DNA of 64,000 nucleotides. It comes from Symmachiella macrocystis. GTDB taxonomy: Bacteria; Planctomycetota; Planctomycetia; Planctomycetales; Planctomycetaceae. Every line of letters starts with the position of its first letter. Within the stretch, counting starts at the first letter, position 1. The notes beneath the pieces were generated by a model, which saw nothing but the letters and a program-made list of their open reading frames with translations, was not told the origin of the DNA and did not search any database. This document shows, piece by piece, positions 1 to 64,000 of the stretch. Location: contig NZ_SJPP01000003.1 in the NCBI RefSeq assembly GCF_007860075.1, forward strand, positions 496,001 through 560,000, read 5' to 3'. The translations under genes were made by a program, and so were the position numbers.

Positions 1-2
1 CG

Positions 3-971
3 CCTCAGTTTTTCTGCGGGTGGGCGGGTGTGTTCGTCTCGTGGATCAAACGCCGACCGTTTGTCCTGGAAATTCGCGACATTTGGCCGGAATCCATCGC
101 AGCCGTTGGAGCCCTAAAGAGCCGGCCGTTGTTACGTTTTCTTGAGTTTTTGGAACGACGTTTGTATCTCGCCGCCGACCATATTGTCGCTGTCGGGGAC
201 GGTTATCGCAAAAAGATTCTGGAGAAAGCGGCAGTCGGCGATCGTGTGTCTGTGATCACAAATGGCGTCGATCCTCGCCGTTTTGTTCCTGGCCCACCTG
301 ACGCACGGTTCTTGCATATCTGGGATTTAGAGGAGAAATTTGTCTGTTCGTACATTGGTACGATAGGTATGGCCCATGGCCTGGAGGTCGTGATCGATGC
401 GGCAGACATGCTTCGACAAAATGGGCGGAGTGACGTCTGTTTTCTCCTGGTCGGTGACGGAGCGCGACGTGCAGAGCTTGAACAAGAGGTGCAACAGCGC
501 GGCTTGCAACGCCAAGTGATTTTCGCGGGACGCCAGCCGCGTGAAGAGGTCCCGCGGATATTGGCAAGTTCAAATGCCTGTCTCATTCACCTGAAGGAAT
601 GCGACCTGTTTGAAACGGTGATCCCTTCAAAGATTTTTGAAACGATGGCGATGGGTCGCCCGATCATCATGGGGGTCAAAGGGCAAGCGCGAGAGATTGT
701 TCTCGAGGCCGACGCTGGGCTGGCGATGCAGCCCGGGTCCGCGCAAGCACTGGTCAAATGCGTCGAGCAGATTTCAGGCGATCCAGAGCTGGCACAACAA
801 TTGGGCCATGCTGCGCGGGCCTTTGTCACCGAGCATTATTCACGCCCACAACTGGCGTCGCGGTTCCTGCGGCAATTACACGCTGTCACCGGTATTGAAG
901 AAAAGGTGTCCGTCGAAGAGATTCCCACAGCAGCGCCAACGCCTGTCCAAACATCAGCGACACACGTCTGA
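3..971 (+). CDS. Glycosyltransferase family 4-type (WbuB-like), 5' end outside window
   Basis: The reading frame is open to the left edge, and the residues before the first GTG (position 30) still match the family (P-Q-F-F, then RRPFVLEIRDIWPES), so the true start lies upstream. Visible parts are the end of the N-terminal Rossmann domain and the whole nucleotide-sugar-binding C-terminal domain: CSYIGTIGMAHGLE, LLVGDGARR, then PSKIFETMAMGRPII followed by a Glu, the E-x7-E-like donor site of GT-B retaining enzymes. By family it transfers a sugar from a nucleotide donor to a lipid-linked glycan at the cytoplasmic membrane. A heparinase-like gene starts 24 bp downstream, fitting a surface polysaccharide operon. 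Donor and acceptor cannot be read from the sequence. Confidence 0.85.
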   Translation, partial: PQFFCGWAGVFVSWIKRRPFVLEIRDIWPESIAAVGALKSRPLLRFLEFLERRLYLAADHIVAVGDGYRKKILEKAAVGDRVSVITNGVDPRRFVPGPPDARFLHIWDLEEKFVCSYIGTIGMAHGLEVVIDAADMLRQNGRSDVCFLLVGDGARRAELEQEVQQRGLQRQVIFAGRQPREEVPRILASSNACLIHLKECDLFETVIPSKIFETMAMGRPIIMGVKGQAREIVLEADAGLAMQPGSAQALVKCVEQISGDPELAQQLGHAARAFVTEHYSRPQLASRFLRQLHAVTGIEEKVSVEEIPTAAPTPVQTSATHV

Positions 972-995
972 TTGTTGGTGACGCACATATAAAGT

Positions 996-3014
996 ATGCC
1001 TCAAACTAGCTACCCACCACTAAGCTCAGAAATCATCGACTACCAGCGCATTGCTCCTATCGCCATGCGTGAAGGCCTGGAGGGACCGCCGGTCCTAGAG
1101 TTCATGCACGGAAGCCATCACCTGATCCGCAGTGCGGTACGTTGGTGCTATTTGTTACGCTACCATCGACCTCAGCAGTTCGGCAATCGGCTGCTCATGA
1201 AAGGCCGGCGATCGATGGCGCGCCTCAGGCAAAGTGGGGTCTCCGTCCATGAGGGAGAACAAACTCCCGCAATTCGGGATGACCTCGCCGGTTTGCAAAG
1301 CATGAGCCGGCATAAACAAAGTGGCCGACAAACAAGCGATTCCGCACAAAACGCCAACCGCGTTGCAGGGGACCGTTATCGTTTCCTCAACCTGGAAGCT
1401 GTGCTCCCCGATCCAATCGACTGGCGCCTGGAAAAGCATCCGCACCTATGCCATCTCTGGCGTTTTCATCTGCACTATCATGAGTTTTTGCTCGACTTGG
1501 CAACGCATTCACCAAATATGCCGTCCGATTGTGGAATGTTTCGCTGCTGGGAAATTGCCAAGCGTTGGATTGGAACCAATCAGCTGAGCGATGTGCGTGT
1601 TGTGGATGATGCGTGGCATCCCTTCTGCATTTCTCGCAGACTGCCGGTTTGGATCACGCTGTTTTGTACCAGTCCGCCACCACCAGAGGATCGGGATCTG
1701 ATCCTGCGCAGCATGGCTGCCCAAGCACTGTACCTGGAACAGCATCTAGAGCGGGATCTGGGTGGTAATCACTTGCTGGAGAACGCTAAAGCATTGGCAC
1801 TCTGCGGTGCCTTTTTTGAAGGTGAGGAAGCCGAACAGTGGCTCAGCAAGGCCGATGTCATCCTGCGGTACGAATTAGATTGTCAAATCTTGCCGCATGG
1901 AGAACATTTCGAGCGATCACCCATGTATCATGCGCAAATGCTCGAAGCGGTGCTCGACGTAAGAGAGGCAGTCAAAAGAGTTCGGCCCGCGTTGGCGCAG
2001 CGTTGCTCGAACGCGGCTGAAAAGATGGCTGATTTTTTGAGCGTAATCGTGCATCCCGACGGCGACATTCCGCTGTTGGCGGATTCATGCCTGGGCGAAA
2101 CAGCCGCTTGTGAAAGTTTGATTGCACACGCAAATGAAAGCCATCAGACATCGCCGCTGAAGCAACAACACAAGACTGGCGCACGGAAGATCGGCGATTA
2201 CTGGACGTGGCGTGACGAAGCCGACTACCTGTTATTTGATAGAGGTCCGGTCGGAGCCAACGACCTGCCGGCGCATGCACATGGCGACCTATTAAATCTC
2301 GAAGCGTCACTGAACGGTCATCGGGTTATCGTTGATAGCGGCGTGTTCAGTTATGGCGACGATGCCATGCGAAGGTATAGTCGCTCGACAGCAGCGCATA
2401 ACGTCCTGCAGATCGACGATTGCGATCAATGCGACATGTGGTCAAAGTTTCGTATGGGCTATCGCGGCTGGCCGGGACATCTCACGTCGGGGACGCGCGA
2501 TGGTATTGACTGGGCGCACGCCTCGCACAACGCGTATCGCAGATTGGGCGTCCCACGAATTGACCGCTGGGTCATTTGTCGGCAGGCCGGTGGATGGTTC
2601 GTGGTCGATCAAGCACACGGCACGAAGCGGCACACCTTAACCAACCGCTTGCACCTCCATGCCGACGTGATTGCCGTACAAGAATCCGAAAGCACGGTGC
2701 GACTGATTGTGAACTCCGACGAGTACATCCTGGCTTCACTCACACCGGGCAACTTGCGGATAACAGAAGGATGGTTTTGCCCGGAGTTTGGTAAACGTAT
2801 CCCGGCCCCTGTGGTGGAGTGGTCGACGAACGCCGCGTTACCGGCGGTATCTGGATGGTCTTTGACGAAGTTTGGCTCAGAGATTCAAGCAGAGATGGAA
2901 TCGACCGACAACGGCACAATTTTACTCAATGGAATCGACGCCGTCGCCAACGAAACTTGGTGCCTTGAGCTTCTGGACAGCACGGTCAACTGTCGGCAAC
3001 TTGTTGATTCATGA
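996..3014 (+). CDS. Heparinase II/III-family protein
   Basis: 672 residues. The middle is an alpha-helical alginate-lyase-like toroid (about residues 150-400, with HLLENAKALALCGAFF and the N-H-L motif). The C-terminal part is the heparinase II/III beta-sandwich, with AHAHGDLLNLEASLNG near residue 425 and a conserved Tyr/His stretch (SRSTAAHNVLQIDD). Family members cleave or remodel uronic-acid polysaccharides by beta-elimination. Copies inside polysaccharide operons are thought to trim the exported polymer. No clear signal peptide is seen, unlike secreted lyases, which fits the biosynthetic version. It lies 24 bp after the glycosyltransferase and about 100 bp before the TPR gene. The substrate is unknown. 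Confidence 0.85.
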   Translation: MPQTSYPPLSSEIIDYQRIAPIAMREGLEGPPVLEFMHGSHHLIRSAVRWCYLLRYHRPQQFGNRLLMKGRRSMARLRQSGVSVHEGEQTPAIRDDLAGLQSMSRHKQSGRQTSDSAQNANRVAGDRYRFLNLEAVLPDPIDWRLEKHPHLCHLWRFHLHYHEFLLDLATHSPNMPSDCGMFRCWEIAKRWIGTNQLSDVRVVDDAWHPFCISRRLPVWITLFCTSPPPPEDRDLILRSMAAQALYLEQHLERDLGGNHLLENAKALALCGAFFEGEEAEQWLSKADVILRYELDCQILPHGEHFERSPMYHAQMLEAVLDVREAVKRVRPALAQRCSNAAEKMADFLSVIVHPDGDIPLLADSCLGETAACESLIAHANESHQTSPLKQQHKTGARKIGDYWTWRDEADYLLFDRGPVGANDLPAHAHGDLLNLEASLNGHRVIVDSGVFSYGDDAMRRYSRSTAAHNVLQIDDCDQCDMWSKFRMGYRGWPGHLTSGTRDGIDWAHASHNAYRRLGVPRIDRWVICRQAGGWFVVDQAHGTKRHTLTNRLHLHADVIAVQESESTVRLIVNSDEYILASLTPGNLRITEGWFCPEFGKRIPAPVVEWSTNAALPAVSGWSLTKFGSEIQAEMESTDNGTILLNGIDAVANETWCLELLDSTVNCRQLVDS

Positions 3015-3120
3015 TGAACTGCCGTGGAATTCTCGCATCGATATATTTTTTTAATGTCCAACCTGCTCGTTCACAGGAACCTGAGATATATCTGACAATC
3101 CGCTCTCGAATGAAAATCGC

Positions 3121-6100
3121 ATGACTACTGCAACCACTGAACAATCCGTAATCGCGGAACCGCGCGCGGTCAATACACGTTGGATTTTGATCGCTTTGGG
3201 ACTGACCATCGTTTCGATCGGGGGACTATTTGGCCTGCATGCTTACCAAATGGGACGGCATGCCCATGCGTTTCTTCGCGAAGCAGAGCGATCGGAATCC
3301 GAAGATAAGTACGGTGAGGCGATCGGATTTCTGCAGCGCTATTTGGCAGTAGTCCCCAACGATGCGGCGGCGTTGACACGACTCGGCAACGCGATGAACG
3401 AGACGCGACAACTTAAGTCCGCTTTACTGACGTATGAGCGCGTGCTGCGTCTCGATCCAGCGAACGATGAAGTTCGGCGAAAATTGATCACAATCGCCGT
3501 GAACCCGCGCGTGGGCCGCTACCAAGATGCACGAGAGCATCTCGATGTGCTGGATCCAAACCGCAGCAGCGAGAAAGCGGAGGACCAAAAACCAGCGGAG
3601 GTCGATGGCGAACTGCGAGAGCTCAGGGCGATTTGCCAAGTGGGACTCGGAGACTATTCGGTGGCGGTCCGTTCGTTTAAAGAAGCAACCGCTGCTTCGC
3701 CCGAGCGATTAGCCGCGCATCAATATTTGGCGGAAGTATACGTCACTCACCTGAAGCGTCCAGGTGATGGCTTGGCTCAACTGGATGTGATGGTGGAAAA
3801 GAATCCAGAGAACTATGAGGCTTACGTTGCCCGTGGCCAATTTCTCATTCGTAATAAACAAGAACCCGCGATCCATACGCGACTACGCGATACGCGTTTC
3901 AAACTACCTGAAGACGCCCCACCGGCTGACGATGCCGACACAGAGGCAAAACCAACGGGAGCGGAATTGGTTCTTCAGGCGGCGATGCAGGACGCAGAAC
4001 GAGCGGTTTCACTGGCTGCCGATAACGTTGATGTCATCCTGTTTGCAGCGAATGCCGCAGTTCTTTCCGGCCGCACCGACCAAGCCGGAATATTTGCTCA
4101 GGAAGCGTTAAAACTCGATGAAGCGAACGCACTCCCCTACTTAACATTGGCCCAAATCGAATCGCAACAACAAAATAGAGAAGGTGCCATCACTTGGCTA
4201 AAACGGGGGCAGAAATTGGCGAGGCATCCGGAAGACCTGCAATGGAATCTTGCTAGTTTTCTCATTGACATGGGCAAACTGGAAGAAGCCGCACAGACGA
4301 TTGCCGAACTCCGAGATTCAACCTATCCCAAGCCACGCATCGACTATCTCGAAGCGCGTATTCTATTCGAGCAAAAAAAATGGCTGAAGGCCCAACAGCT
4401 ATACAGCAATCTGCGCAACAGCCTCGCTGACTGGCCGGAGATGATCAAGGATGTCGATCTCAGGCTGGGGGATTGCTATGAACAACTCAGAAATTCAGAC
4501 CAGCAATTGGCTGCTTATCGCCGCGCGCTCGATGCCGATCCCACTTGGGTTCCCGCGCGAGCCGGCCTCGCACGAGCCCTATTGCAAGTTGGACGTGTCG
4601 AAGAAAGTCTTGAGCAATACCGGAATATCTCACGTCTCCCCGGGGCTCCTCAGGAAATGCCGTTGCAGGTACTTCGCTTAATGATTCTTGCCAACCTGCG
4701 AAAAGAAACGGGGGAGCGCCAATGGCAGGAGGTTGAAGCGGCGATCAATCGGTTGGAAAAAAGCGATACAGAGGCACCTGATGGCATGTCTGTGCTAAAG
4801 GCCGAAGTTCTCTTCGCCCAAGGACAAAAGGACCAAGCCAAGGAAGCGTTACTTGCTGCAAGGGAGTCGGAAAAGGCTAAACTCCCAGCATGGGCCGCAG
4901 CGATCTCACTCGCGCAACGAGAACGGGATTGGACGACGGTGGAGACGTTGCTCTCAGAAGCTGTGGGGCGTTTTGGAGATTCGGTCGAACTGCGTCTGTT
5001 GCGGGCACAGTATGTAGCGATGCGGTTTGGAAAAGAATCATCCGAGCAGCTTAAGGAAATTGGAACCGCTCCCGCCGAGATGTCGCCGGACGATCGAAGC
5101 CGTCTGGAAAGTGGATTGGCACGCCTCGCATTGGCAATTCAGGATTTTGATTACTGCGAAGAATTATGCCAAAGCGTGGCGAAGCAAGATCCCAACAACC
5201 TCAACATCCGGTTGCTGTTGTTCGATCTTGCAATACGATCCAACCGCGAGGCTGTGATGGTACAGATGTTAGAAGAAATGAAACGAATTGAAGGGGAAGG
5301 CCCGCTCTGGCGGTACGGTGAGTCTGTGCGGTTGATGGTCAATGCCCGTAAACAAAAGCAACCAGAGTTATACACCGAGGCCCTCAAGCATCTGGAGATC
5401 GCACAAATTGCCCGGCCCGGTTGGTCCCGGGTACCATTATTGGCTGCCGAGATCTACGACGATCAAGGAAAACCGGACTCAGCGATTCCCGACTTCCTAA
5501 AAGCCATCGAACTGGGAGAACGCGCTCCGAATACAATCAGACGAACGGTTCAATTGCTACGCGAACGCGGCCGTTTTGTCGAAGCCGATCAGACAATTCG
5601 CCGTTTGCAGGAACAACAAAGCCCATTTTCATCGGAACTCACTCGAATGGCGGCTGAAGTGTCGCTGCAACTTGAGGAATTTGATCGGGCATTGGCATTC
5701 GCTGAAGAAACGGCCGCTTCGTCCGACAATCACCGCGATCACATGTGGTTGGGTCAAATTCTCGAAATCTTAGAACGGCATGAGGAAGCCGAAGCCGCTT
5801 TGCGGAAGGCAAAGTCCCTGAACTCTGCTGTTCCCGAAACGTGGATTGCCTTGATTCAGTTCCTGCAACGGCAAAAACGCACCGATGCCATCGAGCAGGA
5901 GCTCACCCAAATGGAATCGCGCTTGAAGCCGGAAGATGCGCCGATGGCTATGGCACGACTTTATGACTCACTGAATCGTCTGGAGGAAGCCGAGCAACGC
6001 TTCCAGGAAGCGGCCAAGCAATCCCCCGAAAATCCAGCGGTTTTACGCGCAATCGCCGATTTTTATGTCAGGCACGGCGCAGCGAAGAAATCTGAATCGT

Positions 6101-7548
6101 ATTTACTCCAACTCACGACGGGTCCACTGGAAGTCAGCGAAGCTGATCGCGCGTGGGCGAATCGGAATCTCGCGATTTTGGTGGCGGGCGACGCGGGTTA
6201 CCAGAATTACCAGCGTTCGGTCAAAATGCTTGACCAGAACTTGGAATCGGCATCCGCGTCGAAAGATGATCGCCGTGCCAAAGCTTACATTTTGTCAACG
6301 CAGCCGACCAAAGAAACACATCGCGAAGCGATCAAGATTTTGAACGAATTGTTGAAGGAGAGCACGCAGCCGAATCCCAACGACCAGTTACTGCTGGCAA
6401 ACCTCTATTTGGCCGACGGGGACTGGGGCAAGGCCAACGGACTTCTCCGCAATTTGGCATCGTTGCAAGTGAAATCAATACGGTACAAAGAGCGCTACGC
6501 GCGCGTGCTACTGGCTCAACAAGAAATTAACGAAGCAGAGTTGTGGATTCGCCAACTCGAACGTCTTGCTCCCGATGAACCCGCAACGATTGAACTCAGA
6601 TCAAAAGCTTTACTCTTTCGTGACAAGCATGACGACGTCGTGGCGGTTTTTCAGCGGTACGTCGAGCGGCTGGATCCCACATCGGACGAATTGCCGACTC
6701 GGTCCCTCTGGGTCGCGGCCCATCTAGAACGAATTGGCTGGGTGCAGAAAAATTCCGGCGAAGAAGCTGGTTCTAAGCGTTACTTTGAGGAATCCGAAAA
6801 ACTTTTCCGCAAGTACTCCGCACTGCATCCCGAAGGACGTTTGAATTTGGCCGCATTCGAAGCGCGGCACGGCGACGTTGATTCTGCCTTGGATGTCGTG
6901 GAGCAAGTCCTAGAGACCGCACCGCCACAAGATTTGGCCAAAACATTCATGGAAATCGTTTCCCCAAATATGCCGTCGCCGGCACAACTGCAGCGTCTCG
7001 ACAGCGTTCTTGACCGTGCCTTAGCGATACGAGAACGTCCGATGCCGCTAGTCATTGCCGCCGCGGGAATACGAAACCAAGAATCTCGCTATGACGAAGC
7101 TGTGGCCCTCTATCGCGAAGTCCTAGATACTGATGCCGACAATGTCACGGCCATGAACAATTTGGCCATGTTGCTGGCGCTCACTGGTGATGATGCCGAT
7201 GAAGCAATCGCGATGTTGAACCGAGCCCTAAAAATCGCCGGCCCCAAAGCCCCACTGCTCGACTCACGCGCCACGGCCTACTTGGCGAAACACCAAGGCG
7301 ACGCCGCACGAAAAGACTTGGAATCTGCAATCAACGAACAACCGACAGCCGCCCGGTATTTTCGATTGGCACAAGCCTACTTGCTAACTGGCAATATGGC
7401 AAAGGCGGAGACCGCTATTAAGGAAGCGAAAAAGCTTGGACTCAAAGAGGAAGCGCTCCATCCCCTGGAGCGGCCGGACTATGATCGCGTGATCGCGATG
7501 CTCGCCAGCGTGACCGCAAATAACACTCGTGCGGAGGCAGTTCAGTGA
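3121..7548 (+). CDS. Giant membrane-anchored TPR-repeat protein (PEP-CTERM/EPS-type)
   Basis: 1475 residues. An N-terminal transmembrane anchor (about residues 21-43, WILIALGLTIVSIGGLFGLH) is followed by tetratricopeptide repeats to the C-terminus. Repeats such as AALTRLGNAMNETRQLKSAL, AVALYREVLDTDADNVTAMN and ALYDSLNRLEEAEQRF show the A-x-x-x-L-x-x-A pattern. Long TPR proteins of this kind occur in exopolysaccharide and PEP-CTERM loci, where they are thought to scaffold assembly or export. The context (glycosyltransferase and heparinase before, PEP-CTERM genes after) supports such a role, but no enzyme domain is present. The stop codon overlaps a possible upstream GTG of the next gene. Exact repeat number was not counted. 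Confidence 0.8.
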   Translation: MTTATTEQSVIAEPRAVNTRWILIALGLTIVSIGGLFGLHAYQMGRHAHAFLREAERSESEDKYGEAIGFLQRYLAVVPNDAAALTRLGNAMNETRQLKSALLTYERVLRLDPANDEVRRKLITIAVNPRVGRYQDAREHLDVLDPNRSSEKAEDQKPAEVDGELRELRAICQVGLGDYSVAVRSFKEATAASPERLAAHQYLAEVYVTHLKRPGDGLAQLDVMVEKNPENYEAYVARGQFLIRNKQEPAIHTRLRDTRFKLPEDAPPADDADTEAKPTGAELVLQAAMQDAERAVSLAADNVDVILFAANAAVLSGRTDQAGIFAQEALKLDEANALPYLTLAQIESQQQNREGAITWLKRGQKLARHPEDLQWNLASFLIDMGKLEEAAQTIAELRDSTYPKPRIDYLEARILFEQKKWLKAQQLYSNLRNSLADWPEMIKDVDLRLGDCYEQLRNSDQQLAAYRRALDADPTWVPARAGLARALLQVGRVEESLEQYRNISRLPGAPQEMPLQVLRLMILANLRKETGERQWQEVEAAINRLEKSDTEAPDGMSVLKAEVLFAQGQKDQAKEALLAARESEKAKLPAWAAAISLAQRERDWTTVETLLSEAVGRFGDSVELRLLRAQYVAMRFGKESSEQLKEIGTAPAEMSPDDRSRLESGLARLALAIQDFDYCEELCQSVAKQDPNNLNIRLLLFDLAIRSNREAVMVQMLEEMKRIEGEGPLWRYGESVRLMVNARKQKQPELYTEALKHLEIAQIARPGWSRVPLLAAEIYDDQGKPDSAIPDFLKAIELGERAPNTIRRTVQLLRERGRFVEADQTIRRLQEQQSPFSSELTRMAAEVSLQLEEFDRALAFAEETAASSDNHRDHMWLGQILEILERHEEAEAALRKAKSLNSAVPETWIALIQFLQRQKRTDAIEQELTQMESRLKPEDAPMAMARLYDSLNRLEEAEQRFQEAAKQSPENPAVLRAIADFYVRHGAAKKSESYLLQLTTGPLEVSEADRAWANRNLAILVAGDAGYQNYQRSVKMLDQNLESASASKDDRRAKAYILSTQPTKETHREAIKILNELLKESTQPNPNDQLLLANLYLADGDWGKANGLLRNLASLQVKSIRYKERYARVLLAQQEINEAELWIRQLERLAPDEPATIELRSKALLFRDKHDDVVAVFQRYVERLDPTSDELPTRSLWVAAHLERIGWVQKNSGEEAGSKRYFEESEKLFRKYSALHPEGRLNLAAFEARHGDVDSALDVVEQVLETAPPQDLAKTFMEIVSPNMPSPAQLQRLDSVLDRALAIRERPMPLVIAAAGIRNQESRYDEAVALYREVLDTDADNVTAMNNLAMLLALTGDDADEAIAMLNRALKIAGPKAPLLDSRATAYLAKHQGDAARKDLESAINEQPTAARYFRLAQAYLLTGNMAKAETAIKEAKKLGLKEEALHPLERPDYDRVIAMLASVTANNTRAEAVQ

Positions 7549-7634
7549 GGCCTCTGATTTCAAATGAGCTCGATTCCGAACGACAAGCAACGGACGACAC
7601 GGGCCAACACTCTTCTCAAGACGAGGGACTCAAC

Positions 7635-7940
7635 ATGGCAAGGAATGCGAGCCCCAGCAAACGCGTCAGACATAGTTCCGCGGAGATTCAAGGAAAACTC
7701 CGGGAGACCGAACGGTTGTTGTCTGAAGGGGTATTACTCACAGAAGCCTGCGAATCCGTAGGGATTAGCCGAGCGACTTACTACCGCTGGCGACCTAAGC
7801 AGAGCAAGTCATCACAGGAGGAATTGCTCTCTTCGTCAATCGGCGGCAATAACACGCGCCCCAACTGCCTCAAATCGGAGAACGAGGCTCTGCGCCGGCT
7901 TGTGGTGGATCTATTGCTCGAGATGAAATCCGGCAACTGA
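7635..7940 (+). CDS. Small helix-turn-helix protein of IS3-OrfA type
   Basis: 101 residues from ATG 7635, chosen because GAGGGA lies 6-7 nt upstream. An in-frame GTG at 7545 overlapping the TPR stop would add 30 poorly conserved residues. Residues about 20-55 form a helix-turn-helix (LLSEGVLLTEACESVGISRATYYRWRP), the DNA-binding module of IS3-family OrfA. The end (LKSENEALRRLVVDLLLEMK) looks like the OrfA leucine zipper. No OrfB integrase, terminal inverted repeats or target duplication is visible, so it is more likely a standalone DNA-binding protein than a live insertion sequence. It sits between the TPR gene and a promoter carrying the shared palindromes. A regulatory role there is a hypothesis only. 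Confidence 0.65.
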   Translation: MARNASPSKRVRHSSAEIQGKLRETERLLSEGVLLTEACESVGISRATYYRWRPKQSKSSQEELLSSSIGGNNTRPNCLKSENEALRRLVVDLLLEMKSGN

Positions 7941-8022
7941 GAGTAGCACCCTCAGGGCCAACTCCTCACGAGCTTTTCACATTTGCGTTATTTTGGTGGC
8001 CACATGTGATCTGAGTAGGAAT

Positions 8023-8113
8023 CTGCGCTAATGCGCAAATAAATGCGGATAAGCGCAAACACCATAAACGAAGTCGCATATATATTGTGAACTCTACACA
8101 TCTTGTGGAAAAT
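8023..8113 (+). promoter_or_regulatory. Dual-palindrome operator plus promoter upstream of the FHA gene
   Basis: Site 1 CTGCGC-TAAT-GCGCAA is at 8023-8038. Site 2 ATGCGG-ATAA-GCGCAA is at 8043-8058, 20 bp further on. A TTGTGA -35-like box starts at 8085, exactly 42 nt after the start of site 2, and GAAAAT at 8108-8113 fits a -10 after a 17-bp spacer. The same layout and spacing occurs upstream of PEP-CTERM genes at 13.0, 14.2, 16.7, 17.5 and 20.9 kb. The leader to the FHA start is about 130 nt. The rest of the 305-bp gap from 7941 shows no gene. Confidence 0.7.
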
Positions 8114-8245
8114 AACAGCTGATTGTCCTTGGTATGCAATAGACATGGGCAACCCATGAATAAACGCGATGACGTGCTGAACTATTGAACTGCAAGATTC
8201 CGCGTTTCCACACGGTCGTTTTCGAGAACCGAAGAATTTCAAGGA

Positions 8246-10021
8246 ATGATGTTCGTAAATCCCGATAACCAGAGTGCAGAAAACTCACCCTATCAATTGT
8301 CCGCTTCCGGTTCGATTGCGCACCTAGGATATGTGCCTGAGTCCGATGTGGTTCAATTCCGCGACGATTGTGGCGTCGTGGGTGGCCGCGGTGAATTAAT
8401 GGTCAAGTCCTCAGAGGGGACGCTCCTACAGCGGATTGCTATCGATCGCCCTGGCATTCTAGTCGGCCGCGCGAACGGATGTGACATCCGCTTGCAACAC
8501 CCCGACGTCCGCTATCGCCACGCCTATCTTCAGTGCGTCGACGATCGAATCCTCCTCTGCGACCTCGGCAAGCGCGTTCGTGGTCGTCGCACGCAGCGGA
8601 ATGTCGTTTCCGAGCTTACTAAACACAACGATGTCGTCTCCGTCGGCCCCTATTCAATTCACCTTTCGCTCAACAACGACATTGAACGATCCAACCCCGC
8701 CCCACCCACAGTCGATCAAACAGACTCGTCGCGCCATTTTACCTGTGAACATCAACCGCTCACGATCCAGCTCGAACTCTTTGCGGGAGCCGCTAAGCCC
8801 ACGACGTTCGATGTCAGACACGATCTGACGCTGATCGGAAAAGGACGAGCCTGCAAAGTACGATTGATCCATCGCAGTGTCTCCAAGGTGCATTGTAGTC
8901 TCGTGCGTACAAGATCAGGCCTCTGGGTCGTTGATTTATTAGGCCGTGGAGCCGGCACGTTAGTCGATGGTCGCCGCGTCAGATTTGCACAACTGCATAA
9001 TGACAGTGTTTTGCAAGTCGGCAAATTCAGCGCTCGTATCTCGATCACCGAATCGGAGCCTTCGACAACCACCCCATCGAACGCCCCTCCGTTGTCTGCA
9101 GTTCAGTTTGCAGAGCCTCACCTGCAAGTGTCCGACAACGCCACTTCCGATCCCACAACAATCGGGCACAACGGAACATCATCCCTCACCCATTATGCGC
9201 CAACACAGCTACAAACTAGCCAACAAAGTCAGAACCTGGCTCACCCACACAATAATGGTCAAGCGAACCATGTGGAAAGCCAGTCGGACCACCGGCTGAT
9301 CGAAATCGTCCGATCGATGCTCGCGGAGTTTGGTGCCACCCAGACTGATGTCGTCGAACGCATGCATGATTCGACGATCGAGATGCTTCAGGTCATCACC
9401 GCTTTACAAAGCAACCAAATCGACTCACTCCGTGAAGAACTGCAACGCGTCCACGAAATCAACGCTGAATTGCTTGGCCTGCAGAAGAAGTCCTGGCAGG
9501 CGATGGAATCGGCAATGCAACAACAGTCGGCGATTGAGCATACTGCCCCCGCCAAAGACGTCGCAGCCCTGTTGAAAACCGGCCGCGAGTTGTCGCAACG
9601 CATGGAATCGCTCCCCAGCCAAATCGCCGCCGCCGTCGCAGCAACAGCGCCGAAAGAACAAACAATTACGGTCAACCACCCAGAGCGAATCACCCAAGCG
9701 GAACCCACGGCCAAAGTCAGTAACACAAATACCTCGAACTCAAAGCCGCTTGAATCCACACCCGACAAAGCCCTGCATGAAGCCACACCGAAGACAAATA
9801 CGAAAGTCGACGAGGAATCGGTGCCCCCCAGTGCCGAACAGGTGGCTGCTAAAAGTGATCTGGAAGAGAGTAACAACAGCGCAAAGCGAGTGCCAAACAA
9901 TCCCACATCCCAAGCCAAAGTCGAACTCGGCCACGCCTGGGTCTGCGGCCGCATCGCCACGCTACAAAAAGAACGTGACAGCCGTTGGGAAAAAATCAAA
10001 CGCGTCTTCGGCGGGGATTGA
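8246..10021 (+). CDS. Double FHA-domain protein with coiled coil
   Basis: 591 residues without signal peptide or membrane segment. FHA 1 (about residues 50-145) keeps the GR of the phosphopeptide loop (LVGRANGCDIRL) but has R-H where S-x-x-H is usual. FHA 2 (about 175-270) is more canonical, with LIGKGRACKVRL and SVSKVHCSL. FHA domains bind phosphothreonine, so it may read Ser/Thr kinase signals. Residues about 350-440 look coiled coil (LREELQRVHEINAELLGLQKK). A Ser/Thr/Asn-rich linker and a short basic C-terminus follow. ATG 8246 and ATG 8249 are both possible starts. The shared promoter suggests co-regulation with the PEP-CTERM genes. A second, single-FHA protein lies at 62.1 kb. Confidence 0.85.
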   Translation: MMFVNPDNQSAENSPYQLSASGSIAHLGYVPESDVVQFRDDCGVVGGRGELMVKSSEGTLLQRIAIDRPGILVGRANGCDIRLQHPDVRYRHAYLQCVDDRILLCDLGKRVRGRRTQRNVVSELTKHNDVVSVGPYSIHLSLNNDIERSNPAPPTVDQTDSSRHFTCEHQPLTIQLELFAGAAKPTTFDVRHDLTLIGKGRACKVRLIHRSVSKVHCSLVRTRSGLWVVDLLGRGAGTLVDGRRVRFAQLHNDSVLQVGKFSARISITESEPSTTTPSNAPPLSAVQFAEPHLQVSDNATSDPTTIGHNGTSSLTHYAPTQLQTSQQSQNLAHPHNNGQANHVESQSDHRLIEIVRSMLAEFGATQTDVVERMHDSTIEMLQVITALQSNQIDSLREELQRVHEINAELLGLQKKSWQAMESAMQQQSAIEHTAPAKDVAALLKTGRELSQRMESLPSQIAAAVAATAPKEQTITVNHPERITQAEPTAKVSNTNTSNSKPLESTPDKALHEATPKTNTKVDEESVPPSAEQVAAKSDLEESNNSAKRVPNNPTSQAKVELGHAWVCGRIATLQKERDSRWEKIKRVFGGD

Positions 10022-10180
10022 CGGGTGAACCGGCCGATTTCATCACGAATGCTGTCGCCGATACATCACTGGCAATGCTCTTATTCTCTGCACTCAGTAT
10101 TTATGGCGGTGAGCGCTAACGGAATTGTTGAGCAACTACGGTGAACAGCAAGGCGGAATGTACATCAATCCGTTCAGCTG

Positions 10181-11818
10181 GTGTGTCAGATTTTCATACC
10201 GATGGCCTCTATATTCAAGAACCAACGCTCGCCAATGGCAGGTAACGAACATCTGATTTGTAGCCCTTTAAGGAACGCCAGGACTTGGTTGGCGATTTCT
10301 TGTCTGTTGATCGTCCTCTGGGCATCCGAAAACTTTTTGCTACAGGCTTTGACGCTAATTTCAGACGCCCCTTCGCCCGAAAGTGCCCTAATAAGCCGAC
10401 CGATAAAGCGAAGCCTAGTCCGTGCAACAATTAACCTGTTGTCTGCAAGTGTGATTGTTTTGCTAGCCCCACGATGGCTCCTGAGGCTTGTTATTGTCCT
10501 GGACGGAATTGCGAGCATTATTCTTTATGCGTACTTTGACTATTTTTCTTTCCCACTGTCCTGGACAGTGATGGTCAATCAATCGACAGAAGGAGCGACT
10601 TTCACTGATAGCCTACTGGCACTTATTCCACCTGGAATAGCTGTTGGCATTACCATTTGTATCGCCCTAAATCTCGCGCTAATTTCGTTACGGGACAGAT
10701 ACTTGAAACCAACGATATTAGCCCGACAATGGGGCATCCGTATTGGGATTTGTTATTTCACACTTGTTTTTGTTCTTGTCGCTTTCATCCGCCCAATGAG
10801 CGGTTTGGCAACGTGGCATTCGCTGAGCCACATCGGGAGCCTCTATGGCTACACGATTTCTTGGGGAGGGGAGTCTGCCTACCGTGATAACGAGAACTTG
10901 CTCCAAATGGCAAACGAAGCGGCAAAAGTCACAAGCGACAAGCTGGCAAATATCGAACCTGACATCGGGTTCAATGGGCATATTGTGATTATTCAGGTAG
11001 AAAGTTTGGATTACGCGATCCTTAACTCACAAGTTAATAACCGCTGGGTAATGCCAAGACTTAGACGTCTTCTTTCAGGTGGCATTTCATATGAGATTGA
11101 AGCCGTTCACCAAAGCGGATCGTCAGACGCGGATTTCGTGATGCTGACAGGTCGATTGCCCGTGGGAATCGTGGCTCCATATCGAGTAGACGGATTTGAA
11201 TACAAGGATTGTTTGCCTCACCTCGCAAAAACACATGGTTATGAAACCGTCTCACTGCATGGGAATCGTGGCACGTTTTTCTCAAGACGGGCATGCTTTC
11301 AACAAATGGGATTTGATCGATTATTGTTTCAAGAAGAATTGGTGACCCTTGGGTTGCCAGAATCAGATTGGGGGATCGAGGACTCAAGGGTTTTTGAAAT
11401 GTCTTCCGACCTCATTGAACAGTCGACTCAGCCACAGTTCCACTTTCTGGTAACACTTACAACCCACACTCCATTCTCATTTCTTCCAGCGAATGCACCT
11501 CAGTTATTTTCAGAGAGCACAAGTATGCTCCAGAAGTATTGCAACAACATGTATTACATGGACCGGATCTTATGTGATTATCTACAGAGATTGCCGGAGC
11601 AGACCACCGTTGTTATTTATGGAGATCACGATTCTCGGGTCAAGTACGAATCCAAAGGTGACACCACCCTTGAACGGGTACCATTCGCAATAATACGTGT
11701 AGGGGAACAAATTCAGCAAAACAGGTTGCAGGAGACGAATGTTGCGATCGGCTTGCTGGACTGTGCAACTTATGTGCGTCGTCAGTTTGGCGTCACTCCA
11801 GCACGGCGACCCCGGTGA
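10181..11818 (+). CDS. LtaS-like membrane phosphotransferase/sulfatase-fold protein
   Basis: Up to 545 residues. GTG 10181 is the longest start; ATG 10202 or 10235 are equally possible because no ribosome site stands out. Four or five transmembrane segments fill residues 35-205. The extracytoplasmic alkaline-phosphatase-fold domain shows the LtaS signatures: metal-binding Glu274 (VESLD), HGN at 360-362, DWGIED at 396-401, LTTHTPF and GDHDS at 481-485. The catalytic Thr of LtaS (G-K-T-S-D) aligns with Ser314 in QSGSSDAD. Family members transfer glycerol-phosphate or phosphoethanolamine from lipids to glycans. With the adjacent phosphodiester glycosidase this suggests a phosphate-substituted glycan. 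The product is not predictable. Confidence 0.8.
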   Translation: MCQIFIPMASIFKNQRSPMAGNEHLICSPLRNARTWLAISCLLIVLWASENFLLQALTLISDAPSPESALISRPIKRSLVRATINLLSASVIVLLAPRWLLRLVIVLDGIASIILYAYFDYFSFPLSWTVMVNQSTEGATFTDSLLALIPPGIAVGITICIALNLALISLRDRYLKPTILARQWGIRIGICYFTLVFVLVAFIRPMSGLATWHSLSHIGSLYGYTISWGGESAYRDNENLLQMANEAAKVTSDKLANIEPDIGFNGHIVIIQVESLDYAILNSQVNNRWVMPRLRRLLSGGISYEIEAVHQSGSSDADFVMLTGRLPVGIVAPYRVDGFEYKDCLPHLAKTHGYETVSLHGNRGTFFSRRACFQQMGFDRLLFQEELVTLGLPESDWGIEDSRVFEMSSDLIEQSTQPQFHFLVTLTTHTPFSFLPANAPQLFSESTSMLQKYCNNMYYMDRILCDYLQRLPEQTTVVIYGDHDSRVKYESKGDTTLERVPFAIIRVGEQIQQNRLQETNVAIGLLDCATYVRRQFGVTPARRPR

Positions 11819-11891
11819 GCTATACGTACAACAATGCGATTGACTAGCTGCCAATCAACGTGCTCGGCAAATGAGTCACAGGGGAGGATTC

Positions 11892-12971
11892 ATGGCTAGA
11901 ACGCTACAGGAACGAATACAGCAACCATGGGTCACGTCGGCAATTGCTTTTGGTTTCATCGTGCCTCCATCGCTCATGGTCACGGTGACTTGGCCAAGCA
12001 TGATGACTCTGGTCGCATTTGGGATGTGGCCATTCGCTGCGATTTGGATCATGCAGCGAGGGAAAATGCGATCCTCGCGATTCCGCACATTCTGCTATGG
12101 CCTCTTGCTCTTTGGCGTGAGTCCCTTCGTGATCCTTGGAACGTTTCAGGCGTTTTACCGTTTCGGACCACGCCCTGTACCTGGCACCACGCCTCTCTTT
12201 CATGGCGTTGACTACATCCGCATAGTTCTCGACGAACCAACGCCGGCGGTCGTGCATATCCTAAAGGTTGACCTCAAGGCGGACGGCGTGGAAGTGTTTG
12301 TCACGCCACCTGAGTATGCAGATGGCGTCTTTGCGGTGGAGCCGCGTACGACCTCTCAGTTCTTAAGTGAATTCGGTCTTCAGGCAGCAATCAACGGTTC
12401 CCACTTTTCCCCGTTCGAGCGGCGAAATCCTCTGTCGTACATCCCGTACTGGAGCGATCCGAAAGACGTGCTGGGCGGAGCAGCTTCGCGATGGGCTCAA
12501 TATGGCACTCCGAAACACTGGTGCCCTGTGCTGCACATCGATGAAAGCGGCCATGGCACGATTGCTCGGTCTTTAGAGCGTCCCTGGTACACAGCGACAG
12601 CCGGCACGAGACATTTCATTGTGGAGGGCGAGCCAAGTTCAGTGGATTCCGGCCCGTTCGATGCAATGACCGCAGCCGGCCTTGATGCGGAAGGTCGGAC
12701 TCTGTTCCTCGTCGTCGTCGATGGGGATCAGCTGCCCTATAGCGAGGGGATTGACCAAATCGGGCTCGCATCACTCTTACTCGACCAGGGTGTCTACAAC
12801 GCAATTCGACTCGATGGAGGCGGCTCTTCGACGATGCTTTCCCAGGGCACCTTCGGAATCCCCATTCGACTGAATCGACCGGTTCAGGGAGGCTTCCTCG
12901 GCATTGAGCGACCGGTCGGCAATCACATCGGTGTTTTTGCTAAGCCTCTTGCGTTCTCAGGTCCACCGTAA
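11892..12971 (+). CDS. Phosphodiester glycosidase (NAGPA) domain membrane protein
   Basis: 359 residues from ATG 11892, which has a GGGGAGGA site just upstream; an in-frame ATG at 11871 is the alternative. Two hydrophobic segments (AIAFGFIVPPSLMVTV and the YGLLLFGVSPFVILGTF region) anchor the protein. The C-terminal 240 residues match the NAGPA/exopolysaccharide phosphodiester glycosidase fold: AINGSHFSPF, TAGTRHFIVEGE, LFLVVVDGDQLPYSEG and the hallmark IRLDGGGSSTML. Such enzymes hydrolyse sugar-phosphodiester bonds, as in the uncovering enzyme of lysosomal glycoproteins. It follows the LtaS-like gene by about 70 bp, so the two may add and remove phosphodiester groups on the same surface glycan (inference). 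Its stop is 16 bp before the next operator. Confidence 0.85.
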   Translation: MARTLQERIQQPWVTSAIAFGFIVPPSLMVTVTWPSMMTLVAFGMWPFAAIWIMQRGKMRSSRFRTFCYGLLLFGVSPFVILGTFQAFYRFGPRPVPGTTPLFHGVDYIRIVLDEPTPAVVHILKVDLKADGVEVFVTPPEYADGVFAVEPRTTSQFLSEFGLQAAINGSHFSPFERRNPLSYIPYWSDPKDVLGGAASRWAQYGTPKHWCPVLHIDESGHGTIARSLERPWYTATAGTRHFIVEGEPSSVDSGPFDAMTAAGLDAEGRTLFLVVVDGDQLPYSEGIDQIGLASLLLDQGVYNAIRLDGGGSSTMLSQGTFGIPIRLNRPVQGGFLGIERPVGNHIGVFAKPLAFSGPP

Positions 12972-12987
12972 ATCAAGCCACGCGTTT

Positions 12988-13079
12988 TTGCGCATTTGCG
13001 CAAATTTACGTGGATGAGTGCAAAGCATCGACGACAACGGATTTATTTGTTGACGAAACGAAACAACACAACACACAAT
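12988..13079 (+). promoter_or_regulatory. Dual-palindrome operator and promoter (PEP-CTERM gene 1)
   Basis: Site 1 TTGCGCATTTGCGCAA (12988-13003) is a perfect palindrome with 7-bp arms. Site 2 ACGTGGATGAGTGCAA (13008-13023) starts 20 bp later. The -35 TTGAC starts at 13050, 42 nt after the start of site 2, and CACAAT at 13074-13079 is an 18-bp-spaced -10 candidate. The gene starts 62 nt further at 13141. Confidence 0.75.
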
Positions 13080-13140
13080 GGCACCTGGGCCAATCGTCAG
13101 TGATTGGCCACCCAATATCAAGTACAAGGATTTTTTCATC

Positions 13141-13929
13141 ATGAAACGATTACTTCTAGCCGGACTGCTGAGTTTTGGCTTGCTGTCCACTGCTCAGGCC
13201 GAAACGGTAAGGCCTTACGATTCATTTGGTGATCTTGGTTCGAACTTCTACACAATCACCCCTGGCGTAACTACAATCAGTCTGGGCGACGGGACGGGCC
13301 CCAATCCGGGTGGCGAGTTCACAGTTGACAAGATCAACGGTGATGCGACTTACAACCCCTACTGGTCAGGCTTCTGCGTCGAGTATTCTGAGCATTTTGC
13401 CTACAATGAAAACATGGAAGTCTACGGCATTTCAGACTATGCCGATGACGGCGGTCCACCTGCCAATAGTGTTGACTATCTATCCGATGAGACCAGGTGG
13501 CTTTTTGCCCAATTTTGGACCAAAGATTTGTTTGGCGTAAACGGTAGCGGCACAACACAACTTGATGGTTATTATGACAATCAAGCTAACAACGCAAAAT
13601 ATCTGCAACAAGCGATATGGATGCTGGAAGACGAGATAACTGTTAACGACCAAAACTGGTATTACAAGTCTGCGAAGGCAGCCGTGCTTGCGGGCACTGC
13701 CGAAGGTGTGGCCCGGTTCGATGACGTGAAAGTCTTAAACCTATATAGACAGAATCTAGACAGTCAAGGCAATCCAGTCAAAGCTCAGGACCAATTGGTC
13801 GTCATCGGCGATGGATTAGGTGAGAGCCCCGAAGTGCCCGAACCCTCTTCATTCGCTGGCCTGATCGGCATCTTTAGCGTCTCACTACTCGGCTACGGTT
13901 GGCGACGTAAACAGCAACAGGTTGCGTAA
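13141..13929 (+). CDS. PEP-CTERM protein 1 with thioester-domain-like Cys and Gln motifs
   Basis: 262 residues from ATG 13141 (AAGGAT upstream); the longer frame from 13078 only adds leader sequence before the signal peptide MKRLLLAGLLSFGLLSTAQA. The tail VPEPSSFAGLIGI..GYGWRRKQQQ is a PEP-CTERM sorting signal, read by an exosortase that is not in this window. The secreted body contains GFCVEYSEHF (Cys79) and YLQQAIWMLE (Gln156), which resemble the [FY]C and Q-x-A-I-W halves of TQXA-type thioester adhesin domains. Surface attachment is therefore plausible but unproven. It has its own promoter and terminator. Confidence 0.85.
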   Translation: MKRLLLAGLLSFGLLSTAQAETVRPYDSFGDLGSNFYTITPGVTTISLGDGTGPNPGGEFTVDKINGDATYNPYWSGFCVEYSEHFAYNENMEVYGISDYADDGGPPANSVDYLSDETRWLFAQFWTKDLFGVNGSGTTQLDGYYDNQANNAKYLQQAIWMLEDEITVNDQNWYYKSAKAAVLAGTAEGVARFDDVKVLNLYRQNLDSQGNPVKAQDQLVVIGDGLGESPEVPEPSSFAGLIGIFSVSLLGYGWRRKQQQVA

Positions 13930-13957
13930 AGAAACAACTTGATCCATGGTTTTGAGG

Positions 13958-13990
13958 AAACCGTCGGCGTGAAAGCGTTGGCGGTTTTCT
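13958..13990 (+). terminator. Rho-independent terminator after PEP-CTERM gene 1
   Basis: CCGTCGGCG pairs with CGTTGGCGG (three G-U pairs) around a TGAAAG loop, followed by TTTTC. It is the same stem family as the terminators at 15298, 15780, 17417, 18392 and 21918. Confidence 0.85.
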
Positions 13991-14164
13991 GTTGCACTGG
14001 CCGGTTTGCTGCCCCCAAAGACATAGCTTTTGTGCCGCCACACCCTCCTCTTTTATGGGGTAACCCCGAATGGTGGAATGAAATATTTTATTGTATCGCT
14101 CGGCAATTTCCATCAGGCCGTTATAGCGCGGTGACAACGTCTTTCTTCTGCTTGGGACGCTACG

Positions 14165-14255
14165 TTGCGCATCAGCGCAATTTATTGTGGGCTTGCGCAA
14201 ACTTCAGACGTCGTAGCGACCAAGTGTTGACACACAACAGTCGCATTTCCACACT
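14165..14255 (+). promoter_or_regulatory. Dual-palindrome operator and promoter (PEP-CTERM gene 2)
   Basis: Site 1 TTGCGC-ATCA-GCGCAA (14165-14180, perfect 6-bp arms) and site 2 TTGTGG-GCTT-GCGCAA (14185-14200) are 20 bp apart. The -35 TTGACA is at 14227-14232, 42 nt after the start of site 2, and CACACT at 14250-14255 is the -10 (17-bp spacer). The coding start is 14394. Confidence 0.78.
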
Positions 14256-14393
14256 AAGGTCTGTAACACGGTTGATGACAACTTTTGTTGCTTGCCCATA
14301 GACGCATGCTTGATTTCAAGATTCGTCGTAGCAAGCAGTCAACACAGAGCTTTTCTTCTCTTTTCACTATTTAACTCAAGGGAGCTTCAACAA

Positions 14394-15269
14394 ATGCGAC
14401 GTTTTTCGATTCGTATACTCTTGGCAACTCTAGTAAGCGTTTTCGTTTTCGGGACTGCGAGTGCTGAAGAAATTAAAATCACTACGATCGAATCATATCC
14501 GCCGTCTGGTGACCAAGTCTGGTTTTATTCTGACATGAGAGGCAATGGAACCGCATCAACTGTTGATCTGTCTGGTGAAGGTGGTAATTTGGAAGGCGCC
14601 GCGCCATTGCCAATCGGGGCGGCTTTGTTAACTACTGGAGCGAGCAATGGCGACAAAGCAGAAATTGCCGTGACTGACAGTTGGGGTACTGCAGGAAGTC
14701 TGATAGGAGACGTCAATTTCTCGACAGGTTACTCGTACTACAAAGATTCATCTGGCGACTTGCTGAACGCGACGGCGGCACCCTCTATAAAGCTATCATT
14801 TTACAATGCAGCCTACGATGACGTATCTGGTCAAGATGGGTTCGTGACTTTAGTTTACGAACCTTACTGGAATCAGGTCAGCAACCCTGGCGCATCCGTC
14901 GCGCCCCCAACAGATACGTGGACGACGGTAAGTATCGATGCTAACTCTGGTCTATTTTGGAACACGGGGGGATTTGGTCAGACTAGTTCAGCTGGAGGAC
15001 CGCCACTGCTAACTCTTGCTGACTGGTTGACGACTTTCGACAGTGCTTTTGCATCTGCTGAACTGTCGGCTGTCAGCATGGGTATCGGTACCTACAATCA
15101 GGGACAAACGGGGTATTTTGACAACGTCTCAATTACCAGTTCTCTAGCAAGTACAACCTACAACTTTGAACCTGTGCCAGAACCTTCCAGCATCGCCATG
15201 CTGTTAGGACTCGGCACATTCGGACTGGTCGGTTACCGTTGGCGGCGTAAACAGCAACAAGCGGTGTGA
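14394..15269 (+). CDS. PEP-CTERM protein 2
   Basis: 291 residues from ATG 14394, preceded by AAGGGAG at a good distance; the frame upstream to 14292 is leader. The signal peptide ends near ASAEE (residues 21-25). The body is beta-rich and ends in a DNVSITSSL strand typical of jelly-roll, concanavalin-like surface domains. The tail VPEPSSIAMLLGL..GYRWRRKQQQAV is the PEP-CTERM signal. The tail is closest to that of the protein at 21.1 kb (both S-x-IAMLLGL), so these two form a subgroup distinct from the STYAGLLGI group. The function of the body is not recognised. It is a monocistronic cassette with its own promoter and terminator. Confidence 0.83.
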   Translation: MRRFSIRILLATLVSVFVFGTASAEEIKITTIESYPPSGDQVWFYSDMRGNGTASTVDLSGEGGNLEGAAPLPIGAALLTTGASNGDKAEIAVTDSWGTAGSLIGDVNFSTGYSYYKDSSGDLLNATAAPSIKLSFYNAAYDDVSGQDGFVTLVYEPYWNQVSNPGASVAPPTDTWTTVSIDANSGLFWNTGGFGQTSSAGGPPLLTLADWLTTFDSAFASAELSAVSMGIGTYNQGQTGYFDNVSITSSLASTTYNFEPVPEPSSIAMLLGLGTFGLVGYRWRRKQQQAV

Positions 15270-15297
15270 ATCGACCCGGTCACGACAATTGAAACGC

Positions 15298-15330
15298 AAA
15301 CCGTCGTCGCAATCGCGTCGGCGGTTTTTT
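15298..15330 (+). terminator. Rho-independent terminator after PEP-CTERM gene 2
   Basis: AAACCGTCGTCG pairs with CGTCGGCGGTTT, followed by six T. It belongs to the shared stem family of this cluster. Confidence 0.85.
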
Positions 15331-15514
15331 GATGCGCTTAAGACACTTCTATCGCACGGCTGATGCACAAAACACAATGCCCTCCCCGATTATCGTGCGA
15401 AAACACGTTGGTCTGTGGGGTTTTTCGCGTACACACTTCTCGCTTTTTTCGTCTAGTAATATAGGCAGCCTCAACGCATCCCATTTTTGATCACGCTTAA
15501 TCCGGATTGAAGTC

Positions 15515-15757
15515 TTGTCTCTGTTTGCTCAACAGTCACCGTCTGCTTTCAAGACTGCGCTCGATATATTCTCCGACGCAACAACCATCATCATGGCAGC
15601 TGCGGTGCTGTTGCTGCTTTTGACTGTCGTTGTAGCTTTGTCGCAAACCCTATCCGTAGATGGTGGCATGAGTGGCAATGGAAACGCGCTCGCAAAAGGC
15701 GGCGCAAACAAAATCACGATATTCCTTGGCGTGGTTGACACGCAACATTGTGATTGA
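15515..15757 (+). CDS. Possible small membrane protein (weak)
   Basis: 80 codons from a TTG at 15515; an ATG at 15593 would give 54 residues. One strong hydrophobic segment (IIMAAAVLLLLLTVVVALS) is followed by a Gly/Asn-rich stretch. No ribosome site, no PEP-CTERM tail and no operator upstream are seen. A terminator of the PEP-CTERM cassette family follows 22 bp after the stop, so the stretch could be a small gene that uses it or the relic of a decayed cassette. Family not recognised. Confidence 0.3.
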   Translation: MSLFAQQSPSAFKTALDIFSDATTIIMAAAVLLLLLTVVVALSQTLSVDGGMSGNGNALAKGGANKITIFLGVVDTQHCD

Positions 15758-15779
15758 ATCAATTTGGCAGACAACCTCC

Positions 15780-15811
15780 CACCATCGGCGTAAAACGTCG
15801 GTGGTTTTTTC
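15780..15811 (+). terminator. Cassette-family terminator without a clear PEP-CTERM gene
   Basis: ACCATCGGCG-TAAAA-CGTCGGTGGT followed by TTTTT. The stem has compensatory changes (CCA with TGG) compared with the other cluster terminators, so the structure is conserved although the bases differ. Confidence 0.8.
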
Positions 15812-16232
15812 GTGAGCCATATTTGGCGTCGGCCGGCGCAACGCGGGCCGCTGAGTCGGCTATCAGTTTGTATCGCACCAGCGCGAAGGCTTTCCGTTGA
15901 TGTCATCCACACGGCGCTTGCATATTGCAACCGGTGGGTAACTCTTCCCGTACTATCAATCAATCTTCCTCTATTCTATTGAGTCGTGTTTTCATTGCGC
16001 ACCGATTGCGAAAACTGTATCCACACCCCAATAGCCGACCGGTGTGTTATGGACTAAAACCGTTGCTTCGTGAGGGATTTACAACGTTTTTCAGCACAAT
16101 GGTTTTGGGTGTTACCCTCGATCGAAGCTGATTCTCTGGTTTTTTCTTGAACTGCCAATTCGCTGATGTACAGTGCCAATCATTCACCGATTCGAATGAG
16201 ACGGAGTCTCGCCATTCACTTTGGGCTATGGT
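15812..16232. other. Intergenic stretch with no recognised gene
   Basis: About 420 bp with no convincing coding frame, no copy of the dual palindrome and no terminator. A single TTGCGCACCGATTGCG sequence near 15995 is not palindromic. Confidence 0.5.
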
Positions 16233-16535
16233 ATGACAACACGCATTCACGTAGCGAAAGCCCTGACACCCAACGAACATTGGTCCGCTTGGTTTGACGA
16301 GAATCCGACACTCGCCTTTGCTGGTGAATCACTCAGCGAGGCCGTTGATGGCCTACTAGAAATCGCCCAACTGGATTCAGCGACTCTCAATGTTGATTTG
16401 TCACAATGCAACAAGGGCGAAGTTGTTTTTATACACGACGGAAAGACGTGCCAAGACTGTGACGGGACCGGGAGGTACATCGGGTTATACAAGGTCGCTA
16501 AGTGCGACGCCTGTGGCGGGAGCGGTTGGGTCTGA
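16233..16535 (+). CDS. HicB-like domain joined to DnaJ-type zinc ribbon
   Basis: 100 residues from ATG 16233 (a TTG at 16221 is in frame). The N-terminal half (HWSAWFDENPTLAFAGESLSEAVDGLL) resembles the HicB/partial-RNase-H-like fold, where a W-x-A-W-F strand is followed by G-x-S-x-x-E-A. The C-terminal third carries CQDCDGTG and CDACGGSG, two C-x-x-C-x-G-x-G repeats like one zinc centre of the DnaJ cysteine-rich domain. No HicA toxin lies next to it. Function is not known; zinc binding is the safest statement. It is the only non-PEP-CTERM gene with clear coding character inside the cluster. Confidence 0.65.
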   Translation: MTTRIHVAKALTPNEHWSAWFDENPTLAFAGESLSEAVDGLLEIAQLDSATLNVDLSQCNKGEVVFIHDGKTCQDCDGTGRYIGLYKVAKCDACGGSGWV

Positions 16536-16706
16536 ATCGGGGGTCGCTCTGCCCCCCATACTCGCTACTTCAACCAGGGAATGTGAACTGCCGAGATTGC
16601 TGAGCGATAGGAATTCTGTAAACATCGTCTGCCAATCCACAATTCATTTTAGCGCGCTGCCGTCACACTGGCCCTAGCGGTCCCAGTTTTCATGCAAGGC
16701 ACCACT

Positions 16707-16799
16707 CTGCGCCAAACCGAAGGTTTATTGCGGGTGCCCGCAAATCGCCGCGGATGCCTCGTATCCTTGTTGACAGCCTGACTGATGACGATTCATACT
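16707..16799 (+). promoter_or_regulatory. Dual-palindrome operator and promoter (PEP-CTERM gene 3)
   Basis: Site 2 TTGCGGGTGCCCGCAA (16728-16743) is a perfect 7-bp-arm palindrome with a changed core. Site 1 (CTGCGC-CAAA-CCGAAG, 16707-16722) has a decayed right arm and is 21 bp upstream. The -35 TTGACA is at 16770-16775, again 42 nt from the start of site 2, and CATACT at 16794-16799 is the -10 (18-bp spacer). Confidence 0.72.
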
Positions 16800-16861
16800 G
16801 CGATGGCTCGCATTCGTCGGGTTGGATTCAAATCAAGGAATATCAGACCGAGGATGGAATT

Positions 16862-17395
16862 ATGAAGCGATGGATTGGAATCTCGGTGGCGTGCGTTGCA
16901 CTCGTGGTTGTCGCGGGAAAGCAGGTGCAAGCGGAGATCATAACTACATCTTTTACGGGAACAGTGATTAATCCACTGCCCTATGCAGGCACGACTGGAA
17001 TAGGAACATTTTCCTATGATGATGCCGGCCTGACAGGCATTGGTCCTGAGATCGTTGCTGCCCCCTCGGGGTTGATGATAGACTTCACCATTTTCGGACA
17101 AACATTCACACAACTGGATGACATCCAATATAACGCCTTTCCCCAACTGACTTTGCTCGAAGGCGTTCCTGATTATTTGGATTTCGTAATTGATGAAATC
17201 TCGACGCCTATTGATGAACCGAATGTATTAGCCATAAGAGTTCAAAGCGATCTTACTCCTGATGGATTGGGCGGGTATACCGCAGACGTAAATTTGGTTA
17301 TCACACCTGAACCCAGTACCTACGCTGGACTCCTCGGTATCATCGGCGTCTCGCTGCTCGCCTACGGTTGGCGACGCAGAAAGCAGGCTGTTTAA
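16862..17395 (+). CDS. PEP-CTERM protein 3
   Basis: 177 residues from ATG 16862, with GAGG 8 nt upstream. The signal peptide ends around QVQAE. The short secreted body begins ITTSFTGTVINPLPYAGTTG (a beta-strand-rich pattern common in small PEP-CTERM proteins, with GIGTFSYDDAGL). The tail TPEPSTYAGLLGI..LLAYGWRRRKQ is the sorting signal; the first residue is Thr instead of the usual Val. The tail is nearly identical to those of the genes at 17.7 and 18.8 kb, suggesting recent duplication or gene conversion at the 3' end. Body function unknown. Confidence 0.83.
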   Translation: MKRWIGISVACVALVVVAGKQVQAEIITTSFTGTVINPLPYAGTTGIGTFSYDDAGLTGIGPEIVAAPSGLMIDFTIFGQTFTQLDDIQYNAFPQLTLLEGVPDYLDFVIDEISTPIDEPNVLAIRVQSDLTPDGLGGYTADVNLVITPEPSTYAGLLGIIGVSLLAYGWRRRKQAV

Positions 17396-17416
17396 GTTTG
17401 AATTGCCCATGAAGTT

Positions 17417-17452
17417 CAACCGTCGGTGTGACAACATTGGCGTTTTTTTTGT
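17417..17452 (+). terminator. Rho-independent terminator after PEP-CTERM gene 3
   Basis: CGTCGGTG-TGACAA-CATTGGCG followed by eight T, with several G-U pairs. It is a member of the shared terminator family. Confidence 0.85.
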
Positions 17453-17540
17453 GCTTCACGCCTGCCGATTCGCGGGCTGTTTTTGTGCGATGTGGTGACT
17501 CACATAGCGGTCGTGCCGCGATTGCTCTCCCAATGCCGTT

Positions 17541-17632
17541 CTGCGCTTTTACGCAAGAAAATGCGGACATGTGTAATCTGTCGTAGACGGCCCGTATTCT
17601 TGTTGACGGCTTGAAGAGACGCAGTCCATACT
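17541..17632 (+). promoter_or_regulatory. Dual-palindrome operator and promoter (PEP-CTERM gene 4)
   Basis: Site 1 CTGCGC-TTTT-ACGCAA (17541-17556, one arm mismatch) and site 2 ATGCGG-ACAT-GTGTAA (17561-17576) are 20 bp apart. The -35 TTGACG starts at 17603, 42 nt from the start of site 2. CATACT is at 17627-17632 (18-bp spacer). The sequence around the core (CGTAT-TCTTGTTGAC-GGC and CATACTGCGA) is almost the same as for gene 3. Confidence 0.75.
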
Positions 17633-17694
17633 GCGAGTTGCTCGCCATTGTCCGGTTGAATTCGGTTCAGGGTAATGTCGCAGAGGTGAACGCG

Positions 17695-18369
17695 ATGAAG
17701 CGAATGAAGAGAAATATTTACCGAAACCTATTGCTCGTTTCCGTTAGCATTTCAACACTGTTAGGGAGCGCCAAAGTAGCCAATGCCGAACTAATGATCG
17801 ATGTCACTGGACTTGGCGGTGATGGATTCACGACGTGGACATTTTCTGGAACGTCAATCGCATCGTCGTCCGAGTCTATTCCAACAGGAACCAACAACAT
17901 ACCCGGCTTCTCAGACGTTGGACAGCTGAGTTCCGACGGAACTACATCTGGACTTCATGTGATTCTTGATGACGGTATTCAGAACCAGTTGTTCCCCGTA
18001 TTGTCTGGATTAGCTACGGTGACAGTTGGGGCAGACACGCAGTCGATTACCCATGTCATCCTGGATGCTGATTCTGGTACCAATCCAGATGATATTGGCA
18101 TTCGGGTTGATTCTTTGTTGAGTTATTTGGCAGGGGAAACATCATCTTGGACAGGATCGATTGTTGTTGGTGTTGACCTGAATGATCTGCGTACCGGTTC
18201 ATTTACAAATGTTGGTTCAGCCCCGTTGTTTTCTAGTGGGCAAGGGGAATTAAAAATGAACGTCAATACTCCCGTCCCCGAACCCAGTACCTACGCCGGA
18301 CTCCTCGGCATCACCGGCGTGTCTCTGCTCGCTTATGGCTGGCGACGCAAACGGCAACACGCTGTGTGA
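17695..18369 (+). CDS. PEP-CTERM protein 4
   Basis: 224 residues from ATG 17695 (AGAGG upstream); an ATG at 17704 is also possible. The signal peptide is basic then hydrophobic (NLLLVSVSISTLLG) with cleavage near ANAE. The Ser/Thr/Gly/Asp-rich secreted body is beta-rich, with no recognised domain. The tail VPEPSTYAGLLGI..SLLAYGWRRKRQ is the PEP-CTERM signal. The neighbouring cassettes at 16.9 and 18.8 kb share this tail. A terminator follows directly. Confidence 0.83.
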   Translation: MKRMKRNIYRNLLLVSVSISTLLGSAKVANAELMIDVTGLGGDGFTTWTFSGTSIASSSESIPTGTNNIPGFSDVGQLSSDGTTSGLHVILDDGIQNQLFPVLSGLATVTVGADTQSITHVILDADSGTNPDDIGIRVDSLLSYLAGETSSWTGSIVVGVDLNDLRTGSFTNVGSAPLFSSGQGELKMNVNTPVPEPSTYAGLLGITGVSLLAYGWRRKRQHAV

Positions 18370-18391
18370 AACACATTGGCAATGAACTTGC

Positions 18392-18424
18392 AGCCGTCGG
18401 CGCGAAAATGCCGGCGGTTTTTTC
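18392..18424 (+). terminator. Rho-independent terminator after PEP-CTERM gene 4
   Basis: GCCGTCGGCG, a loop and TGCCGGCGG followed by six T. It belongs to the shared terminator family. Confidence 0.85.
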
Positions 18425-18471
18425 GTAGCCGCATGTAGCCGCATGGATACATCATGATCTAATCGTCGTCT

Positions 18472-18507
18472 TTGCGCGTTTCCGCAGGATCATGTGGAGA
18501 GCCACAA
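18472..18507 (+). promoter_or_regulatory. Diverged dual-palindrome operator upstream of PEP-CTERM gene 5
   Basis: Site 1 TTGCGC-GTTT-CCGCAG (18472-18487) and site 2 ATGTGG-AGAG-CCACAA (18492-18507) keep the 20-bp spacing. At the place of the -35 (18534) there is CTGCGC instead of TTGAC, and no CATACT-like -10 follows. Either the core promoter has decayed or another one nearer the gene (start 18765) is used. Confidence 0.5.
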
Positions 18508-18764
18508 AAGGCCTTCGCCAAAACGTGTGCAGTCTGCGCAAAAAGACTTGCTTGTGCCTGCAATTCGATTCGGCAGTTTCGAATCTTTTTGAATCAAATC
18601 GTTCACTCAGATTTTTTGAGAAAAATCGAGAAAAACTAAATTATTCGTGACCCATTTCGGCTGCCTTTTTCGCATTACTATCGGGGACTTGTCCCGTAAC
18701 ACATCGACGGACAACTGAACCAGCTGTCCATGGATCAAACAACCAGAGAAATAGGGGGTATGCA

Positions 18765-19907
18765 ATGCGCAACTTCGTATCGGCCTGCTTGGCCGTGACG
18801 ATTGGTTTAGGGGGTTCTGCCGTATTTGCCGAATTGACTACGTTCAACACCGTAACCAACACTTATATTGACGAAGGGCAAACCACCAACGTGACTTATG
18901 GCGTGTCGGTAGGCGGCACCGAACACTTTAGCTCAGGATCTTATCGCTACAACGACGGTCCTGGGATTTTTTCCGGCCCTACTGGAGGTTCAGTCTACCA
19001 CACCGAGAACGTCTATGACCCCAATCGGACCATGTCTTCGCGGTCGGGCACCCTGAAGTACTACCAGGATGGCACTTACCAAACTAGCGTTTCTACTCAA
19101 AATCTCCGTGTGTACGAAGAGCGATATGGTAACGAGCATTATACGATTAAGACCTATAATCAAACGGGATCTACGCGAACGATCACCGTGCGAAACGTCG
19201 CGCCAACGATCACCAATTTCACGGTCAACGGTGCCACAGTGGGGTCTGTACCATATCTCAATATTTATGAAGGCCAGTCGGTATCAGCAAACATGACCGC
19301 GACTGACCCTGGGCTATACGATGATCTCCGATTTGTGGTGGATGTCGATAGTGCATCACAGGTGACACTGGGAACTGATTACGATACTGAATACCAGCGA
19401 CAAATCGGAGGTCTTGTTGGAGATTTCACCCAAAGTGGCCCCGGATACGACATTTTCGAATTGAGGGGGGGCGTCTACGATGATGATACGGTGACGTGGG
19501 ACAATGCTACGATTGATATTCGCGTCCACAATCTCAATCCAATCATCGACTTTATCTCATCGAGCGCAACCATCGAGGTGGGTGACTCATTTAGCTTTGG
19601 AGCATCTGCGCATGACCCTGGCGACGATCCGTTGCTATATCGCTGGGATCTGGATGGCGACGGCTACTACGATGATCTTATCGGCACCGGTATGACCGGC
19701 CTGTTCGATCTGGGTACTCACCAGTTTAGACTTCAAGTTACCGATGGAGACGGAGGTTACGCTTCCCGCGGACTGACGCTCAACGTCGTCGAGCCACCCT
19801 CTGAGGCCGCAGTCCCCGAACCTAGCACCTACGCCGGACTTCTCGGCATCACCTGCGTCTCCCTGCTCGCATACGGCTGGCGGAAGCGACGTATGGCCAC
19901 CCCCTAA
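18765..19907 (+). CDS. PEP-CTERM protein 5 with PKD-like domains
   Basis: 380 residues from ATG 18765. Signal peptide (LAVTIGLGGSAVFAE). Two Ig-like modules are visible: one around residues 145-240 (NVAPTITNFTVNG, then EGQSVSANMTATDPG) and one around 245-345 with the PKD hallmarks (NPIIDFISSSATIEVGD, YRWDLDGDG, VTDGDGGYAS). PKD domains usually act as spacers or in protein-protein and protein-glycan contacts on the cell surface. The tail VPEPSTYAGLLGI..LLAYGWRKRR is the PEP-CTERM signal, with a Cys inside its hydrophobic stretch. No terminator follows, and the next PEP-CTERM gene starts 87 bp later without a promoter of its own, so the two are probably co-transcribed. Confidence 0.83.
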   Translation: MRNFVSACLAVTIGLGGSAVFAELTTFNTVTNTYIDEGQTTNVTYGVSVGGTEHFSSGSYRYNDGPGIFSGPTGGSVYHTENVYDPNRTMSSRSGTLKYYQDGTYQTSVSTQNLRVYEERYGNEHYTIKTYNQTGSTRTITVRNVAPTITNFTVNGATVGSVPYLNIYEGQSVSANMTATDPGLYDDLRFVVDVDSASQVTLGTDYDTEYQRQIGGLVGDFTQSGPGYDIFELRGGVYDDDTVTWDNATIDIRVHNLNPIIDFISSSATIEVGDSFSFGASAHDPGDDPLLYRWDLDGDGYYDDLIGTGMTGLFDLGTHQFRLQVTDGDGGYASRGLTLNVVEPPSEAAVPEPSTYAGLLGITCVSLLAYGWRKRRMATP

Positions 19908-19994
19908 AAGATTGAAATCAAACAACCGCCTGTGCGAAACAGTTTCACGAATGAGTCTGCCCTGCAGTTTTTTAACAACAAGGAGACCGACGTC

Positions 19995-20723
19995 ATGCTT
20001 CGATTGATCTCACGCAGTGCTTTGGTGTTAATGACGTTGGGGATTTGCCAAGGGGCGCCCTGTGATGCGGCCCCCATCGTGCCGGGGCAAACCACATTTT
20101 ATGGCCGCGCCATTCAAGATGTGCGAATTCTTGGCGGGACCTTAATCAACCCGGGTCCCGAGTTTGTGATCGACGACCTGTTTGGAGACGGCTACATCAC
20201 CATCGATCGCCAGGCCCAAGTCGGCAGTTCTATCAGTTTCACCGGAGTCGACAGCGTATTCACGGGATTTCGCCCAGAGTTGGGGCCGTATACGTTTGGT
20301 GCAGCAGGTTCGGTCGGCGTGGGGAGTTTTCACGGTACGATCGACAACATTGTCCAAAATCCTGCTGATCCCGGTTTCGCCGCTGGTGATCCTTCTAGCT
20401 TGATCAGCGGAGATCTAACTATTGACGTCCCTTCGTTTTATTTCCAACTCGCCGGTGGAGCTATCACGCTGGAAACCGGCGCTGAGTTTAGGTTTACGGC
20501 CGCGCTAGACGGCCTGCCGCCGCGGACGGCGACACTACTGGAGGGCCGTGTCCCGGTGAATGAAATCCCCGTCTATTTCGGGCAGGAATTGGTAGGCTAC
20601 AGCTCCGACCGCCGCATCGAATTACGCGCGGTGCCCGAACCGTCGAGCATGGTGCTGCTGGGCATCGGCGGATTGGCCCTGGTCGGATACGGAGTACGAA
20701 GCAAACGGCAACAAGCTGCGTGA
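19995..20723 (+). CDS. PEP-CTERM protein 6
   Basis: 242 residues from ATG 19995, which has a clear AAGGAG 9-10 nt upstream; the frame from 19932 is leader. Signal peptide (LVLMTLGICQGAPCDAA). The body (FSLTI-like strands, PSFYFQLAGGAITLETGAEFRF) is beta-rich and not recognised. The tail VPEPSSMVLLGIGGLALVGY ends GVRSKRQQ, with V-R-S-K in place of W-R-R-K, the most diverged tail of the cluster. It lacks the palindromes and follows the PKD gene closely, so it is likely the second gene of an operon. Its 3' hairpin is a collapsed version of the cluster terminator. Confidence 0.82.
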   Translation: MLRLISRSALVLMTLGICQGAPCDAAPIVPGQTTFYGRAIQDVRILGGTLINPGPEFVIDDLFGDGYITIDRQAQVGSSISFTGVDSVFTGFRPELGPYTFGAAGSVGVGSFHGTIDNIVQNPADPGFAAGDPSSLISGDLTIDVPSFYFQLAGGAITLETGAEFRFTAALDGLPPRTATLLEGRVPVNEIPVYFGQELVGYSSDRRIELRAVPEPSSMVLLGIGGLALVGYGVRSKRQQAA

Positions 20724-20744
20724 AACAAGTTGTTCATGAACATC

Positions 20745-20760
20745 CAACCGTCGGCGGTTG
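20745..20760 (+). repeat. Collapsed cassette terminator (hairpin without T-tract)
   Basis: CAACCG-TCGG-CGGTTG is a 6-bp stem not followed by T. The sequence is what remains if one of the two GTCGGCG copies and the loop between them are lost from the full terminator of this family. Confidence 0.55.
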
Positions 20761-20926
20761 ATTCGCACTCCTCGGCGCAAGAAAGTTCACGGCATACTGT
20801 TGGAATATTTTTTGCTGTCCCAACCCTCCTCGAATCAAACTTACCGTCTCCCGGGGTGAGTCGGAACTATGTAGCGTTAGCCTTTTCCCATCGTGCGATT
20901 GTCGCGAGTAACGCGACCACGCGGTT

Positions 20927-21017
20927 TTGCGCATCTGCGCAATTCTTTGTGGGCTTGCGCAAAATGCGGATATTGTAGCGATTGCTCGTTGATCGGACCG
21001 GAACCGTATTACATACT
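20927..21017 (+). promoter_or_regulatory. Dual-palindrome operator and promoter (PEP-CTERM gene 7)
   Basis: Site 1 TTGCGCATCTGCGCAA (20927-20942) is a perfect palindrome. Site 2 TTGTGG-GCTT-GCGCAA (20947-20962) is identical to site 2 of gene 2. The -35 TTGATC starts at 20989 (42 nt from the start of site 2) and CATACT is at 21012-21017 (17-bp spacer), followed by ACGA as CATACT is followed by GCGA in genes 3 and 4. Confidence 0.78.
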
Positions 21018-21076
21018 ACGAGTCACCTTTCGTCTATTGTTTTTTGAACACTTCACGAGAACAAGGGAGGCTGTAG

Positions 21077-21889
21077 ATGTTCAACAAGAGGCTGACGCAT
21101 CGAAGTTTGATGCTGACCAAATTGTTTGCGATTTCCGTAGTGTTACCATCCGCTGCGCATGCAGAATTTTCCCAAGGCTTTGAAACCGACACCAGTGGTT
21201 GGTCCGACGGTGGTGGTGCTTATGGCGTTATAACCCGAGTAGCATCTGGAACGGGCGGCATTACCTCAGCGGATGGCGGATACCATGCGACTGTTGAGCA
21301 GACAACCTATGGAGTTTATACCGCGTTTGATGGATATCGCAGTACTTGGCCCGGAAACTGGACTACTTCGGTGGACATCTATCTCGACATCGGTTGGGCG
21401 GCGGGGGAAGGGTTTGACTATTCGGTTGCCGCGAATGGCTCAGATGGAGCCCATGAGCGTGATTTCATCTTTCACGTCACGAAGGACACGTCAACGGGCG
21501 ATCTTTTGGTTGGTGCTAGCAACAACACCAATTTTGATCCTCGAGAAGACCTGGAAACCCTCAATCACGCGGTGATCGGTAGCAGCGGTTGGTACACCTT
21601 CGAACACTCTTTCCAGGATGTCGGTGGTGTGCTCTCAGTGGACTTGAATCTTTATGATGGCGGGGGGCTAATATGGACAGAAACGCGAAGTAATCCGGCC
21701 GATTTAATCCCGTCCATTGTTGGCGGAAATCGCTATGGATGGTTTACGAACGTAGACATTGCTGGCGGAATTGCAGTCGACAATACTGCCCTTGTGCCGG
21801 AACCCTCCAACATCGCAATGCTATTAGGGCTCAGTGCTTTCAGTCTGGCTGGTTACGGCTGGCGTCGTAAAAAGCAACAAGCGGCGTAA
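21077..21889 (+). CDS. PEP-CTERM protein 7
   Basis: 270 residues from ATG 21077, with GGGAGG upstream; an ATG at 21110 would shorten the basic N-terminus. The signal peptide ends near AHAE. The body starts FSQGFETDTSGWSDGGG, a typical opening of jelly-roll/carbohydrate-binding-like surface domains, and ends GIAVDNTAL, the closing strand of such folds. The tail VPEPSNIAMLLGL..GYGWRRKKQQ is the PEP-CTERM signal and groups with protein 2. Ligand unknown. It has its own promoter and terminator. Confidence 0.83.
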   Translation: MFNKRLTHRSLMLTKLFAISVVLPSAAHAEFSQGFETDTSGWSDGGGAYGVITRVASGTGGITSADGGYHATVEQTTYGVYTAFDGYRSTWPGNWTTSVDIYLDIGWAAGEGFDYSVAANGSDGAHERDFIFHVTKDTSTGDLLVGASNNTNFDPREDLETLNHAVIGSSGWYTFEHSFQDVGGVLSVDLNLYDGGGLIWTETRSNPADLIPSIVGGNRYGWFTNVDIAGGIAVDNTALVPEPSNIAMLLGLSAFSLAGYGWRRKKQQAA

Positions 21890-21917
21890 AGCGAGCCTGC
21901 CATTGTGAGGAATATGA

Positions 21918-21951
21918 AAACCGTTGGCGTGAAAGCGTCGGCGGTTTTTTT
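21918..21951 (+). terminator. Rho-independent terminator after PEP-CTERM gene 7
   Basis: AAACCGTTGGCG-TGAAAG-CGTCGGCGGTTT followed by further T. The loop is identical to the terminator of gene 1. Confidence 0.87.
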
Positions 21952-21952
21952 G

Positions 21953-22165
21953 TCAATCGCCTCCCTCCATTGCCGCAATCATTGCTGTGATGCCGGCTTT
22001 CACCTCTCGAGGGAGTTGCGGCCAGGCGCTAAGCATTCGATAGCAGTCGGCATCAACTGCAGCGCTTTTCGCAGCACCTGGAATTCCTGATTGACGTAAC
22101 TGCTCAGCTGCACAATCGGTTAGGCGAAACCGCTCAAGTCCAGTATCGTCCACTCGGCTCAGCAT
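21953..22165 (-). CDS. Possible small hypothetical protein
   Basis: 70 codons with an ATG start. The end (LSAWPQLPREVKAGITAMIAAM) resembles the C-terminal helix seen in small bacterial helical proteins in which a W-x-x-LP-x-x-x-K/R-x-x-I motif precedes an alanine-rich helix. No ribosome site is evident. The stop lies right against the T-tract of the preceding convergent terminator. It could be a genuine small gene or a fragment. Confidence 0.35.
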   Translation of the reverse strand: MLSRVDDTGLERFRLTDCAAEQLRQSGIPGAAKSAAVDADCYRMLSAWPQLPREVKAGITAMIAAMEGGD

Positions 22166-22349
22166 GTACTCATTGGTACTGAGTCGCTAACCCCTGCCAT
22201 GGCATTTTTTTTTATGCGCGGGCGGCGGTTTTGTGATCTTTTGTCGGTCATGATCCAATGTGATGTGCCTTACGCGCTGAAGACTAAAAAAATGAAGTTG
22301 TAACGTATGCTTCGGCTGTAGGGCTCGCCTTCACCATGCAAATCCACCT

Positions 22350-22772
22350 TCACGACCCGTCACGCAACCGCTGTTCGGTGTCTTCGGCGATCACGTCGTT
22401 CCATGTGATCTCTTGGCCGGTTTGTTGCGCGCGGATCATTGCCAACACCGCTCGTTCCACATCAGCTCCTTGCAACGCCGCTGTTTCTAGCTCTTGTGTT
22501 GATATCGCAACTCCGGCTTGCGTTGCCATGATTTTCCAGCGGACGATATCTTTGGCAGGCGAGCGACGCAACTTCATCCCGACCACCTGTATCAAGGAAA
22601 TGTGGGCTCGAGCCAAAAATGCCTGTAACCACAAACTGCCGATCTGGAAGTAAAAGACGCCAGTCACGATGACCATGAGAAACATTACACCAATAAACGC
22701 AACAGCTAACCATTCTCCCAGTTTCTGCGCTGGAGCTGCATTCACCGCCATCCACATTTGTGACAGAATCAT
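22350..22772 (-). CDS. Truncated flotillin-like FloA (UPF0365) N-terminal domain protein
   Basis: 140 residues from ATG 22772, chosen over 22850 because GGAAGGA lies 7-8 nt upstream on the minus strand. One long hydrophobic segment (WLAVAFIGVMFLMVIVTGVF) is followed by LWLQAFLARAHISLIQVVGMKLRR and ELETAALQGADVERAVLAMI, which match the region after the membrane hairpin of FloA/YqfA. Full FloA proteins have about 330 residues and continue into an SPFH domain and a Glu/Ala-rich tail; here the chain stops after about 110 residues of homology. FloA organises membrane microdomains. This short form could be a regulator or a degraded copy. A PQQ propeller gene lies just upstream. Confidence 0.6.
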   Translation of the reverse strand: MILSQMWMAVNAAPAQKLGEWLAVAFIGVMFLMVIVTGVFYFQIGSLWLQAFLARAHISLIQVVGMKLRRSPAKDIVRWKIMATQAGVAISTQELETAALQGADVERAVLAMIRAQQTGQEITWNDVIAEDTEQRLRDGS

Positions 22773-22824
22773 GCTCAAGTCCTTCCATAGGGTCCCATCG
22801 AAAAAGGCAAAGCAGTGGTTGGAA

Positions 22825-24075
22825 TTACTTCGGTTTTCGCACGTCCACACAGACGATCTCGCGGCCGTCGCGTAGATAGAGCAATCCCGCGCAGAGGGCC
22901 GGGGCTTGGCGGGTTGGACCGAGTAGCGGTGTGCGGCCGATCTCTTGGTAGTGCTGTGGGGAGGCTTCTGCTACGACCAGCTCGCCCTTGATGGTCGAAA
23001 TGAACAGCTTGCCGTCGCCGGCGATCAGGTTGCCTTTTCCAAAACGTGTTTGTCGCCACATCCGTTCGCCGGTCGCTGCATTAACGCAGGTCAAGTGGGT
23101 GACCGGCCCGGCGCTGCCGACGTTGTCGAAGCCGTAGAGATAACCATCAATCAGTATCGACGTTTGCCACTCATTGCGCAGCACGCTCTTGACGCCCTGT
23201 GAGGCCCAGACTTCGGTTGGACGGAATTGGTCGCCATCGGGCAACAGTTTCAAAAGCACGCTGCCGTGATTCTCTGCAGCGGAAATGAACACCTGCTCCT
23301 TGAATGACAACGGGGTGGCGATGTTGCAGTCGTAATCGGTCTTGTACGGATAGCGCCACAGGTCAGCGCCGTCTTGGGCAGCAATGCCAATCACCGAACT
23401 ACCGGTGAACACGACCAGTTGCTCTCGTCCCCCGACGTTGAGTAAAGCCGGGGAGGAATACCCCGCCGTCTCCTCTGTCCCGGCTTTCCAGGCAGGTTTA
23501 CCGGATTTTATGTCGTAGGTGACTACCGTTGCTTGCGGGGCACCGATCGTGACGATGACCCGCTCGGCGGTAACCAGCGGCGAACAGGCCATGCCGTAAT
23601 CCGCTGGCTGTCCGCCATGTTCTTCAAGCGTGTTGTGCGACCAGAGGATGTCTCCGTTGGAAAATTTGAGAGCGGCGAGAATTCCTTCCCCAGTGAATGC
23701 AAACACCTGGTCGCCCACAATCGTCGGAGTCGCTCGCGGACCATCCCCCTGCCCGTTGCGATACTCGGGGGCGACGGAGGTCTTCCAGATCGGCTTGCCG
23801 GTCGCCGCATCGACGCAAATGACGCGTTGCTTGCCGTCGGTTTGCACCATCGTTATTAAACGGCCGCGGCTGATCGCCAATCCTGACATGCCCACGCCTC
23901 CGGGCACGCGCCAGACCTCTTTCGGCCCCTCGGCCGGCCATTTCTCCAGTAGATCCGTTTCTGCGGAGATGCCGTTGCGGTGCGGCCCGAGAACCTGTGG
24001 CCATTCCTCTTCAGCCTGAACGTCGGCAGTGAGGATGAGTAAAACCGCACAAACGCAGGACCATGTTTTCAGCAT
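22825..24075 (-). CDS. Secreted PQQ-like beta-propeller protein
   Basis: 416 residues. Signal peptide (CAVLLILTADVQAEE). The body consists of PQQ-type blades (WPQVLGPHRNGISAET, GKPIWKTSV, GDILWSHNT, GADLWRYPY, GERMWRQTR), each with the W/G-rich strand of BamB- or quinoprotein-like propellers. No residues for PQQ or haem binding were identified, and planctomycetes carry many such proteins without known enzymatic role. Periplasmic or surface localisation is likely. It is divergent from the membrane protein gene at 24.4 kb. Exact function unknown. Confidence 0.8.
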   Translation of the reverse strand: MLKTWSCVCAVLLILTADVQAEEEWPQVLGPHRNGISAETDLLEKWPAEGPKEVWRVPGGVGMSGLAISRGRLITMVQTDGKQRVICVDAATGKPIWKTSVAPEYRNGQGDGPRATPTIVGDQVFAFTGEGILAALKFSNGDILWSHNTLEEHGGQPADYGMACSPLVTAERVIVTIGAPQATVVTYDIKSGKPAWKAGTEETAGYSSPALLNVGGREQLVVFTGSSVIGIAAQDGADLWRYPYKTDYDCNIATPLSFKEQVFISAAENHGSVLLKLLPDGDQFRPTEVWASQGVKSVLRNEWQTSILIDGYLYGFDNVGSAGPVTHLTCVNAATGERMWRQTRFGKGNLIAGDGKLFISTIKGELVVAEASPQHYQEIGRTPLLGPTRQAPALCAGLLYLRDGREIVCVDVRKPK

Positions 24076-24291
24076 CGGGACTTCCTACTGTTATGTCCGC
24101 AGAAATGAGGCGAGAAGTCCGGTTCTCGCTTTACCGAGGATATTCTAACAACCAATGAGTCGTGCTGCAGGTGCTGTTTTGCTGCCGTGTCAGGAATAAC
24201 TGAGGTGATGGTCTATGCCTTTAGCAACCGCCCGAATCTGATCTTCTGCGGCCTCCCTGATGAGTCGAGTTCCACACAGAACAAAGGGCGT

Positions 24292-24297
24292 TATAAT
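24292..24297 (+). promoter_or_regulatory. Candidate -10 box for the membrane protein gene
   Basis: TATAAT in the 323-bp divergent intergenic region, about 100 bp before the start at 24399. The -35 region is poor (TTCCAC at about 16-bp spacing). Nothing else is recognised in this gap. Confidence 0.4.
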
Positions 24298-24398
24298 GAT
24301 GTGTCTCGCAAACGGGCTGTTAGGACCTCTCGAACAAGAAAACGGCGGCGGCTTTGTCTTGTCCGCATCTGTTCTCGATGGCAAGCGGACGATGATTT

Positions 24399-26054
24399 AT
24401 GACCGAAGGGCAATCTCCTCAATCCGGTTTCGCAATTCCCTGGTGGCCGGTCATTGTGACTGTCATCGTCTGGGCCGTCACGGAAAGCCTGTATCTGTTT
24501 GGTTATCAACAGGCTCCTTTAGGTACCGTTTTTGACGGGTTCGTGGGGACGACTGATGACCAGAACATGTATTTCTCCTTCATTTGTCAAAGCGCCGACG
24601 GGCATTGGCTGTTCACCAACCGATTGACGCATCTCCCGCACCAACCGGCGCTGTTCAATTTGGAATGGCTCGTTGTGGGTAAGTTGATGGCTGGGCTGGG
24701 CGGGTCGCAGCGTTGGGCCTATTCGATTTGGCGGGCCATCGGCACAGTGGTGTTGATTTTCGGGTTTTGGGGACTGGCATGCGCAGCTCTCCGTTCGGAA
24801 TTTCATCGCCGAGTCGCCCTGTTGCTGTGTGCATTTGGATGCGGATTCGGGTGGGTGTTTCTGATATTAGAAAAAGCCGGGCTCACCAGGAAATGGCCGG
24901 AGGTGATGCTCGACCTTTCGGACGCCATTTATCCGTTCGGGCAAATACTGATCAATCCCCACCTGTCCATCTCACACGGATTGTCGCTGCTCTTTCTTGC
25001 GGCGTTCATTGTCGGCGAGAAAACCGAACGACCGCGCTGGTATGGAGTTGCTGCGGCTATTGCGGTGCTACACGGGCTGATTCGCCCCTACGATTTGATT
25101 CTCCTGACCGGCGTGATTCCACTGTATTGCCTGTTGGAGTCTGTCGTCACGCGAGAATTCTCGTGGAGGAAGCTCAGCCTTCGGGCAGTGCCGTTGATCG
25201 CCATTGCCCCATTGGTTGGCTATTACGTTTGGTTGTTTCATTTTCACCCGGTCTTCAAATACTGGGCCGGCCAAGGGGCGGTCAAAGAGATGCCCTTGGC
25301 CGGGCACCTTTTGAGTTTTGGCGCCATTGGGTTACTCTGTGCCGCGCGCTTGTGTTGTTTTCGCCGCTATCCGCTCAACGGTCCGGCCGACCGGTTGCTC
25401 TGCGTTTGGATTGCCGGAGCACTGGTGTTGGTGCATGCCAACAAGCTGCCGCTGTTTAGCTTCTTGCCCTACAGCCCGGTGTTTGGCATCACCTTGGTTT
25501 CGCCGATGATTATTCTGGCGGTTCCCTTGAGTGACGCGATAATAAATCAATTGGCCAGCCGACGCGTTCAGGTATTGGTTGGTGTGTTCGTGGTCTTGAT
25601 CGCCATCAATTCGATGGGGAGCGGGGTGTGGGTGTTGAAGACGGTCTATAACCTCCGGTCGTTTCCCGATCATTACATTACTACGACCGACGATCAGGCT
25701 TTTGATTGGTTAAACGTACACAGCCAGGAATCGGATGTTGTGTTGAGCATGCTGAATACGGGAAACCGCATGGCCAAACAGGTCTCCGCCCGTTTGGTGC
25801 TAGGCCATTGGTCTGTCACGCCGCACGTCCGCGAAATGTCTCGCGCGGCTGAGAGTTTTTACAAAGGCGAATTATCGTCGGCCAACTCCCAAGCATTCCT
25901 GGATGAATTGGGTGCCCAATGGATCTATGTGGGGCGGGACGAACAACAATTCGGCGTGGTCGCCTGGGAAACAATCCCGGGAGTTACCCTCAGATACGCC
26001 AATGAGAATGTGCAGATTTACTCCTACACCGGCGCAGCAATCGATTCAGAATGA
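24399..26054 (+). CDS. Polytopic membrane protein of unknown function
   Basis: 551 residues with about ten transmembrane segments from residue 12 (WWPVIVTVIVWAVTESLYLF) to about residue 410, then a soluble C-terminal domain (from about residue 420, YITTTDDQAFDWLNVHSQESDVVLS). Such a layout (polytopic region plus a C-terminal part with Q/E-x-x-D and a W-I-Y-V-G-R-D motif) resembles GT-C-type glycosyltransferases of the mannosyltransferase kind. A luminal Asp-Asp pair is present early (GTTDDQNMYFSF), where GT-C enzymes keep acidic residues. GT-C assignment is an inference. The stop lies close to the convergent esterase gene. Confidence 0.6.
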   Translation: MTEGQSPQSGFAIPWWPVIVTVIVWAVTESLYLFGYQQAPLGTVFDGFVGTTDDQNMYFSFICQSADGHWLFTNRLTHLPHQPALFNLEWLVVGKLMAGLGGSQRWAYSIWRAIGTVVLIFGFWGLACAALRSEFHRRVALLLCAFGCGFGWVFLILEKAGLTRKWPEVMLDLSDAIYPFGQILINPHLSISHGLSLLFLAAFIVGEKTERPRWYGVAAAIAVLHGLIRPYDLILLTGVIPLYCLLESVVTREFSWRKLSLRAVPLIAIAPLVGYYVWLFHFHPVFKYWAGQGAVKEMPLAGHLLSFGAIGLLCAARLCCFRRYPLNGPADRLLCVWIAGALVLVHANKLPLFSFLPYSPVFGITLVSPMIILAVPLSDAIINQLASRRVQVLVGVFVVLIAINSMGSGVWVLKTVYNLRSFPDHYITTTDDQAFDWLNVHSQESDVVLSMLNTGNRMAKQVSARLVLGHWSVTPHVREMSRAAESFYKGELSSANSQAFLDELGAQWIYVGRDEQQFGVVAWETIPGVTLRYANENVQIYSYTGAAIDSE

Positions 26055-26111
26055 CGCTTTGGTTGGACCATCGTTCGTTTGACGGCGCCCTGCGCGACGT
26101 TTGGAAAACCC

Positions 26112-27104
26112 TTATTTCAAATGGCGGCGGATTTCCTGTGCCGCCATGCGCACGGCGGATTGGATGGCTGGAACTTGGCAGAGCGCGTTGGAGTTCCCAA
26201 AATCATGCGTTAAGCCGTTCACCCGCATGCACACTACGTCCACACCCGCTTCACCGAGCTTACGGGCATACGCTTCTCCTTCGTCGCGCAGCACATCGAA
26301 TTCCGCCGTCTGAATCAACGTGGGCGGCAGTCCTTGGAGTTGATCCAGCGACGCGCGGAGCGGGGAAGCCCAGATACTGCCGCGTTCGGATTCGTCGGTC
26401 GTGTAATGGTCCCAAAACCATCGCATCATGGCGCGGGTTAGAAAATAGCCTTCGTGAAATTGAGCGTACGATGCGGTGTCGAAACGTACATCGGTGACCG
26501 GCCAGAATAATACCTGTTGGCGAATTGTCGGTCCCTCTTCCAATAGACAACGTAGGGCCACAGCCGCAGCCAAGTTGCCGCCAGCGCTGTTTCCCACCAC
26601 CGATAATCGATTCCCATCCACGCCGATTTGGTCGCCATGCGCGGCGACCCACTGTGTGGCGGCATAGACCTGATTTAAGGCGACCGGATAACGTGCTTCG
26701 GGAGAACGTTCATAATCGACAAACACTGCAACCGCTCCCGACTGCGAGACAAGCTCACGTACAAATCGCTCGTGTGTCGCAAAGTCACCAATCACCCAAC
26801 CACCGCCATGGAAAAACATGAACCCCGGCAACACGTCTTTGGCCTGCGATGGCCGGACAATCACCAGAGGAATCTCGTGCCCCTCGACCGTGATCGTTTT
26901 CTCCAACACATCCGCCGGTGGAAGATTGAACGGCACGGATGACTGAGCGTCCGTCATCATCTCCCGCGCTTCGGCGGGGCTGACGGTCTCCATGGCTGGT
27001 ATGTCGCTGTGATTGAATTCGTCCAGAAGTTCTTTAGTCGTGCGTTCCATTACCGGCTGGCGATACTGCTGAGAATCAAAGGATGTGTCGGCGGTCGAAG
27101 TCAT
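26112..27104 (-). CDS. Alpha/beta hydrolase, HSL-type acetyl esterase
   Basis: 330 residues from ATG 27104 (the frame from 27179 adds 25 unconserved residues). The oxyanion motif HGGGW is at 99-103. The nucleophile Ser173 is in GNSAGG. Asp270 (FDVLRDEG) and His300 (LTHDF) complete the triad, all at the spacing of the hormone-sensitive-lipase family. These enzymes hydrolyse short-chain acyl esters. No signal peptide, so it is cytoplasmic. It follows another alpha/beta hydrolase on the same strand by about 75 bp, and the two may share a transcript. The natural substrate is not known. Confidence 0.88.
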   Translation of the reverse strand: MTSTADTSFDSQQYRQPVMERTTKELLDEFNHSDIPAMETVSPAEAREMMTDAQSSVPFNLPPADVLEKTITVEGHEIPLVIVRPSQAKDVLPGFMFFHGGGWVIGDFATHERFVRELVSQSGAVAVFVDYERSPEARYPVALNQVYAATQWVAAHGDQIGVDGNRLSVVGNSAGGNLAAAVALRCLLEEGPTIRQQVLFWPVTDVRFDTASYAQFHEGYFLTRAMMRWFWDHYTTDESERGSIWASPLRASLDQLQGLPPTLIQTAEFDVLRDEGEAYARKLGEAGVDVVCMRVNGLTHDFGNSNALCQVPAIQSAVRMAAQEIRRHLK

Positions 27105-27179
27105 AGTAAAGTTTCCCGAGTCAGGTATATCAAATGATGTTATCCGCAGCAGATTTTGTGAACAGCCAGCGGCCGGCAA

Positions 27180-28085
27180 TCACTGGTGCAGCAATTCCAG
27201 TCGCTCCAATTCGGCGCACAGGCGCAGCAGCGGGATTTCGTTGTGCCCTGCTCCGGGGATCTTGATGAACCGGCCATCGATGGCCGCCTCAGCCAATTCG
27301 CGTCCGTGCGATACGGGGACCATATCGTCCTCAGTGCCATGGAACACAACCACTGGCGCAGCCACGCGGGCAATCCGTTCAAGAGAGGGCCAACGATCGA
27401 GCAGAAGATACTGAAATGGAAACAAAGGGTATAGCCAAGCGACTGTGCGGGGCATTGAGACGAACGTCGCATTCAAAATCAACGCCCCGGGTTGTGGCGG
27501 GTTCGCATTTTCCGACGTCCACAACGAGAGTGCCGCTGCTCCCCCCAAGGACTCACCGAAAATGACAATTCGCCCCGGCTCATAATCCAACTCTTGGCAG
27601 GCGTAGTTCCAGACACGCATCGCATCGGATGTCAGTTTGTGCTCCGATGGCGAACCGGAGCTGTCGCCGTAGCCACGATAGTCGAAGATCAACACATCAA
27701 ACCCGCAGCGGACAACCTCACGCAGATCGTTGATCCGTTCGTGCCGGTTTAATGAATTGCCGGGAAAATAGACGACCAGCGGTCTTTCAACGGCATCCTC
27801 GCCATCGGCTTGCCGCAGCAACCAACCGTTGAGCGTGTCGCCACCGGGCGTCTGAATCTGAACATCGCGGACCGCTTGCGGATCGAGCCCCACGGTCGTC
27901 ACCCGCAGGTCGTCGGCCACGGTTGGTCGATAGATCAACTTGCGTTGTAAAACAACAAAGATGACCACGACCGCCAGATACGGAACGAGCACATACAGAA
28001 CAATTGCGCGGCGTATCCGTTTCCACCACCCCACTGGGGGAAGCGGGGGTGATCCGGTGAGTTGTTGATCACCTGCGGCGTCCAA
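27180..28085 (-). CDS. Membrane-anchored alpha/beta hydrolase (S33-like)
   Basis: 301 residues from a TTG start at 28085, preceded by GGGAG at about 8 nt. An N-terminal transmembrane helix (AIVLYVLVPYLAVVVIFVVL) precedes the hydrolase domain: YFPGNSLNRH oxyanion region, DYRGYGDSSG, nucleophile Ser179 in GESLGG, acid Asp253/254 (HGTEDDMVP) and His281 (GAGHNE). It resembles the BEM46/ABHD13 type of hydrolase. The anchor would place the catalytic domain at the membrane. The HEAT-repeat gene ends 93 bp upstream on the same strand. Confidence 0.85.
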   Translation of the reverse strand: MDAAGDQQLTGSPPLPPVGWWKRIRRAIVLYVLVPYLAVVVIFVVLQRKLIYRPTVADDLRVTTVGLDPQAVRDVQIQTPGGDTLNGWLLRQADGEDAVERPLVVYFPGNSLNRHERINDLREVVRCGFDVLIFDYRGYGDSSGSPSEHKLTSDAMRVWNYACQELDYEPGRIVIFGESLGGAAALSLWTSENANPPQPGALILNATFVSMPRTVAWLYPLFPFQYLLLDRWPSLERIARVAAPVVVFHGTEDDMVPVSHGRELAEAAIDGRFIKIPGAGHNEIPLLRLCAELERLELLHQ

Positions 28086-28178
28086 ATAACGCTCCCGGTC
28101 GGGCCCACAAATTCTACTGACAACTCCGAACGCGCGCCGGACGATGAGGTGATCCCATCGCCGGCGGAGGCGATCGAT

Positions 28179-30326
28179 CTACTTAGGCATCGGCAAAACA
28201 ATCACAGCGTTTTCGGCAAAAGTGGCTTCGCCCTCTTTGCCGTTGATGCGGTATTTGATTGTCAATTCCTTTTTGGAACCGGGAGCCGGGTCGCCACCGA
28301 AGCTTTTATTGTAGCTTTGTTTGCTCAACAAAATCAGTGGCAAATCGCGGACCTGTTTTTGCAAATTCTTGGTGACATCCTTGTGCGTGTTGCCGGATCC
28401 ATATTTGGCTTCAAGGATTTCCAGCTTGATCTTTTCCAATCCCGCTTGCGACAACAACTTTTGCACGTCGCCTCCTTTGTCCCCCAATTTCTGGGCGATG
28501 ACCAACGTGGATTCATAAGCTTTGTCTTTGATCTCGGGATCGGCCAGAGAATCGATGGCTAGTTTGAGCGTTTCAGCATTCGGATACCGTGCCAGCACTT
28601 CCAATACCAACCTGCGTTCGGCCGACCTGCGAGAAGCCTCCAGCGCTTTGCCACACATTTCCGCGCGTTGCTCTTCAGGCAGATTGAACTGCCGCGCGAT
28701 GCGGACATAACCCCGCAAGGCCCGCACGTGATATTTTTCCGCCGGAAGTGTTTTCGCCAAGTCGAGTAAGACCGGCGCCGCATCGGCGGTCATCCATTTG
28801 CCGAGCAACGCGCTACTGGACTCTTGTAGCGGAATACTGTTGCTTTTCGCTGCTTCGGCAATCGTCGCTAGCGCGTTCGTGCCGCCCATTTCAGCTAGGA
28901 TTTCCAGCAGTGCAACTTTAGTCGGGACGGACTGAGTTTGTTTGACCGCTTCGGCCAGTTGAGCCGCACAGGCTTCCCGGTCCGGCATGCGAATGCTCGC
29001 CGCCTTCAATGCCCGCTGAGCCACGGGTGCATCTTTGGAATGCTTCGGCTTGGTCGCCCGTGCGATGAGGGCGGAAAGATTCTCTAGCTCGACCGTTTCA
29101 CCCAACGCCGTCAAAGCAGCATGGCGCACGTCCGCATCCTCATGGTCCAAGGCTTTGAGCAGAGTTGGGACGGCGGCAATGCGGCGGGTTCCGACCACTT
29201 CCAACAGCAGCGGATAGCTTTTTCCTTCAGAAGCAGGCAGGAGCTCAACGACCTGTGCGTTCACGTTTTCCCCCGGAAGATCCGCCAAAGTAGTTTTCGC
29301 AGCTTGCGTCAGTTCCGCATTGCCTTCGATTGCGATGTCCAGGAGTGCCGAGAGGCAGGAGGCGTCCCCTACGCGGCCGAGCGCGTCAATGGCGGAGAGT
29401 CGCACGGCTTGGGGACCTTTCGCGGCTGCCTGCAAGATGGCGGGCAGAATCACGGTTTCGGGCCGGTCGGCCATCGCTTGAACAATCAAAGCCGCCCGCT
29501 GGGGTTTTGCACGCGCCAGTTCATCGGCCAGCGCTTGATCGACCTTATCTCCAGGAAATTCACGGGCCGTCCCCAAAGCCAACTGAAACTTCACTTTGTC
29601 CGGCGACTGAAATTGTTCAATCAACAGCGGAATTCCATCCTGCCCCCGGGCAAGAATTGCACCGCGCAAGCCTTCGATGATTCGTTGTTGCGGGACATCG
29701 GCGCTGCGGACTTCGTCGTAGATTTCCACAGCGACCGCCGCGTCTCCGTCAGCCAGCGATTGTTCGGCACACAGGACACATCCTTCGGCGATGGCTGAAC
29801 GAATTTTTTTAGGACCGGCGGCCAATGATTTACGCAGCACTTGCGTAGCGTCGGAATTGCCGATGTGCCCCAATGCGACTGCCGCCGCGGAGGCTACCTC
29901 AACATCCTCATCCTGCAATCGCTTGGTTAACAACTCGACCGCTTGGGCATCTTGGCGGACGCCAATGGAGTTGAGCACGCCGACCAGTAGTTGTCCGTCG
30001 AGCGAATCGGTCGCATTTCGCAATGCTTCACCGGCGGTGTTGCCTGGAATCGCCTCTAGGGCAATTCGCGACCAAGACGCCAATTGCTCATTGGACAACA
30101 GTTCTGCCAAGTCAGGCACAGCGGCATCTGAGCCGTGGATGGCTAACAATTTGCAAGTGATCGCCTTCTCTGCGGGAGGCGCATCGGAACGGAGGACGGC
30201 GAGCAGTTCCTGCTCTTTTTCCGACGAGGCTTTGGCAGCATCATCGGCACGCAGTGAAGTGGTGGCAATGCCGACAACAACGGCGAACAAAATGAAGCCG
30301 CGTGTCATTTGTCGATTCATATACAT
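28179..30326 (-). CDS. Secreted HEAT-repeat protein
   Basis: 715 residues, start ATG 30326 or ATG 30320. Signal peptide (FILFAVVVGIATTSLRAD). The body is a run of HEAT repeats, for example EDVEVASAAAVALGHIGNSD and HEDADVRHAALTALGETVE. The C-terminal 50 residues (KKELTIKYRINGKEGEATFA) form a small beta domain also found at the end of planctomycete dehydrogenase and cytochrome proteins. It lacks a CXXCH haem motif. Part of a minus-strand group: NHL propeller, Gfo/Idh oxidoreductase, then this gene (spacings of about 75 and 96 bp), which suggests a shared extracytoplasmic sugar-processing role. The exact role is unknown. Confidence 0.8.
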   Translation of the reverse strand: MYMNRQMTRGFILFAVVVGIATTSLRADDAAKASSEKEQELLAVLRSDAPPAEKAITCKLLAIHGSDAAVPDLAELLSNEQLASWSRIALEAIPGNTAGEALRNATDSLDGQLLVGVLNSIGVRQDAQAVELLTKRLQDEDVEVASAAAVALGHIGNSDATQVLRKSLAAGPKKIRSAIAEGCVLCAEQSLADGDAAVAVEIYDEVRSADVPQQRIIEGLRGAILARGQDGIPLLIEQFQSPDKVKFQLALGTAREFPGDKVDQALADELARAKPQRAALIVQAMADRPETVILPAILQAAAKGPQAVRLSAIDALGRVGDASCLSALLDIAIEGNAELTQAAKTTLADLPGENVNAQVVELLPASEGKSYPLLLEVVGTRRIAAVPTLLKALDHEDADVRHAALTALGETVELENLSALIARATKPKHSKDAPVAQRALKAASIRMPDREACAAQLAEAVKQTQSVPTKVALLEILAEMGGTNALATIAEAAKSNSIPLQESSSALLGKWMTADAAPVLLDLAKTLPAEKYHVRALRGYVRIARQFNLPEEQRAEMCGKALEASRRSAERRLVLEVLARYPNAETLKLAIDSLADPEIKDKAYESTLVIAQKLGDKGGDVQKLLSQAGLEKIKLEILEAKYGSGNTHKDVTKNLQKQVRDLPLILLSKQSYNKSFGGDPAPGSKKELTIKYRINGKEGEATFAENAVIVLPMPK

Positions 30327-30422
30327 AGTAGCGGTCCCAATATTTTTAAGGACGTTTTGATGGTGGGTCTCAACCGCAATGCGGGAATACGTGGTGTGTC
30401 TGACGTGCCAATAAGCCGGGGC

Positions 30423-31709
30423 CTACAGCCGCCATGGCTCGCGCAGTGCTTCGGATCGCAGACGGTTCGCCTGTTCGTCATCGATGAACGTGTGCGTTTC
30501 GTTGTCGTACTTGACTTGGCGGTCTAGAGACAGCGCGATATTGGCGGCATGACAGGCGATGTGCGCATTGCACGCCGCATCTGCGTTGCCTTTTGGTTTC
30601 GAGCGGGTTTTGACACAGTCGAGGAAATCGCGAACGTGGAAAGTCGCCGGATAGCCGCCGATTTCTTCAACGGTGCGTCCGGCCAACAACGCGGGCGAAC
30701 TCAAGACGAGTTTGCCACTGTCGCCGGCTTCGACCCAGCCGTCCTCGCCTTCAAATCGCACCGGGCAGGAGCCGAGCGGGATCCAGCCGGTTTCCCGGAA
30801 AACCAACTCCACACCGTTTTCGTAGCGGGAGACCAATTGCCCGTCTTTTGGCGGATCGTACTCAACCGGTGGCGGGCAATCGTCGACTGCCCATTGGCAA
30901 AGGTCGACACAGTGCGAACCCCATTCGAGCACACCGCCGCCAACCAAGCCGCCTCCTTTTTCGAAATTAAAACCATCCAGCAATTTCGCATTGAACGGCC
31001 GCCAGGCTGCCGGACCGAGATACATGTTCCAATCTACGACTTCCTTGTCCGGCACCGGTTCAGCCGGCAGCCAACCGCTCATCATCGCTTGCATGCCTGC
31101 CGGATGGGCGTAGACCCGTTTGAGTTTCCCCAGCTTTCCCGTCCGTGCCAGTTCGCAGGCAAACGCGAAGTGCGGAAGGTTTCTCCGCTGTGTCCCCGCT
31201 TGAAACACCCGGCCAGTCCGCCGCATGGTGTCCTTGAGGATCAAACTTTGAGCAATGTTTTTGGTGCACGGCTTTTCGCAATACATGTCCTTGCCAGCTT
31301 TAGCCGCAGTCATCGCGGCGGTCGCATGCCAGTTCGGGCCGGTGGCGATCAGCACCGCATCGATATCTTTGCGGTCCAGCAATTCGCGAAAATCGCGATA
31401 GGTTTCACAATTTTGGTTGCCGTGATGGTCGTCGGCGATCTTCTTGACAGCCGTGCGGCGTGCTTCTTTGATATCGCAAACGGCGGCAAACTGCACGTCC
31501 GGTTGTTCCAGAAAGCAACTGAGATCGTAGGTACCACGATTTCCAATACCGATGCCCCCCACGACGACCCGTTCACTGGGAGCGACAGCGCCGTCCAGTC
31601 CCAATGCCGAACTGGGGATGACCATCGGTGCGATTGCGGCAGCACCGGCGGTCGCTAAAGTGGACTTCAAAAACCGACGGCGAGGTATCTTGGTTTCCGT
31701 AGTTGGCAT
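30423..31709 (-). CDS. Tat-exported Gfo/Idh/MocA family oxidoreductase
   Basis: 428 residues. The N-terminus has a Tat signal (RRRFLKSTLATAGAAAIAP). The Rossmann domain follows (VVVGGIGIGNRGTYDL, then DAVLIATGPNWHA and DMYCEKPCTKN with the EKP motif). The C-terminal alpha/beta domain ends with HIACHAANIALSLDRQVKYD, the usual close of planctomycete members. The family uses NAD(P) to oxidise or epimerise sugars. Whether cofactor is bound after export is unknown. It neighbours the NHL propeller and HEAT protein genes on the same strand, and a second family member lies at 40.5 kb. Confidence 0.9.
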   Translation of the reverse strand: MPTTETKIPRRRFLKSTLATAGAAAIAPMVIPSSALGLDGAVAPSERVVVGGIGIGNRGTYDLSCFLEQPDVQFAAVCDIKEARRTAVKKIADDHHGNQNCETYRDFRELLDRKDIDAVLIATGPNWHATAAMTAAKAGKDMYCEKPCTKNIAQSLILKDTMRRTGRVFQAGTQRRNLPHFAFACELARTGKLGKLKRVYAHPAGMQAMMSGWLPAEPVPDKEVVDWNMYLGPAAWRPFNAKLLDGFNFEKGGGLVGGGVLEWGSHCVDLCQWAVDDCPPPVEYDPPKDGQLVSRYENGVELVFRETGWIPLGSCPVRFEGEDGWVEAGDSGKLVLSSPALLAGRTVEEIGGYPATFHVRDFLDCVKTRSKPKGNADAACNAHIACHAANIALSLDRQVKYDNETHTFIDDEQANRLRSEALREPWRL

Positions 31710-31784
31710 CTCTTTATCTCCTAAAGGTTGTGATTGTTTTTTAGAATAACGCTGGTGAGGCCAAGTGTCGCATTGCAGTAAAAG

Positions 31785-32789
31785 TTAATTGACCCGCACG
31801 AGTTTCATTATCCGGCCTGAGGTATTCCAGTCCTGGACGTACAGGTTGCCATCTTTATCCCAGTAAGACCCGTGCGTCCCGCTGAAGAGGCCCTCGACCC
31901 AGTCCTTTTGCGGCACATTGAAGGACCTCCCTGCTTTGGCATCCGGATTGTGCCCCAACACGGCGATGATGGTGTTTGTCTTATCGAGAATCACCACTCG
32001 GCCGTGCAAATCGGGCACGGAAACGAAGTCCCCCTGAACAGCAACAGACGTCGGCATTCCCAAGCCGGTTACGACTTCATCGATGTAGTTTCCATCGAGA
32101 TCGTAATGCAGCAAGCGTCCTTTGGGTTCATGGTTGCGATCGCAGATCAACAGACGAGGCGGATTGTAGCGGGTATCCAAGGTCATGCCGTGCGCTGTGT
32201 TGAATTGTTTGAGTTCGTTCCCCTTGGTGCCGAAGTGCATCAAGTATTTGCCGGTTTTGTCGAACTTAAAGATGTGGTTGCTGGCGTAACCGTCGGAGAG
32301 GATAATGTCGCCATTGGGAGCCACCGTGATCGCCGTGGGGCTAAACTTCTTCAGCGCCAGTCCCGATTCTTCGGGGAACGGCAGCTTCAGCACGATGTCG
32401 CCGGTCTGAGCGTTGAATTTGATCCCCTCGGCATCGACGTTGCGAGCGCCGTAAACGTATTCGACACCGTCTTCTTCGCGGATCTCCATATCGTGAATGT
32501 TGGAGTACTCATCACCCACAAAGCGGCGAATGACTTTGCCATCCGGCGTAAAGACAAACACACCAATCTGTGCGCTGGTGTAGATATTGCCCTCTTTATC
32601 GATGACGACTCCTCCGTGCGTCGGCCCCAGCACCGATTTGCCCTCTTCATCCAGCCCCCAGCCCGGGACGGTATCGAAGGTCATCGCCCCGGCCCCCATC
32701 CGCACCGGCGCGGTTTTCTCTTCCGCAAAGACGGGTCCAGCGATGAACAATGTGATCGCCACAGCGATGTAAGCCGAGAATTGTTTCAT
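31785..32789 (-). CDS. Secreted NHL/six-bladed beta-propeller protein
   Basis: 334 residues with signal peptide (YIAVAITLFIAGPVFAEE). The body is an NHL-type propeller: GGVVIDKEGNIYTSAQIGVF, TAITVAPNGDIILSDGYASN, LDTRYNPPRLLICDRNH and YWDKDGNLYVQDWNTSGRI. It resembles peptidyl-alpha-hydroxyglycine amidating lyase-like and SMP-30-like propellers, but no specific catalytic set is assigned. It is first in a minus-strand group with the oxidoreductase and HEAT genes. The 400-bp gap to the divergent ROK gene holds no recognised feature. Confidence 0.8.
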   Translation of the reverse strand: MKQFSAYIAVAITLFIAGPVFAEEKTAPVRMGAGAMTFDTVPGWGLDEEGKSVLGPTHGGVVIDKEGNIYTSAQIGVFVFTPDGKVIRRFVGDEYSNIHDMEIREEDGVEYVYGARNVDAEGIKFNAQTGDIVLKLPFPEESGLALKKFSPTAITVAPNGDIILSDGYASNHIFKFDKTGKYLMHFGTKGNELKQFNTAHGMTLDTRYNPPRLLICDRNHEPKGRLLHYDLDGNYIDEVVTGLGMPTSVAVQGDFVSVPDLHGRVVILDKTNTIIAVLGHNPDAKAGRSFNVPQKDWVEGLFSGTHGSYWDKDGNLYVQDWNTSGRIMKLVRVN

Positions 32790-33189
32790 GAATAGGATTC
32801 CTAATTGTCGTCTTGTCGTGAGGGCATTTTCGGATCGGCAGCAAAGTTCGCCAGAAAACCGCAGCGACGCAGGCTAGTGCGCGTTCTGCCGTGGAGTATT
32901 TAGTATCCAGTGGGGAGCGATGAAATTCAACCAGCAGGGATTTTCGGCGGTCTGGGCCGTGTCGACTGCTCGGATGATTTCCTCAAAGAGACGACAAATC
33001 CCAAGCGGCCTGAGGGGCGTGGCTTGGTGTCTGACCTTAGAAACACCGGGTGAATATCAATGAAACATGTTGCAATCGTACTCTGGAGCTTTCAATGAGA
33101 CAGGATGTCAGTTTCTTACCGACTTGTTCTCGCCAACCGGGTTTCTTACTGTATCGTTTTAGCCGATTCCGCCTGTTACGAGAGAGACC

Positions 33190-34185
33190 ATGGCTACGAA
33201 AGAGGATGCGCGGCACTGGGTCGGATTTGACCTGGGCGGCACGAAGATGCTGGGTAAGGTGTTTGATTCGCAATTTCGTTCCCTTAGCCACGATCGCGCC
33301 AAGACCAAGGGAAACGAGGGGGTGGAATCCGGTCTGCTCCGTATTACGAAAACCATCCACAAAATGCTGGATCGGGCGGACCTGAAACCGAAAGATATTG
33401 CCGGCATCGGTTTCGGTTGTCCCGGTCCGCTGGATCTTGAGCGTGGAATTGCGCACAGTGCGCCGAATCTGGGCTGGGAGAATGTACCGCTTAAGGATCA
33501 TCTGGAAGACGAATTCGGCTGCCCGGCTGTCATCATGAACGACGTCGACGCCGGTGTGTATGGCGAATACCGCTTCGGTGTCGCCGCCAAAAGCCGAGTC
33601 GTCGTCGGCGTTTTCCCTGGTACGGGAATCGGCGGCGGATGCGTTTATGAGGGAAGCATTATGCGAGGAGCGACCGGTTCCTGCATGGAAATCGGTCATG
33701 TGCAAGTGGCGCCCGAAGGGCCGCTGTGCGGCTGCGGACAACGCGGCTGTCTCGAAGCGGTCGCCAGCCGTTTGGTGATCGCTTCTCGAGCTGCCGCGGC
33801 CGCCTACCGCGGACAAGCTCCGCATCTGCTGGAGAATTTTGGCACCGATTTGACAAAAATCCGCAGCAAAGCATTGGCCGATTCCGTCGCATCCGGAGAT
33901 ACCGCCGTAGAAAACATCGTCCGCGACGCCGCACGACAAATCGGACGGGCTGTCGCCGGCGTAGTACACCTGCTGGGGCCTGACTTGGTAGTCCTAGGGG
34001 GTGGACTCGTCGAAGCGATGCCGAAGTTATTTGTCACCGAAGTCAATGAGACCGCCAAAAAACGCGTCCTCCCGGCTCTGATTAAAACGTTTGAAGTTGT
34101 GCCCGCCAAACTAGGCGACGACGCCGGCGTCATGGGCGCCGCCGCCTGGGCACAACACAAAGTGGATACCGATATGAGGGATTAG
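33190..34185 (+). CDS. ROK-family sugar kinase (glucokinase-like)
   Basis: 331 residues from ATG 33190, preceded by GAGAGA. The phosphate-binding loop GFDLGGTKM (12-20) opens the N-lobe. The catalytic region is NDVDAGVYGEY, the adenosine motif is PGTGIGGGCV, and the ROK zinc-binding cluster is CGCGQRGC (about residues 179-186). It probably phosphorylates glucose or a related hexose with ATP in the cytoplasm. No N-terminal helix-turn-helix is present, so it is a kinase, not a ROK repressor. It stands alone between divergent and convergent neighbours. Confidence 0.88.
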   Translation: MATKEDARHWVGFDLGGTKMLGKVFDSQFRSLSHDRAKTKGNEGVESGLLRITKTIHKMLDRADLKPKDIAGIGFGCPGPLDLERGIAHSAPNLGWENVPLKDHLEDEFGCPAVIMNDVDAGVYGEYRFGVAAKSRVVVGVFPGTGIGGGCVYEGSIMRGATGSCMEIGHVQVAPEGPLCGCGQRGCLEAVASRLVIASRAAAAAYRGQAPHLLENFGTDLTKIRSKALADSVASGDTAVENIVRDAARQIGRAVAGVVHLLGPDLVVLGGGLVEAMPKLFVTEVNETAKKRVLPALIKTFEVVPAKLGDDAGVMGAAAWAQHKVDTDMRD

Positions 34186-34236
34186 GCGCGAGGGATGAGG
34201 CCTGAGGCCGGGACAGGGCGACCCTCCTTATTCTTC

Positions 34237-34266
34237 CTCAAGCCTGCCCCCTCAAGCCTCAAGCCT
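34237..34266. repeat. Short direct repeats CTCAAGCCT
   Basis: Three copies, at 34237-34245, 34251-34259 and 34258-34266 (the last two overlap), in the 85-bp gap between the convergent ROK and MMPL genes. The related CCTGAGGCC lies at 34201. No terminator-like T-tract is seen. Confidence 0.5.
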
Positions 34267-34270
34267 CCTG

Positions 34271-36949
34271 CTAAGTGCGAGACTGAAACCATTTCCCGGC
34301 GGAGCTGTTCAACAGCGCGGGGAGAAAAACCAGGTCCCCCACGAGTGTTGCCGACAATAACGTAAGCATCAGCCAGGCAAACCGGCCTGTCGGCACGAAG
34401 CCGCTCAGCGCGAACACGACCATTCCCATTCCACAAATGACCGTGGTCTGAATCATCGCCCGCGCACAATGCCCGAAGCAAAGCCGTACCGCTTCGGCCC
34501 GGTCGTGGCCGCGCGTGGTTTCGATGCGAAACCACGTTAGAAAATGCAATGTGTCATCCACGGCAATTCCCAAAGCCACGCTGGCGGTCATCATCGTGCC
34601 GATACCGACGGGCAGGTTCCACCACCCCATCGCGCCAAACACGACGGCAGCGGGAAAGACGTTGGGTAACATGGCGATCAGGCCGGCGCGGATTTTGCCC
34701 AACACAAATATCATCGCCAGCGCCACCAATCCAAACGCGGTCAAGAAACTGCTGTAGAGGTCGTGCAACAATATGCGTTGCGACTTGGAGACGACCGGCA
34801 TGACGCCCGTATATTCCGCCGAAATCGTCGGTCGCTGCCCCGCGTCCACCTCTGCCAACACAGGGTCGACCACCTGACGCAAATCGATCAGCGATTGGTG
34901 GTAATCCAATTCTTGCATCGCAGGAAGCCGCGCGCTGATTCGCCAACTTTGTCGTCCGTCCGTTTCGTAAAAATAGTTTCGTCGAATCAACTGTTGACGA
35001 ATCTCTGCCTCCGCGACAGCCAGCGCCCGTGACTTCAACAGTTCGACCGATGGAACTTGAGAGGTGGGGAATGACGCCGGCGATTCATCCACTGCATACA
35101 TCACCGGTTCTGTTGCGTCCGACGGCAATGCGCCATGGGCAAAAGCCTGCAACGCCGCAAGTGACGTTCGAGGCGGACGACTCAAGACCTCAACCACGCG
35201 TGCATCGGCGAACTTGGCACCTTCGCGAAATGTCGAATGATGCAGACTCACCGTCGTTAATGCCGTGACGGGCCGCGAAAACGCCAGCGCCGCCCGGTGT
35301 GATTCAGCTGTCGGTAATACAAGAGGCAACAATGCAGCCTCGGACAAATCGCGCCGAATCGGCAACTGCAAGCGTGCGGCCAGTGCCATGGCTTGTTGCT
35401 CGTCGGGCGCGTCTTGGGTGAGTTTTGGTGAGAACGTCGCTCCCGACAACGTCCCGGCAATGTGTGGGACGCGACCGATGGCCCGTCCCACGCGTCGCAC
35501 CACATCAATCCGATCGCTGAAGGGTAATTCATTCCGATCATCAAAATGGAGAATGACTTCCACCGGGACGAGCGGGCCTAGATCCCGTTCCAAAACCTCA
35601 TAATTCCGCGAAATTCGACTCTCCGGCGGAAACAGACTATCGAAGGCAATGGATGAGCGAATGTTTTGCAGTCCATAGCCAGCGACAAAAGTGCCGATGA
35701 GAAACAAAACACAAAGCGGCAGCGCATACCGTTGTATTCCGGCGGCATAGGCGTCGAGAATTCGGTCAAAACGGCGCAGACGCGGCAGTGGTGCTCCGTC
35801 GTCCCCCACCGTCATCGCCGGCGTGACCATCGCGGGCCATTTGACCAAGGCGCCCGGCAGCACGTACAGCAACAAGGCAATGGTCACCGAGACGCCTCCT
35901 GCGGCGAAGAGACCGAATTGGACAATCGGTTCAATGTCGCTGACGCACAACGACAGTAATCCCATGGCCGTCGTCACCACAGCCAGGATGCACGGACGAC
36001 GCCCCGCTTGAAAGGCACGGTCGGCTGCGCCGGGAACCCCAAAGCGACGGACCGCATCGTAATAGTAATTGACCAAATGCACGCCGGCCGAGACGGTGAG
36101 CACCAACACCAACGTGGGCAACACAATCAGCAGGGCATTCATTCGCACACCCGACCAATGCATGCTGGCTAAAACCAGTCCCTGCCCAAACAGAGCCGTG
36201 CACAGCACGATCGCCGTATACCGCCAAGACCGCAAACACCACCAGCACAAGAGCGCTGAGACTATCGTCGAGGGAATACTCAATCGATTGGCGTCGAACG
36301 TCGCTTCAGCATCAAGGAACGCTCCTTCCACCGCCGGGCCCGCCAACAAGAATTGCGCTTCGTCAATCCCGGTCACCCGCTCCGCCTCACGCAAAATCAC
36401 CGAAATCGACACCTCCCGTTCATAGAGTCCCTTTTCAGTCAATACGACAACCATGCAACTGAAATCGCCGTCCTGCCCCACCAACGAACCGCGCAGCCGT
36501 GATAATGCTGCTTCGCGCGACAGACTCAATGGCGGTTCCATCAATTCCTGTAGCGCGGTATAGCCGTTGACAGTTTCGTCGAAATAAGCGGCCTCTTCAG
36601 TCCGAGACGCGTCGCTGCGCAGCGCTGTGATCGCCGCTGCGACTTCCGCCAACCGTGGATCGTCGACTGCACACCCGGGCCAACTGAGCAGCACCGAGTT
36701 GCCACTTTCAAACTCATCGATGAACCGTTCCAACGCTTGCCGTTCCGGCAGCGAGTCGGGTAGCCACCGTGATGGCAACGTCAACATGCTATGCATGGTC
36801 TGCTGCGTGGCCATGCCAATGAACGGAACCAGGCAAAGCATCAAGATCGACGCCATGAGCCAACGACGTCGAAAACGTTTTTCGATAGCGGTGATGCCGT
36901 CCGCAGTACAATGCGCGGGCGCGAGCGGTGGGTTACCGAGGGGAGTCAT
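34271..36949 (-). CDS. MMPL/RND-family exporter
   Basis: 892 residues with the RND duplication: a first transmembrane helix near residue 32, a large periplasmic loop (residues about 60-215), helices 2-6 (215-385), helix 7 near 430, a second loop (445-710) and helices 8-12 (715-885). The charged membrane motif AVDDTLHFLTWF (near 810) matches the proton-relay region of MmpL/SSD-type proteins. It probably exports lipids, hopanoids or other hydrophobic compounds, driven by the proton gradient. No adaptor protein or outer membrane channel gene is adjacent. The 367-bp gap after its start to the cytochrome gene has no recognised feature. Confidence 0.88.
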   Translation of the reverse strand: MTPLGNPPLAPAHCTADGITAIEKRFRRRWLMASILMLCLVPFIGMATQQTMHSMLTLPSRWLPDSLPERQALERFIDEFESGNSVLLSWPGCAVDDPRLAEVAAAITALRSDASRTEEAAYFDETVNGYTALQELMEPPLSLSREAALSRLRGSLVGQDGDFSCMVVVLTEKGLYEREVSISVILREAERVTGIDEAQFLLAGPAVEGAFLDAEATFDANRLSIPSTIVSALLCWWCLRSWRYTAIVLCTALFGQGLVLASMHWSGVRMNALLIVLPTLVLVLTVSAGVHLVNYYYDAVRRFGVPGAADRAFQAGRRPCILAVVTTAMGLLSLCVSDIEPIVQFGLFAAGGVSVTIALLLYVLPGALVKWPAMVTPAMTVGDDGAPLPRLRRFDRILDAYAAGIQRYALPLCVLFLIGTFVAGYGLQNIRSSIAFDSLFPPESRISRNYEVLERDLGPLVPVEVILHFDDRNELPFSDRIDVVRRVGRAIGRVPHIAGTLSGATFSPKLTQDAPDEQQAMALAARLQLPIRRDLSEAALLPLVLPTAESHRAALAFSRPVTALTTVSLHHSTFREGAKFADARVVEVLSRPPRTSLAALQAFAHGALPSDATEPVMYAVDESPASFPTSQVPSVELLKSRALAVAEAEIRQQLIRRNYFYETDGRQSWRISARLPAMQELDYHQSLIDLRQVVDPVLAEVDAGQRPTISAEYTGVMPVVSKSQRILLHDLYSSFLTAFGLVALAMIFVLGKIRAGLIAMLPNVFPAAVVFGAMGWWNLPVGIGTMMTASVALGIAVDDTLHFLTWFRIETTRGHDRAEAVRLCFGHCARAMIQTTVICGMGMVVFALSGFVPTGRFAWLMLTLLSATLVGDLVFLPALLNSSAGKWFQSRT

Positions 36950-37316
36950 AGGTCCTTCTCTCTCACAATATGCCAGCCTCTCCGGATGATCCGGCGAGGC
37001 GAATTCAACGGTGTCGTCAAACAGTTGTGGCTGTGAGAGAAAGTATCAAATATTTTTAAGCGGCGTTGATCAAGCAGGATTCAACCGCTGTACTGTCCAG
37101 AATGCGTTCCCGGCGGCATTCTGCAGATATTGTAGACAATCGTCGGCTGCCTGTCACCCGATGTTCTTGCCAGCGGCAATGATTGAATCCTCAAGTTTTT
37201 TTGCTGGCGATTGCCGCCACGCGGCGCGATATCCCATAATGGCCCTTACGACGGATGCGCCTCCGTAACCGCTGGCTCCTCGCGCCCGCCTTCACCACTG
37301 AGTAAGGAACTCCTGC

Positions 37317-39155
37317 ATGCGACGTTTTGCGTTTGTTTTCGTGCTGCTTGGACTCACCGTGCCTCTCGACGCGCTCGCCAGCACGTCCAATAGCCTGATG
37401 GACATCTCCGCCGATGGCCGATTGTTGGCCTGCACAAATCGCGACAACGGCACATTGAGTCTTGTCGATCTGCAATCGAACAGGGTGATACGCGATATCC
37501 CCGTCGGACATCATCCCGAAGGAGTCAGCTTCCTGGGAGAGACGCACAATCTAGCAGTGGCGGTCTATGACGAGGATCAAGTCCTCTTCATCGACGGCCA
37601 AACGGGAAACATCGACGCCCGTATTGATGTGTTCGACGAACCATACGGCGTCGTCTCCAACCGTGACGGCAGCCGCGTTTACGTGACCTTAGAATATCCC
37701 GGCACCGTGTTGGAAATCGACGCAGCGACTCACACGGTGTTGCGCAGCTTGCCTGTAGGAAAGTTCCTCCGCGGCATTGCGATCGAACCGGGTGAGGAAC
37801 GGCTGTTGGTCGCCGAATACCACACCGGTATTGTCAAAGCCATCGACTTGAAGTCCGGCGAAGTCGTCGACAGTTGGCAAGGTTCGCGGGATGATAACTT
37901 AGCGCGGCAACTGCAACCGCACCCCACTCGTCCCAAGGTCTACCTGCCGCACATACGCTCCAAAACCACCGTCACGCACGGTGCGGGTTCGATTTTCCCC
38001 TACGTCACCGTCATCGACTCCGCCCCCGGCGAGGGTCGCCGCCGCAAACCAATCGCCATGGATTCTTTCAAAGGAACCTTGGTCGTCGCCAACCCCTGGG
38101 AATTGGCGATTTCGCCCGACGGCCAACGGCTGTATGTCGTCTTTGCCGGAACGGACGATATGTACGTCTGCGATATCTTGGACGACAATTATCGCGAAAT
38201 CAAATTTGTGAAAGTCAAAAACCTCGGCCGCAATCCCCGCGCGGTCCGCGTTGCGCCGGACAATCAATCGTTCTACGTTTACAACGCACTCGATTTTGCT
38301 GTCGTGAAATACGATGCACAAACTCTGCGCCCCATCGCGACCATCCCCGTCTGTGAAAACCCGCACGATGAACAAATCCTGTTGGGCAAGGTCCTGTTTT
38401 ATTCCGCACAGCAACCGATGGTCGGCCGCCGTTGGATCTCCTGTGCCAGTTGCCATCCGGACGGGCACAGCGATGGACGGACTTGGCATAACCCCGAAGG
38501 ACTACGCGATACGACCGCCCTGTTCGGCATGGCCTGGACGCATCCCATTCACTGGTCGGCGGATCGCGACGAGGTCCAGGACTTCGAACACACCATACGC
38601 AGCCAACTGATGCAAGGCCGCGGGCTGATCCGTGGTGACGTCAACCCGGCGTTGGAAACCCCCAATCGCGGACTCTCCGCCGAGTTGGATGCCATGGCTG
38701 CCTATTCCAATTCCCACAAATTCACCCTCAGCCCACACGCCAAAAAGGGCTTAAACGCTGCTGCGAAGCGAGGAAAGAAGCTGTTCTTCGCTGAAGAGAC
38801 CCAATGCGCCACCTGTCATGTCGGACCATTCTTCACCGACTCTCGAATGGAAACACCGTTCCGGCTGCACGACGTGGGCACAGGCAACGACGACCCCTCA
38901 GAAATCATGGGCCCCAAATACGATACCCCGACGCTGCTGGGGATTTATCGCACCGCCCCCTATCTGCATCATGGCAAAGCCAAGACGCTCCGGGATGTGC
39001 TCACAACGCAAAACAAAAACGACCAACACGGTCAAACCAGCCATCTCACAGCGGATCAAATTGACGATCTCGTGGAGTTCCTCAAATGCCTCCCGTACGA
39101 AGATCCAGAACCGGCGGCGATCAAGGCAGGTTTGCGGCGCGTTGATGTCGACTGA
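37317..39155 (+). CDS. YVTN beta-propeller fused to dihaem cytochrome c domain
   Basis: 612 residues from ATG 37317. The signal peptide is FVFVLLGLTVPLDALAS. Residues about 25-350 form a YVTN-type propeller (MDISADGRLLACTNRDN, GTVLEIDAATHTVL, ELAISPDGQRLYVVFAG). The C-terminal part has two haem motifs, CASCH near residue 375 and CATCH near 497, in the arrangement of MauG/cytochrome c peroxidase-like proteins (YDTPTLLGIYRTAPYLHHGKA at the end). It is therefore a secreted two-haem electron-transfer or peroxidase-like protein. Substrate unknown. It stands alone on its strand. Confidence 0.87.
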   Translation: MRRFAFVFVLLGLTVPLDALASTSNSLMDISADGRLLACTNRDNGTLSLVDLQSNRVIRDIPVGHHPEGVSFLGETHNLAVAVYDEDQVLFIDGQTGNIDARIDVFDEPYGVVSNRDGSRVYVTLEYPGTVLEIDAATHTVLRSLPVGKFLRGIAIEPGEERLLVAEYHTGIVKAIDLKSGEVVDSWQGSRDDNLARQLQPHPTRPKVYLPHIRSKTTVTHGAGSIFPYVTVIDSAPGEGRRRKPIAMDSFKGTLVVANPWELAISPDGQRLYVVFAGTDDMYVCDILDDNYREIKFVKVKNLGRNPRAVRVAPDNQSFYVYNALDFAVVKYDAQTLRPIATIPVCENPHDEQILLGKVLFYSAQQPMVGRRWISCASCHPDGHSDGRTWHNPEGLRDTTALFGMAWTHPIHWSADRDEVQDFEHTIRSQLMQGRGLIRGDVNPALETPNRGLSAELDAMAAYSNSHKFTLSPHAKKGLNAAAKRGKKLFFAEETQCATCHVGPFFTDSRMETPFRLHDVGTGNDDPSEIMGPKYDTPTLLGIYRTAPYLHHGKAKTLRDVLTTQNKNDQHGQTSHLTADQIDDLVEFLKCLPYEDPEPAAIKAGLRRVDVD

Positions 39156-39229
39156 AACTTAGAGCGCAGGGCGTTCTTAACGTGTGTTCGGAAATATCTA
39201 GCCAGCCATTAATTTGCCAAAACACACAA

Positions 39230-40099
39230 TCACTTTGACGCTGGAGCCGTGAATTTCTGTGATTCCAGTTTGGCACGATTTTCGAACTCTCTGACCGGTA
39301 TGTAGGTAATCGCAAATAAATCTGACAAGCGATTCCCATGAATGTCAGTACACTCTTCAATCATGTTCTTAAGATCGGCACCTTTGAACGCCTTCTCAAA
39401 AGATAGACTGTAATTCGGATGTTGGTCCAAGTGAGTAAGATCACACATCAATAAATGCTGGCCGTCGACAAGGATCTGTCCAATCCAAATGACGGCGGGC
39501 CCGCGCTCGCGAAGCGGCACTCGAAAAAACACATTGGCTCCAGTGGGATGCTGCTGAAAATACACTCCGGTATTTTGCGACCAATAATACTTTCTTTCGC
39601 GAAACATACTCACGTCATAGTAATTCAAGCTCATCAAGACAGGCTCTTCGTCGTAGCTATCCAGCATGTTGAGATACGCCACTTGGATGGCTTCAAGGTT
39701 GTCTCGAAACGACTTTGCAATTTCGTCAAACTCCTCTCGGTCGACGGCCTTGGAATCGACATAGACATCGACTTGCTGCGGGCCGGTGACGTCCCGCCAA
39801 TACGACTTTCCATCTCCGCGCAGCGCAACGGTTGCTAACGCGCGGCCTTTGTGAAAGGAAGGGGTGTGCAGTGGAAGAACAACGTCACCGCCATCCTCCT
39901 TGACGTACACTATTGATGTATGGATTCTATTATGGCGATCACCGATCCCTCCAACCACATCTCCAAGCTTCTTTCGCACCTCTATCCGGCCCGTTCCCGC
40001 CGGAAAGCCGATCGTCGCCGGAAGCTCCGGCACAGGCGGCGAGCATCCCCAGCACGAGATGATGGCCAGTACCATTATTAATCGCTGAATAGCTGTCAT
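39230..40099 (-). CDS. Putative lipoprotein of unknown function
   Basis: 289 residues, start ATG 40099 (ATG 40075 also possible). A short hydrophobic N-terminus ends in SCWGCSPP, so Cys19 could be the lipidated residue, although C-W-G-C fits the lipobox only partly. The remaining sequence (IEVRKKLGDVVGG, WRDVTGPQQVDVYVDSKAV, FFRVPLRERGPAVIWIGQIL) shows no recognised domain. It lies convergent to the cytochrome gene. Function unknown. Confidence 0.65.
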   Translation of the reverse strand: MTAIQRLIMVLAIISCWGCSPPVPELPATIGFPAGTGRIEVRKKLGDVVGGIGDRHNRIHTSIVYVKEDGGDVVLPLHTPSFHKGRALATVALRGDGKSYWRDVTGPQQVDVYVDSKAVDREEFDEIAKSFRDNLEAIQVAYLNMLDSYDEEPVLMSLNYYDVSMFRERKYYWSQNTGVYFQQHPTGANVFFRVPLRERGPAVIWIGQILVDGQHLLMCDLTHLDQHPNYSLSFEKAFKGADLKNMIEECTDIHGNRLSDLFAITYIPVREFENRAKLESQKFTAPASK

Positions 40100-40416
40100 C
40101 GATCGATGAATCCTTGATCATACATCCAACAGGATTCCGGATAAAAAAACATCGCAAAAGGCGTGGCGACCATCCTTTTAGCCACCAGTTCAGGCAATTC
40201 ACTACATGCCGATGGTCTTATGCTACGAATGGAAATCCAAAATAATTTTGCCAATGCAGATTCCCGGCTTGTTTCCACCAAAGCAGAGAGTCTTTCCTCA
40301 TTCCCTGGACTGTTTACGCTCGACACACACCGTTCATGAATCCCTAGAAATGCCTGTGGAGATAGAGTTGATCCACCAGTAATAATTTCTTCATCGGGAT
40401 CAGCGATATCGACCCC

Positions 40417-40446
40417 AGGCCCGCGTCTCGTGAGAAACGCGGGCCT
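40417..40446. terminator. Strong hairpin downstream of the oxidoreductase gene
   Basis: AGGCCCGCGT and ACGCGGGCCT form a perfect 10-bp stem around a 10-nt loop, 36 bp past the stop of the minus-strand gene. No proper T-tract follows on either strand, so termination is only probable. The rest of the 382-bp gap from 40100 shows nothing. Confidence 0.5.
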
Positions 40447-40481
40447 GTTTCGATTTCAAGCCATCATTTTAACGCAATGAT

Positions 40482-41948
40482 TTACGCTTGTGCGGGAACT
40501 TCATATCCCTTGCGGTATTCGCGCGTCGTCAGGGCGTTTGCGGCGGCGTTGTCGATGAACGATTCCGTTTTCTTATCGACCATCAACTTCGGCCCCATGG
40601 CGAACTTCACCTGCGAAGGATCGACGTTGTTGTCCTTCAAGTGCGACTTGGTCCGCTCGAAGACATCGACCGCATATTCATTACCCGCCAAGCCGGCTGG
40701 GGCAGCCCCGAAATCGCTCGATTCACCCAGGCGATAGGAAATGTTCGCCAGGTGGCACAACGCGCTCGAGAGATGGCCTTCGTTGATCTCGCCATTGAGA
40801 TCTTCAACACGACGGCTACGGACTGCATCGACAAAGTTATTGTAGTGATAGCTGTCGTCGCCTTCGCTGAAGCGTTTGATCTCATTACCATCTGGATCAA
40901 ACACGACGGCTGAGGTATAGCTGCATTTCATGTAACCATTTTCGCAATGGAAAATATTGCCGACGTCATTGCCGCTCGCATTGCCACCGAGGTAATGCTT
41001 CGTTGGCAGTCCACGGGTTTCGAAGACCAACAGTTTGTCGCCGTATTCCATGATCGACATTTCGGTATTCGGCGTTTCGCCGTCGTCGACGTAACCAAAC
41101 CGACCGCCGAACGAAATCACACTGTCAGCCAGCGTGTCGGCGCCGATGCCCCAACGGGCAACGTCCATTTGGTGGATCCCTTGGTTCCCCAAATCGCCAT
41201 TGCCGTAATCCCATTGCCAATGCCAGTCGTAGTGCAGGCTTTTGCGGGGCACATCGGCCCGTAGCGGTGTCGGCCCCAACCAGAGATCGTAGTCCACCCC
41301 TTTGGGAACCGGCGTCTGCCCAACGTGGCCGATGCTTTTGCGCCGCTTGTAGCACAGCGCCCGAGCGACCTGAAGTTCACCGAGGCCGCCCTCTTGTAGA
41401 AACTTGATTCCTTCGATCACACCAGGATTCGAGCGAATTTGCGTCCCTGCTTGGCAGACACGGCCTTCTTTGCGAGCCACATCGACCATCACACGGCCTT
41501 CGCGAATGTTGTGGCTGACCGGTTTCTCTACATAGACATCCTTACCGGCCTGCATCGCCCAAATCGCAGCCAGCGAGTGCCAATGGTTGGGTGTTGCGAT
41601 CGAGACCACATCGATCGAGTCGTCGTCCATCACGCGTCGCAGGTCTTGATAATAAGTCGGTTTCTTGCCGGTTTTCTTATGGACGTTTTCCACTCCCTTG
41701 GTGTGTCCCACCGTTTCGTCCGGATCACACACAGCGACAACATCGCAGTTCTCCACACCCGTAAAACCGTTAATATGGCTGCGGCCACGACCGTTGACAC
41801 CCAACACAGCGACACGGACCGTTTCATTCGCGCTTTTGTTCGCCTTGGCTGCCTGCACAACAGGCTGTCCCATCAGGCCACCCGCCGTAGCGGCCGCTGT
41901 GGCCAACATCGTGTTTTCCAAGAAACGCCGTCGAGTTTGATTTGCCAT
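40482..41948 (-). CDS. Tat-exported Gfo/Idh/MocA family oxidoreductase
   Basis: 488 residues from ATG 41948, which directly precedes a Tat signal (RRRFLENTMLATAAATAGG); the frame upstream to 42098 is not conserved and AAAGGG lies before the chosen start. The Rossmann fold is VRVAVLGVNGRGRSHINGF, followed by DVVSIATPNHWHSLAAIWAM and DVYVEKPVSHN (EKP motif). The C-terminal domain includes HYDWHWQWDYGNGDLGNQG, a signature of the large planctomycete subgroup. It probably acts on sugars outside the cytoplasm. The 400-bp region between this gene and the divergent response regulator has no other gene. Confidence 0.9.
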   Translation of the reverse strand: MANQTRRRFLENTMLATAAATAGGLMGQPVVQAAKANKSANETVRVAVLGVNGRGRSHINGFTGVENCDVVAVCDPDETVGHTKGVENVHKKTGKKPTYYQDLRRVMDDDSIDVVSIATPNHWHSLAAIWAMQAGKDVYVEKPVSHNIREGRVMVDVARKEGRVCQAGTQIRSNPGVIEGIKFLQEGGLGELQVARALCYKRRKSIGHVGQTPVPKGVDYDLWLGPTPLRADVPRKSLHYDWHWQWDYGNGDLGNQGIHQMDVARWGIGADTLADSVISFGGRFGYVDDGETPNTEMSIMEYGDKLLVFETRGLPTKHYLGGNASGNDVGNIFHCENGYMKCSYTSAVVFDPDGNEIKRFSEGDDSYHYNNFVDAVRSRRVEDLNGEINEGHLSSALCHLANISYRLGESSDFGAAPAGLAGNEYAVDVFERTKSHLKDNNVDPSQVKFAMGPKLMVDKKTESFIDNAAANALTTREYRKGYEVPAQA

Positions 41949-42405
41949 TGTCGAATGACCCTTTGCAAGATTTCCAAAACAGGATGTAACTGATCGATAC
42001 GACTTTACGTAGGCGTCGGAAGTGATGCGTTGAGCATGGTTGTGACCTTGTCGATTGCGACCACACGACTCACATACCAAGTTAGCAGTTGACAACAACT
42101 CGACGTCAGGGATTTCAAGTTATTCATGAAATCTCTCTGGGCTTATTGTACTAAACAGCCAATCTTTACAAAAGCCGACGGTCTGTTAGGCGTCGCTGAA
42201 TTTTCACAGTTTTTTCCGATTGGGCTTGTTGTCTCATTCTCCCCCTGGGTATCATTTTAATGGGCAAAAATTAAGTGATACAAGTTGGAGTTCTCGGTAA
42301 TTTTTCCGCAACAGGTTCACTTTTCGAAAGATTCTGATTAGCAATCAGTCATGACTCTTCACGAACGCGTTTTGAACGTGTTTTCTATCTGTAATAACAC
42401 CAAAG

Positions 42406-42414
42406 TGATATGAT
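42406..42414 (+). promoter_or_regulatory. Candidate extended -10 for the response regulator gene
   Basis: TG-A-TATGAT (42406-42414) is an extended -10 type box about 86 bp before the start codon. No good -35 is present at 17 bp. Confidence 0.4.
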
Positions 42415-42499
42415 AGTTGTGCGACATAGTCGCCCTTCAAGTTGCTTGCGTATTCGGCAGCTTGCGAAAACAGATACCCTTGGGGATGAGGAGTAAAGC

Positions 42500-43159
42500 A
42501 TGGCTGTTGATCAAGCTGCGCCGCAACATGAGGAAGAATCGACCACCATGGATACTCAAGCGACCGTTTTCATAGTTGATGACGACCCTGCCGTGCGTGG
42601 TTCCATGTCATGGCTGCTGGAATCCGTCGACCTGCCTGTCGAAGTGTGCGCTTCGGCTCAAGAATTTCTCGATACTTATAACCCCGCAATCCCCGGTTGT
42701 CTTGTCCTTGATATTCGTCTGCCCGGCATGGGTGGAATGGAGTTACAGAAAGAACTCGCCGTACGAAACATCCACATTCCCATCATCATCGTCACCGGCC
42801 ACGCCGAAGTTCCAATGGCTGTCCGGGCAATGAAAGCCGGTGCTGTGGACTTCATCGAAAAACCATTCAGCGATCAAGTCTTGCTGGATTGCATCCGCAC
42901 CGCTCTGCAACGCGATTCTGAATCGCGTGGTGACGATATCCGCCGCGAAGAAATCGCCACCCGCATCCGCACACTGACCCCGCGGGAATTCGAGGTTAAG
43001 GAAAAGGTCGTCGAGGGCAACTCCAACAAAATGATCGCCGCTCAACTAGGTGTGAGTCGCAAAACCGTTGAAGCGCACCGCGCTGGCGTGATGAAAAAAA
43101 TGCAAGCTCAATCGGTCGCCGACCTCGTCCGCATGGTCACCGAGTACCGGTCGCTCTAA
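42500..43159 (+). CDS. FixJ-type response regulator (receiver plus LuxR HTH)
   Basis: 219 residues from ATG 42500, with GAGGAG 6 nt upstream. The receiver domain (18-140) has the acidic pocket FIVDDDPAVR, phosphoacceptor Asp71 (VLDIRLPGMGG), VTGH and Lys121 (IEKPF). The LuxR/GerE DNA-binding domain (about 155-215) has LTPREFEVKEKVVEG and VSRKTVEAHR. By family, phosphorylation activates transcription. The usual partner kinase is absent from the neighbourhood, so it is an orphan here. A perfect hairpin follows the stop by about 20 nt. Confidence 0.92.
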   Translation: MAVDQAAPQHEEESTTMDTQATVFIVDDDPAVRGSMSWLLESVDLPVEVCASAQEFLDTYNPAIPGCLVLDIRLPGMGGMELQKELAVRNIHIPIIIVTGHAEVPMAVRAMKAGAVDFIEKPFSDQVLLDCIRTALQRDSESRGDDIRREEIATRIRTLTPREFEVKEKVVEGNSNKMIAAQLGVSRKTVEAHRAGVMKKMQAQSVADLVRMVTEYRSL

Positions 43160-43180
43160 CGGGTGACTCAACCCGGGCAA

Positions 43181-43204
43181 CCGCGATTGCAACAGCAATC
43201 GCGG
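43181..43204. terminator. Perfect 10-bp hairpin between convergent genes
   Basis: CCGCGATTGC-AACA-GCAATCGCGG sits 21 bp after the response regulator stop and before the stop of the esterase on the other strand. It may terminate both transcripts, although neither side has a T-tract. Confidence 0.5.
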
Positions 43205-43282
43205 CCAGCGTAGTTGGCATAAAACAGCCGGCAAGAAGCAGCAGTTTCAGCGAGACTCTCCACGACCGGCCCCATCCGCCGA

Positions 43283-44179
43283 TCAGGCTTCTGGCAACCG
43301 ATGCTTCTCAAAGAATTTCCAGAGCACGGCGTTGGCATCCAGGTTTTTGGTACTCTTGCCCAAAAATAGCAGCGGCGGTTTTTGCCCCGGCCACGTGTGC
43401 CCCCCCCCTTCGATTGTATACAATTCAATCACAGCCCCCGTATCACCGGGCGGAAACACTTCGCGCCACACCGACGTGCCGTCATCAACTAGAACCGGGA
43501 ACTCCGTTCGCAGTGGCGCCGCGTCACAACGATTTGCCGCCTTCCAACAATCCAGAGTGTGCGCCACGGAAAAGAACTCGGTCCGTGATGGACTCCGTTT
43601 TCCGCGGCCCCCTTCCAGCGGCACGAAATAATCCTCTGTCCCGTGCATATGCAAAATCGGCACCGGACGCGCGGGTGAACAGCACTCCGTCCCCATGGTT
43701 CCCCCGATCGAAGCGATCGCCGCAATCCGCTCCGACAACTCCGCCGCCAACCGGTAACTGAGCATCCCCCCGTTGGACATGCCCGTCGCATAGACTCGGC
43801 TGACATCCACCGGCAGCCGAGCGGACAAATCATCCAACATGGCTGCCACGAAACCGATTTCATCCGCTGGCGGGTGATCGGGGGGATGATCGTTGCAACA
43901 AATCCCCGCATCCCACGACAACAAATGCGGCTGCGGCCCTGTTCCATTGGGATAGACGACAACAAACCCCGCCTCATCCGCAAAAGGATTCAACCCACAA
44001 AACCGCACCATCCCTTCCGCATTCGATCGCCCGCCATGAAAAGCCAGCACCACGGGAAGCGGCTCTGACGCAGAGACACCAGAAGGGACATGCACCAAAT
44101 AACTCCGCTCGGTCCCGTCGACGTCAATTGTGTACAGCGTATCGTTTTCGTGTGAATTGTGCATAAAGTCTTTGTTCAT
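43283..44179 (-). CDS. PHB depolymerase-type esterase (LpqC/Esterase_phd)
   Basis: 298 residues from ATG 44179. The order of motifs fits the polyhydroxybutyrate-depolymerase/feruloyl-esterase-like family: VVLAFHGG oxyanion region, YPNGTGPQPH, nucleophile Ser135 in TGMSNGGM, HMHGTEDYFVPLEGG with the acid residue, and the catalytic His in EGGGHTWPG. No signal peptide is clear, so the natural substrate may be an intracellular or diffusible ester. It is convergent with the response regulator gene. Confidence 0.85.
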   Translation of the reverse strand: MNKDFMHNSHENDTLYTIDVDGTERSYLVHVPSGVSASEPLPVVLAFHGGRSNAEGMVRFCGLNPFADEAGFVVVYPNGTGPQPHLLSWDAGICCNDHPPDHPPADEIGFVAAMLDDLSARLPVDVSRVYATGMSNGGMLSYRLAAELSERIAAIASIGGTMGTECCSPARPVPILHMHGTEDYFVPLEGGRGKRSPSRTEFFSVAHTLDCWKAANRCDAAPLRTEFPVLVDDGTSVWREVFPPGDTGAVIELYTIEGGGHTWPGQKPPLLFLGKSTKNLDANAVLWKFFEKHRLPEA

Positions 44180-44360
44180 TCATTTTCAATAGGTAGCAAT
44201 TCATGATGATGCCTAATCGCGCATACAACTTCAACCTCGTACGCCGCCACCGGAAACGAATCACCTTCCGCCTATTTCCCCAGTGACACAGCAAGACTCG
44301 ACGCTAAACAGAAAAGGTGGTATCGTCACTGCCACACATTTTGCAAAGGAGCCCCTGAAT

Positions 44361-44630
44361 ATGACTGAACCAGACGCAGCCGCCGCGCCGGATGGACCCA
44401 CAAACGAAGAACTCAAACGCGCGCTAAAAGCCTTCAAAAAACGCCTCAAACTGACCCGCACCGATGACGAGGCCCGGCTAGGTTACGGCGGCATGACCAG
44501 CGGCCGCAAATCAGCGATCACCGGCATCACCCCGCCCAACCAATACCCCGCAGCCGTCTGGCAAGAGCTGGTCAAACGGGGCAAACTCAAACACATCGGC
44601 CAAGGACTGTACGAGTTGGTGCCTGTCTGA
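44361..44630 (+). CDS. Small hypothetical protein
   Basis: 89 residues from ATG 44361, with AAGGAG upstream; the frame from 44283 is longer but less likely. A charged N-terminal half (EELKRALKAFKKRLKLTRTDDE) and a C-terminal part (YPAAVWQELVKRGKLKHIGQGLYEL) that reads like a small winged-helix module. Not assigned to a known family. Predicted cytoplasmic. Confidence 0.6.
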   Translation: MTEPDAAAAPDGPTNEELKRALKAFKKRLKLTRTDDEARLGYGGMTSGRKSAITGITPPNQYPAAVWQELVKRGKLKHIGQGLYELVPV

Positions 44631-44657
44631 TGGGTGGTGCCTAAGCTGAACGCGTAG

Positions 44658-44674
44658 GTCCGGCTAAGCCGGAC
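44658..44674. repeat. Near-perfect palindrome GTCCGGCT-A-AGCCGGAC
   Basis: 8-bp arms around one base in the 150-bp gap after the small gene. It resembles the dispersed hairpins common in planctomycete intergenic DNA (inference). Confidence 0.5.
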
Positions 44675-44735
44675 GATAACAGCGAAGATGACAATAACTA
44701 GGTCACCACTGACAGCACATGTCTCCCCAAACAAC

Positions 44736-44752
44736 GGCCGGTACAACCGGCC
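44736..44752. repeat. Hairpin GGCCGGT-ACA-ACCGGCC
   Basis: 7-bp perfect arms 62 bp after the previous palindrome and 29 bp before the PfpI-like start. It could be a dispersed repeat element or a transcription signal. Confidence 0.5.
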
Positions 44753-44780
44753 CTACGGGACTCAGCACGAATGAAAATCC

Positions 44781-45377
44781 ATGACGACGCGCAATCTCGC
44801 CATCCTGATTTTTGACGATGTGGAAGTGCTCGATTTCTGTGGCCCCTTCGAAGTCTTTTCGGTGGCCGGGCATTTTGTCGATCCCGTCGCATTTGAAGTC
44901 TATACGGTGGCCGAACAGGCCGGTCCCGTCATTGCTCGCAACGGACTGAGTGTGAATCCGCATCACCAGTTAAACGACTGCCCGCCGCCGGATGTGCTGA
45001 TCGTCCCCGGTGGACAGGGAACCCGCACGCAGATGCACAATCCCGTCCTGACCGATTGGATCAAACAGGTTGCCGGAAAATCGGAACTCCTGCTGTCGGT
45101 CTGCACGGGTGCCTTGATGCTAGCCAAAGCGGGCTTGCTCAACGGACTGGACGTAACCACCCACGCCAATTCGATCGAGGCATTGCGAGAACTCGTCCCC
45201 GATGCCACCGTCCATCCCGACCGACGTTTCATAGACAACGGCCGCGTAATCTGCTCCGCCGGAATCGCCGCCGGAATCGACATGAGCTTCCACGTCGTAG
45301 CGCGACTTTTGGGAACCGAAGTCGCAGAGAAAACATCACAGCACATGGAGTATCCCTGGGAACCACCGAGCCGGTAG
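44781..45377 (+). CDS. DJ-1/PfpI-family protein
   Basis: 198 residues from ATG 44781. The fold begins NLAILIFDDVEVLDFCGPFEVF, typical of the glutamine-amidotransferase-like domain of AraC-associated and isonitrile-hydratase-like members. The nucleophile elbow is SVCTGALML with Cys108, and the acidic residue near the first loop (E22-region FEVF) is present. There is no C-terminal AraC DNA-binding domain, so it is the standalone form. The reaction is not predictable (glyoxalase, hydratase or protease-like activities all occur). Confidence 0.82.
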   Translation: MTTRNLAILIFDDVEVLDFCGPFEVFSVAGHFVDPVAFEVYTVAEQAGPVIARNGLSVNPHHQLNDCPPPDVLIVPGGQGTRTQMHNPVLTDWIKQVAGKSELLLSVCTGALMLAKAGLLNGLDVTTHANSIEALRELVPDATVHPDRRFIDNGRVICSAGIAAGIDMSFHVVARLLGTEVAEKTSQHMEYPWEPPSR

Positions 45378-45388
45378 CCCGTAGATCA

Positions 45389-46411
45389 TTAATCGCCTTC
45401 GCCGAACCGTTTAATGGAAAACTTGCTCGTCTTTGAGTTATAGTCAATATCCCAACCATTCCACTGCAGTACAGCGGCTCCCAAAAAGAAAAGACACATC
45501 ACCGTCACCAGCGCCGAAAGTCCGTAGCCACCGGCCGGTGTCTTCAAGAAGTCCTCTTCAATAACCTCGCCATGTTGCAATTGACTGAGGGAGGGGTCTG
45601 AAGGAACGAAGATCACTGGAATCGTCTTGGCGCCGGCCTGTGTCAGTTCTGCGTAGTAGGCTGGGTCGATCTCCGCGTTCCGGTTTCCCGTTTCACCCGC
45701 CTCGTTTGCACAGGTGTACTCGACACGTGTTGTGACTCCGTTGGGTGCAAGAAACAACCGATCAATGGTCGCGAACCCTTCGACCGCTTCGGTCTCCAGC
45801 AGCTTAGCGGCTCGCTGTTCCTCATAGGTCATCCAGGCAATGGAAGCCGAGACGAGAATCATCACCACTGCAAAGCTTGCAATATAAACGGCGCTCTTGC
45901 GAGCCTTACGAAGCTGAATGTCGCCGGCAACCGCCGGGCGCTGATCGGCGACCTTTGATTTTACCGTTGCGACCAAATCGTCAAAGTCCTCGATGGCTTC
46001 ACTCACCGAGGCGACCTTCACCCCCGATTGATCGAACACATCCAACCGTTTTTGCTGGGACATCGACGTGGCATTCACCGTGACCCAGCCGATTTCACTC
46101 CACCGTTGCTGGCTGATCCCGCTGCTTTGCTCAATCTCAATCCCATTCTCACCGACGCGAACACGCCGCGGGCCACGGATGAGCGTCCACCCACCCGTGA
46201 ACAGGCCGACAGCGATAATCATTGGAAAAGTGCTCATAGAATGCAGAGCGAGTTGATCAACCCGACCAAAGATCGCGAGCACGAACCCAAGCACGCTCAA
46301 AATTGCTGCCCCAACCCCACCGACCAACATCCACCGCCCGAGCACTTGCTTACTTGCCGATCGCCCATAAACAAAGATCGGCTCAGAGTGTTCCAATTCC
46401 TGCGATTCCAT
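45389..46411 (-). CDS. DUF3592-containing membrane protein
   Basis: 340 residues with an N-terminal pair of transmembrane helices (LVGGVGAAILSVLGFVLAIF, MIIAVGLFTGGWTLI), a PH-like region (VRVGENGIEIEQSSG), a third helix near residue 180, an extracytoplasmic DUF3592 segment (RVEYTCANEAGETGNRNAEI, then IPVIFVPSDPS) and a final helix near residue 300. DUF3592 proteins have no established biochemical role. Convergent with the PfpI-like gene by 11 bp. Function unknown. Confidence 0.7.
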   Translation of the reverse strand: MESQELEHSEPIFVYGRSASKQVLGRWMLVGGVGAAILSVLGFVLAIFGRVDQLALHSMSTFPMIIAVGLFTGGWTLIRGPRRVRVGENGIEIEQSSGISQQRWSEIGWVTVNATSMSQQKRLDVFDQSGVKVASVSEAIEDFDDLVATVKSKVADQRPAVAGDIQLRKARKSAVYIASFAVVMILVSASIAWMTYEEQRAAKLLETEAVEGFATIDRLFLAPNGVTTRVEYTCANEAGETGNRNAEIDPAYYAELTQAGAKTIPVIFVPSDPSLSQLQHGEVIEEDFLKTPAGGYGLSALVTVMCLFFLGAAVLQWNGWDIDYNSKTSKFSIKRFGEGD

Positions 46412-46665
46412 AATCGGTTTCCTGAGATTCCATAACCTGTCGTCGGTCAGAGCGTGGCCGGATCACCCGGTGATAGACTGATCGATCTATCACCAGCAGG
46501 CAACAAGTCAGCAGCCTAGCGCCCAGCCACTCGATTCTCACAGGTCACATCATACCAATAATTTTCGCGTTTTTCACACGTTTTTTTGGGGGGGCAACGG
46601 TGATTGCACACATGCGTGTTGATCATTGCAGGTGGGTCCGGCAGCGGCTCCGGTGCATGAGGTGG

Positions 46666-47397
46666 TCAGTCGCCGCCATCAAAATGCGCGGGACCTTTCC
46701 ACAAAAATACACAGCCGCTCACGAAGCCGTATGTTGCTAAGGCACCGATGAACCAAAGGGCGAATGGATGTTGAAAACCGGACTGCGAGTAGACCGCATA
46801 CGACGCGATGCCGGCAAAAATGATTGTCATCAATGGTGGAAGGCCCCATCCTGGAACCTGTCCTTCCAGGATTCGACCGAACCGATCAAGGACGCGTTCG
46901 ATCGTTTCCTGTTTAATCTCCGTTGAGTTGTCAGGCTTCCAGCGACCGAACGGTCGATGGATCAGATAAGCGCGGATCGTGCCGTCTGGCAGAACACGCA
47001 CCCATCGATTTTGCAGTCCGTGTGCAATTCCACCTGCGTAGAGATTTCCGCACCGGCATCGCTGACCATACTTGGCGAGCCCCGCGACCGAATGCACCAT
47101 CTCATCCGGTATCTCTGTCGAGCGGAAATGGCTCGTATGCACACAGGTGCCGTTTTCACACGGCGGCGGATACGGACGCCACCGGCGCCAAATCCGGTCA
47201 AGCAGATCGCCAACCACTGCCACGCACAGCATGAACAGCACAGAAGCGGCACCCCCAATAATCAGACCGAGAACGCAGCCAACAGCTTTCCCAAGGATGC
47301 CATAATCTGAACCGAGACCAAGCCCGAAGAGGAATCCGCACATGGAGCACACTAGTGCGAGGAAAACAAACAGCAGGTCAATTGGTCTTACTTGCAT
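46666..47397 (-). CDS. Membrane protein of unknown function
   Basis: 243 residues. Two transmembrane helices near the N-terminus (IDLLFVFLALVCSMCGFLFG and LGLIIGGAASVLFMLCVAVV), a Cys-rich central part (PCENGTCVHTSHF, QRCRCGNLYAG) that may bind metal, and two C-terminal helices (from about residue 190). No known domain recognised. The 254-bp gap to the next gene holds a T7-G7 homopolymer run at about 46581-46594. Confidence 0.6.
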   Translation of the reverse strand: MQVRPIDLLFVFLALVCSMCGFLFGLGLGSDYGILGKAVGCVLGLIIGGAASVLFMLCVAVVGDLLDRIWRRWRPYPPPCENGTCVHTSHFRSTEIPDEMVHSVAGLAKYGQRCRCGNLYAGGIAHGLQNRWVRVLPDGTIRAYLIHRPFGRWKPDNSTEIKQETIERVLDRFGRILEGQVPGWGLPPLMTIIFAGIASYAVYSQSGFQHPFALWFIGALATYGFVSGCVFLWKGPAHFDGGD

Positions 47398-47531
47398 GAC
47401 TTGCTCGTGTTGAACATCTAGTTACGCACCCCAGACACTTCTGGCTGGGGCAATCCTGCGTACGCGACATCCGTGTTACCGCAAAGATCAGAACGACTGT
47501 TTTGCGTCAGGCCGCCGCCTGAATCACGCCG

Positions 47532-47843
47532 CTAACCAGAGCCGCCTTTCCTTCGTAGCAACACCAATGCCCCAATAGCAGAGAAAAGAAACAACGCTGC
47601 ACAGTGCGTAGTCCAGTACGCCAATGCATTGCGACCCATTAACTCCCACAACCTGATTGCGGCTAAGGAAAGCCCCAAGACACAAGCCGTAAGAGACATT
47701 ATCCCGCTTATTCGACCAATGCGATTACGAAATATGGCAACCAGAAGGACCGGAACGATAGCGCAGAACACAAACAATACGGCAACAGCCAAAGACGAAA
47801 CGACCATGTATGGAGGCGCCAAAGCAAACGGCATTTGAATCAT
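47532..47843 (-). CDS. Small hydrophobic membrane protein
   Basis: 103 residues with three predicted transmembrane helices (VVSSLAVAVLFVFCAIVPVL, GIMSLTACVLGLSLAAIRL, THCAALFLFSAIGALVLL). Starts at ATG 47843. No family recognised. It lies between other unknown minus-strand genes and may be transcribed with them. Confidence 0.55.
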   Translation of the reverse strand: MIQMPFALAPPYMVVSSLAVAVLFVFCAIVPVLLVAIFRNRIGRISGIMSLTACVLGLSLAAIRLWELMGRNALAYWTTHCAALFLFSAIGALVLLRRKGGSG

Positions 47844-48014
47844 TGAACTGCCTCCATTGGATATTACTACCGTCGTAATCTAGCGGACCGGGTGGGCACG
47901 CGTAGTGAATCGGTCCGGCAGCCGCGTGACGGCCGCTGGGGTTGATGATAAAACGTCGCTTGTATCAGGCGGCTAGCTTTCACAGGGTCCCCGCGTTTAA
48001 TCGTAAGCAGATTT

Positions 48015-49346
48015 TCAAAAATCAGGAATATTTCCATGCTTAACATCTTCGATCCACTGCTGATGACGCGTTCCGGACATTTTCCAAAACTCGGTGCATA
48101 ACTCAAGGAACTCCAGGACGGCTGCGCGTTCACCCCGCTCCATGAGTGCCTTGGCTAGGGACATGTCCGGACCGAATGAGTTGAGCGTCGGGGAACCTTT
48201 AGTGTGGGCAGCGGCAATCAGATAATTTTTAGCCAAATCGACATCCCCCTCTTTTAAGGCACACCAACCCAACGCCAAGTTTCCATCAAAAACAGGCTGC
48301 CCCTGGCGAACTCCCTCAGGAAGTTCACTGAGATGTGCCGTCCGTAAAAGTTTTGTGGCATATTCACGAGCCACCTGAAATTCACCTGCTTTGATTGCTG
48401 CATTCGTCAAATCACAAAGCGAAAACAGTGTCATTGCAGATTCGATCAGAATTTTTTCTTTGCGATGTTTAGCATCGACTTCGACTTTAGCAACGCCATG
48501 AAACGGCACACCGCGCCGGATTTCATCTGCAGCCTGGAAATGCTCCAATGCTTTGTGCGCACTATCTCCCTGAGTATGCCCGCTGAGCTTCGGGCAATTC
48601 CCTAGCGAGTAGAGCTGTCCGAGCCGTTCCGTCCATTCTGGATTTGACGGGTCAAGAACTCGCCCCCTTTTCAGCAATTTTTCACTTAGAGTTTTGTCTC
48701 GAAGAGTAAAAAACTGGGATGCATTACCTAGAATCTTTAAGTTATTTCCGTGAGCTTCGACATGCCCTAGCCAGAGCTGCTTAGCCTTTTCGTAGTCGGC
48801 GGAATCTTCGACATCGATTAAAAAAGCATATGGCGACCCAGCCGTATTGCACTCGGGTGCGTTTTCAATAATCCAAAACACGCTCCGCAATCGAGCGAGC
48901 CGAATCAACTTTTTATTGCCGCGCATGTTTAAGTAACTGACCAGAAGAACGATCCTGATAGCAAGTTCGTTATCCGGGCAGGAAAGTTGATCTTCGAGTT
49001 TCCGGACATCTTTTTTGGAGATTCTGGTTCCTATTTTCCAAAGAGCGTCTTCAGCGGAATCGCGCGTTCGTTCCGATCCCTTACCGATTGCCTGAGACAG
49101 GAGAGGGATGCTTATCTGGAGAGGAACTGTCTTCTGCTGTAAATTTCGAATTGTGATCCAATGAACAGTCTCATCGTCGTTCTTGAGCGCGGCTCTCATT
49201 GCCGCGGCGTCCCACACGCAATCGCCGTTGATTTCATCATCCTTCCCATTCATCAGACTTGGACTTCTGACAAAGACACCGCACAGAGGGCAATTTCCTT
49301 GTAGGATCTGTCGATGTGATATCTCGCAGGGCCGGTTGTCTTCCAT
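48015..49346 (-). CDS. Hypothetical protein with Cys motif, HEAT-like and TPR-like helices
   Basis: 443 residues from ATG 49346. The N-terminus has C-E-I and a C-P-L-C-G pair (NCPLCGVF) that could hold one zinc with the earlier Cys. Residues about 60-150 look like HEAT helices (AIGKGSERTRDSAEDALWKIG). The rest is TPR-like (LEHFQAADEIRRGV, EFQVAREYATKLLRTAHL, GDVDLAKNYLIAAAH). No enzymatic motif. Probably a scaffold or interaction protein; role unknown. Confidence 0.65.
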   Translation of the reverse strand: MEDNRPCEISHRQILQGNCPLCGVFVRSPSLMNGKDDEINGDCVWDAAAMRAALKNDDETVHWITIRNLQQKTVPLQISIPLLSQAIGKGSERTRDSAEDALWKIGTRISKKDVRKLEDQLSCPDNELAIRIVLLVSYLNMRGNKKLIRLARLRSVFWIIENAPECNTAGSPYAFLIDVEDSADYEKAKQLWLGHVEAHGNNLKILGNASQFFTLRDKTLSEKLLKRGRVLDPSNPEWTERLGQLYSLGNCPKLSGHTQGDSAHKALEHFQAADEIRRGVPFHGVAKVEVDAKHRKEKILIESAMTLFSLCDLTNAAIKAGEFQVAREYATKLLRTAHLSELPEGVRQGQPVFDGNLALGWCALKEGDVDLAKNYLIAAAHTKGSPTLNSFGPDMSLAKALMERGERAAVLEFLELCTEFWKMSGTRHQQWIEDVKHGNIPDF

Positions 49347-49423
49347 TGGTGCGCTCCTTTCTCTGACATTTCACTGCGTTTTGTGAAACTGGTACAGCCG
49401 CAGTCGTCCGCCACCAGCCAGAC

Positions 49424-50746
49424 CTACCCCTCCGCACCCCCGCGCCGCTCCGCAATCTTCGCCAACCGACGACGGATCTCCGCTTCGAACCCACGGTCCA
49501 CCGGCTCATAATACGTCCGGTCCACCCCCAAGTAATCCTGATCCACCCAGCCCGCTTCGGAGTTGTGGGCGTATTGATAACCTTCGCCGTGCCCCAATTG
49601 TTTCGCGCCGCCGTAGTGTGCATCCTTGAGGTGCTTGGGGACCGGGATGATGCGTTTTGTGCGGATGTCCTCCATCGCGGCGTTGACGGCGGCGTAGGAG
49701 GCGTTGGATTTGGGGGCGGTGGCGATGTAGGTCACAGCTTGCGCCAGGGGGATGCGGCATTCGGGCAGGCCGATGAATTCGGTTGCCTGTGCGGCGGCGT
49801 TGGCCAGTACCAGCGCTTGTGGATCGGCATTGCCGACATCTTCGGCGGCGGCGATGACGATGCGTCGTGCTAAAAAGCGCGGATCTTCACCCGCTTCGAG
49901 CATCCGTGCCAGCCAATAGATCGCCGCATCGGGATCGCTGCCCCGCATGCTTTTAATCAGCGCGCTGGCTGCGTCGTAATGTTCATCGCCGTCGGCGTCA
50001 TATTGAATCGCCTTCTTCTGAATCGATTCCTGTGCGACAGCCAAGTCCAACGTCTGCCCACTGCCTGCGATCGACAAGGCGGCGATTTCCAAGGCGGTCA
50101 GCGCCCGTCGCACATCGCCATCGCAGATGTCGGCTAAAAAATCGAGTGCTTCGTCATCGGCTTGGATGCGGTGCTCGCCCAATCCTCGTTCAGAATCCTT
50201 TAGCGCCCGCTGTAGCACACTGCGAATCTCAGCGGCCGGGACCGATTTGAATTCAAAAATCTGGCTGCGGCTGACCAGCGGGGAGACCAGAGAGAAAAAC
50301 GGATTCTGCGTCGTCGCCCCCACGAGGCTGACGACTCCTTCCTCGACATCGGGCAACAACACATCTTGTTGCGATTTGTTGAAGCGGTGCAATTCATCGA
50401 TGAACAACACAGTCCGCTCGCCGGAACCTTCCAACCGCCTGCGGGCGGCATCCAGGGCGGCGCGTAACTCTTTGACACCGGAGGCGGCTGCGTTTAACTG
50501 CGCGAACTGCGATCGCGTGTTGGCGGCGATGAGTTGGGCCAGCGACGTTTTGCCGGTGCCCGGTGGTCCGTAGAAGATGACGGAGCTAATGCGGTCGGCC
50601 TGCAGCATCCGCCGCAGCAGTTTGCCCGGGCCGAGAAAATGCGCTTGGCCGATGAATTCGTCGAGCGAGCGAGGACGCATCCGTGCAGCGAGCGGTTTTG
50701 CCGACTCTCGGAACTCACGTTCCTGGTCGTCGAAGAGTCCCTTCAA
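49424..50746 (-). CDS. rarA: Replication-associated recombination protein A
   Basis: 440 residues from a TTG start at 50746, chosen because GGAGG sits 8 nt upstream and family members begin just before LFDDQ; a longer frame from 50803 is unlikely. The AAA+ clamp-loader-like ATPase has GPPGTGKT (60-67), a Walker B VLFIDELHRF and sensor GATTQNPFF. The C-terminal MgsA/RarA tetramerisation region has SLIKSMRGSDPDAAIYWLARM and LPECRIPLAQAVTYIATAPKSN. It acts at stalled replication forks with SSB. It stands beside unrelated genes. Confidence 0.94.
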   Translation of the reverse strand: MKGLFDDQEREFRESAKPLAARMRPRSLDEFIGQAHFLGPGKLLRRMLQADRISSVIFYGPPGTGKTSLAQLIAANTRSQFAQLNAAASGVKELRAALDAARRRLEGSGERTVLFIDELHRFNKSQQDVLLPDVEEGVVSLVGATTQNPFFSLVSPLVSRSQIFEFKSVPAAEIRSVLQRALKDSERGLGEHRIQADDEALDFLADICDGDVRRALTALEIAALSIAGSGQTLDLAVAQESIQKKAIQYDADGDEHYDAASALIKSMRGSDPDAAIYWLARMLEAGEDPRFLARRIVIAAAEDVGNADPQALVLANAAAQATEFIGLPECRIPLAQAVTYIATAPKSNASYAAVNAAMEDIRTKRIIPVPKHLKDAHYGGAKQLGHGEGYQYAHNSEAGWVDQDYLGVDRTYYEPVDRGFEAEIRRRLAKIAERRGGAEG

Positions 50747-51087
50747 AAAAATAAACCTCCACCGGATGCCGGTCGAGCTGATTTGTGTGAACCCGCAATA
50801 CAATGGGGGGACCGACGACCGGGTTGTGTGAGCCGCGTTCCTGACTAGGTCAGGGGGAGCGGATATACACGCTGCCGACCAGAAATGGTCCCCTGCGGAT
50901 ATGTCATAGGGTCAACAAATAAGGGCCCGTATCGTACATGGCAGAGGTGCATCGAATCCTAAGGATCCAACAGTGTCGATCCTAGCATCGGCCGCGCGGG
51001 TTCTCAAGAAGAAAGCGCCTGCTCGTGACGTTTTTCCCAGATCCACCGCCGGCGATTTTCTCTACCGCTGTCCCCCCCAGTTGTTGC

Positions 51088-52251
51088 TCACATTTCGGTA
51101 CCGTCAAAATGCCGCGCTTCGAGGTGTTTTGTGTTCCGCTCGACTGCCAGGACCACGGTTTGTTGCTTGACTCCGTTGGACGACGTGATGGTCGCCGGCA
51201 CAACCTGCCGCCCTTCCGGCATACTCAACCGAATCGTGAACGAACCATCTTCGCGCAAGTCGACATTTTCCTCAGAAATGGTGAGCCGCGCACCGGGAGT
51301 CGCGCTGCCAAATACGACCAACTCAACCCCCATATCTAAATCGATGCTATCGTCGTCTCCGCCCCGCGCGCCGTTTGGTAAAAAGTCGGTTAGTGGATGC
51401 GAGCTCATCGGCCGGCGCATCTGCTGATCAAACATCTCCCGAATTCTTGTGTCGCCATTGCGCTTGCCGTTTTGCGAATGTCCGTTTTCGTATTGCTGGG
51501 CTGTCTTGCTCCAGTTTTCGTCCACAATCCCACAATCGCCGAGTGCGGGTGTGGTCACGACATTGGAACGCGCCAAACCGAAAAATCGCCCGCTGGCGGC
51601 GAGATAACCGATCTGCAATTGATATACCCCCGGCGGATTGGCCACTTCGATATACCAGTGATTGATCCCACCATGAATCGCGACATCTTTGACGTTTTTT
51701 TCCACACTGCGACGGTTCTCATCGGCCGAAACGTCCAGCACGCGAATTACCGGTTGCGCCGTATGCCATTCATGCGCCAAGCCCGCTTCAGCTCGTTGGA
51801 TCGTTGCAGGACACAATTCCCACAAAGCATGCAACCAAAAGGCATCATGAGCGACCACAAATAACCGGTCCTGCAGGGCAACGTCTTGTCCGTTCTCGCT
51901 GGCAAGGTTTTTTGAGATCCCGGCCGTCAGCGGACCCTGATGATTGTGTCGCCCGTTGCCGTTGGAGCCATTCCTGTTTTTGGGGTTGCTCGTCTTGGTG
52001 CCGTTCATTCGCCCATGCGGCGAATTCCCGTTTGTCGAATTTCCATTGGCCGTTGCGGTCCGCCCCCGCTTGCCATTGAGCGATGATGAGCGGCTTGTGC
52101 TGCCGTTTTTGCGACGGTCCTTGCGAGCCAAACGGCTTAGCGCCTTGACCAACTCATCCTTCCGCATTGCGTGCCAGCCGGCCACGCCACGGGTTTTGGC
52201 CATTCCGGCCAGATCTTTACGGGTCTGTGACTTCAACTCATCGACGGTCAT
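51088..52251 (-). CDS. DUF4912 protein with Rho-N-like N-terminus
   Basis: 387 residues from ATG 52251. The first 45 residues (VDELKSQTRKDLAGMAKTRG, then MRKDELVKALSRLARK) resemble a Rho N-terminal/SAP-like nucleic-acid-binding helix set. A long Asn/Gly/Ser/Arg-rich low-complexity linker follows (residues about 50-110). The DUF4912 domain covers about 125-240 (DRLFVVAHDAFWLHALWEL, WYIEVANPPGVYQLQIGYL). A C-terminal beta-sandwich tail has GARLTISEENVDLREDGSFT. The nucleic-acid role is an inference. A 340-bp gap separates it from rarA with no recognised gene. Confidence 0.75.
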   Translation of the reverse strand: MTVDELKSQTRKDLAGMAKTRGVAGWHAMRKDELVKALSRLARKDRRKNGSTSRSSSLNGKRGRTATANGNSTNGNSPHGRMNGTKTSNPKNRNGSNGNGRHNHQGPLTAGISKNLASENGQDVALQDRLFVVAHDAFWLHALWELCPATIQRAEAGLAHEWHTAQPVIRVLDVSADENRRSVEKNVKDVAIHGGINHWYIEVANPPGVYQLQIGYLAASGRFFGLARSNVVTTPALGDCGIVDENWSKTAQQYENGHSQNGKRNGDTRIREMFDQQMRRPMSSHPLTDFLPNGARGGDDDSIDLDMGVELVVFGSATPGARLTISEENVDLREDGSFTIRLSMPEGRQVVPATITSSNGVKQQTVVLAVERNTKHLEARHFDGTEM

Positions 52252-53210
52252 AATTCAACTCCGACTCAATTCCTTAAGGAGCGGCTTTTTACTCCGAGGA
52301 ACGGCCGCAGCCATCCATGACTAAATCTTATGGGGCCAAGACCCCCGCATCCGAGCGCACGGTGTACAACACTGTTGTAACAACACTGCTGTGATCACAC
52401 TGTGTAACGACACAATCCCCGTTGGTCACGGCGAATCGTCTCGCCGTTCTCACACAAATTGATTGCGAACAATCGCGATTATTCTCGGCGCCAGAAAAAC
52501 TGCGGCGCACGCTTCGATCTGAGAAAAGAAAACTGTTGAAATGCCATACGCAAAGACCGGCGACGAACTGGAAACGTTGGCAGCCACGAGGAACACCTCG
52601 GAACTGCAACATGTTCACCGCCAATATCGATACAGCCAGCCCGCACTTCCCTTCTACCAACGCTACTCCCAACATTCAATGCCCATCCAGGCCATCCGGC
52701 CCTGGGGTTTGTACCTAGCCTGCTGTAAACCATTTACTGTATATAAGATACGACACACTCCCTTTGCTTGCTCTTGGAGCGCTAACCGTTGTTGAGCAAT
52801 GAATGCCCCCACAAGACAGGCGACCCTGTCAACTCAACGAATCGCGCCACTCGACAGTTTTGTCCAGGTATTTCGCGGCCCCCATCACGGCCGCCTCAAT
52901 GCCCTGGCCCTTCCTGCTTGAGACGCCACTACGAAGACGGAAACCGAGGCAAACAGGTTCAGTCATTCCTTGGGTTTCATTACTTCTTGGAAGATTCAAT
53001 GCGCCACCGTGACAGTGCCGCCGTGTCGCAAACCCAACAATGATTGAAAGGCATCGACCGTCGCTACCCAGCGCCGATTTCGAGCGCTGTAGAATTTGAT
53101 TCGCCACCGATTCCGAATCGATGAACGCGTTGGACAGTCCCAGAAATGAGAATGGGATTCTCGCGGCGCGCCCAAGTTTGAGAAAAATGAAAACAACGTA
53201 AGCAGGGACT
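52252..53210. other. Long intergenic stretch without a convincing gene
   Basis: About 960 bp between the DUF4912 gene and the atp promoter. Frames on both strands are short, rich in rare residues and lack ribosome sites. The longest minus-strand frames (ending near 52328 and 52829) do not resemble known proteins. The latter has a helical end (GIEAAVMGAAKYLDKTVEWR) and could be a degraded gene. Confidence 0.45.
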
Positions 53211-53239
53211 TTGACATGGGTTGAGTGGCTGGCTAGACT
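53211..53239 (+). promoter_or_regulatory. Near-consensus sigma-70 promoter of the ATP synthase operon
   Basis: TTGACA (53211-53216), exactly 17 bp, then TAGACT (53234-53239). It lies about 170 bp before the first gene of the atp operon. Transcription would start near 53246, leaving a leader of about 165 nt. Confidence 0.7.
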
Positions 53240-53409
53240 GGCCCCTCTTGAACGCCGGGGAGCGGCCCCAATTGTTCAAAATTGATGCCGTGTGGACATG
53301 GTTTTTCGATGTCTACGCTTTCTGGAAACACCGCAGCGCGGACTCCCGTTTTTACGGAACGTTCGTAAGCGATCCTGTTTCCAACAAGCTTCGCAAATAA
53401 GGCGAGTTT

Positions 53410-53658
53410 GTGCCGCCCGACGACCAAAACAAACGCTCACCCGCAGCCATCGGTTACGAATGGGTTTCGCGAGTGACAACGGTATGCCTGGAAATGGTTC
53501 TGCCAGGAATTGGTGGGCAATGGCTGGATGAGAGGTGGGGGACGAATTACCTTACCTTGCTGGGGTTAGTGATTGGGGTCACGGTGGGGATCACACATCT
53601 GCTGGCGATGACAAAGCAGGCAGAGCGATCCAAAAAAGATAAAGATTCTCAAGATTGA
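53410..53658 (+). CDS. atpZ: AtpZ/AtpI-type ATP synthase assembly protein
   Basis: 82 residues from GTG 53410. Two hydrophobic segments: VTTVCLEMVLPGIGGQWLDE and YLTLLGLVIGVTVGITHLL, with the G-x-x-L/D-x-x-x-G-T turn typical of AtpZ proteins. These small proteins help assemble the c-ring or supply Mg ions. It is first in the operon, and its stop overlaps the start of the next gene by 4 nt (TTGA), suggesting coupled translation. Confidence 0.8.
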   Translation: MPPDDQNKRSPAAIGYEWVSRVTTVCLEMVLPGIGGQWLDERWGTNYLTLLGLVIGVTVGITHLLAMTKQAERSKKDKDSQD

Positions 53659-54116
53659 ATATTCGGGAACGGCCTGTTTTGAAACTTCAAACGCTCCAAA
53701 GGCTAGATCGACTTTTTCCGCGAACGCTCGCGGGAAGCTGTGTCGTATTGACGGTCGTTGTTGCGTTGGTGTTACCGGTTGTCGCCCTAGCGTTGCGAGC
53801 CCGCAACGGGAGCGATGGGGTTCTCGCCGCATGCATTGCAGCGGGCATTTGTTGGGTGGCATCAGTAGCGGCATTGGTCGTTGCTAAGATCACGACGGAA
53901 ACTCAGTTGCGTTTGGCCGGTGTTTTTGCATCGATGGCTTTACGAACCGGGATCCCGTTGATTGCAGCGATCGTTTTGACATCCACAAGTCCTACATTGG
54001 CCCGCGGCGGCATATTTGGAGCCACAGTAGTATTCTATCTGCTAACGCTCATGCTTGAGACAGTGTTGTCGGTACGGTTAGTCAATTCCACGAGCGACAT
54101 GTCCGGGGTTTCTTGA
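53655..54116 (+). CDS. atpI: ATP synthase subunit I-like membrane protein
   Basis: 153 residues from TTG 53655 overlapping the previous stop. Four transmembrane helices (LAGSCVVLTVVVALVLPVVA, LAACIAAGICWVASVAALVV, ALRTGIPLIAAIVLT, GIFGATVVFYLLTLMLE), as in AtpI chaperones that assist c-ring assembly. The sequence is not close to a specific AtpI model, so the name rests on position and topology. It ends 4 bp before atpB. Confidence 0.65.
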   Translation: MNIRERPVLKLQTLQRLDRLFPRTLAGSCVVLTVVVALVLPVVALALRARNGSDGVLAACIAAGICWVASVAALVVAKITTETQLRLAGVFASMALRTGIPLIAAIVLTSTSPTLARGGIFGATVVFYLLTLMLETVLSVRLVNSTSDMSGVS

Positions 54117-54120
54117 ATTC

Positions 54121-55050
54121 ATGGCTGATCCGGTCCTGCACATAAAAGACAGTTACTACTTCGAAGTGCCGCGCATGTTTTGGCGGCACGATTACGAAGA
54201 TCTTAGCCAGGTCCCGAAATACCTGCGTGAAGCGCATCCGGACACGACTGTTGAGGAATTCAACGATGCCTTGCATGGCAAGATTTTGATTCCGCAACCG
54301 TTTGGGACCCCGGCCAACCATCACGACCCGGCTACCGGGTTTTGCATCTCGAAGTTCATGATCATTGAAGTGGTCGTGGCGATCATCTTGGTGCTGATCT
54401 TCACAAAGCTGGCGAAATTGATTTCCACCGGGGAACGTCCTCGCGGAATCTTTTGGAATATGTTCGAATCCGTCCTGCTCTATGTGCGGGACCATATCGC
54501 ACGCCCTGCGATCGGACTACACGATGCGGACAAATTCGTGCCGCTGCTGTGGACGATTTTCTTTTTCGTGCTGTTTTGCAATCTCTTCGGCCTGCTTCCC
54601 TGGGCCGGATCTCCAACCGGAGCCTTCGGCGTCACGTTGACCTTGGCGTTTGTGATCTTCGGAGCGGGGCTGATTGCAGGAATGCAAAAGTTTGGTCCCG
54701 TCGGCTACTGGTTGAATCAGGTGCCCACCATGGACCTGCCTTGGTATGTCGCGCCGTTGAAGCTGTTGATTTTTGCGATTGAAGTATTGGGAATGTTCAT
54801 CAAGCATGCTGTGCTCGGTATTCGACTCTTAGCGAATATGGTCGCAGGCCACTTGGTGTTATTAGGAATCATGGGGTTGATCGCAGCGGCAGCAGCAGCC
54901 CCGCTTGCCAACTGGAGCCTCGTGGCCACCATCGGCATTTTAGGCTCGACGATCTTTAGCCTCCTCGAGTTGTTCGTGTCGTTTCTACAAGCCTATATCT
55001 TTACCTTTCTGTCGGCATTATTTATCGGTGCCTCCGTTCACCACCACTAG
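54121..55050 (+). CDS. atpB: F1Fo ATP synthase subunit a
   Basis: 309 residues. An N-terminal soluble extension of about 75 residues precedes the first membrane helix (IIEVVVAIILVLIFTKLA), longer than in most bacteria. The C-terminal half has the conserved proton-channel helix GIRLLANMVAGH, with the essential Arg at about residue 233, and the later SLLELFVSFLQAYIFTFL helix. It forms the half-channels next to the c-ring. Fo subunit, second transmembrane gene of the operon. Confidence 0.95.
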   Translation: MADPVLHIKDSYYFEVPRMFWRHDYEDLSQVPKYLREAHPDTTVEEFNDALHGKILIPQPFGTPANHHDPATGFCISKFMIIEVVVAIILVLIFTKLAKLISTGERPRGIFWNMFESVLLYVRDHIARPAIGLHDADKFVPLLWTIFFFVLFCNLFGLLPWAGSPTGAFGVTLTLAFVIFGAGLIAGMQKFGPVGYWLNQVPTMDLPWYVAPLKLLIFAIEVLGMFIKHAVLGIRLLANMVAGHLVLLGIMGLIAAAAAAPLANWSLVATIGILGSTIFSLLELFVSFLQAYIFTFLSALFIGASVHHH

Positions 55051-55129
55051 TCGTGGGGGGATGGATGTATCCATTTGTCGGCAACCATAAATGCACTACC
55101 TAAATTGGGAGACGGAATCCGTGAGTAGA

Positions 55130-55426
55130 ATGAAAACTGTGTTGGTTGGTATGGCCGCCTTCTTGGCAGCCACTCCCGTTATGGCCCAAGACGGCTCTGG
55201 CAGCGTTTTGATTGAGTTCTCAGGTGCTTTGGGGACCGGCCTCGTCGTAATTGGTGCCGCATTGGGCATCAGCAAATTGGCATCCGCCGCGCTGGAAAGC
55301 ATGGCTCGCCAACCCGAAGTCGCAGGTAGCATTCAAACGGCGATGATTATTGCCGCAGCGTTGATCGAAGGTTTCACCTTCTACGCCATTTTCGTTTGCT
55401 CCGGTCAAAACCCCTGGGGAACCTAG
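55130..55426 (+). CDS. atpE: F1Fo ATP synthase subunit c with signal-like N-terminus
   Basis: 98 residues from ATG 55130 (GTG 55121 is also possible; the frame from 55091 adds 13 residues). The first 18-19 residues (TVLVGMAAFLAATPVMAQ) look like a cleavable signal peptide, uncommon for subunit c (usually about 70-80 residues). The hairpin that follows has helix 1 GALGTGLVVIGAALGISKLA, the loop ARQPE, and helix 2 with ion-binding Glu80 (ALIEGFTFYAIF). The Glu is followed by Gly, not Ser/Thr, and helix 1 lacks the Gln of Na+ rings, so H+ coupling is expected. Confidence 0.92.
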   Translation: MKTVLVGMAAFLAATPVMAQDGSGSVLIEFSGALGTGLVVIGAALGISKLASAALESMARQPEVAGSIQTAMIIAAALIEGFTFYAIFVCSGQNPWGT

Positions 55427-55484
55427 TCGTTCTCCAAGGGATGTGCGTTAACCGTCTGTCACTTGCTGCGTATTGAGGAATCCC

Positions 55485-56171
55485 GTGTACGCAAAATTTT
55501 CAATTGCCGCACTGTTGGTCCTGGGACTGGCTCTTTCGCCTGGTTTCGTTTTCGCTGAGGATGACGCCAAGGCAGAAGATCATGCCGCTGCGCATGATCC
55601 TGAACACAAAGAGGGTCACGCCGGCGACCATGGACACGATGATCACCACTCAATCGGCACCAAAGGTGTCGATATGAGTCCGGCTGAATTCAAGTCGGAC
55701 TTGGCGATTTTCACGTTTGTAGTCTTCGTGTTGTTGCTGTTCATATTGAAAAAGTTTGCCTGGGGCCCCATCGTCGCTGGTCTCGAAAAACGCGAAGGGG
55801 GCATCCAACAGCAGATCGACGATGCCAACGACGCGCACGAAAAGGCCAAAGCCTTGTTGGCAAAGCATGAATATCAGATGGATAAGGCACAAGACCAAGT
55901 CCGTGAAATCTTGGCGGAAGCCCGTCGCGATGCCGAGCACACTCGCGAGGAAATGATTGCGGCCGCACAAAGCGAAACCGAAGCCATGAAAAACCGCGCG
56001 GTGAACGACATTAATCAGGCGCGGGACCAAGCCTTGGATCAACTCTTTTCGCACATGGCGAAGAGCGTGGCTGAGGCGACCGAGCATGTGCTGGGACGCA
56101 CGATCAGCGAGTCGGATGACAACAAGCTGATCGATGACGCCTTAGCGCAGTTCGCACCCAGTAAGAATTGA
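55485..56171 (+). CDS. atpF: F1Fo ATP synthase subunit b with His-rich N-terminal extension
   Basis: 228 residues from GTG 55485, preceded by TGAGGA; a TTG at 55473 is in frame. Unlike a standard b subunit (about 156 residues) it begins with a signal-peptide-like segment (FSIAALLVLGLALSPGFVFAE). A segment dense in His/Asp/Glu follows (residues about 25-55, with DHAAAHDPEHKEGH and GHDDHH), then the membrane anchor (LAIFTFVVFVLLLFILKKFAW). The long coiled-coil stalk (AKALLAKHEYQMDKAQDQVR) follows. It connects Fo to F1. The His-rich stretch would face the periplasm. Confidence 0.92.
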   Translation: MYAKFSIAALLVLGLALSPGFVFAEDDAKAEDHAAAHDPEHKEGHAGDHGHDDHHSIGTKGVDMSPAEFKSDLAIFTFVVFVLLLFILKKFAWGPIVAGLEKREGGIQQQIDDANDAHEKAKALLAKHEYQMDKAQDQVREILAEARRDAEHTREEMIAAAQSETEAMKNRAVNDINQARDQALDQLFSHMAKSVAEATEHVLGRTISESDDNKLIDDALAQFAPSKN

Positions 56172-56314
56172 GCGTCGGCGACATTCACTAGTGGATCGGC
56201 TGCTAGTGGTATTCGCCAGATGGATTTACTTTTGAATTCGGTTACCACACCGGTGGCCGGTTACGGCACTGTCCGTGCCCGACATCGTCATGGTTTTGAA
56301 ATATCAGTAACGAC

Positions 56315-58448
<2,134 letters not shown>

Positions 58449-58528
58449 TCGCGTCCGCACTAGACGTTTAAGAGATGAGCGTTGTTTTCCCCAGTTAGTT
58501 TTTGATTCGTTCTCGGTAAAATCGCAAC

Positions 58529-60997
<2,469 letters not shown>

Positions 60998-61095
60998 CGG
61001 CGGCGACGGCCGCCGGCGGGTTCGTGCTTCCGCACGAGGGGGTTGGGGCGTTCCCGTTGGTCACTGGATAAGTTGAAATACCAGACGAAAACTGT

Positions 61096-61123
61096 TTGAA
61101 CTGATACTGACGGGTAGTATAGC
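61096..61123 (+). promoter_or_regulatory. Weak internal promoter candidate before atpC
   Basis: TTGAAC at 61096-61101, 16 bp, then TATAGC (61118-61123), in the unusually long 167-bp gap between atpD and atpC. It could add transcription of atpC, but read-through from the main promoter is the simpler view. Confidence 0.3.
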
Positions 61124-61164
61124 TTTCGCTTTGCTATCACTTGAAAATCTAATGGAGCAGGCCC

Positions 61165-61572
61165 ATGGCCGCTGATGGCCCGTTACGTCTTGTTGTCGTT
61201 ACACCGGAGAAGACCGTTCTGGAACAGGACGTTGTTTCGCTACGGTTTGCGCTATATGACGGACAAATCGGCATTCTGCCGGGACGGGCGCCGTTGTTGG
61301 GACGGCTGGGTTATGGTGAGTTGCAATACACCGACCCCAGCGGCAACAGCCACAGCTACTTCATTGATGGCGGCTTTGTGCAAGTCAACGGCCCGGTTGT
61401 TTCTATCCTCACCAATCAATCCATCCCGGCCGAAAAAGTTGATGCGGATGCGGCGCAGAGCAAACTCGAAGAGCTAAACGCCAGTCGCCCGACGACGGAT
61501 GAAGAATTCGCCTCCAAAGACCGCGACTTATTGCGAACCCGCCAAATGCTTGCCGTCGGCAAGCGTTTCTAA
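61165..61572 (+). CDS. atpC: F1Fo ATP synthase subunit epsilon
   Basis: 135 residues from ATG 61165, with GGAGCAGG upstream. The N-terminal beta-sandwich has LRLVVVTPEKTVLEQDV and GQIGILPGRAPLLGRLGYGE, conserved in epsilon. The C-terminal helical part is somewhat short and charged. It is the rotor subunit that regulates ATPase activity. Last gene of the operon. Confidence 0.93.
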   Translation: MAADGPLRLVVVTPEKTVLEQDVVSLRFALYDGQIGILPGRAPLLGRLGYGELQYTDPSGNSHSYFIDGGFVQVNGPVVSILTNQSIPAEKVDADAAQSKLEELNASRPTTDEEFASKDRDLLRTRQMLAVGKRF

Positions 61573-62074
61573 AAGTCGTGTGCTTGTGCTAATAGTCGTG
61601 GCAACTGCCATTCAGCGTCACGGGAGGGCGAAGCTCCTGCTGAGCCGCATCGTTGCGTTTTGAGTAAGATAAAATCTGGCAAAAGCCAGAGCACCGGAAT
61701 GATTAGTGGTGACAAAGCGCTTGTGCGATGATGCCGCTGTCAACGCCGCTAAGGTTTGGCTGATCCACAAACTCAACGCTCTCCCCGCAGTCCTCGCTGA
61801 TAACGCTGTTCGCGAGGGCCTATACTTTCTCTGGTGCATAAGACGCGAATGCGCGGCTTGATCGCCTCACGTGGCAAACTCTGCCAACCGAATTTACGCG
61901 ACGGGTTTCACTCATGAGCCCCGAAAGCGGTGGCCGAAATAAGATATGCATCAGGACGCTGCCCCCCACTGAACATTGGCTGCATCGCCCACGCATCGAA
62001 GTCGGTCGTGGCGGCGCAAATGCCACCCTCCCCGCCTCCCTCCCTGCCGACATGAGGTTGACAGTATCGTGGTG
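61573..62074. other. Intergenic region after the atp operon with a GC-rich dispersed-repeat-like motif
   Basis: About 500 bp without a supported gene. GGGAGGGCGAAGCTCCTGC followed by TGAGCCGC (61622-61648) resembles a dispersed GC-rich hairpin repeat seen in planctomycete genomes (recalled knowledge, not verified here). No clear terminator for the atp operon was found. Confidence 0.4.
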
Positions 62075-62965
62075 ATGAATCAATCAACCAAACGATTAAC
62101 CTTTCCCGAAAATGCGGTCGTCACCGGCGACACATTTCTGACACTTCAAGTCAGTCGTGGAAAGACGAATTTCCCCCACCGCCCGGTCACCGTTCCACAC
62201 TTCGCCATTGGCGCAGGCAGTGGATGCGACATGGTATTGGGCGACTCCAACGTTCCAGCGATCCATACAATTCTCCTCGTGGACGGGGGATGCGTGATCG
62301 CCGAAACCATCGCCCACTCGCCACTGTTGAAGGTCAACGGCAATGTGATCAAGACGGCGATTCTTGAAGATGGCGACGTGCTGACGATTGGTGGATTTCA
62401 ATTTGCCATCCATCTCAATCACGAAGCCATCGCACAAACCTTAGAGTCGGATACGCAGACTCCCCTAGATCTACAGGATCTGGAAAGTGAATGCGAACTC
62501 GACGATGGGGAACTCTCCGCCGCCGAACTCGTAGACCGTTTGGAATCCGAAATGGCCATGGTCGATCAATTTGAACGCCAAATCCAAACCGGCCAAGCGG
62601 CGCTATTGCAATCAGCCATCAACCGCAACACGCACAGGGAATCAACTGCGGATCCCGTGCATTCCGCAATCGCACCGCGTCACATCATCCATAGCGGACA
62701 TACATTGCGGGGACCACGTTCCCGTCGGCACAGTGAATCCGACGAACGCGTAGTCGACGAATTCGAACGGGTCCGTTTGGAGTTGGAAGACTTTTCCACC
62801 GACCTCGAACAACGCATTCACCAGGTCAATCACCGCGAAGACAATATCGATGCGGCGACCAAAGAACTGGCTGAGGCGCAAAACAAACTGGTCGCCCAAC
62901 TCGGCCTGTTACTCGAACAGATTGCCGCACAACAACCGGCGGACGCCCCACGGGCCATTGCCTAA
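62075..62965 (+). CDS. FHA-domain protein with coiled-coil end
   Basis: 296 residues from ATG 62075 (the frame from 61976 is not conserved). The FHA domain covers about residues 20-115: FAIGAGSGCDMVLGDSNV, the H in IHTILLVDG, and LLKVNGNVIKTAILEDGDVL. The Ser before His is replaced (A-I-H), so phosphothreonine binding may be weak. Residues about 230-290 form a coiled coil (LEDFSTDLEQRIHQVNHRED, then LAEAQNKLVAQLGLLLEQI). Similar in plan to the FHA protein at 8.2 kb but without its promoter. It is followed by a terminator. Confidence 0.75.
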   Translation: MNQSTKRLTFPENAVVTGDTFLTLQVSRGKTNFPHRPVTVPHFAIGAGSGCDMVLGDSNVPAIHTILLVDGGCVIAETIAHSPLLKVNGNVIKTAILEDGDVLTIGGFQFAIHLNHEAIAQTLESDTQTPLDLQDLESECELDDGELSAAELVDRLESEMAMVDQFERQIQTGQAALLQSAINRNTHRESTADPVHSAIAPRHIIHSGHTLRGPRSRRHSESDERVVDEFERVRLELEDFSTDLEQRIHQVNHREDNIDAATKELAEAQNKLVAQLGLLLEQIAAQQPADAPRAIA

Positions 62966-63010
62966 TCCCCTTAGGCCCCGATTGGTTATCACGAAGTCAA
63001 ACGACGCTCG

Positions 63011-63042
63011 CCCGCTGATTACAGCCGGCGAGCGTTTTTTTA
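63011..63042 (+). terminator. Rho-independent terminator after the FHA gene
   Basis: CGCTCGCC and GGCGAGCG form a GC-rich stem followed by seven T. It lies at the end of the convergent cysE gene. Confidence 0.85.
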
Positions 63043-63993
63043 TGATGACTTTTTCAGCGAGGCATCACGGAACCGCAGGTCCGGTTTATTGATCGTTACG
63101 ATCGTATGCGGCGGGATGCTCTCATACAGAGACACGCCGGCACCGATGACTGAATGCGCTCCGATCGTCGTATCACCACCCAAGACGGTCGCGCTGGCGT
63201 AGATCACGACCCCTTCTTCGATGGTCGGATGCCGCTTTGTGTCGCGAACCACATTCCCCTCGGAATCTTTGGGGAAACTCAGCGCGCCTAATGTCACGCC
63301 CTGGTAAATTTTAACATGCGAAGCGATTTCGCAAGTCTCGCCGATCACCACACCGGTTCCGTGATCGATGAAAAAACTCGGCCCAATCTTCGCGCCGGGA
63401 TGCAAATCGATCCCCGTGCGGCTATGCGACCATTCCGAGAGTATCCGAGGAATCAACGGCACGCCTAAGCGATACAATTCGTGCGCCATGCGATGAATCG
63501 TAATCGCTTCCAAGCCAGGATAGCAGAAAATGATCTCGTCAAAACTCTTTGCCGCCGGATCACCGTCGTAGGCCGCTTCGACATCCAAGGCCATCGATTC
63601 CCGCATTTGCGGAATCCGCTCCAAAAAACTGATCGCGGTTCGCTGTCCTTCGGCTTCGAAATCAATCGTCGGATCAGTTCCGCCGCACTCCAGCCGCATA
63701 TTCAGCGAAGCGTTGTGCCGCAATGCGCGAGCGATCTGTTCGGTCAACCTATCGTGCAGACCGTCGATCAAGTCGCCGATGTGGTACGTCACATTGCCGT
63801 GATGCAAATTCTGTCGGCGGCGGTAGCCCGGATAGATGACCTCTTTGACATCCTCGGCAATCGCCATCACTGCTTCGGTACTGGGCAACGGACAGTGACC
63901 AAGATGATTGATCCGATTGATGTCGTAGTAGCTGGCAATAATCCGGTCGGTCAGTTCCGGAAGTTCTTCTTTGCGGCTGAGGTCAGTCGCCAT
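63040..63993 (-). CDS. cysE: Serine O-acetyltransferase
   Basis: 317 residues, start ATG 63993. An N-terminal helical part is followed by [19 protein letters not shown] and the left-handed beta-helix of hexapeptide repeats ([41 protein letters not shown]). The catalytic His/Asp pair is seen in FIDHGTG and [10 protein letters not shown]. It makes O-acetylserine from serine and acetyl-CoA for cysteine synthesis. The length is longer than E. coli CysE (273 residues), as in the EpsC-type group. No cysteine-synthase gene is seen in the window. Confidence 0.93.
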
Positions 63994-64000
63994 TGTCGAT

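What the first reader, a model, noticed from the sequence alone, without database searches (positions are those of the whole stretch)
8023..21017. Shared promoter architecture: two palindromes at fixed spacing upstream of PEP-CTERM genes and an FHA gene
Seven upstream regions carry site 1 (TTGCGC-N4-GCGCAA) and, 20-21 bp further, site 2 (TTGYGG-N4-GCGCAA). In six of them (8.0, 13.0, 14.2, 16.7, 17.5, 20.9 kb) a TTG(A) -35 box starts exactly 42 nt after the start of site 2, and a CATACT/CACACT-type -10 follows 17-18 bp later (CACAAT at 13.0 kb, GAAAAT at 8.0 kb). The 20-bp offset is two helical turns, so two dimers would bind the same DNA face just upstream of RNA polymerase. It looks like an activator regulon for a set of surface proteins. 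To my knowledge this box is not described.
Basis: seen in the sequence. Interest (0 to 1): 0.85.

Follow-up and report, generated by a model that had tools for sequence, protein, structure and literature searches.

The report
Private promoter box of an exosortase island
A block of DNA acquired by one bacterium carries a surface-protein sorting enzyme together with surface-protein genes that share a paired palindromic control site not seen elsewhere in the genomes searched, which looks like a dedicated on-switch for that protein set.

Summary
Paired 16-bp palindromes, 20-21 bp apart, lie at the seven stated places; in six a -35 starts exactly 42 nt after site 2. The genome has three more copies, all before PEP-CTERM genes: two at 42 nt, one at 32 (one helical turn less). 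A promoter model finds nine promoters, then a gap. Palindrome arms are conserved; cores and flanks are not. The six strong window promoters lie in a 58.3-kb tRNA-Val island, with the empty site seen in congener G001. The island also holds an exosortase and a FixJ-type regulator for which neither congener showed an ortholog. Boxes precede 8 of 11 genes with YAGL/IAML tails and 0 of 33 other PEP-CTERM matches. Apart from one weak partial hit, no box was found in 169 other family genomes, and none of 16 pattern hits from 84,980 species has the architecture. Best reading: operator pairs of a class I-type activator for a private exosortase regulon; activation and regulator are inferred. The FixJ-type protein (Glu at the phosphorylation site) is the best candidate. 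New variant of a known kind: the proteobacterial PEP-CTERM box is sigma-54-linked; this is not.

The parts
8023..8058 (+). operator pair (site 1 8023-8038, site 2 8043-8058) of the FHA gene; -35 TTGTGA 8085-8090, -10 GAAAAT 8108-8113 (weakest core promoter)
12988..13023 (+). operator pair; -35 TTGACG 13050-13055, -10 CACAAT 13074-13079
16707..16743 (+). operator pair, 21-bp offset, degenerate site 1; -35 TTGACA 16770-16775, -10 CATACT 16794-16799
   Evidence: E 1.5e-4; E 8.8e-17
17541..17576 (+). operator pair; -35 TTGACG 17603-17608, -10 CATACT 17627-17632
18472..18507 (+). weak operator-like pair without a -35 at 42 nt, possibly a relic
   Evidence: E 0.045; E 0.009
20927..20962 (+). operator pair (no mismatch); -35 TTGATC 20989-20994, -10 CATACT 21012-21017
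8246..10021 (+). FHA-domain protein (FHA / Yop-YscD_cpl); homologs near exosortases in G179 and G184
13141..13929 (+). PEP-CTERM protein, YAGL tail type (PSSFAGLIGIFSVSLLGYGW)
14394..15269 (+). PEP-CTERM protein, IAML tail type
16862..17395 (+). PEP-CTERM protein, YAGL tail type
17704..18369 (+). PEP-CTERM protein, YAGL tail type
18765..19907 (+). PEP-CTERM protein, YAGL tail type, without a strong box
21077..21889 (+). PEP-CTERM protein, IAML tail type
3121..7548 (+). giant TPR protein, best NCBIfam match PrsT (201 bits, cut-off 312); TPR matches near other exosortases
7545..7940 (+). small HTH_Tnp_1-type protein, second candidate DNA-binding regulator, no ortholog found
22134..22152 (+). right end of the genomic island: exact 19-bp repeat of the tRNA-Val 3' end
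1..22152 (.). right part of the 58.3-kb island (G000:C3:459822-518152)

Best explanation
The paired palindromes are operators for one dimeric DNA-binding activator. Two dimers bind the same DNA face two turns apart, centred near -70 and -90 (near -60 and -80 in one promoter), and recruit sigma-70-type RNA polymerase in the class I manner. The regulon is nine promoters: the FHA gene and eight PEP-CTERM genes. It is the private expression channel of an exosortase/exopolysaccharide system that arrived on a 58-kb tRNA-Val island; cassettes of promoter, gene and terminator later spread to three other loci. Shown: sites, spacing, genome-wide set, conservation of the arms, island with empty site in one congener, co-restriction with the exosortase and tail type in the genomes searched. 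Inferred: activation, start sites, dimer binding, spread and order of events, and the regulator. Best candidate regulator: the island's FixJ-type protein encoded divergently from the NusG/exosortase operon, with half-sites in the shared intergenic DNA. My estimates: activator operators 0.75; this protein as the regulator 0.35.
For: Genome-wide search with the full promoter model gives 9 matches at E at most 9.5e-12, then a gap to 0.009; the promoter at C2:1036665, not used to build that model, scores 9.5e-12. C3:399, not used in the two-site model, is found at E 2e-4. Spacing outside the window: 42 (C3:916), 42 (C3:399, TAGACA) and 32 nt (C2:1036). Pairwise identity over 8 promoters (C2:1036 and the 18.5-kb copy left out): arms 84 and 79%, cores 37 and 40%, spacer 34%, site 2 to -35 38%, -35 73%, 60 bp upstream 29%. 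In the 7 of 28 pairs whose flanks fall below set limits of similarity, arms are 87% identical. Boxes before 8 of 11 YAGL/IAML-type genes and 0 of 33 other PEP-CTERM matches (Fisher p 9e-7, not corrected for relatedness, classes drawn up afterwards). For the exosortase, the tail type and the FixJ-type protein no ortholog was found in either congener; the empty island site was seen in G001 (G002 not examined). FHA, NusG and TPR matches lie near other exosortases in 2, 1 and 4 of 12 fetched stretches of other genomes. CRP activates strongly from -61.5 and -71.5, less from -81.5, hardly at -66.5 or -76.5 (PMC6301791, table passage). StyR/TodT-type operators have the same 6-N4-6 form, ATAAAC-N4-GTTTAT (PMC5874301, passage); the candidate's best solved matches are 1yio (StyR, name recalled) and FixJ.
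Against: No start sites, expression or binding data. Several promoters (16.7, 17.5, 20.9, C3:399, C3:916) also share downstream sequence, so nine promoters are fewer than nine independent cases. 3 of 11 YAGL/IAML genes lack a strong box; one lies closely behind a boxed gene, two share another upstream element. Upstream of the exosortase operon there are only weak single site-1-like matches (E 0.09-0.13 in 51 kb), no pair. The candidate regulator lacks the phosphorylated Asp (Glu instead), and no kinase appeared among the ORFs scanned. It was in none of the 14 exosortase stretches fetched. A small HTH protein in the island is equally species-restricted. No relative carries the box, so there is no cross-species footprint. 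u8.0 has a weak core promoter.
Confidence: 0.62

Rival explanations
1. The pair binds a repressor or a looping/architectural protein that silences these genes.
For: Near-consensus -35 boxes in most promoters would not need much help. Acquired islands are often silenced (recalled).
Against: Sites end 26 bp upstream of -35 and do not overlap the promoter; the fixed phase to -35 and the 10-bp shift point to contact with RNA polymerase.
Confidence: 0.15
2. The boxes are hitch-hikers: upstream DNA copied with recently duplicated PEP-CTERM cassettes, with no function of its own.
For: Several copies share extra similarity downstream of -35; the set is restricted to one genome.
Against: Arms are about 80% identical while cores, spacer and flanks are near background; this persists in pairs with dissimilar flanks; the FHA gene is unrelated to the PEP-CTERM genes.
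Confidence: 0.08
3. The regulon is real but its regulator is the small HTH_Tnp_1 protein (7545-7940) or a regulator encoded elsewhere, not the FixJ-type protein.
For: The HTH gene ends 82 bp before the first box and overlaps the end of the TPR gene; no ortholog found. Four other related response regulators were found in the genome at E 1e-20.
Against: Nothing found here links its DNA-binding fold to 6-N4-6 palindromes; the FixJ-type gene shares its intergenic region with half-sites.
Confidence: 0.4
4. The palindromes are recombination sites that move PEP-CTERM cassettes.
For: The boxed genes lie in DNA without an alignment of 200 bp or more at the compared G001 positions.
Against: The box lies inside, about 0.9 kb from the nearer edge of, the roughly 3-kb insertion at C3:914114-917062; a fixed distance to -35 would be unexplained.
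Confidence: 0.04

Closest known systems
Proteobacterial PEP-CTERM box with PrsK/PrsR/PrsT (Haft et al. 2006, PMC1569441, passages seen; RpoN dependence in Aquincola, PMC9850573, passages seen)
   Same: A conserved cis-regulatory region before many single-gene PEP-CTERM units (99 of 167 there), tied to an exosortase, polysaccharide genes and a TPR protein
   Different: There: a motif ending TTTACA plus a sigma-54 -24/-12 element and an NtrC-type PrsR, seen in 13 proteobacterial species and only in proteobacteria. Here: paired 6-N4-6 palindromes with a sigma-70-type -35/-10, a sigma-54 element in 0 of 9 promoters, one genome only
StyR/TodT operators (ATAAAC-N4-GTTTAT; PMC5874301, passage seen)
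   Same: 16-bp 6-N4-6 palindrome; a FixJ-type protein is encoded in the island
   Different: Different half-site; two copies at a fixed 20-bp step; candidate has Glu at the phosphorylation site; binding not shown
CRP class I promoters (PMC6301791, passages seen)
   Same: Operators on the helical phase of -61.5/-71.5/-81.5
   Different: Different sequence; start sites here are predicted, not mapped
tRNA-integrated genomic islands (recalled)
   Same: 19-bp tRNA 3'-end repeat at both ends, integrase-type gene, empty site in a congener
   Different: Cargo is an exosortase/exopolysaccharide system with its own substrate set; integrase appears partial

Membership tests
Haft PEP-CTERM box / PrsR regulon | sigma-54 -24/-12 element between the box and the gene | tested here: not met
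   0 of 9 upstream regions match TGGCACG-N4-TTGCW with at most 4 mismatches and the GG/G core (consensus recalled)
Haft PEP-CTERM box / PrsR regulon | NtrC-type PrsR with sigma-54 interaction domain near the polysaccharide genes | tested here: inconclusive
   none among the island ORFs scanned; not every island ORF was scanned and the rest of the genome was not searched for PrsR
Haft PEP-CTERM box / PrsR regulon | PrsT-like TPR protein | tested here: inconclusive
   window 3121-7548 best hit TIGR02917 at 201 bits, below the cut-off of 312
FixJ-type response regulator (candidate regulator) | receiver plus GerE HTH domains | tested here: met
   PF00072 2e-16 and PF00196 1.3e-16; FixJ model 162.8 bits, below its cut-off of 255
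FixJ-type response regulator (candidate regulator) | phosphorylated Asp | tested here: not met
   Glu in SELRTADVSG aligned with the Asp of 1yio and FixJ (which Asp is phosphorylated is recalled)
FixJ-type response regulator (candidate regulator) | binds this box | not testable with these tools
   needs a binding assay
Class I activator promoter | operators upstream of -35 on one helical face at fixed phase | tested here: met
   42 nt in 8 of 9 strong promoters, 32 nt in 1
Class I activator promoter | activation through contact with RNA polymerase | not testable with these tools
   needs transcription assays
tRNA-integrated genomic island | direct repeat of tRNA 3' end at both ends and empty site in a relative | tested here: met
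   19 bp at L070:3803-3821 and window 22134-22152; G001 contiguous at C1:4718.3 kb, flanks 89-92% identical
tRNA-integrated genomic island | integrase | tested here: inconclusive
   only SAM-like/central domains matched, in a 204-aa ORF near the tRNA

The most novel reading that the evidence does not exclude
A mobile exosortase system with a private regulatory code: the island brings a sorting enzyme, a matching PEP-CTERM tail type, and a paired-palindrome class I promoter read by a FixJ-type regulator whose phosphorylation site is Glu, so that it works without a kinase. The same code then recruits further substrates as promoter-gene-terminator cassettes settle elsewhere in the chromosome, keeping them apart from the host's two other exosortases and their unboxed PEP-CTERM genes.
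Probability: 0.22. Interest if true: 0.72.

Novelty: new variant of a known kind. Interest (0 to 1): 0.56.

Why it matters
How PEP-CTERM genes are switched on outside the proteobacteria is, as far as the searches here show, open; the 2006 study that defined the system found its upstream motif only in proteobacteria (PMC1569441, passages). Here promoter type, sorting-tail type and exosortase are restricted to one genome together. That gives a direct way to ask which exosortase processes which substrates in a genome with three exosortases and 44 PEP-CTERM matches, and how an acquired surface system keeps its own regulation.

Tried and rejected
A loose single-site search of the window is not above chance, so single palindromes prove nothing; only the pair does. 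A scan of 84,980 species genomes with a relaxed two-site pattern gave 16 matches; 0 of 16 has TTGA 45-99 nt downstream (recounted). The crude PEP-CTERM filter flagged three of the 16 loci (L076, L089, L090), none with a convincing tail. I take them as chance; the tool warns that the window's own record may be left out there. One weak partial hit in G128 (E 0.0096) was not followed. No box was found upstream of the exosortase operon: only weak single site-1-like matches at L070:16221 and 16275. Half-site 6-mers reach four in 90 bp at four places in 224 kb, three boxes and this one, but an overlapping self-complementary 8-mer counts twice, so this is a hint only. I looked for the FixJ-type protein, NusG, FHA, TPR, the HTH protein and other window genes in 14 fetched exosortase stretches (12 of other genomes, 2 of the own): the FixJ-type and HTH proteins were in none, FHA in two, NusG in one, TPR in five (one of them own). 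Genome searches scored only the best 150 (own, genus) or 38 (family, stricter filters) candidates per genome, so weak members can be missed. Orthologs of the island's polysaccharide genes were not searched for in the congeners, and the island site in G002 was not examined. No structure was predicted. One of the 44 PEP-CTERM matches (C1:3135638) shows no PEP motif in the matched stretch; it is counted among the 33.
Full report
WHAT IS THERE. The seven upstream regions were read directly and aligned. Each holds two 16-bp 6-N4-6 palindromes, some degenerate, 20 bp apart start to start (21 at 16.7 kb). In six, a -35 box starts exactly 42 nt after site 2 starts, and a -10 follows after 17-18 bp; the seventh (18.5 kb) is weak and has no -35 there. 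The pair is far above chance in the window, though a single loose palindrome is not.

GENOME-WIDE. The genome (7.57 Mb, six contigs) has five places with an exact site 1; all five are boxes. Two-site searches add three boxes outside the window: C3:916083 (+), C2:1036665 (+), C3:399001 (-). All three precede PEP-CTERM genes. Spacing to -35 is 42, 32 and 42 nt. The full-promoter model finds nine promoters at E at most 9.5e-12 and then a gap to 0.009. One promoter with exactly ten base pairs less is what helical phasing predicts.

SELECTION OR COPYING. Over eight promoters (C2:1036 and the 18.5-kb copy left out) the palindrome arms are 84% and 79% identical pairwise, the N4 cores 37% and 40%, the 4-5 bp between sites 34%, the 26 bp to -35 38%, -35 73%, the 60 bp upstream 29%. 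Some promoters (16.7, 17.5, 20.9, C3:399, C3:916) share more downstream sequence and are likely recent relatives, so the independent cases number fewer than nine. In the 7 of 28 pairs with flanks below set limits of similarity the arms are still 87% identical.

WHOSE GENES. The genome has 44 PEP-CTERM matches at E at most 1, 41 over the curated cut-off; all 44 tails were read. Nine carry a tail of the type PEPSTYAGLLGITCVSLLAYGW, found in none of the other 58 genomes searched at that score (at least 76.8 bits; next 56.0). Two window genes carry PEPS(S/N)IAMLLGL. Boxes stand before 8 of these 11 and 0 of the other 33. The three without: 18765 in the window (weak box only), C1:2058k, and C2:1039k, which follows a boxed gene closely. 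I drew up the classes after seeing the boxes, and the genes are related, so the Fisher value (9e-7) is only a guide. The ninth promoter serves the FHA gene.

THE ISLAND. G000:C3:459822-518152 (58.3 kb, GC 0.523 against 0.55 in the flanks) is absent from congener G001, where the two flanks are contiguous at 89-92% identity. The last 19 bp of tRNA-Val are repeated exactly at window 22134-22152. So window 1-22152 is the island's right part. The island holds an integrase-type fragment, a primase-like gene, an IS3-type transposase gene, a FixJ-type regulator, a NusG-like antiterminator, an exosortase, polysaccharide genes, the TPR protein, a small HTH protein, the FHA gene and the PEP-CTERM genes. 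The exosortase is one of three in the genome; its best match in G001 is 42% and none was found in G002 at E 1e-30. The three boxed genes outside the island also lie in stretches without an alignment of 200 bp or more at the compared positions of G001, for example a roughly 3-kb insertion at C3:914114-917062; the 3' end of the C3:399 gene does match a G001 PEP-CTERM locus elsewhere at 69%.

ELSEWHERE. Of 170 family genomes only the own one has clear boxes; G128 has one weak partial hit. Neither congener has any at E 0.1. The pattern scan over 84,980 species gave 16 matches, none with the architecture.

HOW IT MOST LIKELY WORKS. With a 17-18 bp spacer and a start 6-7 nt after -10 (recalled rule), site 2 is centred near -70 and site 1 near -90; at C2:1036665 near -60 and -80. 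For CRP, activation is strong at -61.5 and -71.5, moderate at -81.5, and next to nothing at -66.5 and -76.5 (PMC6301791, table passage). This is the position and phase of a class I activator. A repressor is less likely, because the sites do not touch the promoter.

THE REGULATOR. Best candidate: L070:14273-14989, encoded divergently from the NusG/exosortase operon, receiver plus GerE domains, best solved matches 1yio (StyR, name recalled) and FixJ, no ortholog in 58 relatives (best 38%). StyR-type proteins use 6-N4-6 palindromes (PMC5874301, passage). Its phosphorylation site is Glu, so it may act without a kinase. The shared intergenic region has two weak site-1-like matches and a cluster of half-sites. 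The small HTH protein is a second candidate. This step is inference.

COMPARED WITH WHAT IS KNOWN. The proteobacterial PEP-CTERM box is tied to sigma-54 and PrsR; its authors saw it only in proteobacteria (PMC1569441, passages). Here a sigma-54 element is seen in 0 of 9 regions and no PrsR among the island ORFs scanned. So it plays the same part but fails a defining feature and is not filed as a member. Six literature searches (open-licence papers only) listed no paper whose title or abstract start describes such a box in a planctomycete; apart from the passages cited (and passages of PMC12188702), the papers were not read.

Noticed in passing
window 22134-22152 and L070:3803-3821: 19-bp direct repeat of the tRNA-Val 3' end marks a 58.3-kb genomic island with an empty site in congener G001.
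   Followed up: yes
window 18614-18703 and L035:665-752: Two YAGL-type PEP-CTERM genes without a strong box share a different, roughly 90-bp upstream element.
   Followed up: partly
L070:16170-16310: Upstream of the NusG/exosortase operon: three GAAGCC-type direct repeats (read by eye) mixed with TTGCGC half-sites and site-1-like matches.
   Followed up: partly
L065:3779-4033 and window about 15510-15760: A small membrane-protein ORF ends just before the C3:916 box; a decayed-looking copy lies about 1 kb before the 16.7-kb box, read by eye, hinting at cassette duplication.
   Followed up: no
window 13955, 15295, 17420, 18390, 21920 (approximate): Several PEP-CTERM genes are followed by a similar terminator-like repeat with GTCGGCGGTTTTTT or close to it (read by eye), so units look like promoter-gene-terminator cassettes.
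   Followed up: no
L154 and G001:C1:1569982-1570758: Another exosortase of the genome lies in an open frame of 1751 aa, as does its counterpart in G001: an unusually long frame.
   Followed up: no
window 10181-12971: A sulfatase-domain protein and a phosphodiester glycosidase (NAGPA) lie between the FHA gene and the first PEP-CTERM gene.
   Followed up: no
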